Source of the DNA: an uncultured Thiotrichaceae bacterium
GTDB taxonomy: Bacteria > Pseudomonadota > Gammaproteobacteria > Thiotrichales > Thiotrichaceae
Assembly: GCA_937925855.1 (NCBI GenBank)
Contig: CALAMO010000030.1
Location: forward strand, 1-64,000
Reading direction: 5' to 3'
Length of the DNA: 64,000 bases
The number at the start of each line of letters is the position of its first letter. The stretch's first letter is position 1. Position numbers and translations under genes: made by a program. Below, piece after piece: positions 1 to 64,000 of this stretch. The notes below the pieces were generated by a model, which saw only the letters and a list, made by a program, of their open reading frames with translations, made no database searches and had not been told where the DNA came from.

Positions 1-248
1 CTGCTGAGAATGCGATTCGCCCCTTTGTGATTGGGCGCAAGAACTGGTTGTTTAACAATACCGTTGCTGGGGCAGAAGCCAGCGCTAACTTATACAGCTT
101 AATGGAAACCGCGAAAGCGAACGGACTGGAACCCTACCACTTCCTTAAACGGGTGCTGACTGAACTACCGGCGGCTAATACGGTTGAGCAAATCGAAGCG
201 TTGCTGCCCTGGCAAGTCAAAATGCGGCTACCTGTGGGGATAAATTGA
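1..248 (+). CDS. IS66 family transposase (TnpC), C-terminal part
   Basis: The frame is open from base 3 and reads AENAIRPFVIGRKNWLF, then SANLYSLMETAKANGLEP and EALLPW, which is the conserved C-terminal end of IS66 transposases (DDE core tail plus the IS66 C-terminal domain). About 82 residues of an expected roughly 500 are visible; the rest is upstream of the window, so whether the copy is intact cannot be judged. The GTG at 27 picked by the ORF track is an internal valine, not a start. The stop lies inside the terminal inverted repeat, as is usual for compact insertion sequences. Confidence 0.88.
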   Translation, partial: AENAIRPFVIGRKNWLFNNTVAGAEASANLYSLMETAKANGLEPYHFLKRVLTELPAANTVEQIEALLPWQVKMRLPVGIN

Positions 249-255
249 CGCTTAC
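1..255 (+). mobile_element. right end of an IS66-family insertion sequence
   Basis: The left edge of the window lies inside the transposase gene of an IS66-like element. The element appears to end at the C of TTGACGCTTAC, seven bases past the transposase stop; the reverse complement GTAAGCGTCAA resembles the GTAA-starting terminal inverted repeats of IS66 elements (from memory, not compared with a database). The next bases are the ATG of a toxin-like frame, so the insertion lies inside or at the edge of that gene. The left inverted repeat, tnpA/tnpB and the 8-bp target duplication expected for this family are outside the window. Confidence 0.7.
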
Positions 256-1092
256 ATGACGGGAATTATAGCGGGTGCTTTGAAGGGTGCATTCTTTGGT
301 GGACGCTCCGTCGGGTTAGCTTACGGTATTGGTCATGTTTTGAGTATCCCCGAAGGGTCTGTTGGTAAAATGATTGCACACGGTGCTGCTCAGGGTGGTG
401 TATCACGTTTGCAGGGTGGAAAGTTTTCCTCTGGTTTTGTGGGTGGGTTTTTTGGGCATATGACGGGTGGTTTTGTTAAAGGCATTGGGAAACACCTGGG
501 GTCTGTTGGCGTTGCGATGCGGACGACTGCGGCGGCGGTTGTTGGTGGGACGATTTCTAAGTTGACGGGGGGGAAGTTTGCAAATGGGGCTAGAACTGCG
601 GCGTTTGTGCATTTGTTTAATGCGGAGAGTGGTGGAACTCCCAAGCCAAAAGCAAGAAATGAATTACTATCAGTATTTACCTTTGATGAAGCCTTTGGTG
701 GTCATGCTGCATTTGCCTTCACGCATAACGGTTCATCAGTATTGGTCGATCCTAATGGTTCATTTGTTCCTATTGGAGCCAATGAGCGGGCAGGCTTTAT
801 TTTTGATGTTGATGTAACGGAATATTTAGGACACTGGAATGTTACTGATAATGTTGGTGTTTTCATGCAGTCCATCCCGATATCAAGCAATGAATCTGCA
901 GCACTAAATGCTGCAACAATAAATCCAGAAGCATACTTATTTGGTTCTATATGTTATTGCGCTTCAACTACTGGAAATTTTATTTCTAGTAATATTCCAA
1001 GGTTTGGTTCTCTTAGGCAACCTACGTTACCAACGACCATCAGGGATTATTTCTCCTCACAAGGCTATAGGGCTGTTCGCTATGCTGATTAG
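256..1092 (+). CDS. C-terminal fragment of an Rhs-type polymorphic toxin (pre-toxin region plus candidate papain-like toxin tip)
   Basis: The ORF begins immediately after the IS66 end, so its first ATG is probably not the native start and the YD-repeat body is missing. Residues 1-123 are Gly-rich with two copies of a GGKF-(S/A)-x-G motif (GGKFSSG about 54, GGKFANG about 106) and end in ARTAAFVHLFNAE, the boundary seen just before variable tips of Rhs proteins. Residues 125-278 are the variable tip. It has FGGHAAFAF (His150), a VDPNGSF strand, and later SICYCASTTGNFIS (Cys233, Cys235). A His-before-Cys order is what circularly permuted NlpC/P60-like (papain fold) domains have, so peptidoglycan or peptide hydrolysis is a possible but unproven activity. 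The next gene overlaps its 3' end and may encode immunity. Without its 5' part it is likely an orphan cassette. Confidence 0.68.
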   Translation: MTGIIAGALKGAFFGGRSVGLAYGIGHVLSIPEGSVGKMIAHGAAQGGVSRLQGGKFSSGFVGGFFGHMTGGFVKGIGKHLGSVGVAMRTTAAAVVGGTISKLTGGKFANGARTAAFVHLFNAESGGTPKPKARNELLSVFTFDEAFGGHAAFAFTHNGSSVLVDPNGSFVPIGANERAGFIFDVDVTEYLGHWNVTDNVGVFMQSIPISSNESAALNAATINPEAYLFGSICYCASTTGNFISSNIPRFGSLRQPTLPTTIRDYFSSQGYRAVRYAD

Positions 1093-1405
1093 TCTTGCAA
1101 AGAAAGTAATTGTTTTTTGTTGTCTTATTATTGTTGCTATGTTGATTTGCAAAGGCTTTCTTTTTTCAAAAAAGATTGTTGAACTAAATGACATGCCACC
1201 GATGACCTCCAATGATATTTGTGAAGATGAGGAAAACCTGGGAGAGATCGTTGCTGTAAATCTTGCAATCGTAATGAAACCAAATTCTCCAGGGAGAGAT
1301 CCGGTATACAGTCTCTATGCAAGGTTATATGTGTTGCTGCTATCACCGGAAAATAAATGCGCTCTTAGGCATAGGTTAGCTTACTATCGAGATAAGTTTT
1401 TGTAA
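1082..1405 (+). CDS. candidate immunity protein, membrane-anchored, unknown family
   Basis: A 107-residue ORF starting at ATG 1082, 11 bases inside the end of the toxin-like gene, a spacing typical of toxin-immunity pairs. Residues 5-28 (AKKVIVFCCLIIVAMLICKG) form one hydrophobic helix preceded by lysines, so it is either a signal anchor or an uncleaved signal with the remainder in the periplasm. The remaining roughly 80 residues (LNDMPPMTSNDICEDEEN onward) are acidic and then basic, with no motif I recognise. The ORF track starts this frame at 941, which would lie deep inside the upstream gene. Assignment as immunity rests on position and topology only: a periplasmic-facing protein would suit a periplasm-acting toxin. 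Confidence 0.5.
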   Translation: MLISLAKKVIVFCCLIIVAMLICKGFLFSKKIVELNDMPPMTSNDICEDEENLGEIVAVNLAIVMKPNSPGRDPVYSLYARLYVLLLSPENKCALRHRLAYYRDKFL

Positions 1406-1433
1406 CTTGAATCAGTGGTGGGTTAACCCGGCA

Positions 1434-1637
1434 CTATGGTTCAACTGTCTGAATAAGCTTGATATCCTGCCTAAGCATGTCATTAACGAGCTGCGCCAGC
1501 TCCACGCCTTTGGAGCTGGCACGTTCCTGTAAGTAATTACGCACCTCATCATCCAGATAGACTGGCAGATTAAAGCTGGCATTTTTGTGGAAGAACTTAC
1601 CGCGTTCCCCTTTAGAAAAATCATATTCCTGTTTCAT
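1434..1637 (-). CDS. BrnA-like ribbon-helix-helix antitoxin
   Basis: A 67-residue protein with the N-terminal EYDFSKGERGKFFH block followed by NLPVYLDDEVRNYLQERA and a helix ending LVNDMLRQDIKLI, the arrangement of CopG/Arc-type antitoxins paired with BrnT-like RNases. It would bind DNA as a dimer, repress its own operon and neutralise the toxin. GAGG lies 7 bases before the second of two adjacent ATGs, so I start it at 1637 rather than 1640. Directly upstream on the same strand, overlapping the start codon, is the tail of a BrnT-like frame whose N-terminal part is absent; the antitoxin is therefore probably an orphan. Confidence 0.72.
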   Translation of the reverse strand: MKQEYDFSKGERGKFFHKNASFNLPVYLDDEVRNYLQERASSKGVELAQLVNDMLRQDIKLIQTVEP

Positions 1638-1753
1638 CATTCTGCCTCATATTGACGCTGTTCGTGTTCAGTCGCTGGCCGTGCGGAAATGACCCGTACC
1701 GTTACTGGTCTGGCAAGGTTTTTCCAGACTGATTTCCAAGCAGTTTTTTTGGC
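1637..1753 (-). pseudogene. brnT-like toxin remnant, last 38 codons
   Basis: Too short for the ORF track. Reading the minus strand from an in-frame TGA at 1756-1754, the frame is AKKTAW... then VRVISARPATEHEQRQYE and a stop that overlaps the antitoxin start (GAATGATG). VRVISAR-(P/K/R)-AT-x-x-E-(R/Q)-x-x-YE is the C-terminal signature of BrnT RNase toxins (about 90 residues). No start codon and no N-terminal half are present upstream, so the toxin is decayed while the antitoxin is kept. Confidence 0.6.
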
Positions 1754-1966
1754 TCATGAGCTTCGATAATTTGGGCCTAAACAAGTAAGTGTCGACGTCG
1801 CCCACGTGCTCATCAGTGACTTAGGCGTTCTTTATGCCCACATCAGTTAATCTGCGCTGCATCCTGATACTAAGTGTCTCAGAGTATGCTGATGCCAAAA
1901 ACAATCCCAAGAATAAAGCGGGCTGTCGGTGGTAATTAGCGCGCTTAGTCGCAAATCGCCAGACAC

Positions 1967-1992
1967 AAAAAAGCCCGCTAGGTTGCGGGCTT
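1967..1992 (-). terminator. Rho-independent terminator of tRNA-Ser transcript
   Basis: The 6-bp stem GCCCGC/GCGGGC (7 bp with the flanking A-T) with a six-base loop is followed on the minus strand by six T residues. It lies 40 bases beyond the 3' end of tRNA-Ser. Between the brnT remnant (1753) and this hairpin no gene is supported. Confidence 0.75.
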
Positions 1993-2032
1993 CGGGGATG
2001 TCGGCCTTTGTCGGCCACCATTGCAAATAGGT

Positions 2033-2123
2033 TGGCGGAGAGAGAGGGATTCGAACCCTCGATAAGCTATTAACCTATACACACTTTCCAGGCGTGCTCC
2101 TTAAGCCACTCGGACACCTCTCC
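2033..2123 (-). tRNA. tRNA-Ser(GGA)
   Basis: On the minus strand the sequence starts GGAGAGGTGTCCGAGTGG and ends TTCGAATCCCTCTC...GCCA, 91 bases. The seven-base acceptor stem pairs with one G-T; the anticodon loop CTGGAAA between CACG/GTGTG-type arms gives anticodon GGA; the long variable arm is the serine class feature. CCA is encoded. It reads UCC/UCU codons. Confidence 0.93.
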
Positions 2124-2268
2124 AGCTGAGGCCGCAATGCTAACGCAGTCCCCAGGGCTTGTAAACAACGATAGCAGCATCAGCAGTGTACAGGTCATCT
2201 GCTGGCAGTCGACAAGGTGGATAAACTCCGCTAAGGTGATTTACACATCATTCAATAAAAAAAATAAT

Positions 2269-3327
2269 ATGCTGATTGAGAAACTTAAAGTCTTTTTTAA
2301 CTGGTGGGGCAGCGGTTTGTACCGTGGGCTGCCTGGCCCATTGCGCCGTCTGTTCCGATCAGAACAACCACGCCTCAGCCTACAGGTGACCGAAGATGAT
2401 CGTGTCAGCGTCAGCTGGCGTGCGGACGGTAAACAGAAAGACGGCGGCGAGTATCGCCTTAACCGTGATCAGTTTGACTATCAGCGCATCGTAGCGAAAT
2501 GTGCTCACCGCAAAAAGCACCTGCTGGAACTGGTGTTAGATCCTACACAGACGCTGCATTTGCAGCATGCGTTTCCCGATGCGGCACGCGATAATATCGG
2601 GCAGGTCGTCAGCTATCAGTTGGATCGCCTGACACCTTTTACGGCAGATAATGCCTATTTCAATGCGCGAGTCGCGCGCTATGACAAAGTGAAAAAAGAA
2701 GTGGCGGCTGATATTTATGTCACCCCGAAGGCTGTGGTTGATAATCTTTTCGCCCGCTTGCAGGCACTGGGTGTGCCTAACTTTGATGTGGTATCCGCGC
2801 TCGATGGTCGCATTAAGCTGCGGAATGGCCGCGAAAACAATGCTTTAGCCGCAGATAAGCGCTGCAAATGGTCAAAAGCACCGCTCTATTTCTTTGTGGG
2901 TGCGCTGATCGCTTCGCTGGTGGTGCCGATTGTTTATAAACAGCGCCGTATCGACCAAATCAATGATGCCATCAGTGAGATGCGTCTGGATGCGGCAGAA
3001 CAGTTGGAGATCCGCGATAAATTAATGGCGGCGGGAGATGCGCTGCTGTTTTTGGAAAAGCGTCGCCGTACTTCGCCGGTTGCGCTGGATGTGGTGGAGC
3101 GTCTGTCGACAGAGATTCCTAAGCACGCTTGGTTGGAGCGACTTGAATTAGCGGGACGGGAAATTCTTATTCGCGGTGAATCGAATCGTGCGTTGTCCCT
3201 GATTGATACCTTGGAAGAATCGCCGCATTTCTCGCGCGTCAGCTTTAACTCACCGGTAACGCGCAGTAAAAATAACGGCAAAGACAAATTTCATATTCAA
3301 GCCAGCGTGGAATTAAATCATGAGTGA
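2269..3327 (+). CDS. gspL: type II secretion system GspL-like inner-membrane protein (PilN domain)
   Basis: About 352 residues from ATG 2269 (MLIEKLK); the longer track start at 2137 would add 44 unrelated residues. No clear Shine-Dalgarno precedes it. Residues 1-200 form a cytoplasmic part resembling a degenerate actin-like GspL/PilM domain. Residues about 205-223 (APLYFFVGALIASLVVPIVY) are a single membrane span, followed by a coiled segment and a ferredoxin-like PilN region with LSTEIPKHAWLERLEL, typical of PilN/GspL. GspL recruits the secretion ATPase GspE to the membrane and partners GspM. It overlaps the next gene by 8 bases. The ATPase and pseudopilin genes are not in this window. Confidence 0.75.
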   Translation: MLIEKLKVFFNWWGSGLYRGLPGPLRRLFRSEQPRLSLQVTEDDRVSVSWRADGKQKDGGEYRLNRDQFDYQRIVAKCAHRKKHLLELVLDPTQTLHLQHAFPDAARDNIGQVVSYQLDRLTPFTADNAYFNARVARYDKVKKEVAADIYVTPKAVVDNLFARLQALGVPNFDVVSALDGRIKLRNGRENNALAADKRCKWSKAPLYFFVGALIASLVVPIVYKQRRIDQINDAISEMRLDAAEQLEIRDKLMAAGDALLFLEKRRRTSPVALDVVERLSTEIPKHAWLERLELAGREILIRGESNRALSLIDTLEESPHFSRVSFNSPVTRSKNNGKDKFHIQASVELNHE

Positions 3328-3919
3328 TGGGTTACTATCGGATCGCAGTCAGCCTCTGGTGGCCTGGCTACTCTTGTTGTTGGTGCTACTGTTTGCCGTT
3401 TTTTTTGTCGTGTTGCCCGCAACCGCAAAATCACTGGAGCTGAGTGACCAAATCGAATCGGGTTATAAGCGCCTAAGTACCATGCATCAGATTAGGCAGG
3501 CGACGCCGCAGTTCACTGCCGAGTTTGAGCGGGTTAAGGCTCAGGGGCTTGATAAGCTGTTTTATCCCAAAGGGATGACGGCGGCACAGGTGGGTAAAGA
3601 GTTGCAAAAACAGCTGGCCGGCGTGGTAGCGCGCCACCAAGGTCTGCTGCTGAGTTCTGAGGTGGTGGACGATGCCGCCCCTGATGCTGAGCAGCAGCAG
3701 ACTGGTTTTGAGCGGGTTACGGTGCAGGCTGATTTTCGTGGGAACACAGTGTTGCTGCGTGAGATTTTGCATCAGGCCTACCGCACTCGCCCTTTAATTT
3801 TTGTAGACCGTCTTGATGTTCGGCCACAGCGTAATACGACCGAGCAGGAAATCAAAGGCATGGTCAGGATCTCAACTTATTGGCGTGGAGGGGCAGCAGC
3901 TGATGAAACACTGGATTAG
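3320..3919 (+). CDS. gspM: type II secretion system GspM-like protein
   Basis: 199 residues: a short cytoplasmic N-terminus, one membrane helix at about 14-36 (AWLLLLLVLLFAVFFVVLP), a coiled segment and a periplasmic ferredoxin-like domain. This bitopic layout and its position directly after the GspL-like gene are diagnostic of GspM rather than the sequence itself, which is weakly conserved in the family. The start at 3320 overlaps the end of gspL, and its own end overlaps the gspC-like gene, so the three are translationally coupled. GspM stabilises GspL in the assembly platform. Confidence 0.7.
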   Translation: MSDGLLSDRSQPLVAWLLLLLVLLFAVFFVVLPATAKSLELSDQIESGYKRLSTMHQIRQATPQFTAEFERVKAQGLDKLFYPKGMTAAQVGKELQKQLAGVVARHQGLLLSSEVVDDAAPDAEQQQTGFERVTVQADFRGNTVLLREILHQAYRTRPLIFVDRLDVRPQRNTTEQEIKGMVRISTYWRGGAAADETLD

Positions 3920-4757
3920 TCCACCCGCACAGTTAGTGTTATGGCTTGGTGGTGTGGCCTGCCTGTTGGCTGCCGCCTGGAGTTTATGGCAGCTGCGGCA
4001 GGCGAGCGTTGATGATCATATGGGGCGTAATCAGATACAGATTGCCGTCCCGGATGCTAAAGCATTAAACGTTCCCGGTATTGGTAGTTACCGTTCGTTA
4101 GTGCAGGCTCCACTATTTTGGGAGATGCGTGCCGTTCCAAGGCCGATTGTTGCTCAGCAGCCGGTTGCGGTCAGACCGCCCCCGCCGATTGTGGAGGAAG
4201 TGCCACTCAATCCGCCCGCAGGACGCTTGGTAGGGATTGTTGATTTAGGCAATAAGCGCTATGCCTTGATTAGAAACCAGACGGGCAACCAGTCACTATA
4301 CAAAGGTGATACCTGGGAAGGCTGGAAGGTTGATCGAATTGAAGCAGGCCAGGTGGTATTAACGGCGGGTACGCAGTACGCTGAAATTCCCTTGATCGGT
4401 GATTTCGCCGCTCCACAGCCTAATAAGCAATTATTGGCTGCAAAGCAGCGGCGTCAACAACGCCAGCGCGAAAAACATTTGCGTATACAGCGTCAGCGTC
4501 AGCAAAAGTTGTTGCAGCAACAGGCTCAACAGAGCCGAACAGGTGCGGTACAGCCTGCTTTGGATGATGCTGATAGTCTGGACTATCAACAGGCACAGGC
4601 TGCAAGAGAGAAGCTGGAACAGGCGCTTAATAGTGGGGGGGGTGCTGAGGAGACGGCCCAGGGGCAACCATCAGCGCCGGTCATGTCAATCAAGGAAGCG
4701 CTAGAGGCTCGTCAGCGCCTTATGGCTTCGCGCTGGGGTAATAAAGACGAAGAATAA
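3903..4757 (+). CDS. type II secretion system GspC-like protein
   Basis: About 284 residues from ATG 3903 (MKHWISPPAQ), which overlaps the gspM stop. One membrane helix at about 10-28, a Pro-rich linker (RPPPPIVEE), and an HR-like beta domain (GRLVGIVDLGNKRYALIRN ... YKGDTWEGWKVDRIEAGQVVLT) of the kind GspC and PilP use to contact the secretin. The C-terminal third is a Gln/Arg-rich stretch (QRRQQRQREKHLRIQRQRQQ) with no PDZ or coiled-coil domain of standard GspC, so it is a divergent variant. It sits between gspM and the secretin, the order expected for the protein linking platform to outer-membrane channel. Confidence 0.65.
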   Translation: MKHWISPPAQLVLWLGGVACLLAAAWSLWQLRQASVDDHMGRNQIQIAVPDAKALNVPGIGSYRSLVQAPLFWEMRAVPRPIVAQQPVAVRPPPPIVEEVPLNPPAGRLVGIVDLGNKRYALIRNQTGNQSLYKGDTWEGWKVDRIEAGQVVLTAGTQYAEIPLIGDFAAPQPNKQLLAAKQRRQQRQREKHLRIQRQRQQKLLQQQAQQSRTGAVQPALDDADSLDYQQAQAAREKLEQALNSGGGAEETAQGQPSAPVMSIKEALEARQRLMASRWGNKDEE

Positions 4758-4931
4758 AAAATAAACCAATGTTTGATTCTGTTCGGCGGATGGTGGCTGT
4801 GTCCAATGTAGTAAAACACCGCTTTGTCGGCGATACGGTACTATCCGATGAGCTGCCTTTTATTCGGCTGCTGCAACAGTTAAAATATAAAAAAGATAAT
4901 AATTATAAAAATAATAAATGGGGTTTGCTTT

Positions 4932-7148
4932 GTGACTATCATAAGAACACTGGCAATAATGTTTTCTGCCGTCTTTGTGTTGTCGGCGTGTGCGTCGATT
5001 AAAGACTGGCCGGGCTTCCGTAAAAATGTCGAACAACCTAAAACCATTGGAATGAGTCCTTTCCAGCGTAGTGCTGCCGTTCAATCAACAGGTTATGAGG
5101 CCCTAGGCCTGCGCCGCTCAGCGCTATCTCCACCTGTCATCTCCGAGCATTCTATCCCTCAGGGTTCAGTGCCGCGTGTGGCTACGCAAGCCAGGGGTGT
5201 CCAGCCCGAGCGTGACGTTGAATTAATTCTCGGTGATTCTCAGTATTACCGGAGTGATGTTACTCGGCCTGGCATCATCGGCGGCGGTATGGGTTCTGGT
5301 GTGGCGCTGAATTTTGAGCGTGCCAGTATCCGTGAAGTAGTGAGCGTTGTGCTGGGTGATATTCTCAAACAAACTTATATTGTAGAGCCGGGGGTTGAAG
5401 GCGAAGTCACGATTAATTCGAGTGACCCGATTCCACGCAGCAGTCTGATTCCTACGTTGGAGTCGTTATTACAAACGCAGGGTGCGGTGCTGTATCAGGA
5501 CGATACCGGCAGCTATCGGGTAGCGGCGCGTGCCAATCTCAAAGGGCGAGGCTTTGTCCCATCAACGAGCGAGCTCAAGCCGGGCTATAACATGCAGGTG
5601 GTGCCGCTGCGCTATATTCCCGTCGCGGAAATGCAGAAAATTCTAGAGCCTCTAGCCGCACCGGACGCTTTTGTGCGCGTTGATACCAATCGTAATATTT
5701 TAGTGCTGGCGGGTACCAGTTCGGAACTGGCTAACCTGATGGCGACGATAAGAACGTTTGATGTGGATGTGTTAAGCGGTATGTCTGTTGGGCTTTATAA
5801 AGTCAAAAACGTTGAAGCTCAGATTGTGGCGAAGAACCTCGACGCCTTATTCGGCGAAAGCGGTAATAGTCCAATGGCGGGTATGATAAAAATCATGCCG
5901 ATTGAGCATATGAATAGCATTATGATTATCTCTGCGAACCCGGACTACCTTAAAAAGATGAAGCGCTGGGTTGATCGTTTTGATAAGTCTGGCCCAGTAG
6001 AAGGCCAGCAGCTTTATGTCTATAAGGTGCAGAATGGTGATGCCGAGCATTTAGCCGGCATGCTGTCACAAATTTTCTCAGGTAAGACGGGGAGTAAGAA
6101 GCCAAACGGTACCCTGCCTTCCAGTCTTGCACCCGGTTTAGATGAAGCGACAGTGGGCGAAACGTCACAAGAAGCAAAGGCAAAAACATTGCTGGGTGGC
6201 GCTGCGGGTAGTGAAGGTGGCGTGAGCATTAATCAGAATGCGGAGGTTAAAATTGTTGCAGATAAAGCGAATAACTCGCTGATGATTCTTTCCTCTAAAG
6301 GTGTGTATGAGCAGATCCAGCAGGCGCTGAGGCGAATTGATATTATGCCGATGCAAGTACAGGTTGAAGCCACCATCATGGAAGTAACGCTGAATGAAAG
6401 TATGGAGCATGGTTTGCAATGGTATTTGCGCAACAATCGCGGTACGTTTGGCGGCTTAGGTTTGGGCGGTCTGGATGATGGCACAAAGCCCGGTGGCTTT
6501 TCCTTCACCCTCACAGGGGGTGCAAGTGGGATTACGGGTGTAGTCAATGCCTTAGCGCGTGAATCTGATGTGAAAGTTATCTCTTCACCGTCGGTGCTGG
6601 TTTTGGATAATCAGACGGCTGAAATTCGGGTGGGTGATCAACAACCTATCTATACCAGCTCAAGCCAGTCTGAGTCCGGTCAGGTGTTAATACAGGACGT
6701 GCAGTACAAGGATACAGGGGTCTCGCTCTCAGTGACACCGCATGTGAATGCGAATGGACTGGTGAAAATGGACATTAGTCAGGATATTACTGACGTGGGT
6801 GAGGAAGATACCGTGACCGGTAACCGTAGTTTTCTACAGCGGAAAATTAAAAGTAATATCGCGGTGCAAAGTGGTGAGACCATTGTGTTGGGCGGTCTGA
6901 TTCGTGAGAATAAAAGCCATAGTGATGCCGGGGTGCCCGTGTTGAGAAACCTGCCTATCGTGGGCAATGTTTTCAAAAATAAATCAATTAACGGTAAGCG
7001 CACTGAGCTATTGATCTTAATCACGCCGACTGCGATCAAAGACCAGAGTGACTTGGTAAGAACAGGTACCGAAATGCGTGAACGGATGAAACGTCTGATG
7101 GATGATGATCGTTTTATTCGCCAACTGCGCGGTGAATATGTTGAGTAG
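4932..7148 (+). CDS. gspD: type II secretion system secretin GspD (lipoprotein)
   Basis: 738 residues from a GTG start. A lipobox signal peptide (VFVLSACAS, lipidated Cys about 19) is followed by N0 to N3 periplasmic domains (from about 120), then the secretin barrel with GVNVVNALARESDVKVISSPSVLVLDNQTAEIRVG-like core (here VISSPSVLVLDNQ) and the closing LLILITPTAI motif near 700. It forms the outer-membrane gate for folded exoproteins. A Gly/Ser-rich insert interrupts the region around 390-430, as in many secretins. A 174-base A/T-rich gap separates it from the gspC-like gene, so it may have its own promoter. No gspE, F or G-K lie here. Confidence 0.93.
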   Translation: MTIIRTLAIMFSAVFVLSACASIKDWPGFRKNVEQPKTIGMSPFQRSAAVQSTGYEALGLRRSALSPPVISEHSIPQGSVPRVATQARGVQPERDVELILGDSQYYRSDVTRPGIIGGGMGSGVALNFERASIREVVSVVLGDILKQTYIVEPGVEGEVTINSSDPIPRSSLIPTLESLLQTQGAVLYQDDTGSYRVAARANLKGRGFVPSTSELKPGYNMQVVPLRYIPVAEMQKILEPLAAPDAFVRVDTNRNILVLAGTSSELANLMATIRTFDVDVLSGMSVGLYKVKNVEAQIVAKNLDALFGESGNSPMAGMIKIMPIEHMNSIMIISANPDYLKKMKRWVDRFDKSGPVEGQQLYVYKVQNGDAEHLAGMLSQIFSGKTGSKKPNGTLPSSLAPGLDEATVGETSQEAKAKTLLGGAAGSEGGVSINQNAEVKIVADKANNSLMILSSKGVYEQIQQALRRIDIMPMQVQVEATIMEVTLNESMEHGLQWYLRNNRGTFGGLGLGGLDDGTKPGGFSFTLTGGASGITGVVNALARESDVKVISSPSVLVLDNQTAEIRVGDQQPIYTSSSQSESGQVLIQDVQYKDTGVSLSVTPHVNANGLVKMDISQDITDVGEEDTVTGNRSFLQRKIKSNIAVQSGETIVLGGLIRENKSHSDAGVPVLRNLPIVGNVFKNKSINGKRTELLILITPTAIKDQSDLVRTGTEMRERMKRLMDDDRFIRQLRGEYVE

Positions 7149-7198
7149 CACAATGGCGCTTAGGCGTCATGTGATCAGCACATAATAATGAGTAATCT

Positions 7199-7615
7199 AT
7201 GGCTTATAGCGATAATAAAAGAAATGGGTTTTGTGGACTTATGTTAGCGCTATGTCTGCCCTTAACGGCCTGTAGCAGTGGAGAAGCCGCAGTAAAAGAA
7301 TTGGCACAATTACGCTGGAATGCACTGATTAATGGTGATTTTGGCGCAGCTTATCAGTATTACACGGATACTTTTAGGGAAGCGGTGCCGCTGCGGCGTT
7401 TCAAAAAGCAAACCACGGGTGTGGGGCTATGGAATAAGGCTGAGGTGGCAACAGTTCAGTGCGATAGTTCCGGCAAGCGTTGTGAGGCTGCGGTTAAGGT
7501 TACCGTCGCATTAAAAATGCGGGGGATGGTAAAACCCGTTGAAACAAGTGACACCGTGCATGAAACATGGGTTAAAGAGGGGGTATTTTCAGACTGGCGG
7601 TATATAAAAAAATGA
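7199..7615 (+). CDS. lipoprotein of unknown function
   Basis: 138 residues with a signal peptide ending in the lipobox LPLTACSSG (Cys about 25). The mature part, ELAQLRWNALINGDFGAAYQYYTDTFRE, looks like the start of an NTF2-like cone fold, with helices followed by strands that end in WRYIKK; this fold assignment is inference. It follows gspD by 50 bases and could share its transcript. Two Cys in the mature part (VQCDSSGKRCEA) could form a disulfide. No enzymatic motif is seen. Confidence 0.75.
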   Translation: MAYSDNKRNGFCGLMLALCLPLTACSSGEAAVKELAQLRWNALINGDFGAAYQYYTDTFREAVPLRRFKKQTTGVGLWNKAEVATVQCDSSGKRCEAAVKVTVALKMRGMVKPVETSDTVHETWVKEGVFSDWRYIKK

Positions 7616-7732
7616 TTAAATATATTAATATAATTTATTGTTTATTTCGGGTTCTTGCGCCATTTGGCATGCAGAACTGGTGCTGAGTAAAACACTCCGT
7701 TACAAATATAAAAACTTTTAGGAGGCACGAAA

Positions 7733-9232
7733 GTGTTCAAAAAGAATAAACTCGCTCTCGGTGCGGCCACTGGTTTAGTAGGCCTGGCCGTTATCATGAC
7801 CGGCGCACAGGCTGTGCATGTAAACACCGAAGGCACAGGACAGGTGCTGATTTTTCCTTACTACAATGCGCATCAGGGCTATATAACTAACATTAACCTA
7901 GTGAACTCGACTGATGAAACCAAAGCGATAAAGATTCGTTTCCGCGAAGGTGAAAGCAGTAATGATGTGCTGGACTTCAACATCTATATGTCACCCAACG
8001 ACGTTTGGACTGGCAGTATTGGCGGTATGCAAGATGGTGGTTCGTATATTGGTGCACTGACAACACGCGACCGGACTTGTACACTCCCACAATTGGCATC
8101 TTGTAAAGACGGCAACTGTGCAGTGACTAAAGAGTTCCAGGGGCATGGCTTCTTTGCTGGAGTTGACGCCGCTGACACTCGTGAAGGTTACGTTGAAGTG
8201 GTCGAAATGGGTGTGGTCACCGATAAAACGGTACAAGATGGCGTATTACACCACAATGGTTTGCCGTATGATTGTGGTGCGGTCGAAGACGCTTGGTCTA
8301 ATGGAACCTTTAAACAGGGTGCAGGTGCGGCAGCAACTGGCCTGTCGGCACCTACCGGTGGACTATTTGGCTCTTCTGCTATTATCAGCGTTGAAAAAGG
8401 CTCGGCACTCGCGATTGATCCTGTCGCAATTGACAACTACAGCACAGTGGCGCAGCACTATCTGTCGGATGATGCCAATAACTTCCTGTTGCCTTCCCTA
8501 GCATCGGGTGATGTCAAGCACAGCGCCATTATGGTGAAAGATGCCGCCGGTGAAGTTGAATTGGTCGAAACGACCTGGAAAACAACGGCGGATGCCTGTT
8601 TGGCTGATGGTGATACCTTAACGCCCCAGTGTGGCACGAATCCGTACCCAGTGGCGCACGTACTGTTGGCCTCAAACGTGATGAATGAATACTTCCTAGA
8701 CCCAACTGATGGCTATGACGGTCATACTGATTGGGTTATGACGTTCCCGATGAGGAAACATGGTATTCATAATGACAAGTTAGCCGATGTCTCGCTCGTC
8801 GTGGATGGTATGTTTGACCGCGAAGAAGGTGAGATGACCGCGACTCAAAGTGGTGCGTTTGGCTTCTCACCAGTGCTGCCGGGTAAAGATAAGGAAGAAA
8901 GTCTGCTAACCCGTGAAGTTAATGTGGTGACCTTCAAAAGCACAGACCCTTCCTATGATGACTCAAAGACCGTGCTGAGCAGTCATATTGATAAAAGCTT
9001 ATCGGTCGGTCCTTATGTACATGGTTGGGCACGTTTAGCCTTCCCAGGCTACAGTCTGGCTTCAGGTTGGGAAAGCTCAAAAACCTACGGTAAGAGCGCA
9101 ACAGTGCACGGCGCCGATAGCCATATCTACAAAGGTGTTGCTGTGATCGGTTTTGCGGCGATTGACGGTAATGTGAGTGAAAATGCCAATGCCCGGTTTG
9201 GTGATGTGTTGCCTCATAGGGTTCAGCGTTAA
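7733..9232 (+). CDS. exported protein of unknown function, 499 residues
   Basis: GTG start with a strong AGGAGGC site 8 bases upstream, unusually good for this region. A Sec signal peptide (residues 1-27, cleavage after AQA) precedes VHVNTEGTGQVLIFPYYNAHQGY, a block I associate with a family of uncharacterised secreted proteins in aquatic gammaproteobacteria (FPYY, then NLVNSTDETKAIKIRF and FNIYMSPNDVW). Cysteine pairs (RTCTLPQLASCKDGNC; DACLADGDTLTPQCG) suggest disulfides. No transmembrane segment after the signal. It has its own terminator and lies next to secretion genes; being a type II substrate is an unproven inference. The fold may be beta-sandwich adhesin-like. Confidence 0.82.
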   Translation: MFKKNKLALGAATGLVGLAVIMTGAQAVHVNTEGTGQVLIFPYYNAHQGYITNINLVNSTDETKAIKIRFREGESSNDVLDFNIYMSPNDVWTGSIGGMQDGGSYIGALTTRDRTCTLPQLASCKDGNCAVTKEFQGHGFFAGVDAADTREGYVEVVEMGVVTDKTVQDGVLHHNGLPYDCGAVEDAWSNGTFKQGAGAAATGLSAPTGGLFGSSAIISVEKGSALAIDPVAIDNYSTVAQHYLSDDANNFLLPSLASGDVKHSAIMVKDAAGEVELVETTWKTTADACLADGDTLTPQCGTNPYPVAHVLLASNVMNEYFLDPTDGYDGHTDWVMTFPMRKHGIHNDKLADVSLVVDGMFDREEGEMTATQSGAFGFSPVLPGKDKEESLLTREVNVVTFKSTDPSYDDSKTVLSSHIDKSLSVGPYVHGWARLAFPGYSLASGWESSKTYGKSATVHGADSHIYKGVAVIGFAAIDGNVSENANARFGDVLPHRVQR

Positions 9233-9266
9233 TACAGTCTTTCTCGTATAACGTGATAGTCGTATG

Positions 9267-9302
9267 ACTGGCCGGGTGGCAGCACCCGGCCAGTTTTGTT
9301 TG
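9267..9302 (+). terminator. Rho-independent terminator after the exported protein gene
   Basis: A 12-bp GC-rich perfect stem (ACTGGCCGGGTG / CACCCGGCCAGT) with a four-base loop is followed by TTTTGTTT. It isolates the upstream gene from the polysaccharide operon that begins 25 bases later. Confidence 0.92.
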
Positions 9303-9326
9303 GGGCTGACGAAAATACGGAGCTGC

Positions 9327-10115
9327 ATGAAGCTCGATCATTTCACGAACTTACTCAACTTGGGCTATCAGTTACTGTGCCGGGAAATGCGGGAGCGCTA
9401 TGCGGGTACCTTGCTAGGTGGGTGCTGGTTGTTGCTCAATCCGCTGTTTATGCTGCTGGTGTATAGCTTTATTTTTGGCGAGGTGTTACAGCTGCGCTTT
9501 GGCTCAACGGTGACGGCTAATAGCCACTTTGCTTTTTACCTGTTTGCCGGTCTTCTGGTTTTTAATGGACTGAGTGAAGTGATGACCCGGAGCACGTTGG
9601 TGCTACAGGACAAGCGTGATATGTTGCTGAATACGCCGTTGTCTCCGTGGCTGTTGCCTATTTTGCCCGTTATGGTGTCTGTGCTGTTGGAGTGGCTGGC
9701 GCTGTCTGTGTTATTGCTGTCGATGCTGGCTTGGGGTGAGTTTAAGCTGGTGAGCCTCTTGGGATACCTGCCGTATTTTTTGGTGCGGTTGATGCTGTCG
9801 CTGGCGTTAGCTTTTGTCATTGCCCCCGCTGCTGTTTTCTTTCGCGATTTGCGCCTGCTGATGCCTGCGGTGTTGACGGTTCTGTTATTTATCTCGCCTA
9901 TTCTTTATCCGCCGGAAGTCATACCGGAGCGCTTTTGGGCGCTGTATCATTGGAATTTACTCAGTCATTTGGTTGCGGGGTATCGCGAGGTCTTGCTGGA
10001 AGGTGTGTTTGATGTTTCACGCCTATGGGGCTTGCTGTCAATTTCTAGTTTAGCGCTGTGGTTTGCGCTGTGGGCGTTTAAGCATTTAATGCCAAGGGCT
10101 AGGTATGTGTTGTGA
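9327..10115 (+). CDS. wzm: polysaccharide ABC transporter permease (Wzm type)
   Basis: 262 residues from ATG 9327 (MKLDHFTNLL); the longer track start lies inside the terminator hairpin. Cytoplasmic N-terminus with REMRERYAGTLLG, then six hydrophobic helices (for example WLLLNPLFMLLVYSFIFGEVL and AVLTVLLFISPILYPPEVI), the signature of ABC-2 permeases for O-antigen and capsule export (FISPILYP is a family hallmark). It would form the membrane channel moving undecaprenyl-linked glycan across the inner membrane with the Wzt ATPase encoded immediately downstream, whose GTG start overlaps its stop. Confidence 0.9.
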   Translation: MKLDHFTNLLNLGYQLLCREMRERYAGTLLGGCWLLLNPLFMLLVYSFIFGEVLQLRFGSTVTANSHFAFYLFAGLLVFNGLSEVMTRSTLVLQDKRDMLLNTPLSPWLLPILPVMVSVLLEWLALSVLLLSMLAWGEFKLVSLLGYLPYFLVRLMLSLALAFVIAPAAVFFRDLRLLMPAVLTVLLFISPILYPPEVIPERFWALYHWNLLSHLVAGYREVLLEGVFDVSRLWGLLSISSLALWFALWAFKHLMPRARYVL

Positions 10116-11551
10116 GTGGGGTAGGTGCTGATTGGGTAGGGGTTTCTGCGATGGGGCCAAATAAAGAAAGTGAACCAGCTGGTCGTGCTGCAATGCCTAT
10201 TGCGCTAACGTTACGGCAGGTCAATCTTGTGTATCGGCGCTACCCTCATCCGCGAGATGCACTGCTGGAATGGTTATTAGGTGCGGAGCGCCACGAAAAA
10301 TTCTATGCGCTACGGGATATGACGTTTGAATTGCAAGCGGGCACTGCACTCGGCATTGTGGGGGATAATGGCGCAGGTAAAAGTACTTTGCTGCGCCTGC
10401 TAGCGGGCAACTTGCTTCCTAGTAGCGGAGATTATGCGGTGCGTGGGCGGTGTTCCGCCTTATTAGAGCTGGGTAGCGGTCTGGACCTGGAATGCAGTGG
10501 CATTGAAAATGCCCGTGTTGGCTTGGCACTCCGTGGCCTAACGCCGCATGAAATAAACGAGGTATTACCTGAAGTTTTGGACTTTGCTGAGTTGGGTGAG
10601 TTTGTGGCTCGGCCAGTTAAAAATTACTCTAGTGGTATGGTTGTACGGCTGGTGTTTGCTATTGCGGCAGTGCTGGAGCCTGATGTGCTAATTGTGGATG
10701 AGGCGCTGTCGGTCGGCGACCAGTATTTTCAGAAAAAATCGTTGGATCGTATGCGTGAAATTCTGGCAGGCGGTGCCACACTGGTGTTTTGCTCACATAA
10801 TCTATATCAGCTGCGCGAGCTGTGCCAGCAAGCGGTCTGGCTTGAACAGGGCCAAATTCGTATGATCGGTGAGGCACAGCAGGTGGTCGATGCCTATCAG
10901 GATGCCGTGCGTGCGCGCACTCATCCGGGGCACCCTGTCAGCACAGCATTTGCGCTATGTTCTGTGGCGGCGGGCGACACGGGCACGCCAATCGCGCCGC
11001 AAGTAACCACCAGTCTGGGCGGTGCGCCCATTTTGCGCGCGGTGGAATTAGAGCACGCAGCGGCGTTAACGGAGGATGCTAATCAACGCCCCTGCTTTCT
11101 AACTGGGCAGCGCTTTGGGGTGCGGGTGGAGTTGGATAGCGCAGGTGTGGCTGAGCCGGACATTCATGTGGGCGTGGTGATAAGGCGTAATGATGAGGTG
11201 CAATGTTACGGTATTAGCACCTTGCATGACGGTATCAGCGTGCAAATAGATCAAACTGGGGTGGCAACCGTGCGTTTTATTATTGACAGCCTGCCGTTAT
11301 TATCCGGTGAATATTGCTTGGAGGTTTGGCTGATTGACGCCAGCGGGGTACACGTTTATGACGCGCGTGAACGCTGCTGTTATTTTCGGGTACAGCAGGC
11401 CTCGCAGCAGCAGGGAATTGGTCTAAGCTGGCTAGCGCATCGCTGGGAAACAACCGCACAGACAGCGGGCGCGCCAGCGAATCAGTGTGTGCAGACTAGG
11501 GCGGCTGAGCTCGCCGTCGGAGAAGAGGCTGATGGTGTTGTGGCGACCTGA
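10112..11551 (+). CDS. wzt: polysaccharide ABC transporter ATPase with C-terminal carbohydrate-binding domain (Wzt type)
   Basis: 479 residues, GTG start overlapping wzm by 4 bases. The nucleotide-binding domain has Walker A GDNGAGKST (84-92), the signature YSSGM (about 172), Walker B VLIVDEAL and the H-loop CSHN. After about residue 270 comes a second domain (GAPILRAVELEHAAAL ... YCLEVWLIDASGVHVYD) of the Wzt C-terminal type, an immunoglobulin-like module that recognises the terminal modification of the glycan before export. This implies that chain ends are marked by an enzyme, probably the methyltransferase two genes downstream. The ORF has a non-homologous N-terminal extension of about 30 residues, so a later start is possible (MPIALTLRQVN at 10193). 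Confidence 0.92.
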   Translation: MSGVGADWVGVSAMGPNKESEPAGRAAMPIALTLRQVNLVYRRYPHPRDALLEWLLGAERHEKFYALRDMTFELQAGTALGIVGDNGAGKSTLLRLLAGNLLPSSGDYAVRGRCSALLELGSGLDLECSGIENARVGLALRGLTPHEINEVLPEVLDFAELGEFVARPVKNYSSGMVVRLVFAIAAVLEPDVLIVDEALSVGDQYFQKKSLDRMREILAGGATLVFCSHNLYQLRELCQQAVWLEQGQIRMIGEAQQVVDAYQDAVRARTHPGHPVSTAFALCSVAAGDTGTPIAPQVTTSLGGAPILRAVELEHAAALTEDANQRPCFLTGQRFGVRVELDSAGVAEPDIHVGVVIRRNDEVQCYGISTLHDGISVQIDQTGVATVRFIIDSLPLLSGEYCLEVWLIDASGVHVYDARERCCYFRVQQASQQQGIGLSWLAHRWETTAQTAGAPANQCVQTRAAELAVGEEADGVVAT

Positions 11552-12449
11552 GGCGTTTTCAGTGCGTTATCAGCTGGCGTTCCCGCTGTTGAGTCGGCTC
11601 CCGCCCGCATTAGCTTATCGGGGTGTGGGATGGCAGGCTCGCTATTTCAGTGCGAAGCACGGGCAGCAGCGCGCTGCTATCCAGAATCAGATGTTACGGT
11701 TATTCCCGGGGGCTACGCCTGCGCTGGTCAAGGGCTGGCTAGAGGATTATTTCCGTATGGTTGAGCGTGAGGCTTTGGATACCTGGTTTTTACAGCGGGC
11801 GGCAGCGAATGGTTTGGTCACGCTCAAAGGCTTTGAGCAAGTGGCTGCTTTGCGGCAGTCTGGGCGCAGGGTGTTGCTAACCGGTGGGCATTTTGGCCGT
11901 TTCTGGTTGGCAGGGCCTGCGATGCGTGCTGCGGGTTTCCGCGTGGGCACCATTACTCGTGATGGCGGTGAGAATATTCATAACCTACACCCCGCTGAGT
12001 ATCGCTACCGTCTGTTTAAGCTAAAACAACTGTCAGAAGTACTGGGCGGGCCGTTTCTAGTGGAGGGGGGGGATTTGCGCCCTTTATATCGCGAGCTGGA
12101 TGACGCTCTGATAACGTTGATTTTTGATGTGCCGTATGTGGAAAGACCGGCGGGAAGCGTGACAGTGCCATTTTTTACGGGTAGTATAAAAATACCTGCC
12201 GGGATATTTAAAATTGCAAAAAAAACCAAGGCAGTGGTCGTGCCATTCTATATGCGCGATCTAAAGGGCGAAAAGGTCATAGCGGAGTTTTCTGAGCCGC
12301 TGGAACCTAATAATTATAATGAAGAGGAATTTATGAGCTTACTCGTACTTGAACTGGAGCAGCGTATCAGGGCGCAGCCGGGTTCATGGTGGTTATGGGA
12401 AGCGCTTCCTCTGTTGTGGAGTAATCAGCATGAATCAGACTGCGGCTGA
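11532..12449 (+). CDS. LpxL/HtrB-like acyltransferase-fold protein lacking the catalytic acid
   Basis: About 305 residues from ATG 11532, overlapping wzt by 20 bases. The central region GRRVLLTGGHFGRFWLAGP aligns by eye with the HxxxxD/E motif of lipid A and lysophospholipid acyltransferases, but at the acid position there is Trp (His120, Trp125), where LpxL has Glu. Later parts DDALITLIFDVP and SVTVPFFTGSIKIPAGIFKIAKKTKAVVVPFYMR match the family, as does the closing PGSWWLWEALP-type helix. No N-terminal membrane helix is obvious. It may have lost acyl transfer or use another residue. Its place in the operon suggests a role in loading or modifying the lipid-linked glycan. Confidence 0.72.
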   Translation: MVLWRPEAFSVRYQLAFPLLSRLPPALAYRGVGWQARYFSAKHGQQRAAIQNQMLRLFPGATPALVKGWLEDYFRMVEREALDTWFLQRAAANGLVTLKGFEQVAALRQSGRRVLLTGGHFGRFWLAGPAMRAAGFRVGTITRDGGENIHNLHPAEYRYRLFKLKQLSEVLGGPFLVEGGDLRPLYRELDDALITLIFDVPYVERPAGSVTVPFFTGSIKIPAGIFKIAKKTKAVVVPFYMRDLKGEKVIAEFSEPLEPNNYNEEEFMSLLVLELEQRIRAQPGSWWLWEALPLLWSNQHESDCG

Positions 12450-13452
12450 CGACGCCGAAATTCTGGCAGATCATAACCATTCGCACCATCAAATAGTACG
12501 CCGCATTCCACAGTATGCACAGGTCTTGGAGCTTGGCTGTGCTGGCGGTGAAATGTCCGCGATGATGAAGCGTTACCGGCAGGCCGAGGTGTTTGGCGTC
12601 GAGCAAGACGCACACGCCGCCTGGCAGGCACAGCGCCACTGTAAATATGTATTCACCGAAGATCTGGATGATCCGCACAGTCTGGATGCACTTCAATTTG
12701 AAAAATTTGACGTGATTACGCTGGTTGATGTGCTGGAGCACCTCAAGCACCCCGAAGCCTTGCTTAAACGCCTCAAGCCATTGCTGCTGGATGAGGGCAC
12801 GATTTTATTATCGGTGCCTAATGTTGCCCATGCTTCGGTGCGCTTAGAGCTGCTGACCGGTGAATTTCGCTATGAAGAGGCGGGCATCTTGGACAGCACG
12901 CATCTGAAATTTTTTACGTTGAATAGTTTAAGAATGCTGCTACAAAACAGTGGCTTTGTAATTCATGAAGTGGATTACACACTGCATGATATGCCGGATG
13001 CTGTGATTGCGCGTTATTTGCGACAGGTCGGAGTAGAGGCAACGCCGCGGGTATTAGACTATTTTCATCAGCCAGAAGCAGTCGCCTACCAATTCATCAT
13101 TGCCATGAGTTTGCCAAGGCAGGATGCAAACTGTGACGCTGAACTGCCCAAGTGTAAGCTCGATTTAAGGCCGCCGCCGGAGAGAGCGCACGCACTGAAG
13201 CCCATGGCCGCGTCTTGGCAAACCTGGGGCGATATGTTTACTAACCTACAGGAAAAAGAGCACATTATTCGTGGCCTGGAGGTGAATATGGAGAACTGTC
13301 GGGGTGAGCTTGAACAGGCTCATAATGATTTGCAGCTTAAAAGCGAAGAGTTAGAACGGGTTTATAACACGCTGAGCTGGCGCTTATTGCGTTGGGGCGC
13401 TAATTTATGGCGTGGGCGGGGCAAAGTTCAGGAGCGATTAACACCTAATTGA
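12430..13452 (+). CDS. SAM-dependent methyltransferase with C-terminal coiled coil
   Basis: 340 residues from ATG 12430 (MNQTAADDAE), overlapping the preceding gene by 20 bases. A class I methyltransferase domain covers residues 20-200: motif I VLELGCAGGEMSA, FGVEQD, and FDVITLVDVLEHLKHPE as the UbiG/O-methyltransferase type core. Residues about 265-330 are a coiled coil (LQEKEHIIRGLEVNMENCRGELEQAHNDLQLKSEELERVYNTLS, quoted only in part here) ending in SWRLLRWGANLW, an amphipathic basic tail found at the end of surface-glycan enzymes. This layout recalls WbdD, whose methyltransferase caps O-antigen chains and whose coiled coil sets chain length. Substrate unknown; assignment is by analogy. 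Confidence 0.82.
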   Translation: MNQTAADDAEILADHNHSHHQIVRRIPQYAQVLELGCAGGEMSAMMKRYRQAEVFGVEQDAHAAWQAQRHCKYVFTEDLDDPHSLDALQFEKFDVITLVDVLEHLKHPEALLKRLKPLLLDEGTILLSVPNVAHASVRLELLTGEFRYEEAGILDSTHLKFFTLNSLRMLLQNSGFVIHEVDYTLHDMPDAVIARYLRQVGVEATPRVLDYFHQPEAVAYQFIIAMSLPRQDANCDAELPKCKLDLRPPPERAHALKPMAASWQTWGDMFTNLQEKEHIIRGLEVNMENCRGELEQAHNDLQLKSEELERVYNTLSWRLLRWGANLWRGRGKVQERLTPN

Positions 13453-13494
13453 TAGACTGAAACCATAATTATAAAAAAGATGAGGCCAGTTATC

Positions 13495-14799
13495 ATGGAT
13501 AATCCGGCACCCAGGGTTAGTGTTATTATTCCAGCGTATAATCATGCGCCGTGGATCGCGCAGGCATTAAGTTCAGTGTTTGATCAAACATTGACGGACT
13601 GGGAGCTCATCATTATTGATGATGCTTCAAGCGATGATACCTGGGCGATTATCGAAAAAACTTGTGCCGCTGTGGCGGTGTCCCAACCGGGCAGAATCAG
13701 CCTGATCAGACACGGCGAAAATCAGGGCGCCCCTGCGACCTTGAATGAAGGTCTGGCACTCGCGCGGGGCGAATACATCGCGATTTTAAATTCTGATGAT
13801 GTTTGGCATGCCAAGCGTTTGCAGCACCTGTGTGCGCACAGCCAGCACACGGGCTGCGATTTTGTAGCCAGTGCGATCACCCTATGGGATAAACATTCCC
13901 AGCTGAAAAATCATTCTGAGCCACATTGGCTGGCTTGGTATGAGATGCTTCAGGCTGACTGGCGCCAGCATAAAGATTTCCTGCATACCTTGTTGCTAGG
14001 AAATTTTCTGATTACGACCTCTAATTTCTTTTTCCGGCGCAATTTGTATGAGCGCTGCGGTGGCTTTGCTGAACTGCGTTATTTGCATGACTACGAGTTT
14101 GCCCTGCGGGCGTATCAGTGTGGCGCACGTATGGCGTGCTGCTGGGATGAGGTGCTGCTGCATTATCGGCTGCATGATGATAATACGATTCGGGAACGCC
14201 CACTGGCTGCTCAGCAGGAAAATATGACGCTGCTGCTTGAGCAGCTGACCGAGCTGGCACCCCACTTGAATGCCAAGCGCCTGCACGCGCTACGCTGGCA
14301 GCTGGCAGAGATTTTTCGGTATTACAGCGAAGAGTGGCAGACAGAAATTCATCGGCGTCTGGTCGCGAAAGAGACAGAGCTGTTTCGCTTAGTTGTAGAC
14401 CGTGATGCTTGGGTGGCGGAGCGTGATGAGGTGATTGCTGAACAGCAGCAGATGGCGGTACAGCACACGCATTGGCTGGCGGAGCGCGATGCGCTGCTCG
14501 CCAGTCACGCGGAGACGATTAGCCAGCAGCAGCACTGGATTGGCCAGCGCGATAGCTGGATATCTGCGCGTGATGCCATGATTAGTCAGCGTGATGATTG
14601 GGTGGAGCAGCGTGATCATTGGATTGAGGAGCGCGATGCTTGGGTGCTTGAACGTGATCAGGTGATTAACCATCTCAGGGCAGAGCATGAGCAGTTGTTG
14701 AGCAGTTATGCCTTCCGCTTCGGCAATGCGCTATTGCATCCTCTGCGGTTGCTGGCAAGTCGGCTCAACCTACAAAAATGGAGTCTGCGCCGTGCCTGA
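13495..14799 (+). CDS. family 2 glycosyltransferase with a C-terminal heptad-repeat coiled coil
   Basis: GT-A domain in residues 5-225: VSVIIPAYNHAPWIAQAL, DWELIIIDDASSDDT, NSDDVW as DxD, and GGFAELRYLHDYEFALR as the acceptor-site helix. From about residue 295 to 385 there are about thirteen consecutive 7-residue units of the type xWxxxRD (RDAWVAE, RDHWIEE, RDAWVLE), giving a long coiled coil. A short tail, SSYAFRFGNALLHPLRLLASR, closes the protein. GAGG lies 9 bases before ATG 13495; the track start at 13480 lacks any such site. It likely adds a sugar to the undecaprenyl-linked chain; donor and linkage cannot be read. Confidence 0.87.
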   Translation: MDNPAPRVSVIIPAYNHAPWIAQALSSVFDQTLTDWELIIIDDASSDDTWAIIEKTCAAVAVSQPGRISLIRHGENQGAPATLNEGLALARGEYIAILNSDDVWHAKRLQHLCAHSQHTGCDFVASAITLWDKHSQLKNHSEPHWLAWYEMLQADWRQHKDFLHTLLLGNFLITTSNFFFRRNLYERCGGFAELRYLHDYEFALRAYQCGARMACCWDEVLLHYRLHDDNTIRERPLAAQQENMTLLLEQLTELAPHLNAKRLHALRWQLAEIFRYYSEEWQTEIHRRLVAKETELFRLVVDRDAWVAERDEVIAEQQQMAVQHTHWLAERDALLASHAETISQQQHWIGQRDSWISARDAMISQRDDWVEQRDHWIEERDAWVLERDQVINHLRAEHEQLLSSYAFRFGNALLHPLRLLASRLNLQKWSLRRA

Positions 14800-16894
14800 T
14801 AAGATTGTTGTGCGTGATGGCTATCAGTTGCAAAATTATTTGCAGCCCGTGCTGAGTCAGCAAACTGCTTCTGGCGGCGCTAAGCTGGACAAGGCGACGG
14901 TTCGCGTCATTTCCTTTGATATCTTTGATACCTTGTTGGCGCGGATTGACACGCCGACTCAGGTGCAGCGTGCGGTTTGTCGGAGATTAGCGGCAAAGTT
15001 GCCCACAGCAATCACAGAAGAACAAGTTTGGCAAAGCCGCCAGCGGGTAGAACGTCAGCTGCGAACGGCGACATCGGCTGTTGGGCTGGATTATGAGTGC
15101 CGCTTCAGTGAGTGGGTGCCGCGCTGGCTTCAGGATTTGGGGGTTGCCCCCGATGCGGTGACCAGTCTAGTGAATTTTGTGTTGGCGACTGAAATTCAGT
15201 TGGAACAACAGGCACTCTACGTGAAACCCGATGTGGTCGCCGTATTGCAGTGGCTGCGTACGCAGAATGTGCGGGTGTTTGCCATTTCTGATATGTATCT
15301 GGACGGCGTGTACATACGTGAACTGCTGGCGGAAAAAGGACTGACGGACTGTTTCGAGCAGATTTATGTCTCGGCGGATAGCGGGCTGTGCAAATATTCT
15401 GGGCGTTTATTTGAGCATATCCGCGCGGAACAGGCGCTTGAGTATCCGCAGTGGGTACATATTGGCGATAATCCAGTGTCTGACCGGCGTGTTGCCTGCC
15501 AGCTGGGTATACAAGGTGTCTGGCTGTATGAAAAGCAGGAGCTGCTTCGGCGCGAACAGCAGCAGTTGAGTGCTGAAATGGCAAACAGTGGTGGCCTATG
15601 GCGGGGTCAGCATTTTTTTTCGGTCTTACAGCAGTGCCTGCGCGTACAGGAAAGCAACGGTTCGAACGCCAATAGCTTTTACTTTCGCTACGGGCGCGAT
15701 GTGCTGGGCGGTGCGTTTAGTACGTTTATGCTGGGTTTGCAGGAGCGGTTACAGCACAAACCGGTAGATAAAGTGCTATTCGTGGCTCGCGATGGCTTTT
15801 TATTCCATCAGATGTACCAGCAGCTGGCGGAGCAGGTGCCGAATGCGTATGTGTATTTGTCACGCAAGGTGATTACTGCCGCTGCCACTGCCGATGGACT
15901 GACGCTGGAGCAGGCTCAGGTTGCTTTTTATAATCCGAAGCAGCAGGGCCTGAAGTCGGTTTGTAAGGTTTACGGTTTGCCGGAAGACGAAATCAAGCCG
16001 CTGGCTGCGGTGCACGGGTTTAACGATTTTGCCGCCCCGCTGACTGACTGGCAGGATCAGCGTCTTAAGAATTTTCTGGCGGATGATGCGGTACAGGCGT
16101 GTATTCGTCCCATTGGGGTTGAGCATCGCCGTTTGCTGGAAGCCTATTTGCAGCAGGTTGGTTTTTTTGATGTGGCCTCCGTGTCCTTGGTTGATATCGG
16201 TTGGAATGGCACGGTACAAAAATTTCTTAAGCAGACGTTCGGTGCGCGTACGGATTTCCCACAGGTGCGCGGCTATTATTTTGCGTTTGTGCCGAAAATA
16301 TACAGCGATTTTGGGGCTAATAATTTCTGTGAAGGGATTATTCACGACTCGCGGCGTGACAATGCTTGTGAGCGTATTCCGGCGGAGTTTGAGGAAATTT
16401 TTGAGCAGGGCGCGCGCGCTCAGGACGCAACTACGGTGGCTTATCGACAGGTCGGTGACCGAATTGAACCCGTGCTGAAGGCGGATTATGCGCCGGATCG
16501 TCAGGCTGAGTTGGCCTGTAATGCCATGGTGGCTGAGATGCAGCGTGGTGTGCTGCTGCATTGGCAGTATTTTCAGAAGGTGCAGCAGCTCAGTGGCTAT
16601 CGCAGCGCCGATTTGTTGCCTTATGTGTACGGCCAGTTGGAGCGGGCCATTGTTTATCCCAGCCGCCTTGAGTCGCGGATGTTGACGCGCCTAGTGCATA
16701 CGGAGGATTTTGGTGATGATCATGTGCTGGAGTTGGGGCAGGGGTTTTTAGGCTGGCGTGATTTGCTGCGCCCTGGGCAGCTGTGGGAGCGGTTACGGGG
16801 TGCTGCTTGGCGTTATGCACTGTTCGCTAAAATGCCGACCGGCATGGCTAATTTTGCCTTCCGTATGGTTTATCTGCATGCGGTAAAAAAATGA
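14792..16894 (+). CDS. HAD-superfamily protein of surface polysaccharide clusters (COG5610-like)
   Basis: About 700 residues from GTG 14792, which overlaps the previous stop and has GGAG 8 bases upstream; the ATG at 14708 lies inside the glycosyltransferase. HAD domain about residues 35-260: ISFDIFDTLL with the Asp nucleophile pair, FAISDMYLD as motif II, KYSGRLF as the Lys region, and HIGDNPVSDRRVA as motif IV. A second uncharacterised domain follows (YFRYGRDVLGGAFSTFM, VLFVARDGFLFHQMYQQL, VDIGWNGTVQ, CEGIIHDSRRD). The gene type recurs next to glycosyltransferases in O-antigen loci; its role there is not established. Likely a phosphatase or phosphotransferase acting on sugar intermediates. 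Confidence 0.8.
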   Translation: MPDKIVVRDGYQLQNYLQPVLSQQTASGGAKLDKATVRVISFDIFDTLLARIDTPTQVQRAVCRRLAAKLPTAITEEQVWQSRQRVERQLRTATSAVGLDYECRFSEWVPRWLQDLGVAPDAVTSLVNFVLATEIQLEQQALYVKPDVVAVLQWLRTQNVRVFAISDMYLDGVYIRELLAEKGLTDCFEQIYVSADSGLCKYSGRLFEHIRAEQALEYPQWVHIGDNPVSDRRVACQLGIQGVWLYEKQELLRREQQQLSAEMANSGGLWRGQHFFSVLQQCLRVQESNGSNANSFYFRYGRDVLGGAFSTFMLGLQERLQHKPVDKVLFVARDGFLFHQMYQQLAEQVPNAYVYLSRKVITAAATADGLTLEQAQVAFYNPKQQGLKSVCKVYGLPEDEIKPLAAVHGFNDFAAPLTDWQDQRLKNFLADDAVQACIRPIGVEHRRLLEAYLQQVGFFDVASVSLVDIGWNGTVQKFLKQTFGARTDFPQVRGYYFAFVPKIYSDFGANNFCEGIIHDSRRDNACERIPAEFEEIFEQGARAQDATTVAYRQVGDRIEPVLKADYAPDRQAELACNAMVAEMQRGVLLHWQYFQKVQQLSGYRSADLLPYVYGQLERAIVYPSRLESRMLTRLVHTEDFGDDHVLELGQGFLGWRDLLRPGQLWERLRGAAWRYALFAKMPTGMANFAFRMVYLHAVKK

Positions 16895-17103
16895 AAATAA
16901 AGTCATGTACCTCAGCTAATTTGCTGATCAGCCCGCTGCGGCTCTTTGGCTTTGCACAAGCCTTTCGCTTTTCCTCTGGCCGTGGGCAATGTTTTAGTCC
17001 AGGCATTAAAGGCCTTGTGTGTTGGTATGCAAGACGGTTGCGCCAGCGTCTGCTTGATCGCGCTGCGTTTAAGTGGTGGCGCTGCTGGCTGGAGAAAGTA
17101 TAG
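16891..17103 (+). CDS. small ORF of unknown function between the HAD gene and a glycosyltransferase
   Basis: A 70-residue ORF that fills the 211-base gap exactly: its ATG overlaps the HAD stop (ATGA) and its TAG lies two bases before the ATG of the next gene, with that gene's GGAG inside it. It is basic and aromatic (CWYARRLRQRLLD, FKWWRCWLEKV) and contains LLISPLRLFGF, similar by eye to the LLHPLRLLA tail of the glycosyltransferase upstream. It may be a short real gene or the decayed end of another glycosyltransferase. No function can be assigned. Confidence 0.35.
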   Translation: MKIKSCTSANLLISPLRLFGFAQAFRFSSGRGQCFSPGIKGLVCWYARRLRQRLLDRAAFKWWRCWLEKV

Positions 17104-17105
17104 CC

Positions 17106-18017
17106 ATGGCTCAGGTGCAAATTCTATTGTCAACGTGGAATGGCGAACGTTGGTTGCCGGTGCTGCTTGAATCACTACTGCAACAGACTTATACCGATTG
17201 GACGCTGCTGATACGTGATGATGGTTCTCAGGATCAGACCTGTAAGCTGTTATTGCAATGGCAGGGTTTACATCCCGATAAAGTGGAGTGGCTGGAAATG
17301 AACGGGTTGCATTTGGGCAGTGCGGCCAGCTTCAGTCGGTTGGTGGAGTTGAGTCGTGCACCATTGTTAATGTTCTGTGATCAGGATGATGTCTGGTTTC
17401 CTGACAAAATTAAGCGACAGCTAGCGGCAATGCAGCGTTTGTCAGTACAAAATGACGTGGCTACTCCTTTGCTGGTACATACTGACTTGGCGCTGATTAA
17501 TGCGCGGGATGAGCCAATCACCGATTCCTTCTGGCAGCAGCGTGGGTTTAATGTCCGGCAGCCCAAACAGGACTATTTGTTAACCAACACGGTGACGGGC
17601 TGTGCGGCTTTATTTAACCGAGCTGCTGCCACCAAGGCGTTCCCGCTACCGCCGGGGGTAGCGCAGCATGATCGCTGGTTGGCTCTAGTCTGCGCGTGGT
17701 TTGGGGCGGTTGAGTCTCTGACGCAGGCGTCCATGCAATATCGGCAGCATACCCAAAATGCGATCGGTGCCGGTCAGGCGCATTACGCGCATGTGACCGC
17801 GGTTTCGATTCCGGGTCGACTGGCGGCATGGAGTCAGCAGGCTGAAATATTTTTAAGCTGTTTCGGGAATGAACTGAGTCGAGTGGACTACAGGCTGATC
17901 GAAGCACTGGCGGAGCTGCGTCATTTAAAAGGCTGGCAACGGCGCAGGCATATTGTACAACACCGCCTGTTTAAACAAGGGGTTTTGGCAAACCTAGCCT
18001 TATTGTGGTTTGCCTGA
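17106..18017 (+). CDS. family 2 glycosyltransferase (rhamnosyltransferase-like)
   Basis: 303 residues from ATG 17106 with GGAG about 10 bases upstream. GT-A fold with VQILLSTWNGERWLPVLLES, TDWTLLIRDDGSQDQT, LMFCDQDDVWFPDK (the DxD site) and PPGVAQHDRWLALVCAWFG as the acceptor helix. This pattern (STWNGE, IRDDGS, CDQDDVW) is that of alpha-rhamnosyl and related transferases in rhamnan and O-antigen synthesis; donor assignment is by resemblance. It is cytoplasmic with no membrane segment, part of the wzm-wzt operon and followed 16 bases later by another glycosyltransferase. Confidence 0.88.
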   Translation: MAQVQILLSTWNGERWLPVLLESLLQQTYTDWTLLIRDDGSQDQTCKLLLQWQGLHPDKVEWLEMNGLHLGSAASFSRLVELSRAPLLMFCDQDDVWFPDKIKRQLAAMQRLSVQNDVATPLLVHTDLALINARDEPITDSFWQQRGFNVRQPKQDYLLTNTVTGCAALFNRAAATKAFPLPPGVAQHDRWLALVCAWFGAVESLTQASMQYRQHTQNAIGAGQAHYAHVTAVSIPGRLAAWSQQAEIFLSCFGNELSRVDYRLIEALAELRHLKGWQRRRHIVQHRLFKQGVLANLALLWFA

Positions 18018-18033
18018 AAAGGAAGCGTGTATT

Positions 18034-19119
18034 ATGAAAACAATAATAAATCGCCCGGACGTTGCGGTCGTTATCTTAACCCGCAATGCTGGTCAACTGT
18101 GGGCGGCCTGCCTGGCAGGCGTCAGGCAGCAGACCGTTCAGGCCGGACGCTATCTCGTCATTGATTCCCATTCTGAGGATCGAACTGCCGAGCAGGCCGT
18201 CGCCGCTGGAATGGATGTTTATGTCATCGACCCGCAGCAGTTTAATCATGGCGGTACTCGCCAGCTGGCGGTGGAGCTGTGTCCCGATGCGACCTTCATC
18301 GTCTATCTGACGCAGGACGCTATTTTAGAGCAGCCAGATTCACTTGAGCAGCTGCTAGCGCATTTTGCCGATGAGCGTTTAGCGATGGCCTATGGGCGTC
18401 ATATCCCACACAAACAGGCCAGTTTGATCGAGTCGCATGCCCGCGCTTTTACCTATCCGGCACAGTCGGCGCAGCGCACGCGCAGTGATTTTAAAGCTTT
18501 GGGCTTTCGAGCGGCCTTTTCCTCGGATGTTTATGCCTGCTATCGGGTGGCAGCATTGCGCAGTGTTGGTGGTTTTCCGCAGAATGTGATTGTGAGTGAG
18601 GACAGTTATGTCAGCGCCTGCCTGTTGATGGCGGGTTGGACGACCGTATATTCTGCGCAGAGCCGGGTTCGTCATTCGCATCATTATTCGCTGAGTCAGG
18701 TATTTCAGCGCTATTTTGATGTCGGGGTGTTTCATGCCAGCGAGGCTGCCTTACTTCAGGGTATCGGCAAGCCAGATAAAGAAGCCGGTGCCTACGTGCG
18801 CTCGCTAATTGCCTTTCTCAATGTGCGGCGCAAGCGCTTGTTGCCTTATGCCGCGCTGTTAACGCTGATTAAGCTGCTTGGGTTTCGTTTGGGTAAAAAG
18901 CATGCTCAGCTGCCAGCCGGACTGTGTCGCCTGATTAGCGTACAAAAAGCCTATTGGAAGACAGCGGCGGCGGCGGAGTGTAAGACCGGTTGGTTAGTGC
19001 CCGCCAGCCATGCGGTTAAGCAAACGGTGGCGCTACCTCACTTGCAAAACCGTTTGCTGTATAACCGCATGCAGCCTCGCAGTGAGGCTGCGGTGACGGA
19101 TATTATTAGCACGGGTTGA
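18034..19119 (+). CDS. family 2 glycosyltransferase (rhamnosyltransferase-like)
   Basis: 361 residues from ATG 18034, preceded by AAGGAAG. Motifs VAVVILTRNAGQLWAACLAG, YLVIDSHSEDRTAEQA and VYVIDPQQFNHGGTRQLAVE, where the FNHGGTR block is typical of RfbN/WsaF-type rhamnosyltransferases. FIVYLTQDAILEQPDS carries the metal-binding Asp in a TQDA form. The C-terminal third has a possible short membrane-associated helix (LPYAALLTLIKLLGF) and a basic tail. Last gene of the polysaccharide operon; no terminator with a T-run is obvious before the rplM promoter, though T6 follows its stop. Confidence 0.87.
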   Translation: MKTIINRPDVAVVILTRNAGQLWAACLAGVRQQTVQAGRYLVIDSHSEDRTAEQAVAAGMDVYVIDPQQFNHGGTRQLAVELCPDATFIVYLTQDAILEQPDSLEQLLAHFADERLAMAYGRHIPHKQASLIESHARAFTYPAQSAQRTRSDFKALGFRAAFSSDVYACYRVAALRSVGGFPQNVIVSEDSYVSACLLMAGWTTVYSAQSRVRHSHHYSLSQVFQRYFDVGVFHASEAALLQGIGKPDKEAGAYVRSLIAFLNVRRKRLLPYAALLTLIKLLGFRLGKKHAQLPAGLCRLISVQKAYWKTAAAAECKTGWLVPASHAVKQTVALPHLQNRLLYNRMQPRSEAAVTDIISTG

Positions 19120-19157
19120 TTTTTTACAGATTTGGACTAACTTAGTTGAAACTGGCC

Positions 19158-19186
19158 TTGTCTCGGCAGGCGGATTCCCCTACAAT
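19158..19186 (+). promoter_or_regulatory. sigma-70 promoter of rplM-rpsI
   Basis: TTGTCT and TACAAT are separated by exactly 17 bases and lie about 45 bases before the rplM ATG. Visual match only; the leader between the -10 and the start is short, leaving little room for attenuation. Confidence 0.6.
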
Positions 19187-19230
19187 GCGCGGTCTGATTT
19201 TTCCGATAATAACTCTCTTTGGAGACTGGA

Positions 19231-19674
19231 ATGAAAACATTCAGTGCAAAGCCGGCTGAGGTAAAACGTGACTGGTACGTCATCGATGCTGAAGGTAAGG
19301 CGTTAGGCCGTCTGGCCACCGAAGTTGCCCGGCGTTTGCGTGGAAAGCATAAGCCGGAGTACACCCCACACGTTGATACTGGGGATTACATCGTGGTGAT
19401 TAATGCTGGCAAAGTAGCCGTCAGCGGTAATAAAGCCAAAGATAAGATGTACTATAAACACACCGGCTACATCGGTAATTTGAAGTCATTCTCCTTCGAG
19501 AAGATGCAGGAGCGTGCGCCTGGTCGAGTTGTTGAGATGGCGGTTAAAGGTATGTTGCCAAGAGGCCCGCTGGGTCGTGCGATGTATCGCAAGTTAAAAG
19601 TATATGCAGGCGCGGAGCATAATCATCATGCCCAACAGCCTCAGGTTCTGGAAATCCAGGGAAAAAAAGGTTGA
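19231..19674 (+). CDS. rplM: 50S ribosomal protein L13
   Basis: 147 residues from ATG 19231; GGAG sits 6 bases upstream, so the TTG at 19219 chosen by the track is not used. [34 protein letters not shown] and [16 protein letters not shown] are the conserved L13 blocks. It is an early-assembly 50S protein. A few extra C-terminal residues ([10 protein letters not shown]) fall within normal variation. rpsI follows after 9 bases, the universal pairing. Confidence 0.97.
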
Positions 19675-19683
19675 TAAAAGATT

Positions 19684-20076
19684 ATGGCTGAATCTCAATA
19701 TTATGGTACAGGTCGCCGCAAATCCTCTTCTGCTCGCGTTTTTATGCGCGCCGGCAGTGGTAGTATCACGGTAAACAAACTGCCGATCGAAAAGTTCTTT
19801 GGGCGTGAAACCGCGCGCATGATCGTGCGTCAGCCACTGGCAACTGTCGATATGGCCGAAAAGTTTGATTTCGATGTGACGGTCACGGGTGGTGGCATGA
19901 GCGGTCAGGCCGGAGCGATTCGTTTGGGTATCTCACGCGCACTGCTTCAATATGATGAGGGTATGCGTGGCTCCCTGAAGAAAGAAGGCTTCCTGACCCG
20001 TGATGCGCGTAAGGTGGAACGTAAGAAGGTTGGACTGCACAAGGCACGGCGTGCAACTCAGTTCTCCAAGCGTTAA
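19684..20076 (+). CDS. rpsI: 30S ribosomal protein S9
   Basis: 130 residues: [19 protein letters not shown] at the start, [19 protein letters not shown] in the core, and the conserved basic tail [14 protein letters not shown] whose C-terminal Arg reaches the P-site tRNA. Standard length. It shares the rplM transcript and is followed by a hairpin terminator. Confidence 0.97.
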
Positions 20077-20102
20077 AACGTTGTTACAAATTCATACCCG
20101 TT

Positions 20103-20133
20103 AAAGCCACGCTGTTTCAGTCGTGGCTTTCTT
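20103..20133 (+). terminator. terminator after rpsI
   Basis: AAAGCCACG and CGTGGCTTT form a 9-bp stem around a 10-base loop, followed by a modest T-rich run (TTTCTTGGTTT). The leading A-run suggests it could work in both directions. Confidence 0.75.
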
Positions 20134-20179
20134 GGTTTGTCGTATGCCGTTTGTTGTGTAGTAACGAGGACTCGCGATT

Positions 20180-21088
20180 ATGCTGAAAATATTCGCGTTG
20201 TTAGTGTTTGGGCTGACTGTGCCTGTGCAGTTGGCTGCTGAAGTAACGTTCTTTGGTCAGCTTAATGCTAACTACAGCAGAATAGAGGCTAACGGCCTCA
20301 GGCAATCCCTGCTTGATGATCAGGGAACCCGTCTTGGAGTGTACTGGGCTAAATACTTGGATGCTAAGTTTGAGGCGCGCTACCTGATTGAGGCCGCATC
20401 GGGGCTGGCAGCAGAAGATGAGCTGGTGAGTGAGCTTAGGCAGGCGTGGTTTGGGGTGCGCGGTGACTTCGGTGAATTTCGGTTGGGCAGGCACCTTAGC
20501 CCAGCCCGCATAGCACTTGATCCAGTAGATTTGTTTGCCGATCAGGCGGCAGATCAAAACGCAGTACTGGAATCTGAAGTGCGGCATGAAAAAAGTGTTG
20601 CTTATATCAATCGTTTTGACGGCATCGGTTACGCCGTAGTGCTGTCTGCGAATGATGATGATAATAATCGCATTTCACAAGACGTGCTGGTTAACTATAA
20701 AACGGAACTGCTGTATGTGGCGGCAGCTTATCTGCGTGGGCATGATCGGCGTCGCACCCTTCGGCTGGGTGGCCACTATCAATTCCCGGCAGGGTTTCAC
20801 CTGGGCATGGCGTTTGAGCAGCTGGATGATAAGCGCGGCAACAGCGGGCATGAGGCGTATTTGTTAAATGCCGGCTATCAGTTAGAGCGCACCCAGTTTA
20901 AAATTCAGGCAGGGCGCAATGAAGCTGATGCCGGTGGCTATGCTGAAACGCTGCTGGGTCTTGGGCTGGATCACTCGCTGAGCCCTACGGTTAAGCTGCA
21001 GGCTCAATATTCTGTGAATAAACACCGTGACCACAGCGCGGCAGATCGTGAGCGTGTCTTGTCTCTGGGCTTATCTGTTAAGTTTTGA
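20180..21088 (+). CDS. porin-like outer-membrane beta-barrel protein
   Basis: 302 residues with a signal peptide (cleavage after QLAAE region, about residue 20) and mature start VTFFGQLNANYSRIE. Alternating strands, GVRGDFGEFRLGRHLSPAR and a C-terminal Phe (LSLGLSVKF) are hallmarks of trimeric Gram-negative porins of the Porin_4 type. An acidic segment (LSANDDDNNRISQD) fits an extracellular or constriction loop. ATG 20180 follows ACGAGGA. It stands alone between terminator-bounded rpsI and an unrelated gene. Substrate specificity cannot be inferred. Confidence 0.82.
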   Translation: MLKIFALLVFGLTVPVQLAAEVTFFGQLNANYSRIEANGLRQSLLDDQGTRLGVYWAKYLDAKFEARYLIEAASGLAAEDELVSELRQAWFGVRGDFGEFRLGRHLSPARIALDPVDLFADQAADQNAVLESEVRHEKSVAYINRFDGIGYAVVLSANDDDNNRISQDVLVNYKTELLYVAAAYLRGHDRRRTLRLGGHYQFPAGFHLGMAFEQLDDKRGNSGHEAYLLNAGYQLERTQFKIQAGRNEADAGGYAETLLGLGLDHSLSPTVKLQAQYSVNKHRDHSAADRERVLSLGLSVKF

Positions 21089-21244
21089 AGCTCCGCCCTG
21101 TGGCAGCCTGATTTGCAGCCAGATGGTACGCAAAAATCTCTCCTCCTATTGCGTCGGTAATATAGAGCTGTCCTAGGCTTGTCTTTATACTGAGCGCCAT
21201 TGTACGCCATAGCTGTTGGTGTACCTCACGTTGAGGGAAAGAAA

Positions 21245-21658
21245 ATGTTTGGTCCAATTGAAATACCGTTTGGGTGTTCTATGCTGTTTAATGTGGTCGA
21301 CCTGAAGGAAGGCGTTACGCTTGAAGACGTTGAGCTGCTGCTCGGCGAAATGTGTAATGTGGTGAAGAATAATTACGGTGATGAGAGCGGTGGCTTTATT
21401 GGCGGGCAGGTGTACCGCAATGCCGGATTTATTTCCGCTGAAGGGAGTGTGCAGCCCACGGGGGCTGCGGCTACTCAAAATGGGGCGGCGAATATGGGAG
21501 ATATTGCGATTATTACCTACTGGAAGTCGTTTGATCAGCATGAGCAATCCCATGCGGACGCGGCGTTTAAAGAAAAGTTTGATCAACTCGCAGCGTACTG
21601 TAATACCACCTTTGAAGTGGGCTATGAGATGCTCTGGCAGGGGTTGGCTGAAGAATAA
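21245..21658 (+). CDS. dimeric alpha/beta-barrel protein, possible antibiotic-biosynthesis-monooxygenase type
   Basis: 137 residues from ATG 21245, with GAGGGAAAG upstream; the earlier track start (21200) has no ribosome site. DIAIITYWKSFDQHEQSHADAAFKEKF is the pattern (xxxYWxSxxxHxxxHxxxxF) of ABM-like ferredoxin-fold dimers, with FGPIEIPFGCSMLFNVVDL as the first strand region. Members of the fold act as monooxygenases, heme-degrading enzymes or stress proteins; nothing here identifies which. It precedes sodB by 137 bases. Confidence 0.6.
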   Translation: MFGPIEIPFGCSMLFNVVDLKEGVTLEDVELLLGEMCNVVKNNYGDESGGFIGGQVYRNAGFISAEGSVQPTGAAATQNGAANMGDIAIITYWKSFDQHEQSHADAAFKEKFDQLAAYCNTTFEVGYEMLWQGLAEE

Positions 21659-21795
21659 ACAGTGGATAAGGAGGTGGTAGGCCCAATGCTGGGCTTGAAA
21701 AAACGTATCACCGGCCTTAGTTATTGCATGTCGGTGGCTAAATAGCCTATCGTAGTTTTTTTATTTTTTAAGACGGATTCACTGGGAGATACCTC

Positions 21796-22377
21796 ATGGC
21801 TCATACTTTACCTGCACTGCCTTACGCAAAAGACGCGCTGGCTCCTCATATTTCACCTGAGACTTTTGATTATCACTATGAAAAGCATCACGCGGCCTAT
21901 GTGACTAATCTGAACAAGCTTATTCCTGATACCCAGTATGCTGATATGGGGCTGGAAGACATCATCACATCGTCTGAGGGTGGGGTTTACAATAACGCCG
22001 CGCAGGTTTGGAACCACACGTTTTTCTGGAACTGTATGTCGCCGAACGGAGGCGGTGAACCAGCGGGCGCACTGGCGGATGCGATCAATGCGAAATGGGG
22101 TTCCTTCGCTGACTTTAAAGCGGCTTTCCAGGCTTCTGCCGTGGGTAACTTTGGCTCTGGCTGGACCTGGCTGGTGAAGAAAGCGGACGGCTCGGTGGAT
22201 ATTGTTAACATGGGGCCAGCGGGCACACCGCTGACGACTGACGATAAGCCTCTGCTGTGTATCGATGTCTGGGAACATGCCTACTATATTGATTATCGTA
22301 ATGCGCGCCCTAAATTTGTGGAAACCTTCCTCAACAGCTTGGCAAACTGGGACTTCGCAGCTGAAAATTTTGCCTGA
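21796..22377 (+). CDS. sodB: superoxide dismutase, iron type
   Basis: 193 residues, cytoplasmic. Metal ligands are visible: His27 in FDYHYEKHH, His74 in AAQVWNHTFFW, Asp and His in CIDVWEHAYYIDY. The Gln in NNAAQVWNH occupies the position that distinguishes FeSOD (Gln69 type) from MnSOD, as does AGTPLTTDDKPLL. It dismutates superoxide to H2O2 and oxygen. Own ribosome site (GGGAGA) and own terminator indicate a single-gene unit. Confidence 0.97.
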   Translation: MAHTLPALPYAKDALAPHISPETFDYHYEKHHAAYVTNLNKLIPDTQYADMGLEDIITSSEGGVYNNAAQVWNHTFFWNCMSPNGGGEPAGALADAINAKWGSFADFKAAFQASAVGNFGSGWTWLVKKADGSVDIVNMGPAGTPLTTDDKPLLCIDVWEHAYYIDYRNARPKFVETFLNSLANWDFAAENFA

Positions 22378-22413
22378 TTTATTGGCTGTCGCCTGAATAG
22401 ATCTTAGGTGATG

Positions 22414-22442
22414 AAAAAACCGGGTTATACCCGGTTTTTTTG
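22414..22442 (+). terminator. terminator after sodB
   Basis: AAAAAACCGGGT / ACCCGGTTTTTTT with a TAT loop, a canonical bidirectional hairpin; the 22526 gene on the other strand ends beyond it and may use it as well. Confidence 0.92.
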
Positions 22443-22525
22443 TGCCTGGCTGTACCGTGAATGTCCTTTTTAGCTAGCGCTTAGGTGAAAATGCCAGTAG
22501 ACGGCGTGATGCCAAGCGGTCACTA

Positions 22526-23239
22526 TTATTCCTGCGCGAAGGGTGTTTCGGCCGTAGGCTGGCAGGCTGATTCCTGCGCTCTGTAAGCCGTTAGGTTCTT
22601 ACCTGGTTCATCCTCGAACGTGTCAGCGCAGGCGTGCACTGTGCGGATTCTATCCAGCCTGAAATGGCGGAAGTCTGCGCGTTTTTCACACCAGCCTACT
22701 AGCAGCCACGCCGGATTGGCAAAAATTAGGGCCAGTGGCCTGAGCTGGCGTGTCGTGCTTTGTTTGCCGTCGTGGTAGTCAATGTGGATTTTGCGCCGCC
22801 GTCGGATGTATTCGCGCAGGTCAGAAAAGCTGACTGTCCACGGGCGTTTGGGGCTTGCATCGGTTGAGTAGGTGGTGATTTGGCGGATTTCATACTGAAG
22901 GTTGGCAGGTAGAACGGCCTGTATTTTTGCAAAGGCTGCGCTGGCCTTGGCAGAAAATTCTTCATCGCTCCATTGTTGTACCATGCTAATGCCCAGTCCA
23001 ATGGCCTCCAGTTCGTCGGCGTCAAAGGTAATGGGCGGCAGATAATATTGTTTGTTGACTACATAACCCACTCCTGCTGCACCGCTAATGGGTGCGCCGG
23101 AATCAATTAAATCCTGAATATCGCGGTAGACCGTGCGTGTGCAAATATCAAACTCTTCGGCAATACGGCGGGCGGTAACGGCACGGCGTCTGCTTCTGAG
23201 AAAGTGAACCAGTTTGATAAGTCGGTCAGCGCGGCGCAT
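22526..23239 (-). CDS. YafY-like transcriptional regulator (HTH + WYL domain)
   Basis: 237 residues. N-terminal winged HTH (RRADRLIKLVHFLRSRR, ARRIAEEFDICTRTVYRDIQDL; residues 1-60), then a WYL domain (residues about 135-215: IHIDYHDGKQSTTRQLRPLALIFANPAWLLVGWCEKRADFRHFRLDRI, with the WYL-type strand WLLVGW). WYL domains sense ligands or nucleic acid. It is transcribed divergently from a RidA-like gene; the 121-base gap holds a perfect inverted repeat that is a good operator candidate. Regulators of this group commonly control the adjacent enzyme gene. Confidence 0.9.
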   Translation of the reverse strand: MRRADRLIKLVHFLRSRRRAVTARRIAEEFDICTRTVYRDIQDLIDSGAPISGAAGVGYVVNKQYYLPPITFDADELEAIGLGISMVQQWSDEEFSAKASAAFAKIQAVLPANLQYEIRQITTYSTDASPKRPWTVSFSDLREYIRRRRKIHIDYHDGKQSTTRQLRPLALIFANPAWLLVGWCEKRADFRHFRLDRIRTVHACADTFEDEPGKNLTAYRAQESACQPTAETPFAQE

Positions 23240-23289
23240 ATCTTCTCCTACTGTGTACTGTCATCATATTTTCGTATTTTACGGACATT

Positions 23290-23313
23290 CTACTGACATC
23301 ATGCTGTCAGTAG
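23290..23313. promoter_or_regulatory. candidate operator, 9-bp inverted repeat
   Basis: CTACTGACA and its exact complement TGTCAGTAG are separated by 6 bases. A degraded half-site, TACTGTCATCATAT, lies 40 bases upstream and shares ACTG-A/T-CATCAT with the first arm. Position between the WYL regulator and the RidA-like gene suggests autoregulation and control of both. Confidence 0.55.
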
Positions 23314-23360
23314 TGAGTTGTTATGCTGAATCGGTGTTTTAATTGATGAGGATATGAGTG

Positions 23361-23756
23361 ATGCAAAGAACACCGATTAATCCCTGGCCTTGGTCACTGG
23401 CAGTTGGCTATAACCAAGCTGAAGTACTTGAGGCAGTTAAGCGACAGTTAGTCTGTGCGGGTCAGACTGCTGTCGATGAAGCGGGTCAGCCGCAATACCC
23501 TGGCGATATGCGTCGTCAGATTGCATTAACGCTGGATAACCTTGAGGTGGTGTTGAACGCTGCGGGGTTTGGTTTGGCACATGTGACGCGGTTACAAGTT
23601 TATACCACGGATGTGGATGAGGCGATGCGACACTTCGATTTGCTGGGTATGCGTTTTGGAGCCGCGCAGGTCGCGCCTCCGATGACGTTGTTGGGGGTAA
23701 GTCGATTGGCTTTGCCTGAACTGATGTTTGAGATAGAGGCCACGGCGGCAGATTAG
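23361..23756 (+). CDS. RidA family protein (divergent)
   Basis: 131 residues from ATG 23361 (the GTG directly before it is an alternative). QLVCAGQTAVDEAGQPQYPGDMRRQIALTLDNLEVVLNAAGFGLAHVTRLQVYTTDV is the RidA/YjgF core, which forms homotrimers; many members deaminate reactive enamines and imines. The canonical RidA arginine (in R-P/R105 of the LVEI motif) is not clear, since the end reads LALPELMFEIEATAA, so imine deaminase activity is uncertain. Controlled, by context, by the divergent WYL regulator. Confidence 0.83.
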   Translation: MQRTPINPWPWSLAVGYNQAEVLEAVKRQLVCAGQTAVDEAGQPQYPGDMRRQIALTLDNLEVVLNAAGFGLAHVTRLQVYTTDVDEAMRHFDLLGMRFGAAQVAPPMTLLGVSRLALPELMFEIEATAAD

Positions 23757-23764
23757 TACATCTT

Positions 23765-23881
23765 TTATTGGCTGTTATCACCCAGCAAATAGCGCGGCCC
23801 ACTGCCGAGTGTGGCTGCGCTGTCATCTGGGTTATATAATTTGCAGCGTTGCAATGACAGACAGCCGCAGCCAATACAGCC
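23765..23881 (-). pseudogene. soxR remnant, C-terminal 38 codons with the Fe-S cysteine cluster
   Basis: Not in the ORF track. On the minus strand a frame bounded by TAG (23884-23882) reads GCIGCGCLSLQRCKLYNPDD, then GSGPRYLLGDNSQ and TAA. CIGCGCLSxxxC is the [2Fe-2S] ligand motif (C-x2-C-x-C-x5-C) unique to SoxR, and NPxD..GxGxRxL is its tail. The helix-turn-helix and dimer helix are gone: the upstream bases belong to plsC on the other strand and show no SoxR in any frame I read. It has no start codon. Confidence 0.62.
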
Positions 23882-24021
23882 CTATTTCTTGGTGCACGGG
23901 GTGGAATTTGAGGTGGTGGAGTATTGAAGTGGTGCCCCGTTTATGCCGTTACTCAACAGTGAACAGGCGTTATGAGATAGGGTTATAATGAGTTTTTCAC
24001 TCGCAGAGTCATTAATTACCA

Positions 24022-24750
24022 ATGAGACGAATCCGTACAACGCTACGTTTGTGCTTACTGCTGCTGCATGTCTTACTGGGTATAGTGCTGGCCTCAGGCA
24101 GAGCGCTGCTCAGCCCTGAACGCTGGCAGAGCATCGTGCAATGGTGGCTGCGCAGTATTATTTATATTTTAGGTGGCCGAGTCAGCATCAGCGGAAACCC
24201 TCCAGTGTCAGGGGCGCTGCTGGTCGCCAATCATGTGGCATGGTTGGATATTCCCCTGCTGGGCGGCTATTCGCCGATTCGCTTTCTGGCTAAGCAGGAA
24301 ATCGCAAGCTGGCCGGTGATTGGCTGGTTGGCGAACTGTGGTGGCACGCTTTATATTAAGCGTGGCAAAGCGGGCGCAGCCCAGCAAGCCGCTGATCGGA
24401 TAAGTGCCAGTCTGTGTAATCGGGATTTAGTGCTGGTGTTCCCTGAGGCGACAACCACGGATGGGCGTGATGTGCGGCCTTTCCATGCCCGGCTATTTTC
24501 CAGCGCAATAGCGGCGGATGTGCCTGTACAGCCGATTGCTGTGCGCTATCGGAATCAGCGGGGCGAGCGCTGTACGCGCGTGCCCTATGTGGATGAGATG
24601 AGTCTGTTGGAAAATTTATTGGGGTTTTTGGGGGAGAAACGCCTGGATATGGAAATTCACTATCTGGAGCCACTGAATGTGACGCAGTATGGCCGCGATG
24701 CCTTGGCGAGTATGGCAGAAGAACGGATTCGTAGCGTAGTATTACGCTAA
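24022..24750 (+). CDS. 1-acyl-sn-glycerol-3-phosphate acyltransferase-like protein (PlsC family)
   Basis: 242 residues. N-terminal hydrophobic segments (LCLLLLHVLLGIVLASG, then WWLRSIIYILGG) anchor it to the inner membrane. LVANHVAWLDIPLLGG holds the intact HxxxxD (His71) site; GTLYIKRGK and VFPEATTTDGRDVRPF are the substrate and ExT-type motifs. It would acylate lysophosphatidate or a related lyso-lipid with acyl-CoA or acyl-ACP. Standalone gene with a weak ribosome site (AATTACCA), so expression may be low. OlsA-like ornithine-lipid acyltransferase is an alternative. Confidence 0.85.
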   Translation: MRRIRTTLRLCLLLLHVLLGIVLASGRALLSPERWQSIVQWWLRSIIYILGGRVSISGNPPVSGALLVANHVAWLDIPLLGGYSPIRFLAKQEIASWPVIGWLANCGGTLYIKRGKAGAAQQAADRISASLCNRDLVLVFPEATTTDGRDVRPFHARLFSSAIAADVPVQPIAVRYRNQRGERCTRVPYVDEMSLLENLLGFLGEKRLDMEIHYLEPLNVTQYGRDALASMAEERIRSVVLR

Positions 24751-24884
24751 GTGCGTGGACCATGATTTCAGAGTAGGTTTGGACCTGCTAAGCGGAGTCA
24801 TTGAATTGTCATTTTAGGGATATTCCATTTGGGTGGGGCTTGCGTTAGGGTAGTGTTATTGATGTGCCGTGCCGGGAGAAAAAG

Positions 24885-25928
24885 ATGAATACTACGTCAG
24901 TGAATCGTCGCAGGTTTGTTTTGCTGCGCTGTGCTCGCTGCTTATTAGTGCTCTCGGCCTTGCTATTGAGTCATCAGCTGTATGCGGCCGAACGTGGTAA
25001 GGTGGTAGGAGGTATGCCACACGCCACGCCGGATTGGTTTAAAGAAAGTTTTCTTGAAATTCAGGATGATGTTGACGAAGCAACGTCTGAGGGGCGGCAC
25101 GTCATGCTGTTTTTTCAGCTCAATGACTGCCCTTATTGTACGCGCATGCTCAGTGAATCCTTTGAAACCGATCCCACCCAAGCTTATATCCAACAGCATT
25201 TTGATGTCATCGCAGTCAATGTTCGGGGCGATCGGGAAATTGTATTTAACGAGTCGCTGACCCTAGCGGAGAAAACCCTAGCGGAGCACCTGAAAGTGCG
25301 AGCGACGCCGGCGATTATCTTTCTTGACGCGGAAAATAAGGCGGTGGTGCGCGTCGATGGCTACCGTGCGCCGCAACGCTTCCAGCACGTACTTAACTAT
25401 GTCAGCAGTCAAGCTTACAAAAAGTACACGTTGCGCGAGCATCTGGATCAGCACCTAGCGCGTAATGTGTATCAACTGCGGGATAATCCGCTATTTACGG
25501 CGACGACTGACCTGTCAGCAGTTACCGGGCCGCTGATGGTGGTGTTTGAAGACGGTAGCTGCTATGACTGTGCTGAGTTTCACGATAAGCTGCTGGCGCA
25601 TGAAGACGTGCAGGCTGAGCTTAAGCCTTATGAGGTGGTGCGCCTGAATACGGATGATGCGACTGAAATCATCGACCCAGCGGGCAATAAAACAACCGCG
25701 AAGGCTATGGCGGACGCGCTGCAAATGACCTATCGGCCCGGCGTGGCGATTTATGCGGACGGTCAGCTGCGACGGCGCAGTGATAGCCTATTGTATAGCT
25801 ACCATTTTAAAGAAGGTTTACGCTATATCGCCGGTGGGCATTATCAGCAGGAAGACTATCGCAGCTTCGCGCAGCGGCGGCGGGAAGAACTGCTTGCTGC
25901 GGGCGTAACCATTAATTTATCTGAATAA
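24885..25928 (+). CDS. periplasmic thioredoxin-like protein with two thioredoxin domains
   Basis: 347 residues from ATG 24885, preceded by GGGAG; a signal peptide or anchor spans residues 10-35. The first domain has MLFFQLNDCPYCTRML with CPYC (82-85) and the cis-Pro in RATPAIIFLD. The second, lower-scoring domain (about 215-330) has VVFEDGSCYDCAEFHDKLL with CYDC (226-229) and TYRPGVAIYADG as the cis-Pro region. CPYC is the redox motif of glutaredoxin/SoxW-like proteins. dsbD begins 32 bases downstream, so the protein may receive electrons from DsbD in the periplasm. The pair may be one transcript. Confidence 0.82.
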   Translation: MNTTSVNRRRFVLLRCARCLLVLSALLLSHQLYAAERGKVVGGMPHATPDWFKESFLEIQDDVDEATSEGRHVMLFFQLNDCPYCTRMLSESFETDPTQAYIQQHFDVIAVNVRGDREIVFNESLTLAEKTLAEHLKVRATPAIIFLDAENKAVVRVDGYRAPQRFQHVLNYVSSQAYKKYTLREHLDQHLARNVYQLRDNPLFTATTDLSAVTGPLMVVFEDGSCYDCAEFHDKLLAHEDVQAELKPYEVVRLNTDDATEIIDPAGNKTTAKAMADALQMTYRPGVAIYADGQLRRRSDSLLYSYHFKEGLRYIAGGHYQQEDYRSFAQRRREELLAAGVTINLSE

Positions 25929-25960
25929 TACGACTAGAATAACAATACTACGGAATCATA

Positions 25961-27928
25961 ATGCGCATACTTTATACCTTTCTCCTGTGCACGCTGTTGG
26001 CGTTGCCGGTGCATACCGCAGTGGCAGAAGACGCTCTATTTGGCGGTCTGAAATCACTCACCATTGGCTCAGAGAGTAGTGAGCCGCTGGATGTAAGCGA
26101 AGCCTTTGTATGGGGCAAGCCGACCTATCAGAACGGGCAGCTGGCGCTAAACTGGACGATTCCGCCGGACTACTACTTGTACCGGGATAAATTTAGATTT
26201 CAGTTACTGCCGAACGCAGCGCTGGCGCTGGGCGAGGCTGTGTTACCGGCGGGCGAAGTGACTGAGGATCCGCTGTTCGGCAAGATTGAAGCGTTGTATA
26301 ATTTTGTTGAAGCCAAAGTGCCGGTGCAACGCCAGCAACCTGGGGCGACGGATATGGTATTACGAGTCACCTGGCAGGGCTGTATGAAATCGCTGGGTAT
26401 CTGCTATCCGCCGGAGAGTCGCGTGCTTAAAGCCAGCTTGCCAGCGCATAATAGCAGCAGCGCCGGCGCGATGATTGAACTGGTTGAGATTGACCCGGAC
26501 GGTATTGATTTTAATGCGCCAGCGCCCTCAGCGAACGGCGATAAGACAGCAGCCGCACAGGCATCCTCGGCAGCCACCACTACAGCTTCGCCGAGTGTGT
26601 CTGCCGCATCCTCGACTGCAGCCTCGTCTAGCGAGCTGCTGTCAGAACAAGACCGTATCGCAGGCATGCTAGCGGGCGATAATACGCTGTTGGTATTGCT
26701 GTCATTTCTGGGTTTTGGCCTGCTATTGTCGCTGACGCCCTGCGTCTTTCCGATGATTCCGATTTTGTCTGGAATTATTGCCGGGCAGAAGGGCATCACG
26801 ACGCGCAAGGCATTCGCACTGTCGCTGGTGTATGTGTTGGCGATGGCGCTGACTTATACCTTTGCGGGCGTGTTGGCTGGATTGTTTGGTAGTAATCTAC
26901 AGGCCGCGTTGCAAAACCCCTGGGTGTTGAGTGTCTTTAGTGCGCTCTTTGTATTGCTGGCGCTGTCGATGTTTGGCTTTTATGAGCTACAGGTGCCCGC
27001 TGCGCTACAGAGTCGCCTGAATGAATTAAGCCATCAACAAACCGGCGGTTCCTTTATCGGCGTGGCGATTATGGGCGTGCTGTCGGCGTTGATTGTTGGC
27101 CCCTGCGTTGCTGCACCGCTGGCGGGGGCGCTGATTTATATTGGCATGACCGGCGATGCGGTGCTCGGTGGGATGGCGCTGTTTGCGCTTAGTATCGGTA
27201 TGGGGATTCCGCTGCTGATCATCGGGACGCTGGCTGGAAAGATGATGCCGCGTGCTGGACAGTGGATGGAAGGCGTGAAAGCCGTGTTTGGGGTGCTGCT
27301 GTTGGCAGTGGCTATTTGGATGCTGGAGCGGATTTTACCGGTTGGACTGACGCTGTTGCTGTGGGCAGCGCTCTGTATTATCTCCGCCCTCTTTATGGGG
27401 GCGTTGAGTGCGTTGCCACCCGCCGTGAGCGGCTGGCTGAAGCTGTGGAAGGGTTTAGGGATTATGCTGCTTGTCCACGGTGTCTTGTTAATGGTGGGCG
27501 CGGCCAGTGGGGGGCATGATGTGCTGCGTCCCCTGAAAGGTGTTTTTGGTGGTGCAGGCGTTAGCGCGCAGCACATCACTTTCCGAAAGGTAAAAAGCCT
27601 GCAAGATGTGGAGCAGGCGCTGGCACAGGCGCAAGGTCAGCCGGTTATGCTTGATTTTTATGCGGATTGGTGCGTGTACTGTAAGCAGATGGAGCAAAAT
27701 ACCTTTCCTGAACCGGCAGTGCGCGCCGCGCTGGGCGATTTTGTGCTATTACAGGCCGATGTGACGGCTAATGATACGGTCGATAAGGCTTTGCAGCAGC
27801 ATTTTAAGGTGATTGCCCCGCCAGCGATTTTGTTTTTTGATCGTGCGGGACGAGAGTTAGACCATTTGCGGCTAGTGGGATTTATGGGGCCGGATGATTT
27901 CAGTCAGCACTTAAATAAAGTGCCCTAA
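25961..27928 (+). CDS. dsbD: thiol:disulfide interchange protein DsbD
   Basis: 655 residues: signal peptide (1-22), N-terminal DsbD-alpha domain with the exchange Cys pair in WQGCMKSLGICYPP, an Ala/Ser/Thr-rich linker, an eight-helix membrane core from about 240 (FGLLLSLTPCVFPMIPILSGIIAGQ and IVGPCVAAPLAGALIY, each with its redox Cys), and a C-terminal thioredoxin domain with FYADWCVYCKQME (CVYC). It carries electrons from cytoplasmic thioredoxin to periplasmic oxidoreductases, here plausibly the two-domain thioredoxin encoded just before it. Confidence 0.95.
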   Translation: MRILYTFLLCTLLALPVHTAVAEDALFGGLKSLTIGSESSEPLDVSEAFVWGKPTYQNGQLALNWTIPPDYYLYRDKFRFQLLPNAALALGEAVLPAGEVTEDPLFGKIEALYNFVEAKVPVQRQQPGATDMVLRVTWQGCMKSLGICYPPESRVLKASLPAHNSSSAGAMIELVEIDPDGIDFNAPAPSANGDKTAAAQASSAATTTASPSVSAASSTAASSSELLSEQDRIAGMLAGDNTLLVLLSFLGFGLLLSLTPCVFPMIPILSGIIAGQKGITTRKAFALSLVYVLAMALTYTFAGVLAGLFGSNLQAALQNPWVLSVFSALFVLLALSMFGFYELQVPAALQSRLNELSHQQTGGSFIGVAIMGVLSALIVGPCVAAPLAGALIYIGMTGDAVLGGMALFALSIGMGIPLLIIGTLAGKMMPRAGQWMEGVKAVFGVLLLAVAIWMLERILPVGLTLLLWAALCIISALFMGALSALPPAVSGWLKLWKGLGIMLLVHGVLLMVGAASGGHDVLRPLKGVFGGAGVSAQHITFRKVKSLQDVEQALAQAQGQPVMLDFYADWCVYCKQMEQNTFPEPAVRAALGDFVLLQADVTANDTVDKALQQHFKVIAPPAILFFDRAGRELDHLRLVGFMGPDDFSQHLNKVP

Positions 27929-27986
27929 GCCGCCGCGCTGCTGAGCCAGCCGGTATAATGTGAATACAAAGCGATATGAATGCATT

Positions 27987-28433
27987 ATGAAAAAAGAGCA
28001 GGATAACAACAGCGAGAATGACAGCACCCGAGGTCGCCTCACCACACGCACGATTGCGATGCCGGCGGATACCAACCCGTCTGGTGATATTTTTGGAGGG
28101 TGGGTGCTATCACAAATGGATATGGCCGCCGGTATTTGCGCCGGACAGCGCGCCCAGAGCCGCGTGGTTACCGTATCTGTGGACGGTATGGATTTTATCC
28201 GCCCGGTGAAAGTCGGCGATATTCTGGGCGTTTACACCTGTATCGAGAAAATCGGGCGTACGTCGATGGATATTCACGTCGAATCTTGGGTGCGGCGCGG
28301 ACGCATTGGGATTCGCCAGAAAGTCACGGAGGCAACGTTTCGCTTTGTAGCGCTGGATAATGACGGGCGGCCAACGCCGGTGCCGGATGAGGCTGAGTTA
28401 CCGGCCTATGCGCAGGAATATTTTGAGCACTAG
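27987..28433 (+). CDS. acyl-CoA thioesterase, YciA/hot-dog type
   Basis: 148 residues from ATG 27987 (MKKEQDNNSEN), the earlier GTG at 27960 being an alternative with no better site. Hot-dog fold: TRTIAMPADTNPSGDIFGGWVLSQMDMAAG contains the NxxGDIFGGW catalytic block with Asp, and VDGMDFIRPVKVGDILGVYT follows. It hydrolyses short- to medium-chain acyl-CoA to free acid and CoA, in the cytoplasm. The N-terminal Asn/Glu-rich tail is nonconserved. It starts 58 bases after dsbD; functional connection is not evident. Confidence 0.9.
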   Translation: MKKEQDNNSENDSTRGRLTTRTIAMPADTNPSGDIFGGWVLSQMDMAAGICAGQRAQSRVVTVSVDGMDFIRPVKVGDILGVYTCIEKIGRTSMDIHVESWVRRGRIGIRQKVTEATFRFVALDNDGRPTPVPDEAELPAYAQEYFEH

Positions 28434-28483
28434 CAGGCGCAGCTGTTCAGGTTCGGCAGTTTGCCGGGTAGCTGGCTGTGCGC

Positions 28484-30178
28484 TCAGTCGGGCGCGTTCG
28501 GCCTGGTGGCTACATTCGATGCCTGGCGGTGGATTTGACGCTGCTCGCGTAGAATCATGCGGGCGCCCTTTTCACCAATCATCATACTGGGTGCTGAGGT
28601 GTTGCCGCTGGTAATGTGCGGCATGATCGAGGCATCAACGACCCGTAAATTTGCCATGCCACGCACTTTTAATGAGGCGGGGTCGGTGACGGCCAAATCG
28701 TCTAAGCCCATCTTGCAGGTGCCGACAGGATGATAAACCGTGAGTGCGGTTGCGCGTAGATAGTCCAATAGGTCGGCATCGCTTTGTACCTGCGCGCCGG
28801 GAGCCATCTCCGTGCCGCGATAGGCATCAAAGACTGGGGCTGCCAGCACTTCGCGTGCCTTGCGCAGGGCGGCGAGCAGCAGCTGGGCATCGCGCGCATC
28901 GGCGAGAAAGTTATGATCGATCAACACATTCCGGCGGGTACCATCATCCGCCAGTTTCACCGTGCCCCTGCTGTGGGGGCGCAGCACGCAGGTAAACAGT
29001 GAGTAGCCGTGGCCGAACTCAAAATCGCGCCCGCGATGACTGCGGTAAATCGGGGTGAAGTGAAATTGAATATTGGCCTCAACGCTATTGGCGTTAACAT
29101 TGCGCTGTCCAGTGGGCGGTGTCGTTGGGTCCGGGATATGAGCGAAGCCACCGGCCTCGACATAGTTTGTCGTCCACCAGCCCTTGCGCCGTAGCCAGTA
29201 CTTGAGCGGGGCAGGTAAAACATGCGGCAGCAGGCTAGCCAAGGAGACGCCAATCGATACCGCCTTATTGGAGCGCACCGTCACTTTTGAGTCGATGTGA
29301 TCTTGTAAGTTTTTACCCACGCCGGGTAAATCTAGTTTGCAGTCTATGCCCAACTCAGCAAGCTCTTGCCGTGGGCCGATGCCGGAAGCCAGTAATAAGC
29401 GCGGTGAAGCAATTGCGCCGGCGCAGCTGATCACTTCACGGGTGCAATATAAGGCGCTACGCTCGCCATCGCGCTCGATGATGACGCCGCGCACTTCATT
29501 ACCGTCAATGATGAGTTCCGCTACGTCGGTATTTATCATCACATCCAGATTGGCCCGCATCAACACCGGCTCCACAAAGGCGGTGTAGGCGCTGACCCGC
29601 ACGCCTCGGTTTTGGGTGACATTGTAATGGCCGAGGCCCAGCTGCGTCGGGCCGTTAAAGTCGCTGTTTATCGGCAGGCCAACGCTGGTGGCGGCCGATA
29701 CGAAAACCTTGCTCATTTTGTTGACATCGCGCTGCTGCTCAACGCGCAGCTCACCGCTAAAGCCGTGATAGCGCGGATCTTGTAGTAGCTGATTATTTTC
29801 GATGACTTTAAAGACCGGTAAGACATCGGCATAAGCCCAGCCTTCACAACCCAGCGCGGCCCAGCGATCATAATCGCTACGGTTGCCGCGGATATAAACC
29901 ATGCCGTTAATGGAGCTGGAGCCGCCGAGAACTTTCCCACGATTAATGGTGATCACGCGCTGTTTGAGGTGCTGCTGCGGCGTGCCTTTAAAGGCGTAAT
30001 CGAGCTTTTTATGGCCGTAAACACCGAAGATACCCGCTGGAATTTTTATCCACGGGCTTTTATCACTGCCACCCGCTTCCAGTAGGCAAACAGAGACCTC
30101 GGGATCAGCGCTCAGTCGATTGGCAAGCACGCACCCTGCTGAACCTGCGCCAATGATTATATAGTCGTAGGTTTTCAT
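28484..30178 (-). CDS. GMC family FAD-dependent oxidoreductase (choline dehydrogenase-like)
   Basis: 564 residues. FAD-binding IIGAGSAGCVLANRLSADP (7-24), GKVLGGSSSINGMVYIRGNRSDYD, VISCAGAIASPRLLLASGIGP, and the C-terminal YHPVGTCKMGLDDLAV and GNTSAPSMMIGEKGA blocks carrying the catalytic His and Asn. GMC enzymes oxidise alcohols such as choline, aliphatic or aryl alcohols. Choline dehydrogenase partners (betB, betI) are not nearby, so the substrate is open; similarity to AlkJ-type alcohol dehydrogenases would fit as well. Followed on the same strand, upstream, by a pentapeptide-repeat gene 17 bases away. Confidence 0.92.
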   Translation of the reverse strand: MKTYDYIIIGAGSAGCVLANRLSADPEVSVCLLEAGGSDKSPWIKIPAGIFGVYGHKKLDYAFKGTPQQHLKQRVITINRGKVLGGSSSINGMVYIRGNRSDYDRWAALGCEGWAYADVLPVFKVIENNQLLQDPRYHGFSGELRVEQQRDVNKMSKVFVSAATSVGLPINSDFNGPTQLGLGHYNVTQNRGVRVSAYTAFVEPVLMRANLDVMINTDVAELIIDGNEVRGVIIERDGERSALYCTREVISCAGAIASPRLLLASGIGPRQELAELGIDCKLDLPGVGKNLQDHIDSKVTVRSNKAVSIGVSLASLLPHVLPAPLKYWLRRKGWWTTNYVEAGGFAHIPDPTTPPTGQRNVNANSVEANIQFHFTPIYRSHRGRDFEFGHGYSLFTCVLRPHSRGTVKLADDGTRRNVLIDHNFLADARDAQLLLAALRKAREVLAAPVFDAYRGTEMAPGAQVQSDADLLDYLRATALTVYHPVGTCKMGLDDLAVTDPASLKVRGMANLRVVDASIMPHITSGNTSAPSMMIGEKGARMILREQRQIHRQASNVATRPNAPD

Positions 30179-30195
30179 GGTTCGTTCCTAGAGGC

Positions 30196-30636
30196 TCAGC
30201 CTCTGGGGATATGCTCCCAGATTTTGCAGGCTTCCGGTAAGACGTAGCCTGCAAAATCAAAATCTTCCAGGCCTAATTTTTCTTCCTGTGCTGCCTGTGG
30301 TATGCAGGCTGAACTTAGCTGCTCGGCAGTCAGGCCCTCAGCACCGGTAAAGTCGGTCTGCTCGATTAGTGCGAAGCGAAAGGTGACGTTAGTGAGATTG
30401 GTGTTCTGGAAATTAGCTAGACTGAGGTTGGCATAATTCAGGCTGGCATTGGTAAAGGTAGAACCGCTGGCGTTGCTGCCGCTGAAATTGGAAGTGGCTA
30501 AATTAACGCCCTCGAAATTACGCATCGACACATCTTTGCTGGCATTAAACTTAGGGGCTTGCAGGCCGTTGGCAAAGAGTAGGGAGGGGAGGATGAGTAG
30601 CAGTGTGCTAATAAGGCGTGCGCAGTTGGCTGGCAT
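30196..30636 (-). CDS. exported pentapeptide-repeat protein
   Basis: 146 residues with a signal peptide (1-22, cleavage near FANG). Residues about 38-105 are A(N/S)(L/F)-type pentapeptides (ANLSLANFQNTNLTNVTF), which fold into a right-handed quadrilateral beta-helix. The C-terminal part has Cys pairs (SSACIP and EACKIW). Exported pentapeptide proteins have no general function. It ends 17 bases before the GMC gene and could share its transcript. Confidence 0.8.
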   Translation of the reverse strand: MPANCARLISTLLLILPSLLFANGLQAPKFNASKDVSMRNFEGVNLATSNFSGSNASGSTFTNASLNYANLSLANFQNTNLTNVTFRFALIEQTDFTGAEGLTAEQLSSACIPQAAQEEKLGLEDFDFAGYVLPEACKIWEHIPRG

Positions 30637-30801
30637 TTATGCTCTCCTTATCTGGGGTTATGAATGGGGCTTACATCTAATCTTTAGTATAAGCCATAGT
30701 TTTTATGTATGGCGCACTGTTTTTTGTATATGACGCACACCACCCACAAAAATGTGTGACGGTCTGCCCATCGGGTGTTTTTCGAGTTTAACTGGCTGTT
30801 T

Positions 30802-31662
30802 TCAGCTAAAGTCCGCCAGCTTTTCACCCAGTTTGACGCTGGCCTCCGCCCGACTTTTTGCTGGTAAAAAATGGCAGGGGCGTTCCATTAATAAAATCAC
30901 GGTCGAGCCCATATTAAAGCGGCCCATTTCTTCTCCTTTGCGATACGCCAGCGGTGCGTCGACAGCTGCATAGGTTTTTTCGCTAATGGTTCTACCTTTG
31001 GGGGGCGTGACTAAACCCGCCCATACGGTTTCAATCGCAGCGACATTAATCGCCCCGACCAAGACCATAGCCAGCTTGCCAAAGTCGGTATCAAATAAAG
31101 CAACAACGCGCTCATTGCGTGCGAACAAGCGCGGCACTGTGCGTGCCGTATGCCCGGCGACGCTGAATAAGCGGCCTGGGATATGAAGCTGCGTTAAGAG
31201 CTTGCCGTCAAGTGGCATATGGATACGGTGATAATCGCGCGGCGACAGATAGAGCGTGATGAATTGCCCGTTGCTGAAATAATCTGCATATTGTGGTTTG
31301 CCACCCAGTAGTTCCAGTACTGAATAATCATGACCTTTGGCTTGAACAATGCGCCCCGCATTGATGGGGCCGCACTGGCTGACCGTACCGTCGACCGGGC
31401 TGGCGAGCGTATGCTGTCCCTGCGAGAGTGGGCGCAGTTCGGGCTTGAGTGAGCGGGTGAAAAAGTCATTGAAGGTGGCGTAGGATTCAGGGGACGGCTG
31501 CACCGCTTCCGCTAAATTGACCCGGAATAGTTTACTAAAGCAGCGGATCGCTAGCGGCACCAGCGGCGAGCGGATGCGCGTGAGGTGAAACACGCCGCGT
31601 GAGATCAGGTGGTGGGGTAACACATAAAGCGGCCAGGCTTTGAGGGCGTCGGAAATTTTCAT
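30802..31662 (-). CDS. psd: phosphatidylserine decarboxylase proenzyme
   Basis: 286 residues from ATG 31662 (MKISDALK); the track start at 31704 is 14 codons earlier and lacks support. Motifs: YATFNDFFTRSLKPELRP, SPVDGTVSQCG, YLSPRDYHRIHMPLDG with the His of the catalytic triad, and the self-cleavage site FNMGSTVILL where Gly-Ser cleavage gives a pyruvoyl-bearing alpha chain. It converts phosphatidylserine to phosphatidylethanolamine at the inner membrane. It is divergent from prmB, with 58 bases between them for two promoters. Confidence 0.95.
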   Translation of the reverse strand: MKISDALKAWPLYVLPHHLISRGVFHLTRIRSPLVPLAIRCFSKLFRVNLAEAVQPSPESYATFNDFFTRSLKPELRPLSQGQHTLASPVDGTVSQCGPINAGRIVQAKGHDYSVLELLGGKPQYADYFSNGQFITLYLSPRDYHRIHMPLDGKLLTQLHIPGRLFSVAGHTARTVPRLFARNERVVALFDTDFGKLAMVLVGAINVAAIETVWAGLVTPPKGRTISEKTYAAVDAPLAYRKGEEMGRFNMGSTVILLMERPCHFLPAKSRAEASVKLGEKLADFS

Positions 31663-31720
31663 CAGGCATGGAAAACTGCGGCTAAATAGCGGATGATACG
31701 GCAAAATTTTTGGCGAGGAT

Positions 31721-32644
31721 ATGATCGTGACCGAAGAATATCTGGAAGACTATGCGCAGTTGCAGAGCGTGCGTGATTTTATTCGCTGGGGTGCCAGTCG
31801 TTTTGCACAGGCCGAACTGAGTTTTAGCCACGGCATGGTCTCCGCGCTGGATGAGGCCGCTTACTTGGTTTTCCATGCCTTGCATTTACCGGTTGATACG
31901 CCGGAGAGCTATTTTGATGCGCGGCTGACGGAACGTGAGAAACAGGTCGTTGCTGCCCTGCTCAAGCGACGAGTGGTGGAGCGTAAGCCCGCAGCCTATC
32001 TTACGCAGGAAGGGTGGTTTGCCGGGCTGCCGTTTTATGTGGATGAGCGCGTGCTAGTGCCGCGTTCGCCGTTGGCAGAGTGGGTGGAGAAGCAGTTCTA
32101 TCCTTGGATTGAAGCGGAGCAAGTAGAGCATGTGCTGGATTTGTGTACGGGTAGCGGCTGTATTGGCATTGCCTGTGCTTATGCCTTCCCCCAGGCGCAG
32201 GTTGATTTGAGTGATATATCTGCGGATGCCTTGGATGTGGCGCGACTGAATATTGAGCGGCATGCGGCCCAGGCACACGTCGGGGTGGTGCAGTCCGATG
32301 TGTTTTCTGGGCTGGAAGGTCGGCAATATGATCTGATTGTGAGTAATCCGCCTTATGTCGACGCGGGCGACCTGAACGCGATGAGCGCTGAGTTTCGGCA
32401 TGAGCCTGAACTAGGTTTGGCAGCCGGGCAAGATGGCTTAGAAATTGTGCATCGCATTCTGGCAGGTGCACGCAAGCACCTGACGCCGCAGGGTATTCTC
32501 GTGGTGGAAGTTGGCAACAGTGAATATGCGCTAACGGCGGCTTATCCCGACCTGATGTTTAACTGGTTGGAGTTTGAACGTGGTGGCGATGGCGTATTTT
32601 TGTTAACGGCCGCACAGCTACAGGATTTACCGGTGTTGGTGTAA
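31721..32644 (+). CDS. prmB: ribosomal protein L3 N5-glutamine methyltransferase
   Basis: 307 residues. N-terminal helical region (LQSVRDFIRWGASRFAQAELSFSHG, like the PrmB RDxxRWxxSRF block) then a class I methyltransferase: VEHVLDLCTGSGCIGIACAY as motif I, VSNPPYVDAGDL as the NPPY glutamine-binding site, and EVGNSEY. The N-terminal block separates PrmB from the related release-factor methyltransferase PrmC. It methylates Gln150 of L3 during 50S assembly. Monocistronic by position. Confidence 0.93.
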   Translation: MIVTEEYLEDYAQLQSVRDFIRWGASRFAQAELSFSHGMVSALDEAAYLVFHALHLPVDTPESYFDARLTEREKQVVAALLKRRVVERKPAAYLTQEGWFAGLPFYVDERVLVPRSPLAEWVEKQFYPWIEAEQVEHVLDLCTGSGCIGIACAYAFPQAQVDLSDISADALDVARLNIERHAAQAHVGVVQSDVFSGLEGRQYDLIVSNPPYVDAGDLNAMSAEFRHEPELGLAAGQDGLEIVHRILAGARKHLTPQGILVVEVGNSEYALTAAYPDLMFNWLEFERGGDGVFLLTAAQLQDLPVLV

Positions 32645-32748
32645 GCAGTTTGTAGTAATAACCGGCGGTTTTGTCGCCTTCATTTCCGAGCGAAGTGGCA
32701 ATCTGTTAGGATAGGTGTTTATCTAAAATAACAGCACAGCGCATTGAG

Positions 32749-32778
32749 TGATATGCAGTGATATGCAGTGATATGCAT
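32749..32778. repeat. three tandem 10-bp repeats
   Basis: TGATATGCAG, TGATATGCAG, TGATATGCAT in direct tandem, bracketed by two copies of GCATTGAGTG (32741-32750 and 32775-32784). The array is 24 bases before a gene start, so copy number could change spacing in its promoter. Confidence 0.85.
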
Positions 32779-32801
32779 TGAGTGCTATAAGGTATAGACG
32801 A

Positions 32802-33299
32802 ATGAAGTGTTTTAAGTGGGCCCTGTTGTTGCATGTGTTCTTGGCGGCACTGATGTTTGTTAGCGCAAGCGCGGTGAGTGCTGATGATGCGGATGATGCT
32901 GACGCACTGTCTGTGGGGGTGCGTGATACCGCGCCGCTGATTGGTGCCTGGCGGGTGAGCTTGACGAATGTCGGGACTAAGGCATCTAACCCCGCTCTAT
33001 ACAGCTTTCTGCCCGGTGGGGTGTTACACCAGTCTGAGAACCCCATGGTTGATCCGATGCTAGGCAATCTGGTGTTTAGCAATGCGCATGGCGCGTGGAC
33101 TTACGACCCAGAGCAAGACCACTACCTGATTCGTTATTTCAAGCTGGTTTTTCAGGCAGATTCAGCTTACTGGGGACAGGAAGAAACCACGGGCATTCTC
33201 AAGCTGGATAAAATCACGGGTGCACTCAAGGGTACGCTTCGTGTTGGCAGTGAAAAAGCTGATTTTAATGGCGCAAGGATTATGACTACCGGCGAATAA
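32802..33299 (+). CDS. exported protein of unknown function
   Basis: 165 residues from ATG 32802 with a signal peptide (FLAALMFVSASAVSA, cleavage after residue 27) and an acidic start (DDADDADALS). Core LIGAWRVSLTNVGTKASNPALYSFLPGGVLHQSENP resembles the lipocalin-like start (GxW) of small beta-barrel proteins, followed by YWGQEETTGILKLDKITGALKGTLRVG strands. Fold guess is inference; no active-site motif. Weak ribosome site (GACGA). Confidence 0.72.
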   Translation: MKCFKWALLLHVFLAALMFVSASAVSADDADDADALSVGVRDTAPLIGAWRVSLTNVGTKASNPALYSFLPGGVLHQSENPMVDPMLGNLVFSNAHGAWTYDPEQDHYLIRYFKLVFQADSAYWGQEETTGILKLDKITGALKGTLRVGSEKADFNGARIMTTGE

Positions 33300-33392
33300 T
33301 CAATAGGGGAGGCGCACCGCCATCAACCCTGTATGTGTAACAAGGTCAATGTCGGTGTGACAGGTGCGACAAGTCGCCGTTCGTGCCATCGC

Positions 33393-35063
33393 TTACATAT
33401 TTGGGTAATTTGGGCCGCCACCGCCCTCAGGCGTTACCCAGACGATATTTTGCGTCGGGTCTTTAATATCACAGGTCTTACAGTGTACGCAGTTCTGCGC
33501 ATTAATCTGTAACCGCTGGCTGCCATCTTGTTTGGACTCATCCTCAACATACTCGTAGACACCCGCTGGACAGAAGCGCTGCTCCGGGCCATCGTATAAG
33601 GCCAGATTTGTCGCCACTGGTACAGAGGCATCTTTCAGCGTTAGGTGGATTGGCTGATCTTCTTCGTGATTGGTGCCGGATAGAAACACTGACGATAATT
33701 TATCGAAGGTGATTTTGCCGTCTGGCCTGGGGTAGGTAATCGGTGCGGCCTTGTCTTTGTGTACCAGTGTTTCATGATCGCTATGACCGTGTTGCAGTGT
33801 CCACGGTGCTTTGCCGCGCAGTAACACCTGATCAATACCTGTCAGCAGCGTGCCCACCCATAAGCCCCACTTAAATGAAGGCCGCACATTGCGCGCTGCA
33901 CTCAGCTCATCATACACCCAAGAATTATTGAATTTCTCAGTGAACGCGGTCAGTTCAGCAGCCGGAGATTCTGCATTCTCCTGTAAGGCTTCAAAAGCGG
34001 CTTCTGCGGCCAGCATGCCAGATTTCATTGCGGTATGCGTGCCCTTGATTTTTGGCATATTGAGCGTACCTGCATCACAGCCGGTCAATACCCCGCCGGG
34101 GAATGTGAGCTTAGGCAGGCACTGTAAACCGCCCTCATTCAGCGCTCTTGCGCCATAAGAGATACGTCGCCCACCTTCAAAGGTCGCGCGAATTTTGGGA
34201 TGGGTTTTAAAGCGCTGAAATTCCTCAAACGGACTCAGATAGGGGTTCTTATAGTCCAGGCCGACAACAAAGCCGACGGCTACCTGGTTGTCTTCTAGGT
34301 GATAGAGGAAGGAACCACCGTAGGTGTCCGGTTTTAATGGCCAGCCCGCAGTATGAACGACTAAGCCGGGCTGATGTTGGGCGGGGTCAATTTCCCACAG
34401 CTCTTTAATGCCAATGCCGTAAGTTTGTGGCTGTACGTCTTTCTCTAGGTCGAAGTGCGCTTTGAGCGCCTTGCCCAGATGGCCCCGGCAACCTTCAGCA
34501 AAGAAGGTGTATTTCGCATGCAGCTCCATCCCTGGCTCATACTGCGGCCCAGGCGTGCCGTCGCGCTGGATACCCATATCACCGGTTTGTATGCCTTTGA
34601 CGCTGCCATCTGCGTTATACAGCGTTTTAGCAGCAGTGAAGCCGGGATACACATCGACGCCGAGCGCTTCTGCCTGCTCACCCAGCCAGCGGCAGAAATT
34701 ACCTAGGCTGATAATATAGTTGCCGTGGTTATGCATAGCCGGTGGCATAAACATTTGGGGCGTGCTTACTGCGCCGGTTTCGCTGAGAAACATAATTTTC
34801 TCAGCGCCAACGGGTGTGTTTAGCGGGGCACCTTTTTCTTTCCAGTCTGGAATAAGTTCATTTAGAGCAGTGGGCTCTAAGATGGCGCCCGACAAAATGT
34901 GCGCGCCAATCTCAGAGCCTTTTTCGACCAGACAAACTGAGATTTCCTGCTCGCTTTCTTGCGCTAGCTGCATGAGGCGAATGGCTGCACTCAGACCGGA
35001 GGGGCCGCCCCCGACGATAAGTACATCGAATTCCATCACATCGCGTTCGATTTCTTCTGCCAC
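33393..35063 (-). CDS. electron-transfer flavoprotein:ubiquinone oxidoreductase
   Basis: 556 residues from GTG 35063, CGGAG 8 bases upstream. FAD domain [18 protein letters not shown] (15-32), [16 protein letters not shown] and a C-terminal ferredoxin domain with [18 protein letters not shown], where Cys ligate a [4Fe-4S] cluster; the fourth Cys is in FCPAGVYE. It transfers electrons from reduced ETF to ubiquinone at the inner membrane. In this window it follows etfB and etfA on the same strand; gaps of 26 and -4 bases indicate one operon. Confidence 0.96.
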
Positions 35064-35089
35064 GGTTTTTCTCCGGTTGCTTTTTTGTT

Positions 35090-36016
35090 TTATAACGCTG
35101 CCGTCATCTCTGGCACAGCGTCAAACAAGTCTGCCACCAATCCATAATCTGCGACCTGGAAAATAGGGGCATCTTCATCTTTATTAATGGCGACGATGAC
35201 TTTCGAGTCTTTCATCCCGGCCAAATGCTGGATCGCACCCGAAATACCAACGGCAACATACAGCTGGGGCGCAACAATTTTACCGGTTTGACCGACCTGC
35301 CAGTCATTCGGGGCAAAGCCCGCATCGACGGCGGCACGCGACGCACCAACGGCAGCGCCAAGCTTATCCGCCAGCGCTTCGATCAGCGCAAAGTTCTCTT
35401 CTGAGCCGACGCCACGTCCGCCTGAAACGATAATGTCTGACGAGGTCAGTTCAGGACGATCACTTTCTTGGACTTCATTACTGACCCAAGCCACTGGCGC
35501 ATCACAGGCCACGACAGCCATGCTTTCAACCGCTGCGCTGCCACCCTCGGCGGCACTGTCGAAGCTCGCGGTGCGGATGGTCATGACTTTTTTCGCATCG
35601 GCAGTGGTCACAGTTTGAATCGCATTGCCTGCATAGATGGGGCGTACAAATTCAGCCGGGCCGTTAATTGCCATCACTTCGGAAATCACCATGACATCCA
35701 GCAGGGCAGCGACCCGTGGTGCAATGTTTTTACCTGAGGTGGTGGCGGGGAATACGATGTGCTCGTACTGATCAGCGACGCTCAGAATAAGCGCCGCCAT
35801 AGGTTCGGCCATCGCATATTCGTAGCTCGCATCATCAGCGCAAAGTACCTTATTCACGCCCTGTAGCGCAGCCAGTTCATCGGCGGCAGCGCCGCAGCCA
35901 CCGGAGGCACATAATACGTCTACTGCCCCGAGCTGGGCGGCGGCAGTGAGTGCCTTCGCCGTGGAATCTTTGTTCAGTTGTCCGGCCAGAACTTCAGCAA
36001 CTAATAATACGCTCAT
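35090..36016 (-). CDS. etfA: electron transfer flavoprotein alpha subunit
   Basis: 308 residues. N-terminal [27 protein letters not shown], and the C-terminal FAD-binding block [37 protein letters not shown] and [18 protein letters not shown] with [24 protein letters not shown], diagnostic of ETF-alpha. Pairs with EtfB to carry electrons from acyl-CoA dehydrogenases to the quinone reductase downstream. ATG overlaps the etfB stop by 4 bases. Confidence 0.97.
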
Positions 36017-36777
36017 GACAGCACCTCCGCTTCAGTCTTCAATTTATCCAGTAGTTCAGTCACCGACTCGACTTTAATACCCGCCGCCCGCGCAGGGGGT
36101 TCAACCACTGATTGCACCGCTAGGCGTGGGCTAACATCGATGCCATAATCTTCCGGGGTTTTCATTTCCAGCGGTTTCTTCTTCGCCTTCATAATATTCG
36201 GCAGCTTAACGTAGCGTGGTTCATTCAAGCGCAGATCAGCCGTCACAACGGCAGGCATTTTTGCGGTAATATTCTGCAAGCCGTCGTCCACTTCACGGGT
36301 CACATTAAGGGTGTCGCCATCTACTTCGATTTTGGATGCGTAGGTCACCTGTGACCAGCCGAGCAGCGCAGACAGCATCTGGCCGGTCGCGTTCATGTCA
36401 TTATCGATGGCCTGCTTACCTAGAATCACCATGCCTGGCGCTTCTTCTGCGGTAACTTTAGCTAAGAGTTTAGCGACTGCGAGGGGTTCAATGTCAACGT
36501 CGACGCTGTCGGTCGCGTTAATTAAAATAGCGCGATCTGCCCCCATTGCCAGCGCAGTACGCAATGTTTCCTGCGTTTTCTCGATCCCAATAGAAACCGC
36601 GATGACCTCAGAAGCTGTGCCCGCTTCTTTTAATCGAATGGCTTCTTCAATCGCAATTTCATCGAAGGGGTTAATCGACATTTTGACATTATTTAATTCA
36701 ACGCCGGACTGATCGCTTTTTACGCGCGCTTTGACGCTGTAATCGATCACTCGCTTGACGGGTACGAGTATCTTCAT
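36013..36777 (-). CDS. etfB: electron transfer flavoprotein beta subunit
   Basis: 254 residues from ATG 36777 ([13 protein letters not shown]), GAGG 8 bases upstream; the longer track start at 36831 is not needed. [21 protein letters not shown] and [23 protein letters not shown] are the EtfB signature regions; it holds AMP. First gene of the etfB-etfA-ETF:QO operon. Its promoter region is shared with a divergent TetR gene and contains two matching palindromes. Confidence 0.97.
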
Positions 36778-36866
36778 TGAACCTACCTCTTCACAATAGT
36801 TTGGCAGAGCAACTGCTTGCTCTGCGCGCAATTTTCAACAATTTTAAATGCCCAACATGGTATACG

Positions 36867-36882
36867 CATACGCCACCGTATG
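36867..36882. promoter_or_regulatory. candidate operator 1 (CATACG-N4-CGTATG)
   Basis: CATACGCCACCGTATG, a 16-bp sequence with 6-bp symmetric arms, lies 90 bases before etfB. An additional half-site TATACGCAT overlaps its left side. The same arms recur at 36991, pointing to one regulator, most likely the adjacent TetR protein. Confidence 0.6.
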
Positions 36883-36990
36883 GAAGCCTCTTTTGGCTTA
36901 AATTTAAGTAAAACTGATGTTAATAAAGTGCTAAAAAGGCCCTAAAAAAAGCTGGCTGAACGTAGGGAAATCCACTATTTTATATTGGAA

Positions 36991-37006
36991 CATACGCTGG
37001 CGTATG
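36991..37006. promoter_or_regulatory. candidate operator 2 (CATACG-N4-CGTATG)
   Basis: CATACGCTGGCGTATG is a perfect 16-bp palindrome (7-bp arms around TG). It ends at the ATG (37004) chosen by the ORF track for the TetR gene, which is one reason to prefer the TTG start at 37058 downstream. Same arms as operator 1. Confidence 0.65.
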
Positions 37007-37057
37007 GTTGCTGGCATCGTGAATTGGCATCATGCACCCCCCAAATTGGAGTTTATC

Positions 37058-37726
37058 TTGGGAAAAACAACGACAAAAAGCGCTCAACAGCAGGATGATG
37101 AGCCGCTGAACCGTCTGAGTCGTGAAGACTGGGTGGCGGCGGCACTGCATCTCTTCGCCTGGAAAGGTATTGATGCGGTGCGGGTTGAGCCACTGGCGCA
37201 GAGCCTGCATGTGACTAAAGGCAGCTTTTACTGGCACTTTAAGAACCGTAAGGAGCTGCATGAGGCAATTATTCAACATTGGAGTGAGCGCTGTACCCGC
37301 ACCCTGACGGAAAGCATTGTTAAAAGCACGGATATTATCGATGTGGTCCTAAATGTCTTTTGCATGTGGATGCACGATGAGCCGTTTTCGCCGCGACTGG
37401 ATGCCGGTATGCGGGACTGGGCGCGGCGCTCAGAGGCGGTGAAAGCAGCAGTCCAGCAGGCTGATATTGATCGCACCAAGACACTGGAGCAGGCTTTTTT
37501 GACGGCGGGCTATGCCGCAGATGCGGCGCGCATTCGGGCGCGGGCGCTATACTTTATCCAGGTCGGCTATTATGAAGCGAATATTCGGGAAAGCCGGGCG
37601 CAGCGAGTGGAAAACTGGCGCGAGTATGTCAAAGTGATTACCGGCCTGGAGCTGACGCCGGAGCGCTTGGCGCAATTCCGGGCGCAGAATTTTACCGCTG
37701 CTGAGCTGTGTTTAGTGTCGGATTAA
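37058..37726 (+). CDS. TetR family transcriptional regulator
   Basis: 222 residues from TTG 37058, with GGAG 6 bases upstream; the ATG at 37004 is inside a palindromic operator and has no ribosome site. N-terminal HTH: EDWVAAALHLFAWKGIDAVRVEPLAQSLHVTKGSFYWHFKNRKEL (about residues 20-65). The ligand-binding region follows with no recognisable motif. It is divergent from the etf operon. Repression of etf and of itself through the two palindromes, relieved by an acyl-CoA-like ligand, is a reasoned hypothesis; PsrA-like TetR regulators do this in pseudomonads. Confidence 0.88.
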   Translation: MGKTTTKSAQQQDDEPLNRLSREDWVAAALHLFAWKGIDAVRVEPLAQSLHVTKGSFYWHFKNRKELHEAIIQHWSERCTRTLTESIVKSTDIIDVVLNVFCMWMHDEPFSPRLDAGMRDWARRSEAVKAAVQQADIDRTKTLEQAFLTAGYAADAARIRARALYFIQVGYYEANIRESRAQRVENWREYVKVITGLELTPERLAQFRAQNFTAAELCLVSD

Positions 37727-37735
37727 GCCTTATTC

Positions 37736-37770
37736 TCAGGCATTTTTCAGGCATTTTTCAGGCGTTTTTT
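37736..37770. repeat. 11-bp tandem repeat downstream of the TetR gene
   Basis: Three units, TCAGGCATTTT, TCAGGCATTTT and TCAGGCGTTTT, then TT. The T-runs could contribute to termination but no hairpin is formed. It sits between convergent genes. Confidence 0.7.
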
Positions 37771-37809
37771 GCACGAGCTGTGCCAATTCGCCCGTGACTT
37801 TTTGATTAA

Positions 37810-39468
37810 TTATTGTGCGATTCGCTGTTCGCGCTGACGTAGCTCAATGCGTCGTACTTTGCCCGTTGTGGTCAGCGGTAGCTCATTAATAAACTCAATC
37901 TCACGGGGATATTCATGCGCGGCCAGTTTGATTTTCACATGGCGTTTTATTGCTTCGGCCAGCTCATGGCCGACATCGCTGTCGGGGCGGGCGACAATAT
38001 AGGCTTTGACAATTTGACCACGTAACGCGTCGGGCTTGCCGATGACAGCGGCCTGCTGCACCGCCGGATGTGTCAGTAAGACATCCTCAATTTCGCCGGG
38101 GCCAATGCGGTGGCCCGCAGAATTAATCACATCATCATTGCGTCCGACAAACCAAATATAGCCGTCGCTGTCTTTATACCCGGCATCGCCAGTGCGCCAC
38201 CATGAACCGGTGACTTTGGCCGCAGTCGCCTCCGCCTTGTTCCAATAGCCAAGGAACCAGACGGGGTCATCGGTATGGGCCGCTAGTTCACCCACAATGC
38301 CGGGCGGTAGAATGTTCCCCGCCTCATCAATTGCTTCCACCCGGTGACCGGGATAAGCTTTGCCGAGACTTCCGGGGCGCGTTTTCATCAGGGCGGAGCA
38401 ACTACCGGCCAGGTAGTTAAACTCGGTCTGTCCCCACATTTCATTGATTTCCACCCCGAGTACTTCCTTGCCCCAGTGATAGAGTTCTGCGCCCATCGCT
38501 TCACCCGCCGACATAATACTGCGCAGCTTGAGCTGATAACGCTGCTTAATATCCGGCAGTTGACGAATCATTTTCAAGGCAGTGGGCGGGATAAAGGCAG
38601 TGCGTACTTGGTATTTTTCCATCAGGGCGCAGGCTTTTTCTGGGTCGAACTTTGCACCTGCATAGGCCAGTATCGGCTTGCCGTAATACCAGCTTGGCAG
38701 CAGGCCATCAATCAGACCGCCGGTCCAGGCCCAGTCGGCGGGCGTCCAAAAGACATCACCTGCCTGTGGGAAAAAATTCTGCGATAGCTCAAAGCCCGTG
38801 AGGTTGCCATAGAGACAGCGGTGCGCTACCAACGCGCCTTTGGGTGGGCCGGTGGTGCCGGAGGTATAAATCAGCAGGGCAGGCGTATTGCAGTCGGTTG
38901 TTGGTGTGGTATAGGTATCCTGACCTTGTTGTAGCCAGTGCTGAAAAGATTCGGTTTGTGGGTCAGCGTGCTCAGCCGCCTGATCAACAATCAGCACGGT
39001 TTCTAGCTCGGGCAAGTCATCCCGCAGCGTATTAATCAGCGCCGCGTGCGCGCTGTCGGTAATCACCAGTTTGGCGCCGCTGTCGTGCAGGCGGTAGCGC
39101 AGTGCCTCTTCTCCAAATAAGACGGACAGCGGCACCGCAATCGCCAGTCGCTTATAAAGCGCGAGGTGTGCGAGGCCCGTTTCCAGGCGCTGTGGCAGCA
39201 CGATAGCCACCCGGTCGCCCTGCTCAATACCTCGTTTAGCGAAGCTATTTGCTAGCTGGTTTGACCACGTTTTCAGCTGGCCGAAGGTGAAGTGTGCCGT
39301 GTCACCGGCCTCGTTCTCACAGAACAGTGCGGTTTGTTGCGCTAGACTGGTGTGGCGATCACAAATCATCGTGGCGATATTGAAAATAGCGGGTACCTGC
39401 CAGCGAAATTCAGCGCTGACGAGGTTAAAATCAGTGGACTGCGGGTCGATCAGGGGCGTGATAGTCAT
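37810..39468 (-). CDS. acyl-CoA synthetase (AMP-forming), acetyl/medium-chain type
   Basis: 552 residues. ANL-family motifs: LLIYTSGTTGPPKGALVAH (A3 P-loop), AWTGGLIDGLLPSWYYGKP, GQTEFNYLAGS (A5), WWRTGDAGYKDSDGYIWFVGRNDDVINSAGHRIGPGEIE (A7-A8 hinge) and the catalytic Lys near PLTTTGKVRR. The ADWAWTGGL block is typical of medium-chain acyl-CoA/acetyl-CoA-like synthetases rather than long-chain FadD. It activates a carboxylic acid to the CoA thioester with ATP, a step that feeds the beta-oxidation pathway served by the ETF genes next door. Last gene on the minus strand here, separated from ahcY by a terminator. Confidence 0.9.
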   Translation of the reverse strand: MTITPLIDPQSTDFNLVSAEFRWQVPAIFNIATMICDRHTSLAQQTALFCENEAGDTAHFTFGQLKTWSNQLANSFAKRGIEQGDRVAIVLPQRLETGLAHLALYKRLAIAVPLSVLFGEEALRYRLHDSGAKLVITDSAHAALINTLRDDLPELETVLIVDQAAEHADPQTESFQHWLQQGQDTYTTPTTDCNTPALLIYTSGTTGPPKGALVAHRCLYGNLTGFELSQNFFPQAGDVFWTPADWAWTGGLIDGLLPSWYYGKPILAYAGAKFDPEKACALMEKYQVRTAFIPPTALKMIRQLPDIKQRYQLKLRSIMSAGEAMGAELYHWGKEVLGVEINEMWGQTEFNYLAGSCSALMKTRPGSLGKAYPGHRVEAIDEAGNILPPGIVGELAAHTDDPVWFLGYWNKAEATAAKVTGSWWRTGDAGYKDSDGYIWFVGRNDDVINSAGHRIGPGEIEDVLLTHPAVQQAAVIGKPDALRGQIVKAYIVARPDSDVGHELAEAIKRHVKIKLAAHEYPREIEFINELPLTTTGKVRRIELRQREQRIAQ

Positions 39469-39523
39469 TTGCTTATTATAGGTCTATTGGGTGTGGGGTG
39501 GCGAGTGTGAGTTAGTTGGACAC

Positions 39524-39552
39524 AAAAAAAGCCGCTGATGTCAGCGGCTTTT
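39524..39552 (-). terminator. terminator between ahcY and the acyl-CoA synthetase gene
   Basis: AAAAGCCGCTGA / TCAGCGGCTTTT with a three-base loop region; the minus strand ends in T7. It stops ahcY transcription before the acyl-CoA synthetase gene, so these are separate units. Confidence 0.93.
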
Positions 39553-39577
39553 GGCTAGCAATAATATAGCTTAAGGC

Positions 39578-41005
39578 TTAGTAGCGATAATGCTCAGACT
39601 TATAAGGTCCTTCGACCGCAACATTGATGTAATCAGCCTGCTCCTGCGATAGTTCAGTCAGCTTAGCGCCAATCCGGTCGAGGTGTAGGCGCGCTACTTC
39701 TTCATCAAGGTGTTTCGGCAGCACATACACTTCATTCTGATACTTGCCGTCATCATTATTAGCCCACAGTTCAATCTGAGCCAACGTTTGATTGGTGAAT
39801 GAGTTAGACATTACAAAGCTGGGGTGGCCGGTGGCACAGCCTAGGTTTACTAGGCGACCTTCGGCCAGCAGGGTGATGCGGTTGCCGTTCGGCAGGATAA
39901 TCTGATCAACCTGTGGCTTAATATTGTCCCATTCGTACTTCTTCAAGCTGGCAATGTCGATCTCGTTGTCGAAGTGGCCGATGTTACACACAATCGCCTC
40001 GTTCTTCATATTCAGAACGTGCTCTTCACGAATGATATTAAAGTTGCCAGTGGTGGTCACGAAGATGTCCATTTGGTCAACGACGTCTTCCAGTAGTACC
40101 ACACGGTAGCCTTCCATCGCGGCCTGTAGCGCACAGATAGGGTCGACCTCAGTGATCCAAACGGTGGCCCCTAAGCCACGCAGCGACTGCGCCGAACCCT
40201 TACCAACATCACCGTAACCACAAACCAGCGCCATTTTACCGGCAATCATCACGTCGGTCGCGCGCTTAATCGAATCGACCAGCGACTCACGACAGCCGTA
40301 TAGATTGTCGAACTTAGACTTGGTGACGGAGTCATTGACGTTGATCGCGGGGAAGGGCAGTTCGTCTTTAGCTGCCATCTGGTATAAACGCGCTACGCCA
40401 GTCGTTGTTTCTTCGGTGACGCCTTTGATATTCGCCTTAATGGTCGAGTACCAGTTCGGGCTTTCTGCTAGTTTGGCTTTAATCGCTGCAAACAGGTGAA
40501 CTTCTTCTTCGGCCTGTGGGTTATCCAGCACAGAAATATCCTGCTCGGCTTTCGCGCCCAGATTCACCAGTAAAGTAGCATCGCCACCATCGTCCAAAAT
40601 CATGTTTGGCGTACCGCCGTCATGCCATTCAAAGATTTTGTGGGTGAAATCCCAGTATTCTGCCAGCGACTCGCCTTTAAAGGCGAAGACAGGAATGCCT
40701 TCCGCTGCGATAGCGGCGGCGGCGTGATCCTGAGTTGAAAACACATTGCATGAGGCCCAACGCACTTCTGCGCCCAGCGCCGTCAGCGTTTCGATCAGCA
40801 TGGCGGTCTGGATCGTCATGTGCAGCGAACCTGCAATGCGTGCGCCTTTCAACGGCTGCGCCGCCTTGTGCTTGTCACGTATGGTCATCAGTCCTGGCAT
40901 TTCAGATTCAGCGATCTTTAGCTCTTTGCGTCCCCATGCAGCGAGGCCCATGTCCGCGACGATGTAATCGTTAAACGCTTCTGCTTCTTTTAGTACAGCA
41001 TTCAT
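39578..41005 (-). CDS. ahcY: S-adenosylhomocysteine hydrolase
   Basis: 475 residues. NAD-binding [20 protein letters not shown] (about 255), [18 protein letters not shown] near the N-terminus, substrate block [16 protein letters not shown] and C-terminal [13 protein letters not shown], whose Lys and Tyr contact the NAD of the neighbouring subunit. It splits S-adenosylhomocysteine into adenosine and homocysteine, removing the product inhibitor of methyltransferases. Preceded by an SAH riboswitch and by metK on the same strand. Confidence 0.98.
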
Positions 41006-41058
41006 TTTTTAGATCTCCCGATCAGTTGAAACGAGCACGGTTTAGCGTTGTTCCTAGT

Positions 41059-41100
41059 CTGAGCCTGGCGACTGTCATCAGTCGTTGCAGCGCTCCTCAG
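41059..41100 (-). promoter_or_regulatory. S-adenosylhomocysteine riboswitch upstream of ahcY
   Basis: On the minus strand: CTGAGGAGCGCTGCAACGAC, a CGACT/AGTCG hairpin, then CGCCAGGCTCAG. GAGGAGCGCUGC...GCCAGGCUC is the conserved core of SAH riboswitches, with the outer stem CTGAG/CTCAG closed. It lies about 54 bases before the ahcY start. SAH binding turns these switches on, which makes ahcY inducible by its substrate. Identified by eye from remembered consensus. Confidence 0.85.
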
Positions 41101-41128
41101 ATTCGGATTAAACATAATCTTTAGCTAT

Positions 41129-42289
41129 TTAGGCGCCCGCAGCGTTGCGCAGTGCGTCTGCTTTATCAGTCTGTTCCCACGGCAGGTTCAGGTCATTACG
41201 CCCGAAGTGACCGTAGCTGGCCGTGCCCTGATAAATGGGCTGCAGCAGGTTGAGCATTTTGGTAATGCCATAGGGGCGCAGGTCAAAGTGCTCACGTACC
41301 AGCTGAGTGATGCGTGCGGGGTTGATGGTTTCTGTGCCGAAAGTCTCTACGCTTATTGAAGTAGGCTCGGCCACACCAATGGCATAAGACACCTGAATTT
41401 CGCAGCGTTCAGCTAGGCCAGCAGCAACGATATTCTTCGCAACATAACGTCCGGCATAGGCCGCAGAACGGTCAACTTTTGAGGGGTCTTTACCGGAGAA
41501 GGCTCCACCGCCGTGACGCGCCATGCCACCGTAGGTATCCACGATGATCTTACGTCCCGTTAAACCCGCATCGCCAACTGGGCCACCGATCACAAAGTTG
41601 CCGGTTGGATTAATATGAACCTTGGTCTGCTCATCCATCAGGCCATCGCCCAGAATAGGCTCAATGATCTGGCTTTGAATCGCAGCGCGTAAATCGTCTA
41701 GCGCAATGTCTGGATCGTGTTGGGTCGACAGGACGACCGCATCCACCGAGGTGGGCTTGCCGTTTTCATAACGGAAGGTGACCTGTGATTTGGCATCCGG
41801 GCGTAACCAGGGTAGGGTGCCGTTTTTACGCAGTTCAGCCTGGCGCAGCACTAGACGATGGGCGTAGGTAATGGGCGCTGGCATGAGGACATCAGTCTCA
41901 TTGCTGGCGTAACCGAACATAAGGCCCTGGTCGCCCGCGCCTTGTTCTTCGCTTTTAGAACGGTCGACACCCATGGCAATGTCAGGAGATTGCTTGCCCA
42001 GCGCATTGATGACGGCACACGTATTTCCGTCGAAACCAATATCAGAATTGTTGTAGCCAATATCGTTCACCACGCCACGTACTAGGTTTTCGTAGTCGAT
42101 TTCTGCGGTGGTGGTGATTTCGCCTGCCAGTACAACCATGCCGGTCTTAACCAGTGTTTCACAGGCAACGCGGGCGTGTGGGTCTTTGGCAATAATGGCG
42201 TCTAAAACGGCATCAGAAATCTGATCGCACATTTTATCGGGATGACCTTCTGATACAGACTCGGACGTAAATAAATAGGCCTCAGTCAT
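41129..42289 (-). CDS. metK: S-adenosylmethionine synthetase
   Basis: 386 residues from ATG 42289 ([20 protein letters not shown]), AAGGAGA 8 bases upstream; the track starts at a TTG two codons earlier. [15 protein letters not shown] (flexible loop and metal region) and [26 protein letters not shown] (P-loop-like phosphate site). Makes SAM from methionine and ATP, releasing phosphate and pyrophosphate. Located upstream of ahcY on the same strand, 124 bases apart. It is preceded by its own SAH-riboswitch-like element, which is not the usual regulation for metK. Confidence 0.98.
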
Positions 42290-42350
42290 AATCAATCTCC
42301 TTTAACAAATGATTTGAATGACTGAGCGCCGTTAATTTTTTCCACTTTAA

Positions 42351-42405
42351 AACCCGTTCTGAGCCTGGCGGGAACAGCCCGTCGCAACGCTCCTCAGAAG
42401 GGTTT
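42351..42405 (-). promoter_or_regulatory. second S-adenosylhomocysteine riboswitch-like element, upstream of metK
   Basis: Minus strand: AACCCTTCTGAGGAGCGTTGCGACGGGCTG...CCCGCCAGGCTCAG. It shares GAGGAGCG-(C/T)-TGC...GCCAGGCTCAG with the ahcY element, keeps an inner hairpin of different sequence (CGACGGG... CCCG) and has a longer outer stem (AACCC/GGGTT). Compensating sequence in the stems but the same core argues for a functional RNA. About 60 bases before metK. Ligand could be SAH or SAM; SAH is by homology of the core. Confidence 0.78.
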
Positions 42406-42588
42406 GCCAGCTGAATGGGGGAGCTGACACTTAAAATGGCCTGCAAGGATACCGGAAAATTTTCGGGGATGCATCAGGTTTTCACGGTGTTGTGGGTACG
42501 GGGTGTTAGCACGATGCGACGTGTGGTAAATGCTTGGCGTTAAATCACCTGAGTTTGGTCAACGTGGGCGATGAGCTGGGCGATAGTT

Positions 42589-42602
42589 CGAGCGATCGCT
42601 CG
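42589..42602. repeat. 14-bp perfect palindrome near the 3' end of the NYN gene
   Basis: CGAGCGATCGCTCG, eight bases from the end of the minus-strand gene that stops at 42610. No T-run follows, so it is not an obvious terminator. Between metK's leader and this gene (42406-42588) I see no coding sequence. Confidence 0.5.
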
Positions 42603-42609
42603 GCGCATG

Positions 42610-43095
42610 CTATAGCAACAGCGCCGCTTCTATAGGGATAAAGCGGTTACTGGCCTGTATCAGCGAGGCGGCAGTAAGCTGTTCCACGCCATAGACCTCT
42701 GTCTCCACGTCGTACCGCATTCTAGCGCGGTGCAAGAGTTGGTCAAAATCGCCATCGCCGGAGGCTAGCACAATGATGTCGGTGTCTGCTGCGGCCTCGA
42801 TCACATCCAGCGTAATGCCAACATCCCAGTCACCTTTGGCGGAACCATCCCGCCGCTGAATAAACGGTTTGAGTTTGACCTCAAATCCGATGCCACGCAG
42901 TATATTCTGGAACTGGCGTTGTTTTTCATCGCCGCGCTCAATGGCATAGGCGTAGGCATGGGCCACTTCACGCCCTGCGGTCGCTTGTGCCCAGAAGCGG
43001 TTGTAATCGAAATTACGAGTGAAAGTGTGGCGGGTGGTGTAGTAGATATTCTGTACGTCGACGAAGAGACTGACGTTTTTCCTGACTGTTTTCAT
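42610..43095 (-). CDS. NYN domain (LabA/DUF88-like) putative ribonuclease
   Basis: 161 residues from ATG 43095 (MKTVRKNVSLFVDVQNIYY), or four codons longer from 43107. NVSLFVDVQNIYYTTR, KGDWDVGITLDVIEAA and IIVLASGDGDFDQLLHRAR hold the conserved acidic residues of the NYN/PIN-like nuclease fold (DVQN, D, SGDGDF). NYN proteins usually cleave RNA; the target here is unknown. It is isolated, divergent from the DUF3144 gene by 105 bases. Confidence 0.85.
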   Translation of the reverse strand: MKTVRKNVSLFVDVQNIYYTTRHTFTRNFDYNRFWAQATAGREVAHAYAYAIERGDEKQRQFQNILRGIGFEVKLKPFIQRRDGSAKGDWDVGITLDVIEAAADTDIIVLASGDGDFDQLLHRARMRYDVETEVYGVEQLTAASLIQASNRFIPIEAALLL

Positions 43096-43200
43096 GCGAG
43101 CTATCATATAGCCTTGTTCATTGGCTGAGCAAACACTATTGCAGCACTTTTATGGTAACCTGATGCTTTAAATGTGGAGCGTTTACCCGATATTGTCCCT

Positions 43201-43608
43201 ATGAGTGAAACCAATACCGCTATGACCGAAGAGGAACGCAATCAGCTGTACCGCCATATGGCTGACTCATTTATCCATGTCGCCAACCAGCATGCGGAAC
43301 AGCAGGATGCTTTTATGGTGAGTTCGGCTTTTTTATACGCCGCAGCCCGTTTCAGCGCCTTTGCCACCGCCGTGCAGGCGAAAACGCTGGAAAACTACAC
43401 GGCTGACCGCGAGCCTGCGATTGATTATTTTACCGCTGAGCTGCGCCGAATGTTGGGCGAAAATATGGACGATTATCAGCGGGTGTTTCAGCCACAGCAG
43501 CCGGAACAGCCAGCCACTACGATGGTTCATAAGTACACGCCGCCGCAAAAGCCAGCGAGCGATGATGACGAGCGTCTGTTGAGTTATGACCACTTGGTGA
43601 AGAAGTAG
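43201..43608 (+). CDS. DUF3144 domain protein
   Basis: 135 residues from ATG 43201 (MSETNTAMTEEERNQLYRH); GTG 43174 and a later ATG are alternatives. RHMADSFIHVANQHAEQQDAFMVSSAFLYAAARFSAFATAVQA and REPAIDYFTAELRRMLGENMDDYQ match the DUF3144 block (ADxFIxLAN...KVSxSLLYAAARFxAF). All-alpha, likely cytoplasmic. The C-terminal tail is Pro/Gln-rich and variable. Function unknown. It occupies the place where rpsU usually precedes dnaG. Confidence 0.82.
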   Translation: MSETNTAMTEEERNQLYRHMADSFIHVANQHAEQQDAFMVSSAFLYAAARFSAFATAVQAKTLENYTADREPAIDYFTAELRRMLGENMDDYQRVFQPQQPEQPATTMVHKYTPPQKPASDDDERLLSYDHLVKK

Positions 43609-43701
43609 GATCGGGTGCTGTGCCGCAGCAAGCTTTACAAGATTTAATTCTTGCAGCGGTATAAACTGAACATCAATTTTTGATGGCGCTCACTCTAAGG
43701 C

Positions 43702-45519
43702 ATGGCCGGACGTATCCCGCGGGAATTTATTGATCAGCTATTAAGTCGCATTGACGTTGTTGATGTGATTAATGGGCGTGTGCCGCTGAAAAAAGCGGGG
43801 CGTGAGTATCAAGCCTGCTGTCCGTTTCATAATGAGAAAACGCCTTCGTTCACTGTGAGTCCTGCCAAGCAGTTTTTTCATTGTTTTGGCTGCGGCATGC
43901 ATGGCTCAGCCATTACTTTCCTGATGGAATATGAGCACCTGGAATACGTTGAGGCGATTGAGGCACTGGCGCGCACTCTTGGCGTTGAGGTGCCACGTGA
44001 GCATGCCGGACGAGGGGAGCCGCGTAAAAAAACGGATGCCAGTCTCTACGGTCTAATGGAAGCGGTAGCGCAGCACTACCGAACGCAGCTAGGACAGGCA
44101 GCCAATGCGATGGCTTATATCCGCCAGCGCGGTTTGTCGCCGGAAGTGGTGCAGCAGTATGGGATTGGCTATGCTGCCGATGAGTGGGAGCGCTTGATCC
44201 CGCTGTTTGGGCGTGACTATGGGCAGCAAAAACTGCTGGCCTGCGGCCTACAGATTGAAAATGACAGCGGTCGGATTTATGACCGTTTTCGTGACCGGCT
44301 GATGTTTCCGATTCGTGATCGGCGCGGGCGGGTAATTGGTTTTGGCGGGCGGGTGTTGGGTGAGGGTTCACCGAAGTATCTGAACTCGCCGGAAACGGAG
44401 ATTTTTCATAAAGGCACGGAACTGTACGGCCTGTATGAAGCCAGAAACAACACCCGTAAGCTGGAGCGCTTTCTGGTGGTTGAAGGCTATATGGATGTGG
44501 TGGCGCTGGCGCAGTATGGGATTACCTATGCGGTGGCTACTATGGGGACTGCGACGACTTCGGATCATATCAGTCAGCTGTTTAAATATGGCGTGAATCA
44601 GGTGGTATTTTGTTTTGATGGTGATCGTGCTGGGGAGGAAGCAGCCTGGAAAGCGCTGAAGAATTTACTGCCTGCGGTGAATGATGAGCGTGAAATTCGC
44701 TTTCAGTTTTTACCGACGGGAGAAGACCCAGATAGTCTGGTGCGTAAGCTGGATAAGGCGGGTTATGAGGCGGAATTGAAGAAGGCGCTGCCGTTTTCCC
44801 GCTTTTTTATTCGGGGTATTAAGGAGGGTTTGGGCTTAAAAGCTGAGGCCACCTTACACTTAATTGAGGATTCCGCCCGTTTTGCTGCTGAGGCGTCGGC
44901 TTTATTGGATCAGATGCCTGAGAGTCTGCTGAAGAAATCGCTATTGCAGGAAATACAGCGTTTAGGGCAAGTGACCACGGCAGCGCCCGTACAGGACACG
45001 TATTCGAGCGGCCACTTTGAACGCCCGTGGACACGTACTTATGGGCGGCGTTATGTGGAAAAATCGCAGGGCGCACCAGGACGTCCCGGTGATCATGAGG
45101 TTAAAAAGACGCCGGTGCGCTACGCCATGACCCTGCTATTGCACTCGCCAGAGCTGGCGGGGAGTATTCCTAATCCTGAAAAACTGTTGGAATGGGAGAT
45201 GCCCGGGCTAATTTTATTATACAAGCTGGTTGAAATTATTGAAGAGAACCCGCATATTCATGCGGCGGGGTTATTGGAGCGATTCCGTGGCACCGAGTAC
45301 GAAAATAGTTTGCTGAAACTGATGAACTGGCAGCCGAAAGAGGCTGACGCGCAGATGCTGCAACAGGAATTTCAGGATTGTTTCCGTCAGATAAAACGTC
45401 AGGCACGCCGGAAAGCGTTGGAAGACCTCTTGTATAAAGAGCAGACTCAGGGTCTAAATAAGCAGGAAAAACACGACCTTTTATCGCTTCTGGGTGACAT
45501 TCATGACACTGCCGAATGA
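43702..45519 (+). CDS. dnaG: DNA primase
   Basis: 605 residues. Zinc-binding domain CCPFHNEKTPSFTVSPAKQFFHCFGCG (40-66), RNA-polymerase domain (QYGIGYA, GRIYDRFRDRLMFPIRDRRGRVIGFGGRV), TOPRIM with VVEGYMDVVALAQYG and CFDGDRAGEEAAWKAL, and a C-terminal helicase-binding region. It makes RNA primers for lagging-strand synthesis at the fork with DnaB. First gene of the dnaG-rpoD macromolecular synthesis pair; rpsU is missing upstream, which differs from the classic order. Confidence 0.97.
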   Translation: MAGRIPREFIDQLLSRIDVVDVINGRVPLKKAGREYQACCPFHNEKTPSFTVSPAKQFFHCFGCGMHGSAITFLMEYEHLEYVEAIEALARTLGVEVPREHAGRGEPRKKTDASLYGLMEAVAQHYRTQLGQAANAMAYIRQRGLSPEVVQQYGIGYAADEWERLIPLFGRDYGQQKLLACGLQIENDSGRIYDRFRDRLMFPIRDRRGRVIGFGGRVLGEGSPKYLNSPETEIFHKGTELYGLYEARNNTRKLERFLVVEGYMDVVALAQYGITYAVATMGTATTSDHISQLFKYGVNQVVFCFDGDRAGEEAAWKALKNLLPAVNDEREIRFQFLPTGEDPDSLVRKLDKAGYEAELKKALPFSRFFIRGIKEGLGLKAEATLHLIEDSARFAAEASALLDQMPESLLKKSLLQEIQRLGQVTTAAPVQDTYSSGHFERPWTRTYGRRYVEKSQGAPGRPGDHEVKKTPVRYAMTLLLHSPELAGSIPNPEKLLEWEMPGLILLYKLVEIIEENPHIHAAGLLERFRGTEYENSLLKLMNWQPKEADAQMLQQEFQDCFRQIKRQARRKALEDLLYKEQTQGLNKQEKHDLLSLLGDIHDTAE

Positions 45520-45556
45520 ATTTTCGGGAGTATACTTGTATCTTTAGGATTTGTGA

Positions 45557-45562
45557 TATAAT
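45557..45562 (+). promoter_or_regulatory. -10 element of an internal rpoD promoter
   Basis: TATAAT 34 bases before the rpoD start, in the 76-base dnaG-rpoD gap; a possible -35 (TTGTAT) lies 15 bases upstream, shorter than ideal. In E. coli rpoD also has its own promoter inside dnaG. Position and sequence only. Confidence 0.4.
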
Positions 45563-45595
45563 CGCGCGTCCATTTCGTCGAGGCCAAAATCAGAC

Positions 45596-47524
45596 ATGAG
45601 TCAACAACAGCAACAGCAACAGTCTGGTCTAAAGGAGTTAATCGCCAGAGGTAAGGAACAGGGCTACCTTACTTATGCCGAAGTTAACGACCATCTTCCC
45701 GATACGATCGTTGACCCCGAGCAAATCGAAGACATCGTAGCGATGATCAACGATATGGGTATTACTGTGCATGAAAATGCGCCAGATACCGATGAGTTGG
45801 TGCTAAATGATGATAACGTCCAGGCCGATGATGAGGCTGCTGAGGAAGCGGCAGCAGCGCTGGCCAACGTAGACAGTGACTTTGGCCGTACCACTGACCC
45901 GGTTCGTATGTACATGCGTGAAATGGGGACGGTGGAACTACTGACCCGTGAAGGGGAAATCCAGATTGCTATTCGGATCGAAGAAGGTCTGAATGAAATT
46001 CTGCGTGCGTTGGCACAATACCCCGCCTCAACCGAAGTTTTGTTGGAGCTGGCGCAGCTGATTGAGCAGGAAGAGATACGCCTCACCGATGTGATTAATG
46101 GCTTTATCGATCCGAATGCGGAAGAAATTAACCCCTTCCAGATGCAGCCAGCGCGGCCACCGGTAAAGGAAGAAGCTAAGCCAGAGCCTGCACCTGCCGA
46201 GGGTGATGAAAAAGATTTAGCTGCTGCCGCTGAAGGTGAGGGTGCGGCAGATGACGATGATGATGAAGAGGAAGATCCGGTTGATACTGGGCCTGACCCA
46301 GAAGAGGCGGCGGAGAAGTTCGCCGAGCTGCGTGCGCTGTTTGCGACCTCTCATGCGGCCTGTGAGCGTGATGATCAGAAAGCCTACACCGATGCGCGTG
46401 ATACGCTTGCGGATAAATTTATGGAGATCCGTTTAGCGCAGCCGGTGATTGACCGCCTGACCCAGCAGCTAAATGATATCGTTAACCGTATCCGTTCTTA
46501 TGAGCGTACGATTATGAAGCTGTGCGTGCAGCATGGCGGTATGCCGCGTCAGAAATTTGTTGAGAGTTTCCCGCAGAATGAGACGGATCGGCAGTGGTTG
46601 GTGCGGTACTGTGAGAAGCATCCGAAGCAAAGTGACCGCCTCAGCGCGTTAGAGGAACAAATTACCGAGCTACAAAGCTATTTGGCTGAGATTGAGGAAG
46701 AATCTAATCTGAGTATTGCGCAGATTAAAGATATTAACCGCAATATGTCCGTAGGTGAGGCGAAGGCGCGGCGCGCTAAGAAGGAAATGGTCGAGGCGAA
46801 TTTGCGGCTGGTTATTTCGATTGCCAAGAAGTATACCAATCGTGGCCTGCAGTTCCTCGATCTGATTCAGGAAGGTAATATTGGTCTGATGAAGGCGGTG
46901 GATAAATTTGAGTATCGGCGCGGCTATAAATTTTCAACCTACGCGACTTGGTGGATACGACAGGCGATTACCCGCTCGATTGCTGATCAGGCGCGCACGA
47001 TACGCATCCCGGTACATATGATTGAGACGATTAATAAGCTGAATCGGATCTCACGAAAGCTGCTTCAGGAAATGGGGCGTGAAGCCACGCCGGAAGAATT
47101 GGCCGAAGCAATGGAGATGCCGGAGGATAAGATCCGCAAGGTATTGAAAATTGCGAAAGAGCCGATTTCGATGGAGACCCCGATTGGAGATGATGAAGAT
47201 TCCAGCCTGGGTGATTTTATCGAAGACGGTAATATTCTGTCGCCGCTAGATTCGGCTACGACGAATAGCCTCTCTGAAGTGACGCGCGATGTGCTGTCTA
47301 GCCTGACTTCGCGTGAGTCTAAGGTGCTGCGTATGCGTTTTGGTATCGATATGAATACCGACCATACGCTGGAAGAAGTGGGCAAGCAGTTCGATGTCAC
47401 GCGGGAGCGGATTCGACAGATCGAAGCTAAAGCGCTAAGAAAATTGCGTCATCCCAGTCGTTCGGATATGCTACGCAGCTTCCTTGATGTTAACGAAGCA
47501 CCGCCGGTTGCATCTTCCTCCTAG
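45596..47524 (+). CDS. rpoD: RNA polymerase primary sigma factor (sigma-70)
   Basis: 642 residues. Region 1.1 ([25 protein letters not shown]) at the N-terminus with a poly-Gln opening (SQQQQQQQ), region 1.2 ([21 protein letters not shown]), an acidic nonconserved region with a run of Asp/Glu near 205-225, regions 2.1-2.4 ([39 protein letters not shown], then [27 protein letters not shown]) and region 4.2 ([25 protein letters not shown]). Directs transcription of housekeeping promoters. Follows dnaG and precedes a tRNA gene. Confidence 0.98.
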
Positions 47525-47546
47525 GCAGTGTTTTGCTCTGATTTAA

Positions 47547-47623
<77 letters not shown>

Positions 47624-47633
47624 ATAAAATCTT

Positions 47634-47676
47634 AAAAAGCAGTAGGTTACGCGATGAGCGGACTTGCTGCTTTTTT
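47634..47676. terminator. bidirectional terminator between tRNA and sensor kinase
   Basis: AAAAAGCAG pairs with CTGCTTTTT (9 bp) around a 24-base loop, followed by T in both directions. It would stop the rpoD-tRNA transcript and the minus-strand two-component operon. Confidence 0.75.
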
Positions 47677-47692
47677 CGTTAAATTTACTGTA

Positions 47693-49024
47693 CTAGTCTT
47701 GCACTCGCTCAGCTGGCAAAACCACCGCAACCTGCGTCCCCACACCGAATTGACTGCTAATGCGCAGTTCGCCGCCATGTGCATCAATAATCAGCTGTAC
47801 CAGATAAAGTCCCAGTCCAAAACCACCGGTTTTACGTTGGCGTGAGGCGTCGGCGCGATAAAAGGGGTCAGTAATCTGGGTGAGGTGTTCTGGTGCTATG
47901 CCGCTGCCGTGATCGTGTATGCTGAGGTAAATATGCGCGCCCTGTTGGCGGGTGCGGAGTATGACCGGGGCTGCATCTTTTGTCTGATGCTTTAAGGCAT
48001 TATCCAACAGATTGCGCACTACCAACCGAATACGGGTCGCATCCAGCTGTTGCTCTGGCAGGTCGTCAGCTAACTGTAGCTTAAGCGCGGCATCCGTAAA
48101 GCTTTCCACCACCACGCTATTCACCAAGGTGTTGAGATTATGCGCCGCAAGATTCAGCGTGCCGTGTCGCCCTTTTAGGCGTTCTGCCTCTAGTAGCTCG
48201 CTGATCATCGCCTCCATTTCCTGTAGGTTGCGTGCGATATTAGCCTGTGCTTTTGATTCATCCAGTAAGGCGAGCGATACTTTGGCGCGAGTTAACGGGC
48301 TGCGCAGCTCATGGCTAATCGCCAGCAGTAGCTCACGTTTACTTTCCAGCATCTGTTCGATGTCTTCCGCCATTTGATTGATACTGGTTGCGAGTTCACC
48401 CAGCTCGTCTTTGCGTGTCGGGGTAATGCGATGTGACAGTTCGCCGGAGCCAATGGTTTGTACTCCGCGTTGAATGGTTTGGATTGGGCGAAATAGTCTG
48501 CGAATGAAATAATACAGCAGGCCCAAAGCCGCCAATAGGAGGACTACGCCAAATAAAAAGCCGCCTTTGCGGTGATCCGGGCGTTGCCAACCCTTGGCCC
48601 AGATCAGTACATCAGCACCGTCTTTTTGATAGCGTAAAACCACACCCTTGCGTTCAAAATCATAGGTAATGCTTTGGCCATCATGCGTGGTGAAACTGTG
48701 GTAATAGTCTGGCTTATTGTTCTGAATCCAGTCCGGAATCTCACCGCTTTGCCACTCGGCGTTGTCCTGAGAACGAACGATAATCTCTATGGGTAAACGT
48801 TCCGCCAGCTTTTGTGCGTTCTCAATATTCGGCGGCGAGCCAATATCCTGATAAACGTATTCGGTATATTGTTGCAGATGCGGTGCAATCTGGTGTTTGA
48901 CGTGGCGGCCAATGGCAAAACCTAACATGCCCTGAAACAGAAAAGCGATCACGATCCCGGCAAGCGCGAACATCAGCAATAGGCGCAACGACAGGGAATG
49001 GCGGATTTTCTGTAAGAGTTTCAT
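47693..49024 (-). CDS. sensor histidine kinase (CpxA/RstB-like)
   Basis: 443 residues: TM1 about 12-36, a periplasmic sensor of about 115 residues, TM2 about 155-175 (GFLFGVVLLLAALGLLYYFI), a HAMP domain, the phosphoacceptor SHELRSPLTRAKVSLALL (His238), N-box RNLLDNALKH, G1 DHGSGIAP and G2 GFGLGLYLVQLI. It should phosphorylate the response regulator encoded immediately upstream; the two reading frames are separated by 1 base. The pattern resembles RstB or CpxA, but the sensor region does not tell which signal is sensed. A Spy/CpxP-like gene nearby hints at envelope stress. Confidence 0.92.
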   Translation of the reverse strand: MKLLQKIRHSLSLRLLLMFALAGIVIAFLFQGMLGFAIGRHVKHQIAPHLQQYTEYVYQDIGSPPNIENAQKLAERLPIEIIVRSQDNAEWQSGEIPDWIQNNKPDYYHSFTTHDGQSITYDFERKGVVLRYQKDGADVLIWAKGWQRPDHRKGGFLFGVVLLLAALGLLYYFIRRLFRPIQTIQRGVQTIGSGELSHRITPTRKDELGELATSINQMAEDIEQMLESKRELLLAISHELRSPLTRAKVSLALLDESKAQANIARNLQEMEAMISELLEAERLKGRHGTLNLAAHNLNTLVNSVVVESFTDAALKLQLADDLPEQQLDATRIRLVVRNLLDNALKHQTKDAAPVILRTRQQGAHIYLSIHDHGSGIAPEHLTQITDPFYRADASRQRKTGGFGLGLYLVQLIIDAHGGELRISSQFGVGTQVAVVLPAERVQD

Positions 49025-49025
49025 A

Positions 49026-49727
49026 TTATGCCTCAGCCGCCAGAAAACGATAGCCGCTGCCCCATACTGTCTGGATACAATTCAGCGGTTTCAGCTTCTG
49101 GCGCAGGCGACTCACCAGAATATCGACCGAACGGGTATACAAATCGGCATTAATCCCACGCAGACCATTTAGAATATCATCGCGGCTAAAGGCTTTATCC
49201 GGTTCGCTGGCAAACATGAGCAGCAACTCATATTCACTGTTAGTGAGTTCAGTGTCCTGTTCACCTAATATGACTTTGCGGCGTTTACGGTCGATCTGTA
49301 AATGCGTAAAGGCCAGTATATCCTCATCAGGCGCTTTGTCGGTCGGGCCACCGCCGGGCTGGCTGCGGCGCAGAATATTATGAATCCGCGCCACCAGTTC
49401 ACGTGGCTCAAATGGCTTGGCCAGATAATCATCTGCCCCCAGCTCTAAACCGATCACCCGATCCATCACATCACCACGCGCGGTCAGCATTAACACCGGC
49501 AGGCCGCTAAGCTGCTCATCACGCCGAATCTGGCGACACACTTCAAAACCATCCATATCCGGCAGCATTACATCCAGAATCGCCAGATCAATCCCACCTT
49601 GTTGCAGGTGTTCAATACCCTGCTGTGGGTGAGTTTCATTCAGTAGATTCAGGTCATACCGGGCGAAGTACTCCTGTAGTGGCTCAGCCAGTTGAGCGTC
49701 GTCGTCGATTAAAAGGATGTTATGCAT
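49026..49727 (-). CDS. OmpR family response regulator (RstA/CpxR-like)
   Basis: 233 residues. Receiver domain: acidic pocket DDD (8-10), phospho-acceptor Asp52 in LAILDVMLPDMDGFE, Thr in MLTARG and Lys in YLAKPFEPRE. C-terminal winged helix (PLQIDRKRRKVILGEQDTELTNSEYELLLMF, ... TRSVDILVSRLRQKLKP, WGSGYRF). Transcribed ahead of the kinase. A set of TGTAAC repeats upstream of the Spy-like gene, at 51184-51220, looks like a direct-repeat binding site for such a regulator; it is on the same region and could be its target. Confidence 0.93.
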   Translation of the reverse strand: MHNILLIDDDAQLAEPLQEYFARYDLNLLNETHPQQGIEHLQQGGIDLAILDVMLPDMDGFEVCRQIRRDEQLSGLPVLMLTARGDVMDRVIGLELGADDYLAKPFEPRELVARIHNILRRSQPGGGPTDKAPDEDILAFTHLQIDRKRRKVILGEQDTELTNSEYELLLMFASEPDKAFSRDDILNGLRGINADLYTRSVDILVSRLRQKLKPLNCIQTVWGSGYRFLAAEA

Positions 49728-49788
49728 AGCTGCCGTTAAAAGTTAAACAGGAATTTTATAAAGATAATAAATTTTCCTGTATTGCGTT

Positions 49789-50373
49789 TTACGATTGAAC
49801 CTTCTTCGGTTCCGGTGAATACAGGTGATAGATCCGATAAAGTTCGAGCGCGGCCAGCGGAATAAAGTGTACCAGCGCCGGGCCGATATTATTGTGCACA
49901 AATATCCAGTGTAACAGGGTTAACACCGCTGCGGGATAAACCCAGCGCTGCAGTTTTTTCCAGGCAGCTTTCAACCAGCGCTGTGAGCGGTCATTTGACG
50001 TCATAGCTAAAGGAATAAAAATCAGAAAAGCCAGCCATCCCGTCCAGATGCCGGTCAATTTCAGCTCGCTCAGGATTTTAGACAAGGCACCCATATCGAC
50101 CATATAAAATACGGTGTGTAGTGCGGCATAGGCGAAGGCAGCAACACCAAAAGCACGGCGGTGGCGCACCAGCCATTGTGGAAATTTGAGTGACCAGCTA
50201 TTGCGCCGAAACAGGACGAGCAAGGGTGTTGCTAACATAGCGATAATCATGAAACGCGCCGAGAACTCGCCGGTAGGGTGTAGCAGCTCACCCGCTAGAA
50301 TGTTGCCTGAAAAATAACCGGACATGAGTCCGATGGCAGGGAGCGAGAGGATTAGCCATAAAAGGTATTTCAT
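49789..50373 (-). CDS. ferric-reductase-like transmembrane protein, MsrQ/YedZ-like
   Basis: 194 residues from ATG 50373 (MKYLLWLIL), or four codons more from GTG 50385. Six hydrophobic helices with histidines in helices that could ligate heme b (HRRAFGVAAFAYAALHTVFYMVD; VYPAAVLTLLHWIFVHNN). It resembles MsrQ, the heme-b quinol-linked partner of periplasmic methionine-sulfoxide reductase MsrP, but no msrP is adjacent, so its electron acceptor is unknown. It lies between the two-component genes and the Spy-like gene on the same strand. Confidence 0.8.
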   Translation of the reverse strand: MKYLLWLILSLPAIGLMSGYFSGNILAGELLHPTGEFSARFMIIAMLATPLLVLFRRNSWSLKFPQWLVRHRRAFGVAAFAYAALHTVFYMVDMGALSKILSELKLTGIWTGWLAFLIFIPLAMTSNDRSQRWLKAAWKKLQRWVYPAAVLTLLHWIFVHNNIGPALVHFIPLAALELYRIYHLYSPEPKKVQS

Positions 50374-50490
50374 TGGGAAGTTCACTGTTGGATTCCAAGG
50401 GTTTGCTGGGCTTTTTTACGTTGAGATTGTGCGAAAAACATGTAAATCGTCATGCAGTATAGGTGGTAGGTTGTTAGTTCTTGTGGCTGG

Positions 50491-50518
50491 GTCTACTCAG
50501 CATGGATGCTGAGTAGAC
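50491..50518. repeat. 28-bp perfect inverted repeat
   Basis: The arm GTCTACTCAGCAT (13 bases), a GG centre, then its exact complement. It is 61 bases past the end of the Spy-like gene (minus strand) and 106 bases before the MsrQ-like gene. There is no T-run on either strand, so it does not look like an intrinsic terminator. Confidence 0.75.
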
Positions 50519-50578
50519 GACTACATAGATGTATTGACGGCGTCCCTGCCATGAGAACTGACAGCCGGTCTACCAATC

Positions 50579-51019
50579 TTAATGCCCGCGATGGTGCCGC
50601 CCACGTTTACTCATCTTATCCATCATCTGCGTTAACTCAGCACGCTGTTCCGGGGTCAGGCTATCGGTAAACATGGCGACCTTGCCAATCATCTCTGGCG
50701 CATTCGCCCGCATGTGCTGCATTTTTTCTTCCATCATACCGATGATTTTTGCCTGATCCAATGCGGGCTGGGACAGCAGCTCCTTCATTTGTGATTTGTA
50801 ATCCACTGCCATATGTTCTTTGCGTTTGGCCTGCATGAATTCGGTAACGGCTTTCAGATGAGTCATCTGTGACTCATTCAAATCCAGCTTCTTTTCCAGC
50901 TTGTGCATCATGTAGCCGCCCATATCGCCATGGTGTTTGGCCATCGCGAAACCAGAAACGCCAATTGCAACGGCAATAGCGGCGATTGAACCCATGACAA
51001 TTTTAGTGACCTTTTTCAT
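50579..51019 (-). CDS. Spy/CpxP family periplasmic protein
   Basis: 146 residues with a signal peptide (1-27, GVSGFAMA). LTXXQ-type motif LTPEQRAELTQMMDKMSKR near the C-terminus, a first half with LDLNESQMTHLKAVTEFMQAKR, and a His-rich end (GRHHRGH). CpxP and Spy form all-helical dimers; CpxP inhibits CpxA and Spy is an ATP-independent chaperone. Which role applies here is not evident. AGGAGC 6 bases before ATG 51019. The extended upstream region carries several repeats that may be operators for the nearby two-component system. Confidence 0.88.
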   Translation of the reverse strand: MKKVTKIVMGSIAAIAVAIGVSGFAMAKHHGDMGGYMMHKLEKKLDLNESQMTHLKAVTEFMQAKRKEHMAVDYKSQMKELLSQPALDQAKIIGMMEEKMQHMRANAPEMIGKVAMFTDSLTPEQRAELTQMMDKMSKRGRHHRGH

Positions 51020-51084
51020 TTTATAGCTCCTGTTGGTGAAAGCGTTGCCTATTTGTAGTTTTGGGCTGCTTTCGTTGTTTACTG

Positions 51085-51103
51085 TGTAAGTCGAAGACTT
51101 ACA
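51085..51103. promoter_or_regulatory. inverted repeat upstream of the Spy-like gene
   Basis: TGTAAGTC / GACTTACA, 8-bp arms with a GAA loop. On the minus strand this is within the 5' leader or promoter of the Spy-like gene, 66 bases from its start. It could be an operator or an RNA hairpin. Confidence 0.5.
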
Positions 51104-51131
51104 TGCACTCGGGGTGTCAGCCTTTCATGCA

Positions 51132-51145
51132 CGTTATTAATAACG
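51132..51145. promoter_or_regulatory. 14-bp perfect palindrome
   Basis: CGTTATTAATAACG is self-complementary throughout. Placed between the Spy-like gene and its far upstream TGTAAC boxes, it may bind a dimeric regulator. No partner palindrome elsewhere in the window. Confidence 0.4.
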
Positions 51146-51183
51146 ACTGTCTTACGACATGGGAGCTATTGTGCCAAGACAGT

Positions 51184-51220
51184 CTGTAACAGAGGTCGCA
51201 GAACTGTAACAATGTGTAAC
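51184..51220 (-). promoter_or_regulatory. phased GTTACA direct repeats, candidate OmpR-family regulator site
   Basis: On the minus strand: GTTACACATTGTTACA then a third GTTACA 20 bases further. Start-to-start spacing of 10 and 20 bases puts the boxes on one helix face, as OmpR-family dimers require. The pattern resembles the RstA box (TACATNTNGTTACA). It lies about 165-200 bases upstream of the Spy-like start. Confidence 0.5.
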
Positions 51221-51413
51221 TTCCATAAAAATCGAATTTTGGGAATGGAAACCTTTGACTTGTAAGGTAATCCCTTTGAAAAAATTCAACTCCGAAAACA
51301 GTCAGTCTGCAAAAGTCGAGGGCTTAACACTTGATGTTGCAAGATGCGTTCGTTACTGTGGATCACCGGTTGATCTTATCACTGTGGCTGCAGCAAGATA
51401 ACGAGGGCTTGCG

Positions 51414-52640
51414 ATGACGATCCAGAATCAGACTTTGACATTTGTTTTAGCGGGCGGGGTGGGTTCGCGCCTGTTTCCATTAACCGCTGACCGCTCAAAA
51501 CCTGCCGCACCTTTTGGCGGTAAATACCGGATTATTGATTTTACGCTGACTAACTGTTTGCATTCCGGTCTGCGGCGGGTGCTGGTGTTGACTCAGTATA
51601 AGTCGCATTCACTCAATAAACATTTGCGCGACGGTTGGTCAGTTTATAACCCTGAGTTAGGCGAATATATCACTGCCGTCCCGGCGCAGATGAATGAGGG
51701 CAAGCACTGGTACCAGGGAACAGCTGACGCCATCTTTCAGAATCTGAATCTGTTGGAACGCAGCGATGCAGAATACACACTGATTTTATCGGGCGACCAT
51801 ATTTACCGGATGGATTATGCCGCACTGCTGGAGGCGCATAAAACCAATGGTGCTGAGGTGACTATTGCCTGTATGGAAGTGCCGGTGGCAGAAGCCAGTG
51901 CTTTTGGAGTGGTCGGTGTTGATGAAAACCTGCAGATTAAGGTGTTTGAAGAAAAGCCCGAGCAGCCAACGCCCTTACCGGGTAATCCAGAGACGTGTTT
52001 GGTGTCGATGGGACTGTATGTGTTTTCGACGCAGCTGCTGCGAGCGGCATTATTGGAAGAGCAGCAGAATGAAAATACCGGGCATGATTTTGGGCATGAT
52101 ATTTTGCCGAAGTTATTGCAGAACCATCATGTGCAGGCCTATCGCTTTGGTGATGATGAGGGGCGGGTAACGCCTGACCGCTATTGGCGTGATGTGGGCA
52201 CAATAGAGGCTTATTATCAGGCAAATATGGATTTGCTGGAAGCGGAGCCGCCGCTTGATCTGTATCAAAATGATTGGCCGATTCGCACTTATCATCCGCA
52301 GTCGCCACCCGCCCGTACAATCCCCGGTAGCTTCGGTACGAATGATTCGCTCATTAATTCAATTCTGGCCAGTGGTGTCGTCGTGGCGGGCGGGAATGTG
52401 CAGCACAGCATTTTGTTCCGTGATGCTTTTGTGGGTGATAACGCGACGGTGAGTCATTCGTTGCTGTTTGACAATGTACGTGTCGGCGAGGGGGCAGAGC
52501 TGCGTAACTGTATAGTCGATAAAAATGTCAATATTCCGGCATCGACTCGTATTGGGGTGGATCCAGATGAGGATAAAAAACGTTTTACTGTTTCAGAAGG
52601 TGGGATCGTCGTTGTCCCGAAAGGTTACGTTTTTGAATAG
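51414..52640 (+). CDS. glgC: glucose-1-phosphate adenylyltransferase
   Basis: 408 residues. Nucleotidyl-transfer site VLAGGVGSRLFPLTADRSKPAAPFGGKYRIIDFTLTN (near residue 12-45), LILSGDHIYRMDYAALLEAH with the metal-binding Asp, FEEKPEQPT for glucose-1-phosphate, and a C-terminal left-handed beta-helix. It makes ADP-glucose for glycogen synthesis and is allosterically regulated in relatives. No other glg gene is in the window, so the glycogen pathway must be elsewhere. Confidence 0.95.
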   Translation: MTIQNQTLTFVLAGGVGSRLFPLTADRSKPAAPFGGKYRIIDFTLTNCLHSGLRRVLVLTQYKSHSLNKHLRDGWSVYNPELGEYITAVPAQMNEGKHWYQGTADAIFQNLNLLERSDAEYTLILSGDHIYRMDYAALLEAHKTNGAEVTIACMEVPVAEASAFGVVGVDENLQIKVFEEKPEQPTPLPGNPETCLVSMGLYVFSTQLLRAALLEEQQNENTGHDFGHDILPKLLQNHHVQAYRFGDDEGRVTPDRYWRDVGTIEAYYQANMDLLEAEPPLDLYQNDWPIRTYHPQSPPARTIPGSFGTNDSLINSILASGVVVAGGNVQHSILFRDAFVGDNATVSHSLLFDNVRVGEGAELRNCIVDKNVNIPASTRIGVDPDEDKKRFTVSEGGIVVVPKGYVFE

Positions 52641-52691
52641 CGTTCAGTTTGGGAGGTGACTCCTGACAATGACCCTAGCAGGAGCAATAGT

Positions 52692-53939
52692 ATGTCGCGT
52701 ATTAAAATCGAATTCCCGAACGCCGAAGGGCAGCAATTAGCGGGCCTGTTAGAAACGCCGGACAGCCAGACGCCCATCAAACAATATGCCTTGTTTGCGC
52801 ATTGCTTTACCTGTGGCAAAGACGTGGCAGCGGCTTCACGCATTAGCCGGGCGTTGGCCAGGTCGGGTGTCGCAGTGCTACGCTTTGATTTTACCGGTCT
52901 GGGGAATAGCGATGGTGATTTTGCTAATACCAATTTCTCTTCCAATGTGCAGGATTTGCTGGCGGCGGCAAAAAAGCTGGAGCAGGATTATCGCGCACCC
53001 ACTTTGCTGATTGGTCATAGCCTGGGCGGTGCGGCGGTATTAAGTGCGGCGCCACAGTTACCGTCGATACGTGCAGTGGCGACCATCGGCGCTCCGGCGA
53101 CTGCTGATCATGTGCACCATTTGTTTGAGGGGGCAGCAGGGGAGCTTGCAGCCAGTGGTGAAGCGGAAGTGCGTATTGGTTTACGCAAGTTTACTATTAA
53201 GAAACAGCTGCTGGATGATCTGCATCAACATGCCTCAGCACAGCATATCAGCCAGCTCAAGCGGGCGCTGCTGATCTTTCATGCGCCGCTCGACAATATT
53301 GTGCCGATTGACGAAGCCGCTAAGATTTATCAGGCGGCGAAACACCCCAAAAGCTTTATTTCACTGGATCAGGCGGATCACCTGTTAAGTAAATCACAGG
53401 ATGCGGAATATGTTGCCAGTACCCTGGTCGCCTGGGCCGATCGTTATTTGCCACAGGCGGATGCCGTTGCAGAGGGTAGCGCTAATGTGCCTAAAATTAA
53501 TAACAATGATGTGGTGGTAACTGAGCGGGATAAGAAGTTTTTGCGTGGTCTGTACGCTAACAGCCACCAGTGGCTGGCGGATGAGCCACTAGCGGTCGGT
53601 GGTAGCAATCAGGGGCCAACACCTTACGATTTATTATTAATGTCACTGGGGGCGTGTACTTCGATGACTATTCGCATGTATGCCAATCATAAGCAGTTGC
53701 CGTTGGAAGATGTGGACGTCCGCTTAAGCCATGATCGGGTGCATGCAGAGGACTGCATGGAATGTGGTGAAGAACGTACAGGCAAGGTGGAGCGTATTAC
53801 CCGTACGATTACGCTGAAAGGGGATCTGACCGAGGCACAGCGCGAACGTATACTGCAAATTGCGGATCGCTGTCCGGTGCATCGAACGCTGGAGAGTGAC
53901 CCGGTGATTACTTCGCGTCTTGGCGGTGCTGTTGAGTAG
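52692..53939 (+). CDS. alpha/beta hydrolase fused to OsmC family domain
   Basis: 415 residues from ATG 52692, AGGAGC 6 bases upstream. Residues 1-255 are an alpha/beta hydrolase: HCFTCGKDVAAASRISRAL, nucleophile elbow LLIGHSLGGAAVL (Ser107), Asp in PLDNIVPIDEA and His in LDQADHLLS. Residues 275-415 are OsmC-like: PLAVGGSNQGPTPYDLLLMSLGACTSMTIRMYA and ADRCPVHRTLESDPVI with the two redox Cys of OsmC peroxiredoxins. Fusions of this type are known in pseudomonads and others; they may link hydrolysis of an ester with removal of organic hydroperoxides. Substrate unknown. Confidence 0.9.
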   Translation: MSRIKIEFPNAEGQQLAGLLETPDSQTPIKQYALFAHCFTCGKDVAAASRISRALARSGVAVLRFDFTGLGNSDGDFANTNFSSNVQDLLAAAKKLEQDYRAPTLLIGHSLGGAAVLSAAPQLPSIRAVATIGAPATADHVHHLFEGAAGELAASGEAEVRIGLRKFTIKKQLLDDLHQHASAQHISQLKRALLIFHAPLDNIVPIDEAAKIYQAAKHPKSFISLDQADHLLSKSQDAEYVASTLVAWADRYLPQADAVAEGSANVPKINNNDVVVTERDKKFLRGLYANSHQWLADEPLAVGGSNQGPTPYDLLLMSLGACTSMTIRMYANHKQLPLEDVDVRLSHDRVHAEDCMECGEERTGKVERITRTITLKGDLTEAQRERILQIADRCPVHRTLESDPVITSRLGGAVE

Positions 53940-54170
53940 CGTGAGTGGAGATAATTAAGAGAGGCTGTAACTTGAATTGTGCATCCGGTCTATATGAATG
54001 TTCCGCTGTTTTCATGCTTGATGAGCGTCTTTTCATTCGCTTTAACCACATATTAGCTTGCAGTCCGACAGGGCGGTGGGTATGCTGCTTTTTTTCTGGG
54101 GAAATCGTAGATTTCAACACTTGTATACTTGAGATACAATTTTAAATATTTCTTAACTAATGATAAGCAA

Positions 54171-54191
54171 GTGATCCTGCGTATAGATCAC
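54171..54191 (+). promoter_or_regulatory. thrS translational operator hairpin mimicking the tRNA-Thr anticodon arm
   Basis: GTGATC-CTGCGTATA-GATCAC 17 bases before the thrS ATG. The loop contains CGT, the tRNA-Thr anticodon. In E. coli a hairpin of the same sequence style (GTGATC...CGT...GGTCACCACTG) directly upstream of thrS binds threonyl-tRNA synthetase, which represses its own translation; the CACCACTG that follows matches as well. Comparison from memory. Confidence 0.75.
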
Positions 54192-54207
54192 CACTGGAGA
54201 TAAAATA

Positions 54208-56127
54208 ATGCCTGTTATCACTCTTCCCGACGGAAGCCAGCGTGCTTTCGATCATCCCGTTACCGTCTCTGAAGTTGCCGCTGATATTAGTGCAGGGCTA
54301 GCCAAAGCGACTTTGGCCGGTAAAGTCGATGAACAAATGGTTGATGCCAGCTACATCATCGAAAATGACGTGACGTTGAGTATCATCACGAATAAGTCAG
54401 AAGAAGCTCTCGAATTATTACGCCACGATGCGGCACATGTGATGGCGCAAGCGGTACAGGAATTATATCCAGGCACACAGGTTACGATTGGCCCGGCGAT
54501 TGAAAATGGGTTTTACTACGATTTTGCACGCGATACGCCGTTCAGTGATACCGAGCTGGAAGATATTGAGCAGCGGATGAAGGAAATCGTTAAGCGCGAT
54601 TTGCCCATTGAGCGTGAAGTTTGGAGTCGGGAAGCCGCGATTAAGCTGTTTGCGGAGATTGGCGAAACCTACAAAGTTGAAATTATCAAAGAGATTCCCG
54701 CGGGCGAAGACATTACTGTTTATCGTCAGGGCGACTGGTTCGATGTCTGTCGCGGCCCGCATTTGCCCTCCACTGGTAAGCTGGGTGATGGTTATAAGCT
54801 GATGAAGGTGTCTGGGGCTTACTGGCGCGGTGATTCAAATAATGCCATGTTGCAGCGTATTTACGGCACGGCTTGGCCGAATAAAAAGGCGCTCAAGCAA
54901 TACCTGAATCTGCTGGCGGAAGCGGAAAAGCGTGATCACCGCAAGCTGGGGCGGCAGCTTGACCTGTTTCATTTCCATGAAGATGCACCGGGTTCTGTGT
55001 TTTGGCATCCCAAAGGTTGGACGCTGTTCCGGCAGCTGGTGGATTATATGCGTGAGCGCCAGGAAAAAGCGGATTACGTTGAAGTGAATACGCCGGATGT
55101 GATGGATCGCTCGCTGTGGGAGACCTCCGGGCACTGGTTCAACTACCGTGAAAATATGTTCACCACCCAGACTGAGGATGAGCGTGTCTTTGCGCTCAAG
55201 CCAATGAACTGTCCGGGCGGCGTCTTGATGTTCGCTCAGGGGTTGAAGAGTTATCGTGATTTGCCGCTGCGCATGGGTGAATTTGGTAAAGTGCATCGCT
55301 ATGAGCCGTCGGGGGCGTTACACGGCCTGATGCGGGTGCGCCATTTTACCCAGGATGATGCGCATATCTTCTGTACTGAAGCACAGATGGCGGAAGAATG
55401 CGCGGCGGTGGTTGAGCTAGTGCTAGATATTTACCGCGAGTTTGGTTTTGAGGATGTGGTGATCAAATTGTCGACACGGCCAGAAAATCGTATCGGCACG
55501 GATGAAATCTGGGATAAATTGGAAGATGCGTTGGCTAGCTCGCTGAGTAAACTTGGGCTGGACTATGTGCTGTTTCCAGGGGAAGGCGCATTTTATGGGC
55601 CAAAGCTAGAATTTGTGCTGCGCGATGCGATTGGGCGTGACTGGCAGTGTGGGACGCTGCAGGTGGATATGAATCTACCGGAGCGTTTCGATATTTCCTA
55701 TGTAGCGGAAGATAATTCGCGCGAACGCCCTGTGATGTTGCATCGCGCATTATTTGGCTCACTGGAACGTTTTGTCGGTATACTGATTGAACATTTTGAA
55801 GGTAAGTTCCCACTTTGGCTGTCGCCGGTACAGGCGGTAGTGATGAATATCACGGATAAGCAGGCTGATTATGTGAAATCAGTGGAAAAACAGCTGCGTG
55901 CCAAAGGCATTCGTACGGTATCAGACTTGAGAAATGAAAAAATTGGCTTTAAAATTCGGGAACATACCATGCAGCGCGTCCCTTACCTGTTGGTAGTCGG
56001 TGATCGCGAAGTAGAAACAAACTCGGTTGCGGTGCGTACACGCGCCGGTGATGATCTTGGATCAATGACGCTGGCAGATGTTCAGCAAAGACTCACTGGC
56101 GAAATTGCGCAGCGCAGTAACCTTTAA
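54208..56127 (+). CDS. thrS: threonyl-tRNA synthetase
   Basis: 639 residues: N-terminal TGS domain ([20 protein letters not shown]), editing domain with [17 protein letters not shown] and [12 protein letters not shown] (Cys182-region zinc/editing site), class II catalytic core ([21 protein letters not shown], with the zinc-binding Cys), motif 3 [21 protein letters not shown], and the anticodon-binding domain ([19 protein letters not shown]). GGAG 8 bases before ATG. First gene of thrS-infC-rpmI-rplT, self-repressed through the leader hairpin. Confidence 0.98.
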
Positions 56128-56145
56128 TTTTGGAGGAATAAACTC

Positions 56146-56667
56146 ATCGCTCTGGAAAAAGAAACACGCCTTAACGAAGACATTCGGGTTCCAAAGATCC
56201 GACTCATTGACGCAGATGGTGAAAATAAAGGTGTAGTCAATACCAGTGACGCGCTCCACGAGGCGCAGGAACTCGGCCTGGAACTGGTAGAAATCGTACC
56301 CAATGGTAAGCCGCCGGTGTGTCGCATCATGGACTACGGTAAATTCCGTTTCGATGAAAGCAAGAAGGCGTCTGAAGCGCGCAAGAAGCAAAAGCAGGTT
56401 CAGGTGAAGGAAATAAAATTCCGCCCAGGAACTGATGAAGGCGATTATAAGATTAAGATCAGAAAGCTAACTGCTTTTCTGGAAGGTGGCGATAAGACCA
56501 AAATCACCGTGCGTTTTCGTGGACGTGAGATGGCGCACCGTGAGTTGGGTATGGAGTTGCTGAAGCGGGTAGAGGCAGAGCTGAGCGAATTAGCGAGCGT
56601 TGAGCAATTTCCCAAGCAGGAAGGGCGCCAGATGGTGATGGTCATGGCCCCGAAAAAAAATAAGTAG
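56146..56667 (+). CDS. infC: translation initiation factor IF-3, ATC start codon
   Basis: 173 residues. There is no ATG, GTG or TTG in frame at the start; the first residues after the GGAGG (56132-56136) are ATC-GCT-CTG-GAA, so the start is ATC 9 bases beyond the site. [26 protein letters not shown] and the C-terminal domain ([57 protein letters not shown]) are complete IF-3. E. coli infC uses ATT, which makes it self-regulated because IF-3 rejects non-canonical starts. The ORF track lists only the truncated 56317 piece. Confidence 0.92.
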
Positions 56668-56668
56668 C

Positions 56669-56763
56669 GTACAGAACTTCTGTACCTTACTGAGTATGGC
56701 CCAGACCTCTGGTGTGAGCGATACTAACTTCACCCTGTTAAGGCAAGGCACTCTTGCAGGGTG
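56669..56763 (+). promoter_or_regulatory. structured infC-rpmI leader, candidate L20 operator
   Basis: Three hairpins lie in the 132-base gap: GTACAG-AACTT-CTGTAC (56669-56685), CCAGA-CC-TCTGG (56701-56712), and a longer CACCCTG ... CAGGGTG stem with an inner CAAG/CTTG (56731-56763). In E. coli, L20 represses rpmI-rplT by binding the rpmI leader. The resemblance is in position and structure; no sequence match was tested. Confidence 0.5.
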
Positions 56764-56799
56764 TTTCGATTAATCCTTGATGCAATAAGGAGTACAAAG

Positions 56800-57000
56800 A
56801 TGCCTAAGATGAAAACTAACCGTGGGGCCGCTAAGCGCTTCCGCAAAACGGCTAATGGTACGTTCAAACGTAAGCAGTCCCATCTGCGCCATATCCTTAC
56901 CAAAAAAAGCACCAAGCGTAAGCGTCATTTGCGCGTTGGGGAAAACCGTGTACATAAGTCTGATACCGCTCAGGTTCAGCGCATGATGCCGTACGCTTAA
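56800..57000 (+). CDS. rpmI: 50S ribosomal protein L35
   Basis: 66 residues from ATG 56800 ([20 protein letters not shown]), AAGGAG 7 bases upstream; the track start is 13 codons earlier and lies in the structured leader. [23 protein letters not shown] and VQRMMPYA complete the family pattern. Translationally coupled to rplT, which begins 21 bases later. Confidence 0.97.
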
Positions 57001-57021
57001 AGGACGAGGAGTTAAACAAAG

Positions 57022-57378
57022 ATGGCAAGAGTTAAACGTGGTGTACAGGCACATGCCCGTCACAAGAAAATACTGAAGAAAGCCAAAGGCTATTACGGCG
57101 CACGCAGCCGTGTTTATCGTGTCGCGCATCAGGCAGTGATCAAAGCCGGTCAATATGCATATCGTGACCGTCGCCAAAGGAAGCGCCAGTTCCGCGCCCT
57201 ATGGATTGCACGGATTAATGCAGCGGCCCGTATGTTTGATCTGTCATACAGTCGTTTCATGAATGGTTTGAAAAAGGCAGATATTGCGGTTGACCGTAAG
57301 ATTCTGGCGGATTTGGCCGTGCATGATATTGCGGCTTTTGGACAGCTTGCTGATAAAGCAAAAGCTGCCCTGGCCTGA
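57022..57378 (+). CDS. rplT: 50S ribosomal protein L20
   Basis: 118 residues: [59 protein letters not shown] and [23 protein letters not shown]. Early 50S assembly protein and, in E. coli, the translational repressor of its own operon. A perfect GGGTAG-TTG-CTACCC hairpin follows the stop. rplT is followed by a T-run hairpin before pheS. Confidence 0.97.
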
Positions 57379-57441
57379 GGGTAGTTGCTACCCTAAGCGA
57401 TAACGCTGAGTCATGTTGTCGGTGGCTCGGTAGAAGTCTCT

Positions 57442-57480
57442 AAGCGGGGATAGGTTTTGCCTATACCCCGCTTTTTGTTT
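57442..57480 (+). terminator. terminator or attenuator between rplT and pheS
   Basis: AAGCGGGGATAGG / CCTATACCCCGCTTTTT forms a strong stem with a four- to five-base loop, ending in T5. It is 20 bases before pheS, so it could partly terminate the rplT transcript and act on pheST. No Phe-rich leader peptide is present between rplT and it, so E. coli-style attenuation by phenylalanine is not supported. Confidence 0.82.
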
Positions 57481-57484
57481 GTAA

Positions 57485-58537
<1,053 letters not shown>

Positions 58538-58553
58538 GCGGAGACCGAACGAT

Positions 58554-60953
58554 ATGTATATTAGCGAACAATGGTTACGTGAATGGGTGAATCCTGAGCA
58601 AGATTTTGCGGCTATCGGTGAAGTATTGACTGTTTCTGGCTGTGAGGTAGAGGCGCTGGAGCCGGTGGCAACGGCCTTTACTGATGTGGTGGTGGGCGAG
58701 TTGGTGCAGGTTGAGCCGCACCCGGATGCGGATAAGCTGCGCGTGTGCCATGTCGATGTTGGCGCGGAGGCACTCCTACAGATTGTTTGTGGTGCGCCAA
58801 ATGCACGGCTAGGCTTAAAAGCACCGCTGGCCCAGATTGGAGCACAGCTGCCGCTGCCGGAAGGCAAGCCGCTGAAGATTAAGAAAGGCAAGCTGCGTGG
58901 CGTGGAGTCGTTTGGCATGCTGTGTTCAGCGGCTGAGCTGGGGATGGCGGATAAGTCGGATGGTCTGCTGGAACTGCCTGTGGATGCGCCGGTGGGAACG
59001 GCGGTGCGTGATTATCTGCAGTTGGATGATCAGGTGTTGGAATTAAGCATTACGCCAAACCGGGGTGATTGTCTTGGTGTTGCCGGAGTGGCACGCGAGG
59101 TTGGTGTGCTCACCGGTACCACGGTTAATGTGCCCGAGATTCCGCCACAGGCCGTGCAGCATACTGAAGTGCGAGCGGTGAGCTTGCCTGCCCCTGATAG
59201 TTGCCCGCATTTTGCCGGGCGGGTAGTGCGCAATGTCAATGTAAAAGCGGCAACCCCACTGTGGATGCAAGAAAAGCTGCGCCGCCACGGTCTGCGTTCG
59301 CTGTCGGCAGCGGTCGATGTAACCAACTACGTGATGATAGAAATCGGTAAGCCGATTCATGCGTTTGACCTTGATAAGCTTGAAGGTGGCATCCAGGCAC
59401 GCTACGCCACTGAGGGTGAGCAGCTGGAATTGCTGGATGGGCAAACTGTCACGCTAGAGCCCGATACGCTGGTGATTGCGGATGAGGTTAAAGCCGTGGC
59501 GCTGGCTGGGATTATGGGCGGTAATGCGACGGCGGTTTCCGACGATACCTGCAATATTTTTATCGAAAGCGCGCATTTCCGCCCGCAAAAAATGGCGGGT
59601 CAGGCGCGTAAATACGGCTTGCAAACGGATGCCTCCTACCGCTTTGAGCGCGGAGTGGCGGCGGATCTGACCGTTGCGGCGTTGGAGCGGGCGACCGCCC
59701 TGTTGCTGGAAATTTGCGGCGGTGAAGCCGGGCCGGTGATTGATCGATGTGTCGATGCTACGCTGTTTGAGCGGCGCACCATTCCACTGCGGCGTGAGCG
59801 CATTGGCCGCATTCTGGGTGTGACGATCGCGGATGCTGATGTGGTGGAGATTTTGACGCGGTTAGGTTGTAACGTGAGCGCTAGTGCGGAAGGCTGGTCG
59901 GTACAGGCGCCGCTGAGTCGTTTTGACCTGAATATTGAAGAAGATTTGGTCGAAGAATTAGCGCGGGTGCGTGGCTATGACTCGATTCCTGCGGTGCTGC
60001 GCGCCTTACCGCCGGTGGTCGCGCTGCCGCTTGAAACGCAGAACCGGCTGGATGACCTGCGCCGACCCTTGATTGAAGCGGGGTATCAGGAAGCGGTGAC
60101 GTATAGCTTTGTCGATCCTGAGTTGGAGGCGCTGTTGGATGCTGAGGCGACCGATATTCGGCTGGCGAATCCGATTGCGTCTGATCTGAGTCGGATGCGA
60201 ACCACGTTGTGGACGGGTCTGCTGCCTGCGCTGCAGCATAATCTGAACCGCCAGCAGAACCGCGTGCGTTTGTTTGAGGTTGGGCCTGCTTTTGAACGCT
60301 GTGCGGGTGAGATTAAACAGAGCAAGCGGATTGCGGGCGTAATCAGCGGTACGGTGCTGCCTGAACAATGGGGAGAAGCAGCGCGCAAGGTGGATTTTTA
60401 TGACGTAAAGGGCGATGTCGAAGCGATATTAACGCAGGCGTCTGCGCAGACGTTTAGTTTTGTATCTGCTTCGCATGCCGCGCTGCACCCCGGACAAAGT
60501 GCACAGATCAGGATGACGGCAGCTGATGGTGAGTCGCGGGTGATTGGCTGGGTCGGTGCTTTACACCCGCGTGTTGAAGCCAGTTTGGGTTTGGGGCAAG
60601 CCGCTTACCTGTTTGAATTGGATATGGTGGCTCTACAGGCGAAGCGGCTACCAGCCTATGAGGCGGTGGCTAAATTCCCTGGGATTCGGCGCGACCTCGC
60701 CTTGTTAGTGGAGCGTAGTGTTCCGGCTAGTGCGCTGGATCAAGCCATAGCAGCGGTCGCGCCCGCGCAGCTGGTGCGCTGGAATATATTCGATGTGTAT
60801 ACCGGTAAAGGTGTGGAATCACATCAAAAAAGTGTGGCATTGAGCTTGATTTTACAAGACTTTTCCCGCACCCTTGAAGACAATGAAGTCAATCAGATCG
60901 TGGATAAGGTGGTGGTTTCTCTTGCGGAAAATACCGGTGCCACCTTACGATGA
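58554..60953 (+). CDS. pheT: phenylalanyl-tRNA synthetase beta chain
   Basis: 799 residues from ATG 58554 ([11 protein letters not shown]); the longer track start lies inside pheS. tRNA-binding OB fold ([26 protein letters not shown]), B3/B4 editing domain ([31 protein letters not shown]), B5 ([15 protein letters not shown] region) and a C-terminal anticodon-binding FDX-ACB domain. The stop overlaps ATG 60950, but ihfA is better started at 60968. Confidence 0.97.
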
Positions 60954-60967
60954 AGGAGAATATAAAT

Positions 60968-61276
60968 ATGGTGACTTTGACCAAAGCGGACATGGTCGAA
61001 CATCTTTATGAAGAGCTGGGCTTAAATAAGCGTGAATCTAAGGATTTGGTCGAAATGTTCTTCGAGGAAATCAGGGCTTCATTAGATAAAGGGCAGAACG
61101 TAAAATTATCCGGTTTTGGGAATTTTATGCTACGTGACAAAACGCAGCGTCCTGGACGTAATCCGAAAACAGGCGAAGAGATACCGGTTGAAGCACGCCG
61201 TGTTGTTACTTTTCGCCCCGGCCAAAAGCTAAAACAACGAGTCGAGATCTATGCAGGAAGCGCCAGTTCCCAATAG
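60968..61276 (+). CDS. ihfA: integration host factor subunit alpha
   Basis: 102 residues from ATG 60968 ([18 protein letters not shown]), AAGGAG 9 bases upstream; the ATG at 60950 overlaps the pheT stop but is farther from the site. [50 protein letters not shown] is the HU/IHF beta-arm region with the PGRNPKTGE tip that intercalates DNA. IHF bends DNA at specific sites with IhfB, which is not in the window. pheT-ihfA is the classic order. Confidence 0.97.
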
Positions 61277-61625
61277 TGAATTACCCGCGATACCCTCGAA
61301 GCGCTATTTTACTATTGGTGAAGTCAGCGATTTGTGTTGTGTTAAATCGCATGTTTTACGTTATTGGGAACAAGAGTTTCCTTCATTAAAACCGATGAAG
61401 CGGCGTGGAAATCGCCGCTACTACCAGCGTGAAGACGTGATTCTGATTCGACAGATTCGTAGCCTGTTATATGAGCAAGGTTACACGATTAGCGGTGCCA
61501 GACAGCAAATCATGGGTGGCGGAGAAGTAGACGAAATGGCGAGTGGCAGCAGTGTTTTGGATGATGTCGCATTAAAAAAGATCGTGTCGGATCTTGAGGA
61601 AACCTTGCAAGCGCTGCGGGTTTGA
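61251..61625 (+). CDS. MerR family transcriptional regulator
   Basis: 124 residues, ATG 61251 overlapping ihfA by 26 bases. [74 protein letters not shown] is a full MerR DNA-binding domain with a short C-terminal dimer helix and no ligand domain. This small MerR protein next to ihfA is conserved in pseudomonads and relatives; targets not known. Confidence 0.95.
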
Positions 61626-61710
61626 TGTTTGTTTGTGTTGTGTGGCCGATTTGTTTGGGGTCGTCTATTGAGTTCATGCAGTGCATGGGGTAACCTTGCT
61701 TCTCTTCGGT

Positions 61711-61787
<77 letters not shown>

Positions 61788-61812
61788 ATTAAGTATTTGA
61801 TTTAAAAGCATT

Positions 61813-63021
61813 TTATATTTCCTTTGGGGCGCTTTCCGTCTGTTTTGGGGCCTTTTTGTCTTTGCCCTCCGTGATGAAATTCTCAATTTTGGCACGTTCG
61901 CCACTTTGCGCGGCGGTGTTGATCCATCTTGTATAAACGCTCAGAAACACCTGTATGCTGTGTCCCATTTGTGAGGCCGCATAAGCTGGATTGCTGCCAG
62001 ACATTAGCATCATGGTTGCATAAGTATGGCGGGTTTCGTATGCGCGGCGGTGGCGGATTTCTAGCCGTTCTAATGTTGGGTTCCAGTATCGGATGCGCTG
62101 CGCTTTACCGTTGTCGTTCCAGCTTTGGCCGGTAACAGGATTATGGAACACAAAACCCCTTCCCTGTTCGCCTGTGATTTTCTGCTGTCTTTGGAGCGTA
62201 GCAACAGCCCGCGTGTTCAGATCAACGTCGCGTATTTTGTTTGTCTTGGTGTTTTTGACCTCACCCAATGTCCGCGCACGTTGGACGCGGACAAAAGGCC
62301 GGTGTTTACTCAGATCAACGTCGCCCCATTCCAGCGCTATTTGTTCCTCAATTCTCAGGCCGGTAAAGAAGGCAAATTCAAAGTAATTGCTGACCTGTTC
62401 GTCATACATGGCCCGCATGTAATCAAGTATCTGCTCTACTTCGGACAGTTCAAACGGGTCTGGTTGTGGTGTCTGTACTTTCTGATTTTTCAGTTTGGCT
62501 GCTGGATTGGTGTCTATCAGATCATCAATAAAAGCCATTTCAAATACTTGTCGTAGTGGTATCAGTGCGTTATTGCGATTTTTGGCACTTGTCCAGGAGA
62601 TGCCCCCAACATGCGCGGCCAGATCACTGTATTTGATTTCTTTAATTGGCGTACCGCCAAACTCGGGCAACCAGTAGCGCCTGAGTTCTCCCCTGTATTT
62701 TTTCAGCGTTCCGGTGGATAAATGGCTATTGGCCTGTAGCCATTTTTGCGCGATTTCCTGAAAGGTTTGCTTTGTTGGTGTTATCGGAGACAGCCCCAGC
62801 TTTTGCACCGTTTTACTATCTGGGAAGTGTTCCGCATAGTTGAATACACCGCGCCGGATTTCGTCCTGAATGCTATCTCTTATGTTGGCTGCCGCTTTTA
62901 GGTTGGCAGGTGTTGGCCTCAGATTAAGCGTTTCGCGGTGGCGCTCCATACGCCACCGAAACGTAATCCTGATGCTTTGGCCTCTGGCCTCTACTCCGGT
63001 GTATTGGTGCTTTTTTGCCAT
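61813..63021 (-). CDS. phage-type tyrosine integrase
   Basis: 402 residues. N-terminal arm-binding domain of the DUF3596 type ([25 protein letters not shown]), a SAM-like core-binding domain, and the catalytic domain: [19 protein letters not shown] with the first Arg, [18 protein letters not shown] with the second Arg and His, [17 protein letters not shown] with the Tyr nucleophile. It would integrate the element at the tRNA-Pro 3' end. It directly follows the excisionase gene, 3 bases apart, and its C-terminal tail is Lys-rich. Confidence 0.93.
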
Positions 63022-63024
63022 GAT

Positions 63025-63255
63025 TTACGCTGCGTTGATAGCTGCTTTTTTAATGGCCTTCGTGAGCTTTTCACCTTCTACCCAATCAGTATAAGCGTCC
63101 ATGTCCATCTGTATCCGGTTATCAGGTGCATGGCGGTAGTGAATACCTTCAACCCATACCCCACCTTTGATTTTGTTACGAATAGCATCCTCGGTGTATC
63201 CAGTCAGCTCTGAGAATTTCTTAATAGTCACGTACTTTACTTTGATGAATCCCAT
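63025..63255 (-). CDS. excisionase-like winged-helix protein
   Basis: 76 residues from ATG 63255, GGAG 8 bases upstream; ATG 63261 is closer than usual. KVKYVTIKKFSELTGYTEDAIRNKIKGGVWVEGIHY is the MerR-like winged helix of small Xis proteins (TGYTEDAIRNKIKxGxW). It sits upstream of int on the same strand, as excisionases do, and is likely a directionality factor. Assignment by fold and position. Confidence 0.75.
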   Translation of the reverse strand: MGFIKVKYVTIKKFSELTGYTEDAIRNKIKGGVWVEGIHYRHAPDNRIQMDMDAYTDWVEGEKLTKAIKKAAINAA

Positions 63256-63348
63256 TTTCATTACTCCGGGTTTGATTGTGTTTTGTGGTGCCTTTGGTGG
63301 AGCAAGGAAAATGCCCTTGCTCCACCGTTTCAGTTTTACAGCTGGCAG

Positions 63349-64000
63349 TTAAACGAGCTGTGGCTGGTGATTTGTTAAATCGAGTTGGTTTTTCTCAGTA
63401 TCCAGATAAGCATTTTTGCGTTTGGCTTTTAAAATTGATTTTTTGCCTGTCTCGCCTTTAGCGCCTTCTGCCAGAATAAACTCAGGTTTTCTATTGCCCG
63501 GTTTGTACTCTGGATTGGGTTTTAAGAGGCCATCAGCAGCACCCCGCTTTAGCCAAACATTCCAAATCCGCCCGGTTTCGTTGGCGGTCAATGTGTGAGT
63601 GAGTCCGCCTGTATTTTTCCAGATGAATTTTTGTGTGGCTGCTTTGGCATGGCTACATTCGCCAGATTTAACCGACCTATTCCAATCACCATAAAGTGCT
63701 TCTGATACGCCCTGCAACCGTCTGTCCAGCTCACTAGATGGATTGCTGGACTCACTAGGTATACCTAGCTTAATAGCGCTGTCTAGTGGCATGTCCAGTT
63801 GTTCCTCATGGGTGCCTAAACCACGCTGCAAAATACGTTCAATCTGCGCTTGGTCAGCGGCTTGATTGAGCGCAGTATCAGCAGGGGAGTCGATGCCCGA
63901 TTTTGAGAGTTCAGCATTCCACGTGGACAGGTCGCTATCCGGTGCCGGTGTGGGGGAGGGTGCCGATTGCTGGATTGGATCATTTATATTTTGCTTTAAT
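63349..64000 (-). CDS. element gene of unknown function, 5' end beyond the window
   Basis: The ORF track begins at an internal TTG (63831), but the frame stays open to the right edge: reading upstream gives NINDPIQQSAPSPTPAPDSD and STWNAELSKSGIDSPADT. About 217 residues are visible. The N-terminal visible part is a low-complexity Pro/Ser linker; the C-terminal part (TANETGRIWNVWLKRGAADGLLKPNPEYKPGNRKPEFIL) has a helical, wing-like look. I do not recognise the family. Its place next to xis suggests a replication, primase or regulatory protein of the element, but that is context only. Confidence 0.5.
   Translation of the reverse strand, partial: LKQNINDPIQQSAPSPTPAPDSDLSTWNAELSKSGIDSPADTALNQAADQAQIERILQRGLGTHEEQLDMPLDSAIKLGIPSESSNPSSELDRRLQGVSEALYGDWNRSVKSGECSHAKAATQKFIWKNTGGLTHTLTANETGRIWNVWLKRGAADGLLKPNPEYKPGNRKPEFILAEGAKGETGKKSILKAKRKNAYLDTEKNQLDLTNHQPQLV

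Follow-up and report, generated by a model that had tools for sequence, protein, structure and literature searches.

At the start of a contig from an uncultured Thiotrichaceae bacterium we identify what we read, with a probability of roughly 0.6, as an Rhs toxin-immunity cassette orphaned by IS66: it would combine a permuted papain-like tip that attacks lipid or lipoprotein acyl groups with a membrane partner that protects against it. Computation directly establishes the membership of the tip in a family, the conservation of its motifs, its predicted fold class, the modular exchange of tips and the IS66 break.

A tip severed from its Rhs shell

The window (the whole stretch of 64,000 nucleotides that was analyzed) is the start of contig C30 in a genome of 3.57 Mb and 64 contigs, and the contig start falls within an IS66 transposase. 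Behind the end of this element lies an ORF of 278 aa (256-1092, +), with the first 124 residues constituting a linker and residues 125-278 the tip, and this is overlapped in turn by a partner gene. The features of the locus are as follows, with C51 denoting a contig of the same genome that carries a second copy of the linker:

3..255 (+): C-terminal end of the IS66 transposase (ORF 3-248; PF13817 E 5e-17, PF03050, NF033517), followed by the right IS terminus, GACGCTTAC (247-255)
256..621 (+): Gly-rich post-core linker, 5'-truncated and with no RHS core attached (homology to the C51 copy and to Rhs proteins of the bacterial family)
628..1092 (+): toxin tip of 154 aa, predicted to be a cysteine enzyme with a permuted papain-like fold (family profile, AF2, PDB structure match)
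703..705 (+): predicted catalytic His26 (tip numbering; H150 in the ORF), unchanged throughout alignments A2, A3, A5 and A6
748..750 (+): Asp41 (tip numbering) in the DPxG motif, predicted as the third residue of the active site; always D in A3 and A5, and either D or N in A6
958..960 (+): predicted nucleophile Cys111 (tip numbering), the second Cys in CYCAST; unchanged throughout A2, A3, A5 and A6
1069..1072 (+): AGGG, possible ribosome-binding site for the partner gene, read from the sequence
1082..1405 (+): partner gene of 107 aa, proposed immunity protein (11-nt overlap with the tip, hydropathy)

The ORF at 256-1092 is a 5'-truncated Rhs gene cut at 255/256 by IS66, a break that was missed in the initial annotation: homology to the C51 copy sets in exactly at 256, the base after the IS66 end. 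As a consequence of this cut the ORF lacks an Rhs shell, with neither RHS repeats nor a core found within it, and for the same reason we file it as a severed tip rather than as an Rhs protein. Candidate shells for the tip were considered and set aside, namely a piece with RHS repeats that ends contig C56, and cores on contigs C61 and C12, none of which is attached to it; RHS-core or RHS-repeat pieces elsewhere in the genome stand separately. Since IS66 parts the cassette from any Rhs shell, it is probably not delivered, and in its orphaned state here it may be only a reserve tip or a source of immunity.

An alternative to which we would give somewhat less than even odds is that the locus is a remnant, i.e. 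a copy that has been decaying since the IS66 insertion and is without present function, a reading compatible with the fold and family assignments made below. It would account for the missing RHS core and for the want of any obvious ribosome-binding site in the sequence upstream of the ATG at 256, and it is in keeping with the linker copy on C51, which is also coreless, and with the separate RHS pieces; against it, the frames of both tip and partner are intact and all the predicted active-site residues have been kept.

Downstream of the partner gene, on the opposite strand (1434-1700, -), the window contains an intact BrnA/CopG-like antitoxin ORF (1434-1640, PF12441 E 0.003). Beside it VRVISARPATEHEQRQYEAE presumably represents the last residues alone of a BrnT-like toxin and, as seemingly nothing more of the toxin adjoins the antitoxin ORF, this segment looks like a toxin-antitoxin remnant.

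Linker conservation and exchange of tips

The tip had been described from the outset as that of an Rhs protein, and the linker bears this out, being common to full-length Rhs proteins of related genera, where it comes after the RHS core (DPSGYFF). Ten of the 63 genomes searched in this bacterial family, that of the window included, gave protein matches to the linker. One of the parent Rhs proteins, of 2330 aa (L024:2435-9427, -), has an N-terminus that resembles a signal sequence and contains SpvB, FG-GAP repeats and RHS repeats, with a C-terminus that is variable, in addition to the linker match; no PAAR or type VI part was seen in such proteins.

Within its own genome, the linker at 256-621 is 95% identical at the DNA level to G000:C51:38042-38407, which bears another tip. 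The identity stops exactly at TTTAAT (616-621, encoding LFN), and behind this point the C51 copy continues into a DUF4329 tip and a lipoprotein-like partner. Hence, the conserved Rhs region upstream of the tip is also found with other tips. The GC content is 0.516 for the linker but drops to 0.40 over the tip and to 0.364 over the partner gene. The sharp end of the linker identity, the different tip behind the C51 copy and the drop in GC are signs that the linker-tip-partner arrangement is a swappable cassette. The C51 locus (L002:1417-2331 and 2336-2998) thus gives this genome a second orphan tip, and contig C61 encodes a further Rhs C-terminus, the tip of which is HNH-like and the neighbor of which has 152 residues (L156:1030-1767, 556-1014).

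An unnamed family shared with a Rhodobacteraceae lipoprotein

The motifs GGHAAFAF, VDPNGSF and CYCASTTGNFIS, which had been singled out initially, are all present within residues 125-278 (window 628-1092). The initial annotation assigned neither tip nor partner to a named family, and our searches agree: the tip has no significant match in Pfam, NCBIfam, PADLOC, PHROGs or the PDB sequences, and the partner has none in Pfam, NCBIfam, PADLOC or PHROGs and no plasmid match. Searches with the tip alone of viral contigs, phages, plasmids, GTDB contigs and the organism's own family also returned no match. Several candidate relatives were rejected: the first weak class-level matches turned out to be frames that lie within aroC and other genes or run antisense to them; a transporter substrate-binding protein (L041) was a chance pick-up; and a match to Lactamase_B_3 was weak (E 0.04-0.12) and spanned about 24 residues only.

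Among 399 sampled genomes of the phylum there were two weak full-length matches to the tip, both of them lipoproteins with the same motifs. The related lipoprotein is encoded in 102 of the 121 sampled genera of one family, the bearers of which are named Rhodobacteraceae in GTDB records; it is homologous across nearly the whole tip, shares the GHxA, DPxGS and C motifs with it, and in all the sequences extracted has a motif resembling a lipobox. Against a profile of the family from which the tip was left out, the latter scores 22.7 bits, versus 7.2 bits for the best of 5000 shuffles, and H26, D41 and C111 fall in conserved columns; the relationship thus goes beyond chance. In profile comparisons of the family using hhalign the tip attains an E of 2e-5 and the other toxin forms (see below) range from 7e-13 to 1e-6. 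By its significant profile match and its conserved H, DPxG and C, the tip is therefore a member of the same unnamed family as the Rhodobacteraceae lipoprotein. The lipoprotein differs from the tip in being chromosomal or plasmid-borne and without a visible toxin partner. Neither Pfam nor NCBIfam offers a model for this lipoprotein (L076-L155), in which a Cys-His-Asp active site is predicted, and its flanking and conserved neighbor genes provide no clear functional hint.

Predicted active site and fold

Across all forms, comprising four kinds of member, the tip residues H26, P42, G44, C111, F126 and P135 are invariant, while D41 shows a single change, to N. With a family alignment of the tip and 43 homologs, which are only 16-27% identical to it, AF2 returned a model with a pLDDT of 78.2 and a pTM of 0.76, as against a pLDDT of 34 for the tip as a single sequence. 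In this model H26 opens the strand 26-33, D41 comes after the strand 36-40 and C111 opens the helix 111-122; thus, it presents a His on a strand that precedes a Cys at the N-terminus of a helix, along with a polar third residue, which is the arrangement that marks the permuted papain-like or NlpC/P60 domains. The best match of the model in a Foldseek search of the PDB was TseH of Vibrio cholerae (6v98), a permuted NlpC/P60 effector, at weak values (E 0.06, probability 0.75, TM 0.44), and the second was AvrPphB; both are papain-like and neither is significant alone. TseH and its family were not matched in Pfam and PDB sequence searches with the tip, and a viral structure search yielded nothing significant.

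The invariant H and C, the secondary structure and motif order in the AF2 model, and TseH as the best PDB match argue for a permuted papain-like layout, and the predicted structure supports a circularly permuted papain-like core for the tip. The His-first, Cys-later order proposed initially is thereby upheld, and the comparison of a structural model with papain-like folds, which had been put forward as its check, ranked papain-like structures first, with weak Foldseek matches.

Further toxin forms of the family

The family profile also uncovered a second Rhs tip (L074:1489-2151), to which an RHS core (TIGR03696 E 5e-11) is joined immediately upstream. Its neighbor (L074:878-1471, -) is a protein of 198 residues with one membrane helix, behind which lies the C-terminal part of a GT51 domain (profile positions 78-175, PF00912 E 2e-10), the N-terminal part being missing; a cell-wall enzyme may have given rise to this protein as an immunity protein. 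With the L074 tip as a query, we recovered an effector encoded behind an Hcp gene in Proteus mirabilis (Hcp: PF05638 E 1e-16), and relatives of this effector occur on another 32 records, most of them conjugative plasmids, from Proteus, Providencia, Escherichia and Moellerella. These Hcp-adjacent effectors (WP_048822182 and relatives) share with the tip of the window its domain, its motifs and an overlapping membrane partner; unlike it, they are separate genes behind Hcp and their partners have several membrane helices. Two such partner ORFs, each overlapping its Hcp-linked effector (L160:4521-4997, +; L158:6347-6850, +), are 32% identical to each other (E 3e-22). The plasmid-borne one carries no annotation in its feature table.

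The 107-residue partner

The partner ORF begins with an ATG, overlaps the stop codon of the tip by 11 nt and has the AGGG 9 nt upstream of its start; by rough arithmetic, a 107-codon open frame would arise by chance at the local GC of 0.364 with a probability of ~5e-4. The protein is membrane-anchored, as had been claimed, with one strong predicted helix at residues 9-27 (Kyte-Doolittle 2.87). The initial annotation also had it facing the periplasm: although the helix itself is clear, lysines flank it at both ends, making the topology less certain than had been stated, and a periplasmic location of the C-terminal part is plausible from the sequence.

Its own genome holds no second copy of the partner gene, and a comparison of the 107-residue protein with the partners of the other toxins detected no similarity. 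The expectation that this frame would recur beside homologous tips gave a mixed outcome: the frame is absent beside the one further Rhs tip recovered and the Hcp-linked forms, which have other membrane partners. Different partners are usual for swapped tips. The toxin partners examined in the family have membrane helices and are of unrelated kinds, and we propose that the 107-residue protein is the immunity protein of the cassette.

Predicted target and mode of action

The catalysis, compartment, lipid substrate and immunity role of the tip-partner pair may be predicted as follows. The tip would be an NlpC/P60-type cysteine enzyme with a predicted Cys111-His26-Asp41 active site that acts in the periplasm of a rival cell or on the outer side of its inner membrane; there it would most likely attack acyl groups of phospholipids or lipoproteins, while the membrane-anchored partner would shield the membrane of the producer. 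The toxin probably acts at the envelope, since the conserved form of the family is a lipoprotein, and hence bound to the envelope, and since membrane proteins make up the toxin partners examined.

The initial annotation had pointed to peptidoglycan as the target. Since the permuted NlpC/P60 enzymes characterized to date, including LRAT, YiiX, Lnb and Tox-Act1, mostly act on lipid acyl groups (PMC12994826), we favor the acyl groups of lipids or lipoproteins and, by this analogy, regard membrane lipids or lipoproteins as likelier targets than peptidoglycan. A precedent is presented by Tox-Act1, a type VI effector of the Salmonella SPI-6, which is a permuted NlpC/P60 antibacterial toxin with a catalytic His followed by a Cys and an adjoining membrane-helix immunity gene: it is toxic in the periplasm only, where a membrane immunity protein counters it, and its substrates are phosphatidylglycerol and phosphatidylethanolamine, which it cleaves (PMC12994826). 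We liken it to the tip by its published description, and it differs in its type VI delivery, as opposed to that of an Rhs tip, and in the two helices of its immunity protein (PMC12994826).

That a tip with the same fold and compartment is instead a peptidase or amidase of peptidoglycan appears unlikely to us. Enzymes of the canonical NlpC/P60 order do cut peptidoglycan (PMC12994826), and the GT51 C-terminal half in the partner of the L074 tip hints at a cell-wall connection; but the order in the tip is permuted, with H before C, as in the members characterized mostly as lipid enzymes, and TseH itself, first proposed as an endopeptidase, was later found to have phospholipase activity on liposomes (PMC12994826).

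Equally improbable is a protein-targeting envelope enzyme, i.e. a protease or a lipoprotein-modifying enzyme, with the toxin being a twist on the ordinary role of the Rhodobacteraceae lipoprotein: the near-universal presence of the latter across the genera of that family indeed indicates an ordinary envelope function for the domain, and one lipoprotein homolog weakly matches (E 0.022) Lnb_N (PF13387, DUF4105), the domain of the Bacteroides lipoprotein N-acyltransferase and a member of the permuted NlpC/P60 group (PMC12994826), but the tip itself has no Lnb_N match, the hhalign profile comparison with 30 Lnb_N domains reached a non-significant probability of 0.4%, and the genes flanking the lipoprotein give no clear hint as to its function.

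Implications for the family

Beyond the reading of the locus as an orphaned cassette directed at lipid or lipoprotein acyl groups, we put forward, as a tentative proposal that we hold with less assurance than either that reading or the remnant alternative, that the family is a new clade of enzymes that carry out acyl transfer or phospholipase reactions in the envelope. Its ordinary form would be the near-universal, uncharacterized lipoprotein of Rhodobacteraceae, and the domain would have been recruited at least twice as a toxin, in Rhs tips and in the Hcp-linked effectors that conjugative plasmids carry, each time with membrane immunity proteins that are unrelated. The analysis ties an unannotated Rhs tip to this lipoprotein and to previously unrecognized Hcp-linked effector genes on conjugative plasmids through one predicted active site, and all three are therefore directly testable.

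What the first reader, a model, noticed from the sequence alone, without database searches (positions are those of the whole stretch)
10112..13452. Wzt carbohydrate-binding domain paired with a methyltransferase bearing a coiled-coil tail: a possible chain-capping ruler
Wzt's C-terminal domain reads a terminal mark on the glycan. In E. coli O9a that mark is set by WbdD, a methyltransferase/kinase whose coiled coil measures chain length. The methyltransferase here has a coiled coil of about 65 residues and an amphipathic tail (SWRLLRWGANLW). No kinase domain is seen. It suggests capping by methylation alone.
Basis: partly seen in the sequence, partly recalled or inferred. Interest (0 to 1): 0.55.

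Follow-up and report, generated by a model that had tools for sequence, protein, structure and literature searches.

The report
Methyl-cap enzyme for an exported sugar chain
A filamentous sulfur-bacterium-type genome carries a conserved gene set that appears to build a surface sugar chain, stop it with a methyl cap and export it through a pump that reads the cap; this is probably a new example of a known strategy, and its helical spacers change in length between species only in whole seven-residue steps, which makes the measuring-rod idea testable.

Summary
Wzt (10112-11551) has a C-terminal cap-reading domain. The methyltransferase (real start ATG 12430, end 13452) has a ~52-residue coiled coil (13210-13365) and an amphipathic tail; no kinase is present.

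Ruler: the coil is 27, 34, 55 or (fusion) 118 residues between fixed anchors, always the same heptad phase, while the neighbouring linker drifts freely. The adjacent glycosyltransferase carries a longer heptad-repeat stretch (68-173 residues, at least 15 changes, all multiples of 7) and is a rival ruler.

The cluster is fixed between type II secretion genes and rplM-rpsI across genera, unlike a variable O-antigen locus. Methyl-only capping is known (E. coli O8 WbdD, A. aeolicus), so this is a new member of a known kind. Function is inferred, not shown.

The parts
9327..10115 (+). wzm: ABC-2 permease of the glycan exporter
   Evidence: Pfam ABC2_membrane 2.8e-15; conserved next to wzt
10112..11551 (+). 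wzt: ATPase with C-terminal cap-reading domain (Wzt_C at 11039-11431)
   Evidence: only PDB relatives of the C-terminal domain are Aquifex aeolicus Wzt
11538..12449 (+). LpxL/PatA-like acyltransferase-fold protein with the HX4D/E motif changed to HX4W (HFGRFW)
   Evidence: Lip_A_acyltrans 2.3e-12; H118 and W123 invariant in 20 aligned orthologues; His aligns with His and Trp with Asp of PatA
12430..13452 (+). Methyltransferase with coiled coil and amphipathic tail, the proposed chain terminator
12499..12969 (+). SAM-dependent methyltransferase domain (residues 24-180), glycine-rich loop VLELGCAGGEMS
   Evidence: Pfam Methyltransf_23; nearest solved chain 3cc8, 8.4e-30
13210..13365 (+). Coiled coil (residues 261-312); anchor-to-anchor length 55 here, 27 or 34 in other species
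13366..13413 (+). Amphipathic basic tail NTLSWRLLRWGANLWR (family consensus VYATRSWxxLRRxAxxWR)
13480..14799 (+). GT2 glycosyltransferase with C-terminal heptad-repeat region and tail
   Evidence: Glycos_transf_2 7.7e-35
14365..14703 (+). Heptad-repeat stretch (RDxWIxE units) of the GT2; 21-bp tandem repeat at 14587-14646
   Evidence: 26/26 orthologues have anchor distance 5 mod 7; tandem repeat
14704..14763 (+). GT2 tail YAFRFGNALLHPLRLLASRL
   Evidence: hydrophobic moment 0.492, top 1.4% of segments; conserved SRAFRLGxxLLxPLR in relatives
14708..16894 (+). Predicted ribofuranosyltransferase: HAD phosphatase plus phosphoribosyltransferase part (ORF as listed; orthologue lengths suggest a start near 14786-14798)
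   Evidence: PDB 7shg 'Ribofuranosyl transferase' 2.2e-22, Bcs3 1.9e-13
17073..18017 (+). GT2 glycosyltransferase
   Evidence: Glycos_transf_2 1.4e-19
18010..19119 (+). GT2-type glycosyltransferase
   Evidence: Glyco_trans_2_3 4.6e-13
7733..9232 (+). Predicted secreted protein of unknown family that travels with the exporter
   Evidence: no Pfam match; kept in the cluster across genera and near wzm/wzt in G410, G388 and G077

Best explanation
The window holds an ABC-transporter-dependent glycan assembly and export cluster. Glycosyltransferases, including a predicted ribofuranosyltransferase, build a chain on a lipid carrier at the inner membrane. The methyltransferase (12430-13452), held at the membrane by its amphipathic tail and lifted off it by its coiled coil, puts a methyl group on the non-reducing end once the chain reaches it. 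That stops growth and makes the mark that the Wzt C-terminal domain must bind before Wzm/Wzt exports the chain. Shown here: domains, coil, tail, order, conservation, heptad phase, fusion, nearest solved relatives. Inferred: the cap chemistry, that methylation stops growth, and that coil length sets chain length. My confidence is about 0.65 for 'methyl-only terminator read by Wzt' and about 0.35 for 'this coil sets chain length'.
For: Wzt domain profile finds only the Aquifex aeolicus Wzt domains in the PDB, 6.2e-6, including the crystallised cap-reading domain (methyl-cap recognition in PMC9445017). In L089, a different family, the orthologous methyltransferase (49% identity) is fused through a coil and an SRGWR...KPLR tail to two GT2 domains, in one cluster with homologous wzm, wzt and LpxL-like genes. 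Anchor distances 27, 34, 55 and 118 all equal 6 mod 7, while the linker just before takes every value mod 7. G035 has no Wzt_C in its genome and its methyltransferase lacks coil and tail and has lost the LD.TH motif. In other families the closest methyltransferase relatives lie beside or near Wzt_C in about 6 of 15 genomes, and coil-plus-SWR-tail enzymes, often fused to glycosyltransferases, are common in Wzt_C loci.
Against: No enzyme activity, glycan structure or chain length is known for any relative. L079 lacks coil end and tail yet keeps the LpxL-like gene, GT2 and ribofuranosyltransferase. The coil is short compared with WbdD. The Aquifex pocket residue Trp362 is not kept at the aligned position. 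The structure prediction failed (mean pLDDT 40).
Confidence: 0.6

Rival explanations
1. The methyltransferase is the cap enzyme, but the ruler is the neighbouring GT2 protein (13480-14799), whose heptad stretch is longer and more variable; the methyltransferase coil is only a short tether or an assembly helix.
For: GT2 heptad stretch 68-173 residues, 12 length classes, 26/26 in one phase, at least 15 changes, about 10-25 nm if helical, near the ~20 nm reported for WbdD (PMC5082667). Terminators with a GT catalytic domain plus coil are known in Klebsiella O12 and O4 (PMC11231755).
Against: The GT2 stretch does not pass the a/d coiled-coil test (P = 0.45), and its heptad phase can come from 21-bp repeat slippage. 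In the L089 fusion the coil belongs to the methyltransferase.
Confidence: 0.3
2. Coil and tail are a general membrane-docking and complex-forming module for polysaccharide enzymes and measure nothing; heptad phase is kept because coil pairing needs it.
For: Similar tails occur on methyltransferases, a sulfotransferase-like protein, a deacetylase-glycosyltransferase and glycosyltransferases in Wzt_C loci of other families; methyltransferase and GT2 in the same cluster both carry one; any coiled coil resists non-heptad indels.
Against: Loss of coil and tail together with Wzt in G035 and the terminator-coil-polymerase fusion fit the chain-termination scheme specifically.
Confidence: 0.3
3. The methyltransferase decorates internal sugars or acts on a small molecule, and is not a terminator.
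For: Class I methyltransferase domains of this family act on many substrates; nearest solved chain 3cc8 has no assigned function.
Against: Fixed place beside a cap-reading Wzt, fusion to GT2 domains, membrane tail.
Confidence: 0.15

Closest known systems
WbdD of E. coli O8 / Klebsiella O5 (methyltransferase-only terminator)
   Same: Methyltransferase-only capping, coiled coil, membrane-associated C-terminal helix, paired with a Wzt that has a cap-reading domain (PMC3482155, PMC11231755)
   Different: No significant sequence relation to the WbdD chains in the PDB (E = 0.39; those are O9a, the O8 protein was not available); shorter coil; different glycosyltransferases; LpxL-like gene between
Aquifex aeolicus WzmWzt and its 3-O-methyl cap
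   Same: The Wzt domain here finds only this protein in the PDB; invariant residues V100, E148 and W150 of the alignment fall at three of the four positions of its methyl pocket (Leu300, Thr346, Ala348; PMC9445017)
   Different: Trp362, the lid of that pocket, is Ser/Ala here; the capped sugar is probably different; E-value is moderate
Klebsiella O7 ORF6 (methyltransferase-kinase-coil-GT2-GT2)
   Same: The L089 fusion has the order methyltransferase-coil-GT2-GT2; the window cluster, like O7, has a separate ribofuranosyltransferase (PMC11231755)
   Different: No kinase or CBM-like insert; in the window the methyltransferase is a separate protein; L089 has no ribofuranosyltransferase in the 20 kb seen; sequence not compared, record not available
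LpxL / PatA acyltransferases
   Same: Lip_A_acyltrans family match
   Different: Catalytic HX4D/E is HX4W; profile hit to PatA weak (0.0036)

Membership tests
Coiled-coil chain terminators of ABC-dependent glycan assembly | Cap-forming catalytic domain N-terminal to a coiled coil | tested here: met
   Methyltransf_23 domain then coil at residues 261-312, P = 0.002
Coiled-coil chain terminators of ABC-dependent glycan assembly | C-terminal membrane-associated amphipathic helix | tested here: met
   Sequence criterion only: moment 0.592, net charge +3; absent in L079 and L085
Coiled-coil chain terminators of ABC-dependent glycan assembly | Partner Wzt with a cap-reading domain in the same cluster | tested here: met
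   Wzt_C at 11039-11431; relatives
Coiled-coil chain terminators of ABC-dependent glycan assembly | Coil length sets glycan chain length | not testable with these tools
   Natural length series found (27/34/55/118), no glycan data
Coiled-coil chain terminators of ABC-dependent glycan assembly | Catalytic transfer of a cap to the chain end | not testable with these tools
   No assay or glycan structure
WbdD | Sequence homology to WbdD | tested here: not met
   Profile of 27 orthologues hits WbdD chains (4azw, 4uw0) at E 0.39-0.44 only, below many unrelated methyltransferases
WbdD (O9a type) | Kinase domain after the methyltransferase | tested here: not met
   No kinase family in the Pfam and NCBIfam scans
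Wzt with C-terminal cap-reading domain | ABC_tran plus Wzt_C | tested here: met
Active LpxL-type acyltransferase | HX4D/E catalytic motif | tested here: not met
   HX4W invariant in 20 aligned sequences
Ribofuranosyltransferase (HAD phosphatase plus phosphoribosyltransferase) | Homology over both parts to the solved enzyme | tested here: met
   7shg aligned over residues 65-548, 2.2e-22; active-site residues not checked one by one

The most novel reading that the evidence does not exclude
A terminator machine with two separate heptad-stepped spacers, one on the methyltransferase and one on a glycosyltransferase, that together set chain length, with a catalytically changed LpxL-like protein acting as a binding subunit (for example for the lipid carrier) between exporter and terminator.
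Probability: 0.15. Interest if true: 0.65.

Novelty: new member of a known kind. Interest (0 to 1): 0.42.

Why it matters
It gives a natural series: related species with the same enzymes but coils of 27, 34 or 55 residues, and neighbouring stretches of 68 to 173 residues. If chain length follows one of them, the ruler idea from E. coli would be tested by evolution instead of by engineering, and it would be clear which of two coils measures. The cluster is also conserved across genera at one place, unlike serotype loci.

Tried and rejected
WbdD homology was tested and rejected. A correlation between methyltransferase coil and GT2 stretch lengths was looked for by eye; none is obvious. A single-sequence search of the Wzt domain found nothing; the profile did. 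A loose tail regex also hits chance proteins (27 hits against 11 in shuffles), so only the hits with a clear S.SWR.T.PLR-like tail were taken as meaningful, and their count is by eye. A Thiothrix sheath/holdfast literature search gave no listed paper on such a cluster (titles and abstracts only).

Full report
What is there. The window lies on contig 30 of a 3.57-Mb draft genome; its nearest named relatives are uncultured Thiotrichaceae. The gene order is gspL, gspM, gspC, gspD (2137-7148; gspD by family model, the other three inferred from weak matches and order), a small gene (7199-7615), a predicted secreted 499-residue protein (7733-9232), wzm, wzt, an LpxL-like gene, the methyltransferase, a GT2, a predicted ribofuranosyltransferase and two more GT2-type genes, then rplM and rpsI (ribosomal names from sequence and established knowledge).

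Conservation. In 63 genomes of the order, close methyltransferase orthologues occur in four genera. Neighbourhoods fetched for 26 of them mostly show the same order between the same flanks. Exceptions: some contigs end inside the cluster, G052 and G051 have other genes in place of the last two glycosyltransferases and the ribosomal flank in the stretch seen, and G035 has only the methyltransferase. A locus with fixed place and content is unlike a serotype locus. Most g8 genomes have one or more further Wzt_C exporters elsewhere, usually with stronger family scores, while the window genome has only this one.

The methyltransferase. The domain is Methyltransf_23; nearest solved chain is 3cc8, of unassigned function. 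WbdD appears only at E = 0.39 with a 27-sequence profile. The coil passes a shuffle test (P = 0.002) and the tail is strongly amphipathic. Between the fixed anchors LKP and VYATRSW the distance is 55 in ten sequences including the window, 34 in five and 27 in ten; two lack the second anchor. All are 6 mod 7, and so is the 118 of the L089 fusion. The linker just before it (AYQFI to LKP) has eleven lengths covering every value mod 7. By parsimony there are 2 changes in the family, plus one to the fusion, against at least 12 in the linker. Three changes give about 1 in 343 by chance, so this is suggestive, and it is what any coiled coil would require.

The GT2. Its stretch of RDxWIxE units varies from 68 to 173 residues in 12 classes, all 5 mod 7 in 26 of 26, with at least 15 changes. 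A 21-bp tandem repeat in the DNA means repeat slippage alone could make whole-heptad steps. It fails the simple a/d test, so I call it a heptad-repeat stretch, not a proven coil.

Fusion. In G410, from another family of the class, locus L089 has wzm, wzt, the LpxL-like gene with HLGRFW, relatives of the 7199 and 7733 genes, a 300-residue gene in the place of the rotamase-like one, and a 999-residue protein: methyltransferase (49% identity), coil, SRGWR...TKPLR, GT2, GT2. This is the layout that the Klebsiella work describes for terminator-polymerase proteins (PMC11231755), here without room for a kinase.

Cap reading. A profile of 18 Wzt C-terminal domains finds in the PDB, up to E = 10, only Aquifex aeolicus Wzt (6o14, 8dky, 7k2t, 8dku), the system in which binding of a 3-O-methyl cap was solved (PMC9445017). 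Reading the alignment by hand, Leu300, Thr346 and Ala348 of that pocket correspond to invariant V100, E148 and W150 (alignment numbering), and Trp362 to a Ser/Ala; the pocket place is under strong constraint but its make-up differs, so the capped sugar may differ.

Loss. G035, 97% complete, has no Wzt_C match; its methyltransferase has no coil or tail and a changed LD.TH motif. This links the methyltransferase to the exporter. Against a strict ruler, G037 (L079) lacks the tail and most of the coil in a cluster that otherwise looks kept, though its contig starts at the LpxL-like gene.

Wider setting. In 43 loci at or near Wzt_C genes of other families, about 17 hold proteins with a coil followed by an S.SWR.T.PLR-like tail; by Pfam these are mainly methyltransferases of several families, a sulfotransferase-like protein, PIG-L/GT2 proteins and glycosyltransferases, several with glycosyltransferase domains after the tail. 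The module is general and fits the published terminator scheme.

Rest of the genome. WecA-like (two), O-antigen-ligase-like (two over the cut-off, one below) and RmlC genes are present elsewhere, so lipid-linked glycan assembly and ligation are possible, but nothing ties them to this cluster.

Verdict. Most likely a methyl-only chain terminator read by Wzt, a new member of a known kind. Whether its coil, the GT2 stretch or neither measures the chain is open.

Noticed in passing
window 11538-12449: LpxL/PatA-like protein with HX4D/E changed to HX4W in every complete orthologue aligned, and in the distant L089 cluster; looks like a conserved, catalytically changed acyltransferase of unknown role.
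   Followed up: partly
window 7733-9232 and 7199-7615: A predicted secreted protein without Pfam match and a small companion travel with wzm/wzt in this family and in L089; relatives also lie near wzm/wzt in L112 and L113 and near gspD-type genes in L108. Possibly a type II secretion substrate linked to the glycan.
   Followed up: partly
L066 5500-6363 and its counterparts: Most relatives have a rotamase-like (PPIC) gene between the secreted protein and wzm; it is missing in the window and in L065.
   Followed up: partly
window 14708-16894: Predicted ribofuranosyltransferase, suggesting that the glycan contains ribofuranose made from PRPP.
   Followed up: partly
window 2137-7148: Type II secretion genes (gspL, M, C, D) sit directly upstream of the glycan cluster and keep that place across genera.
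   Followed up: no
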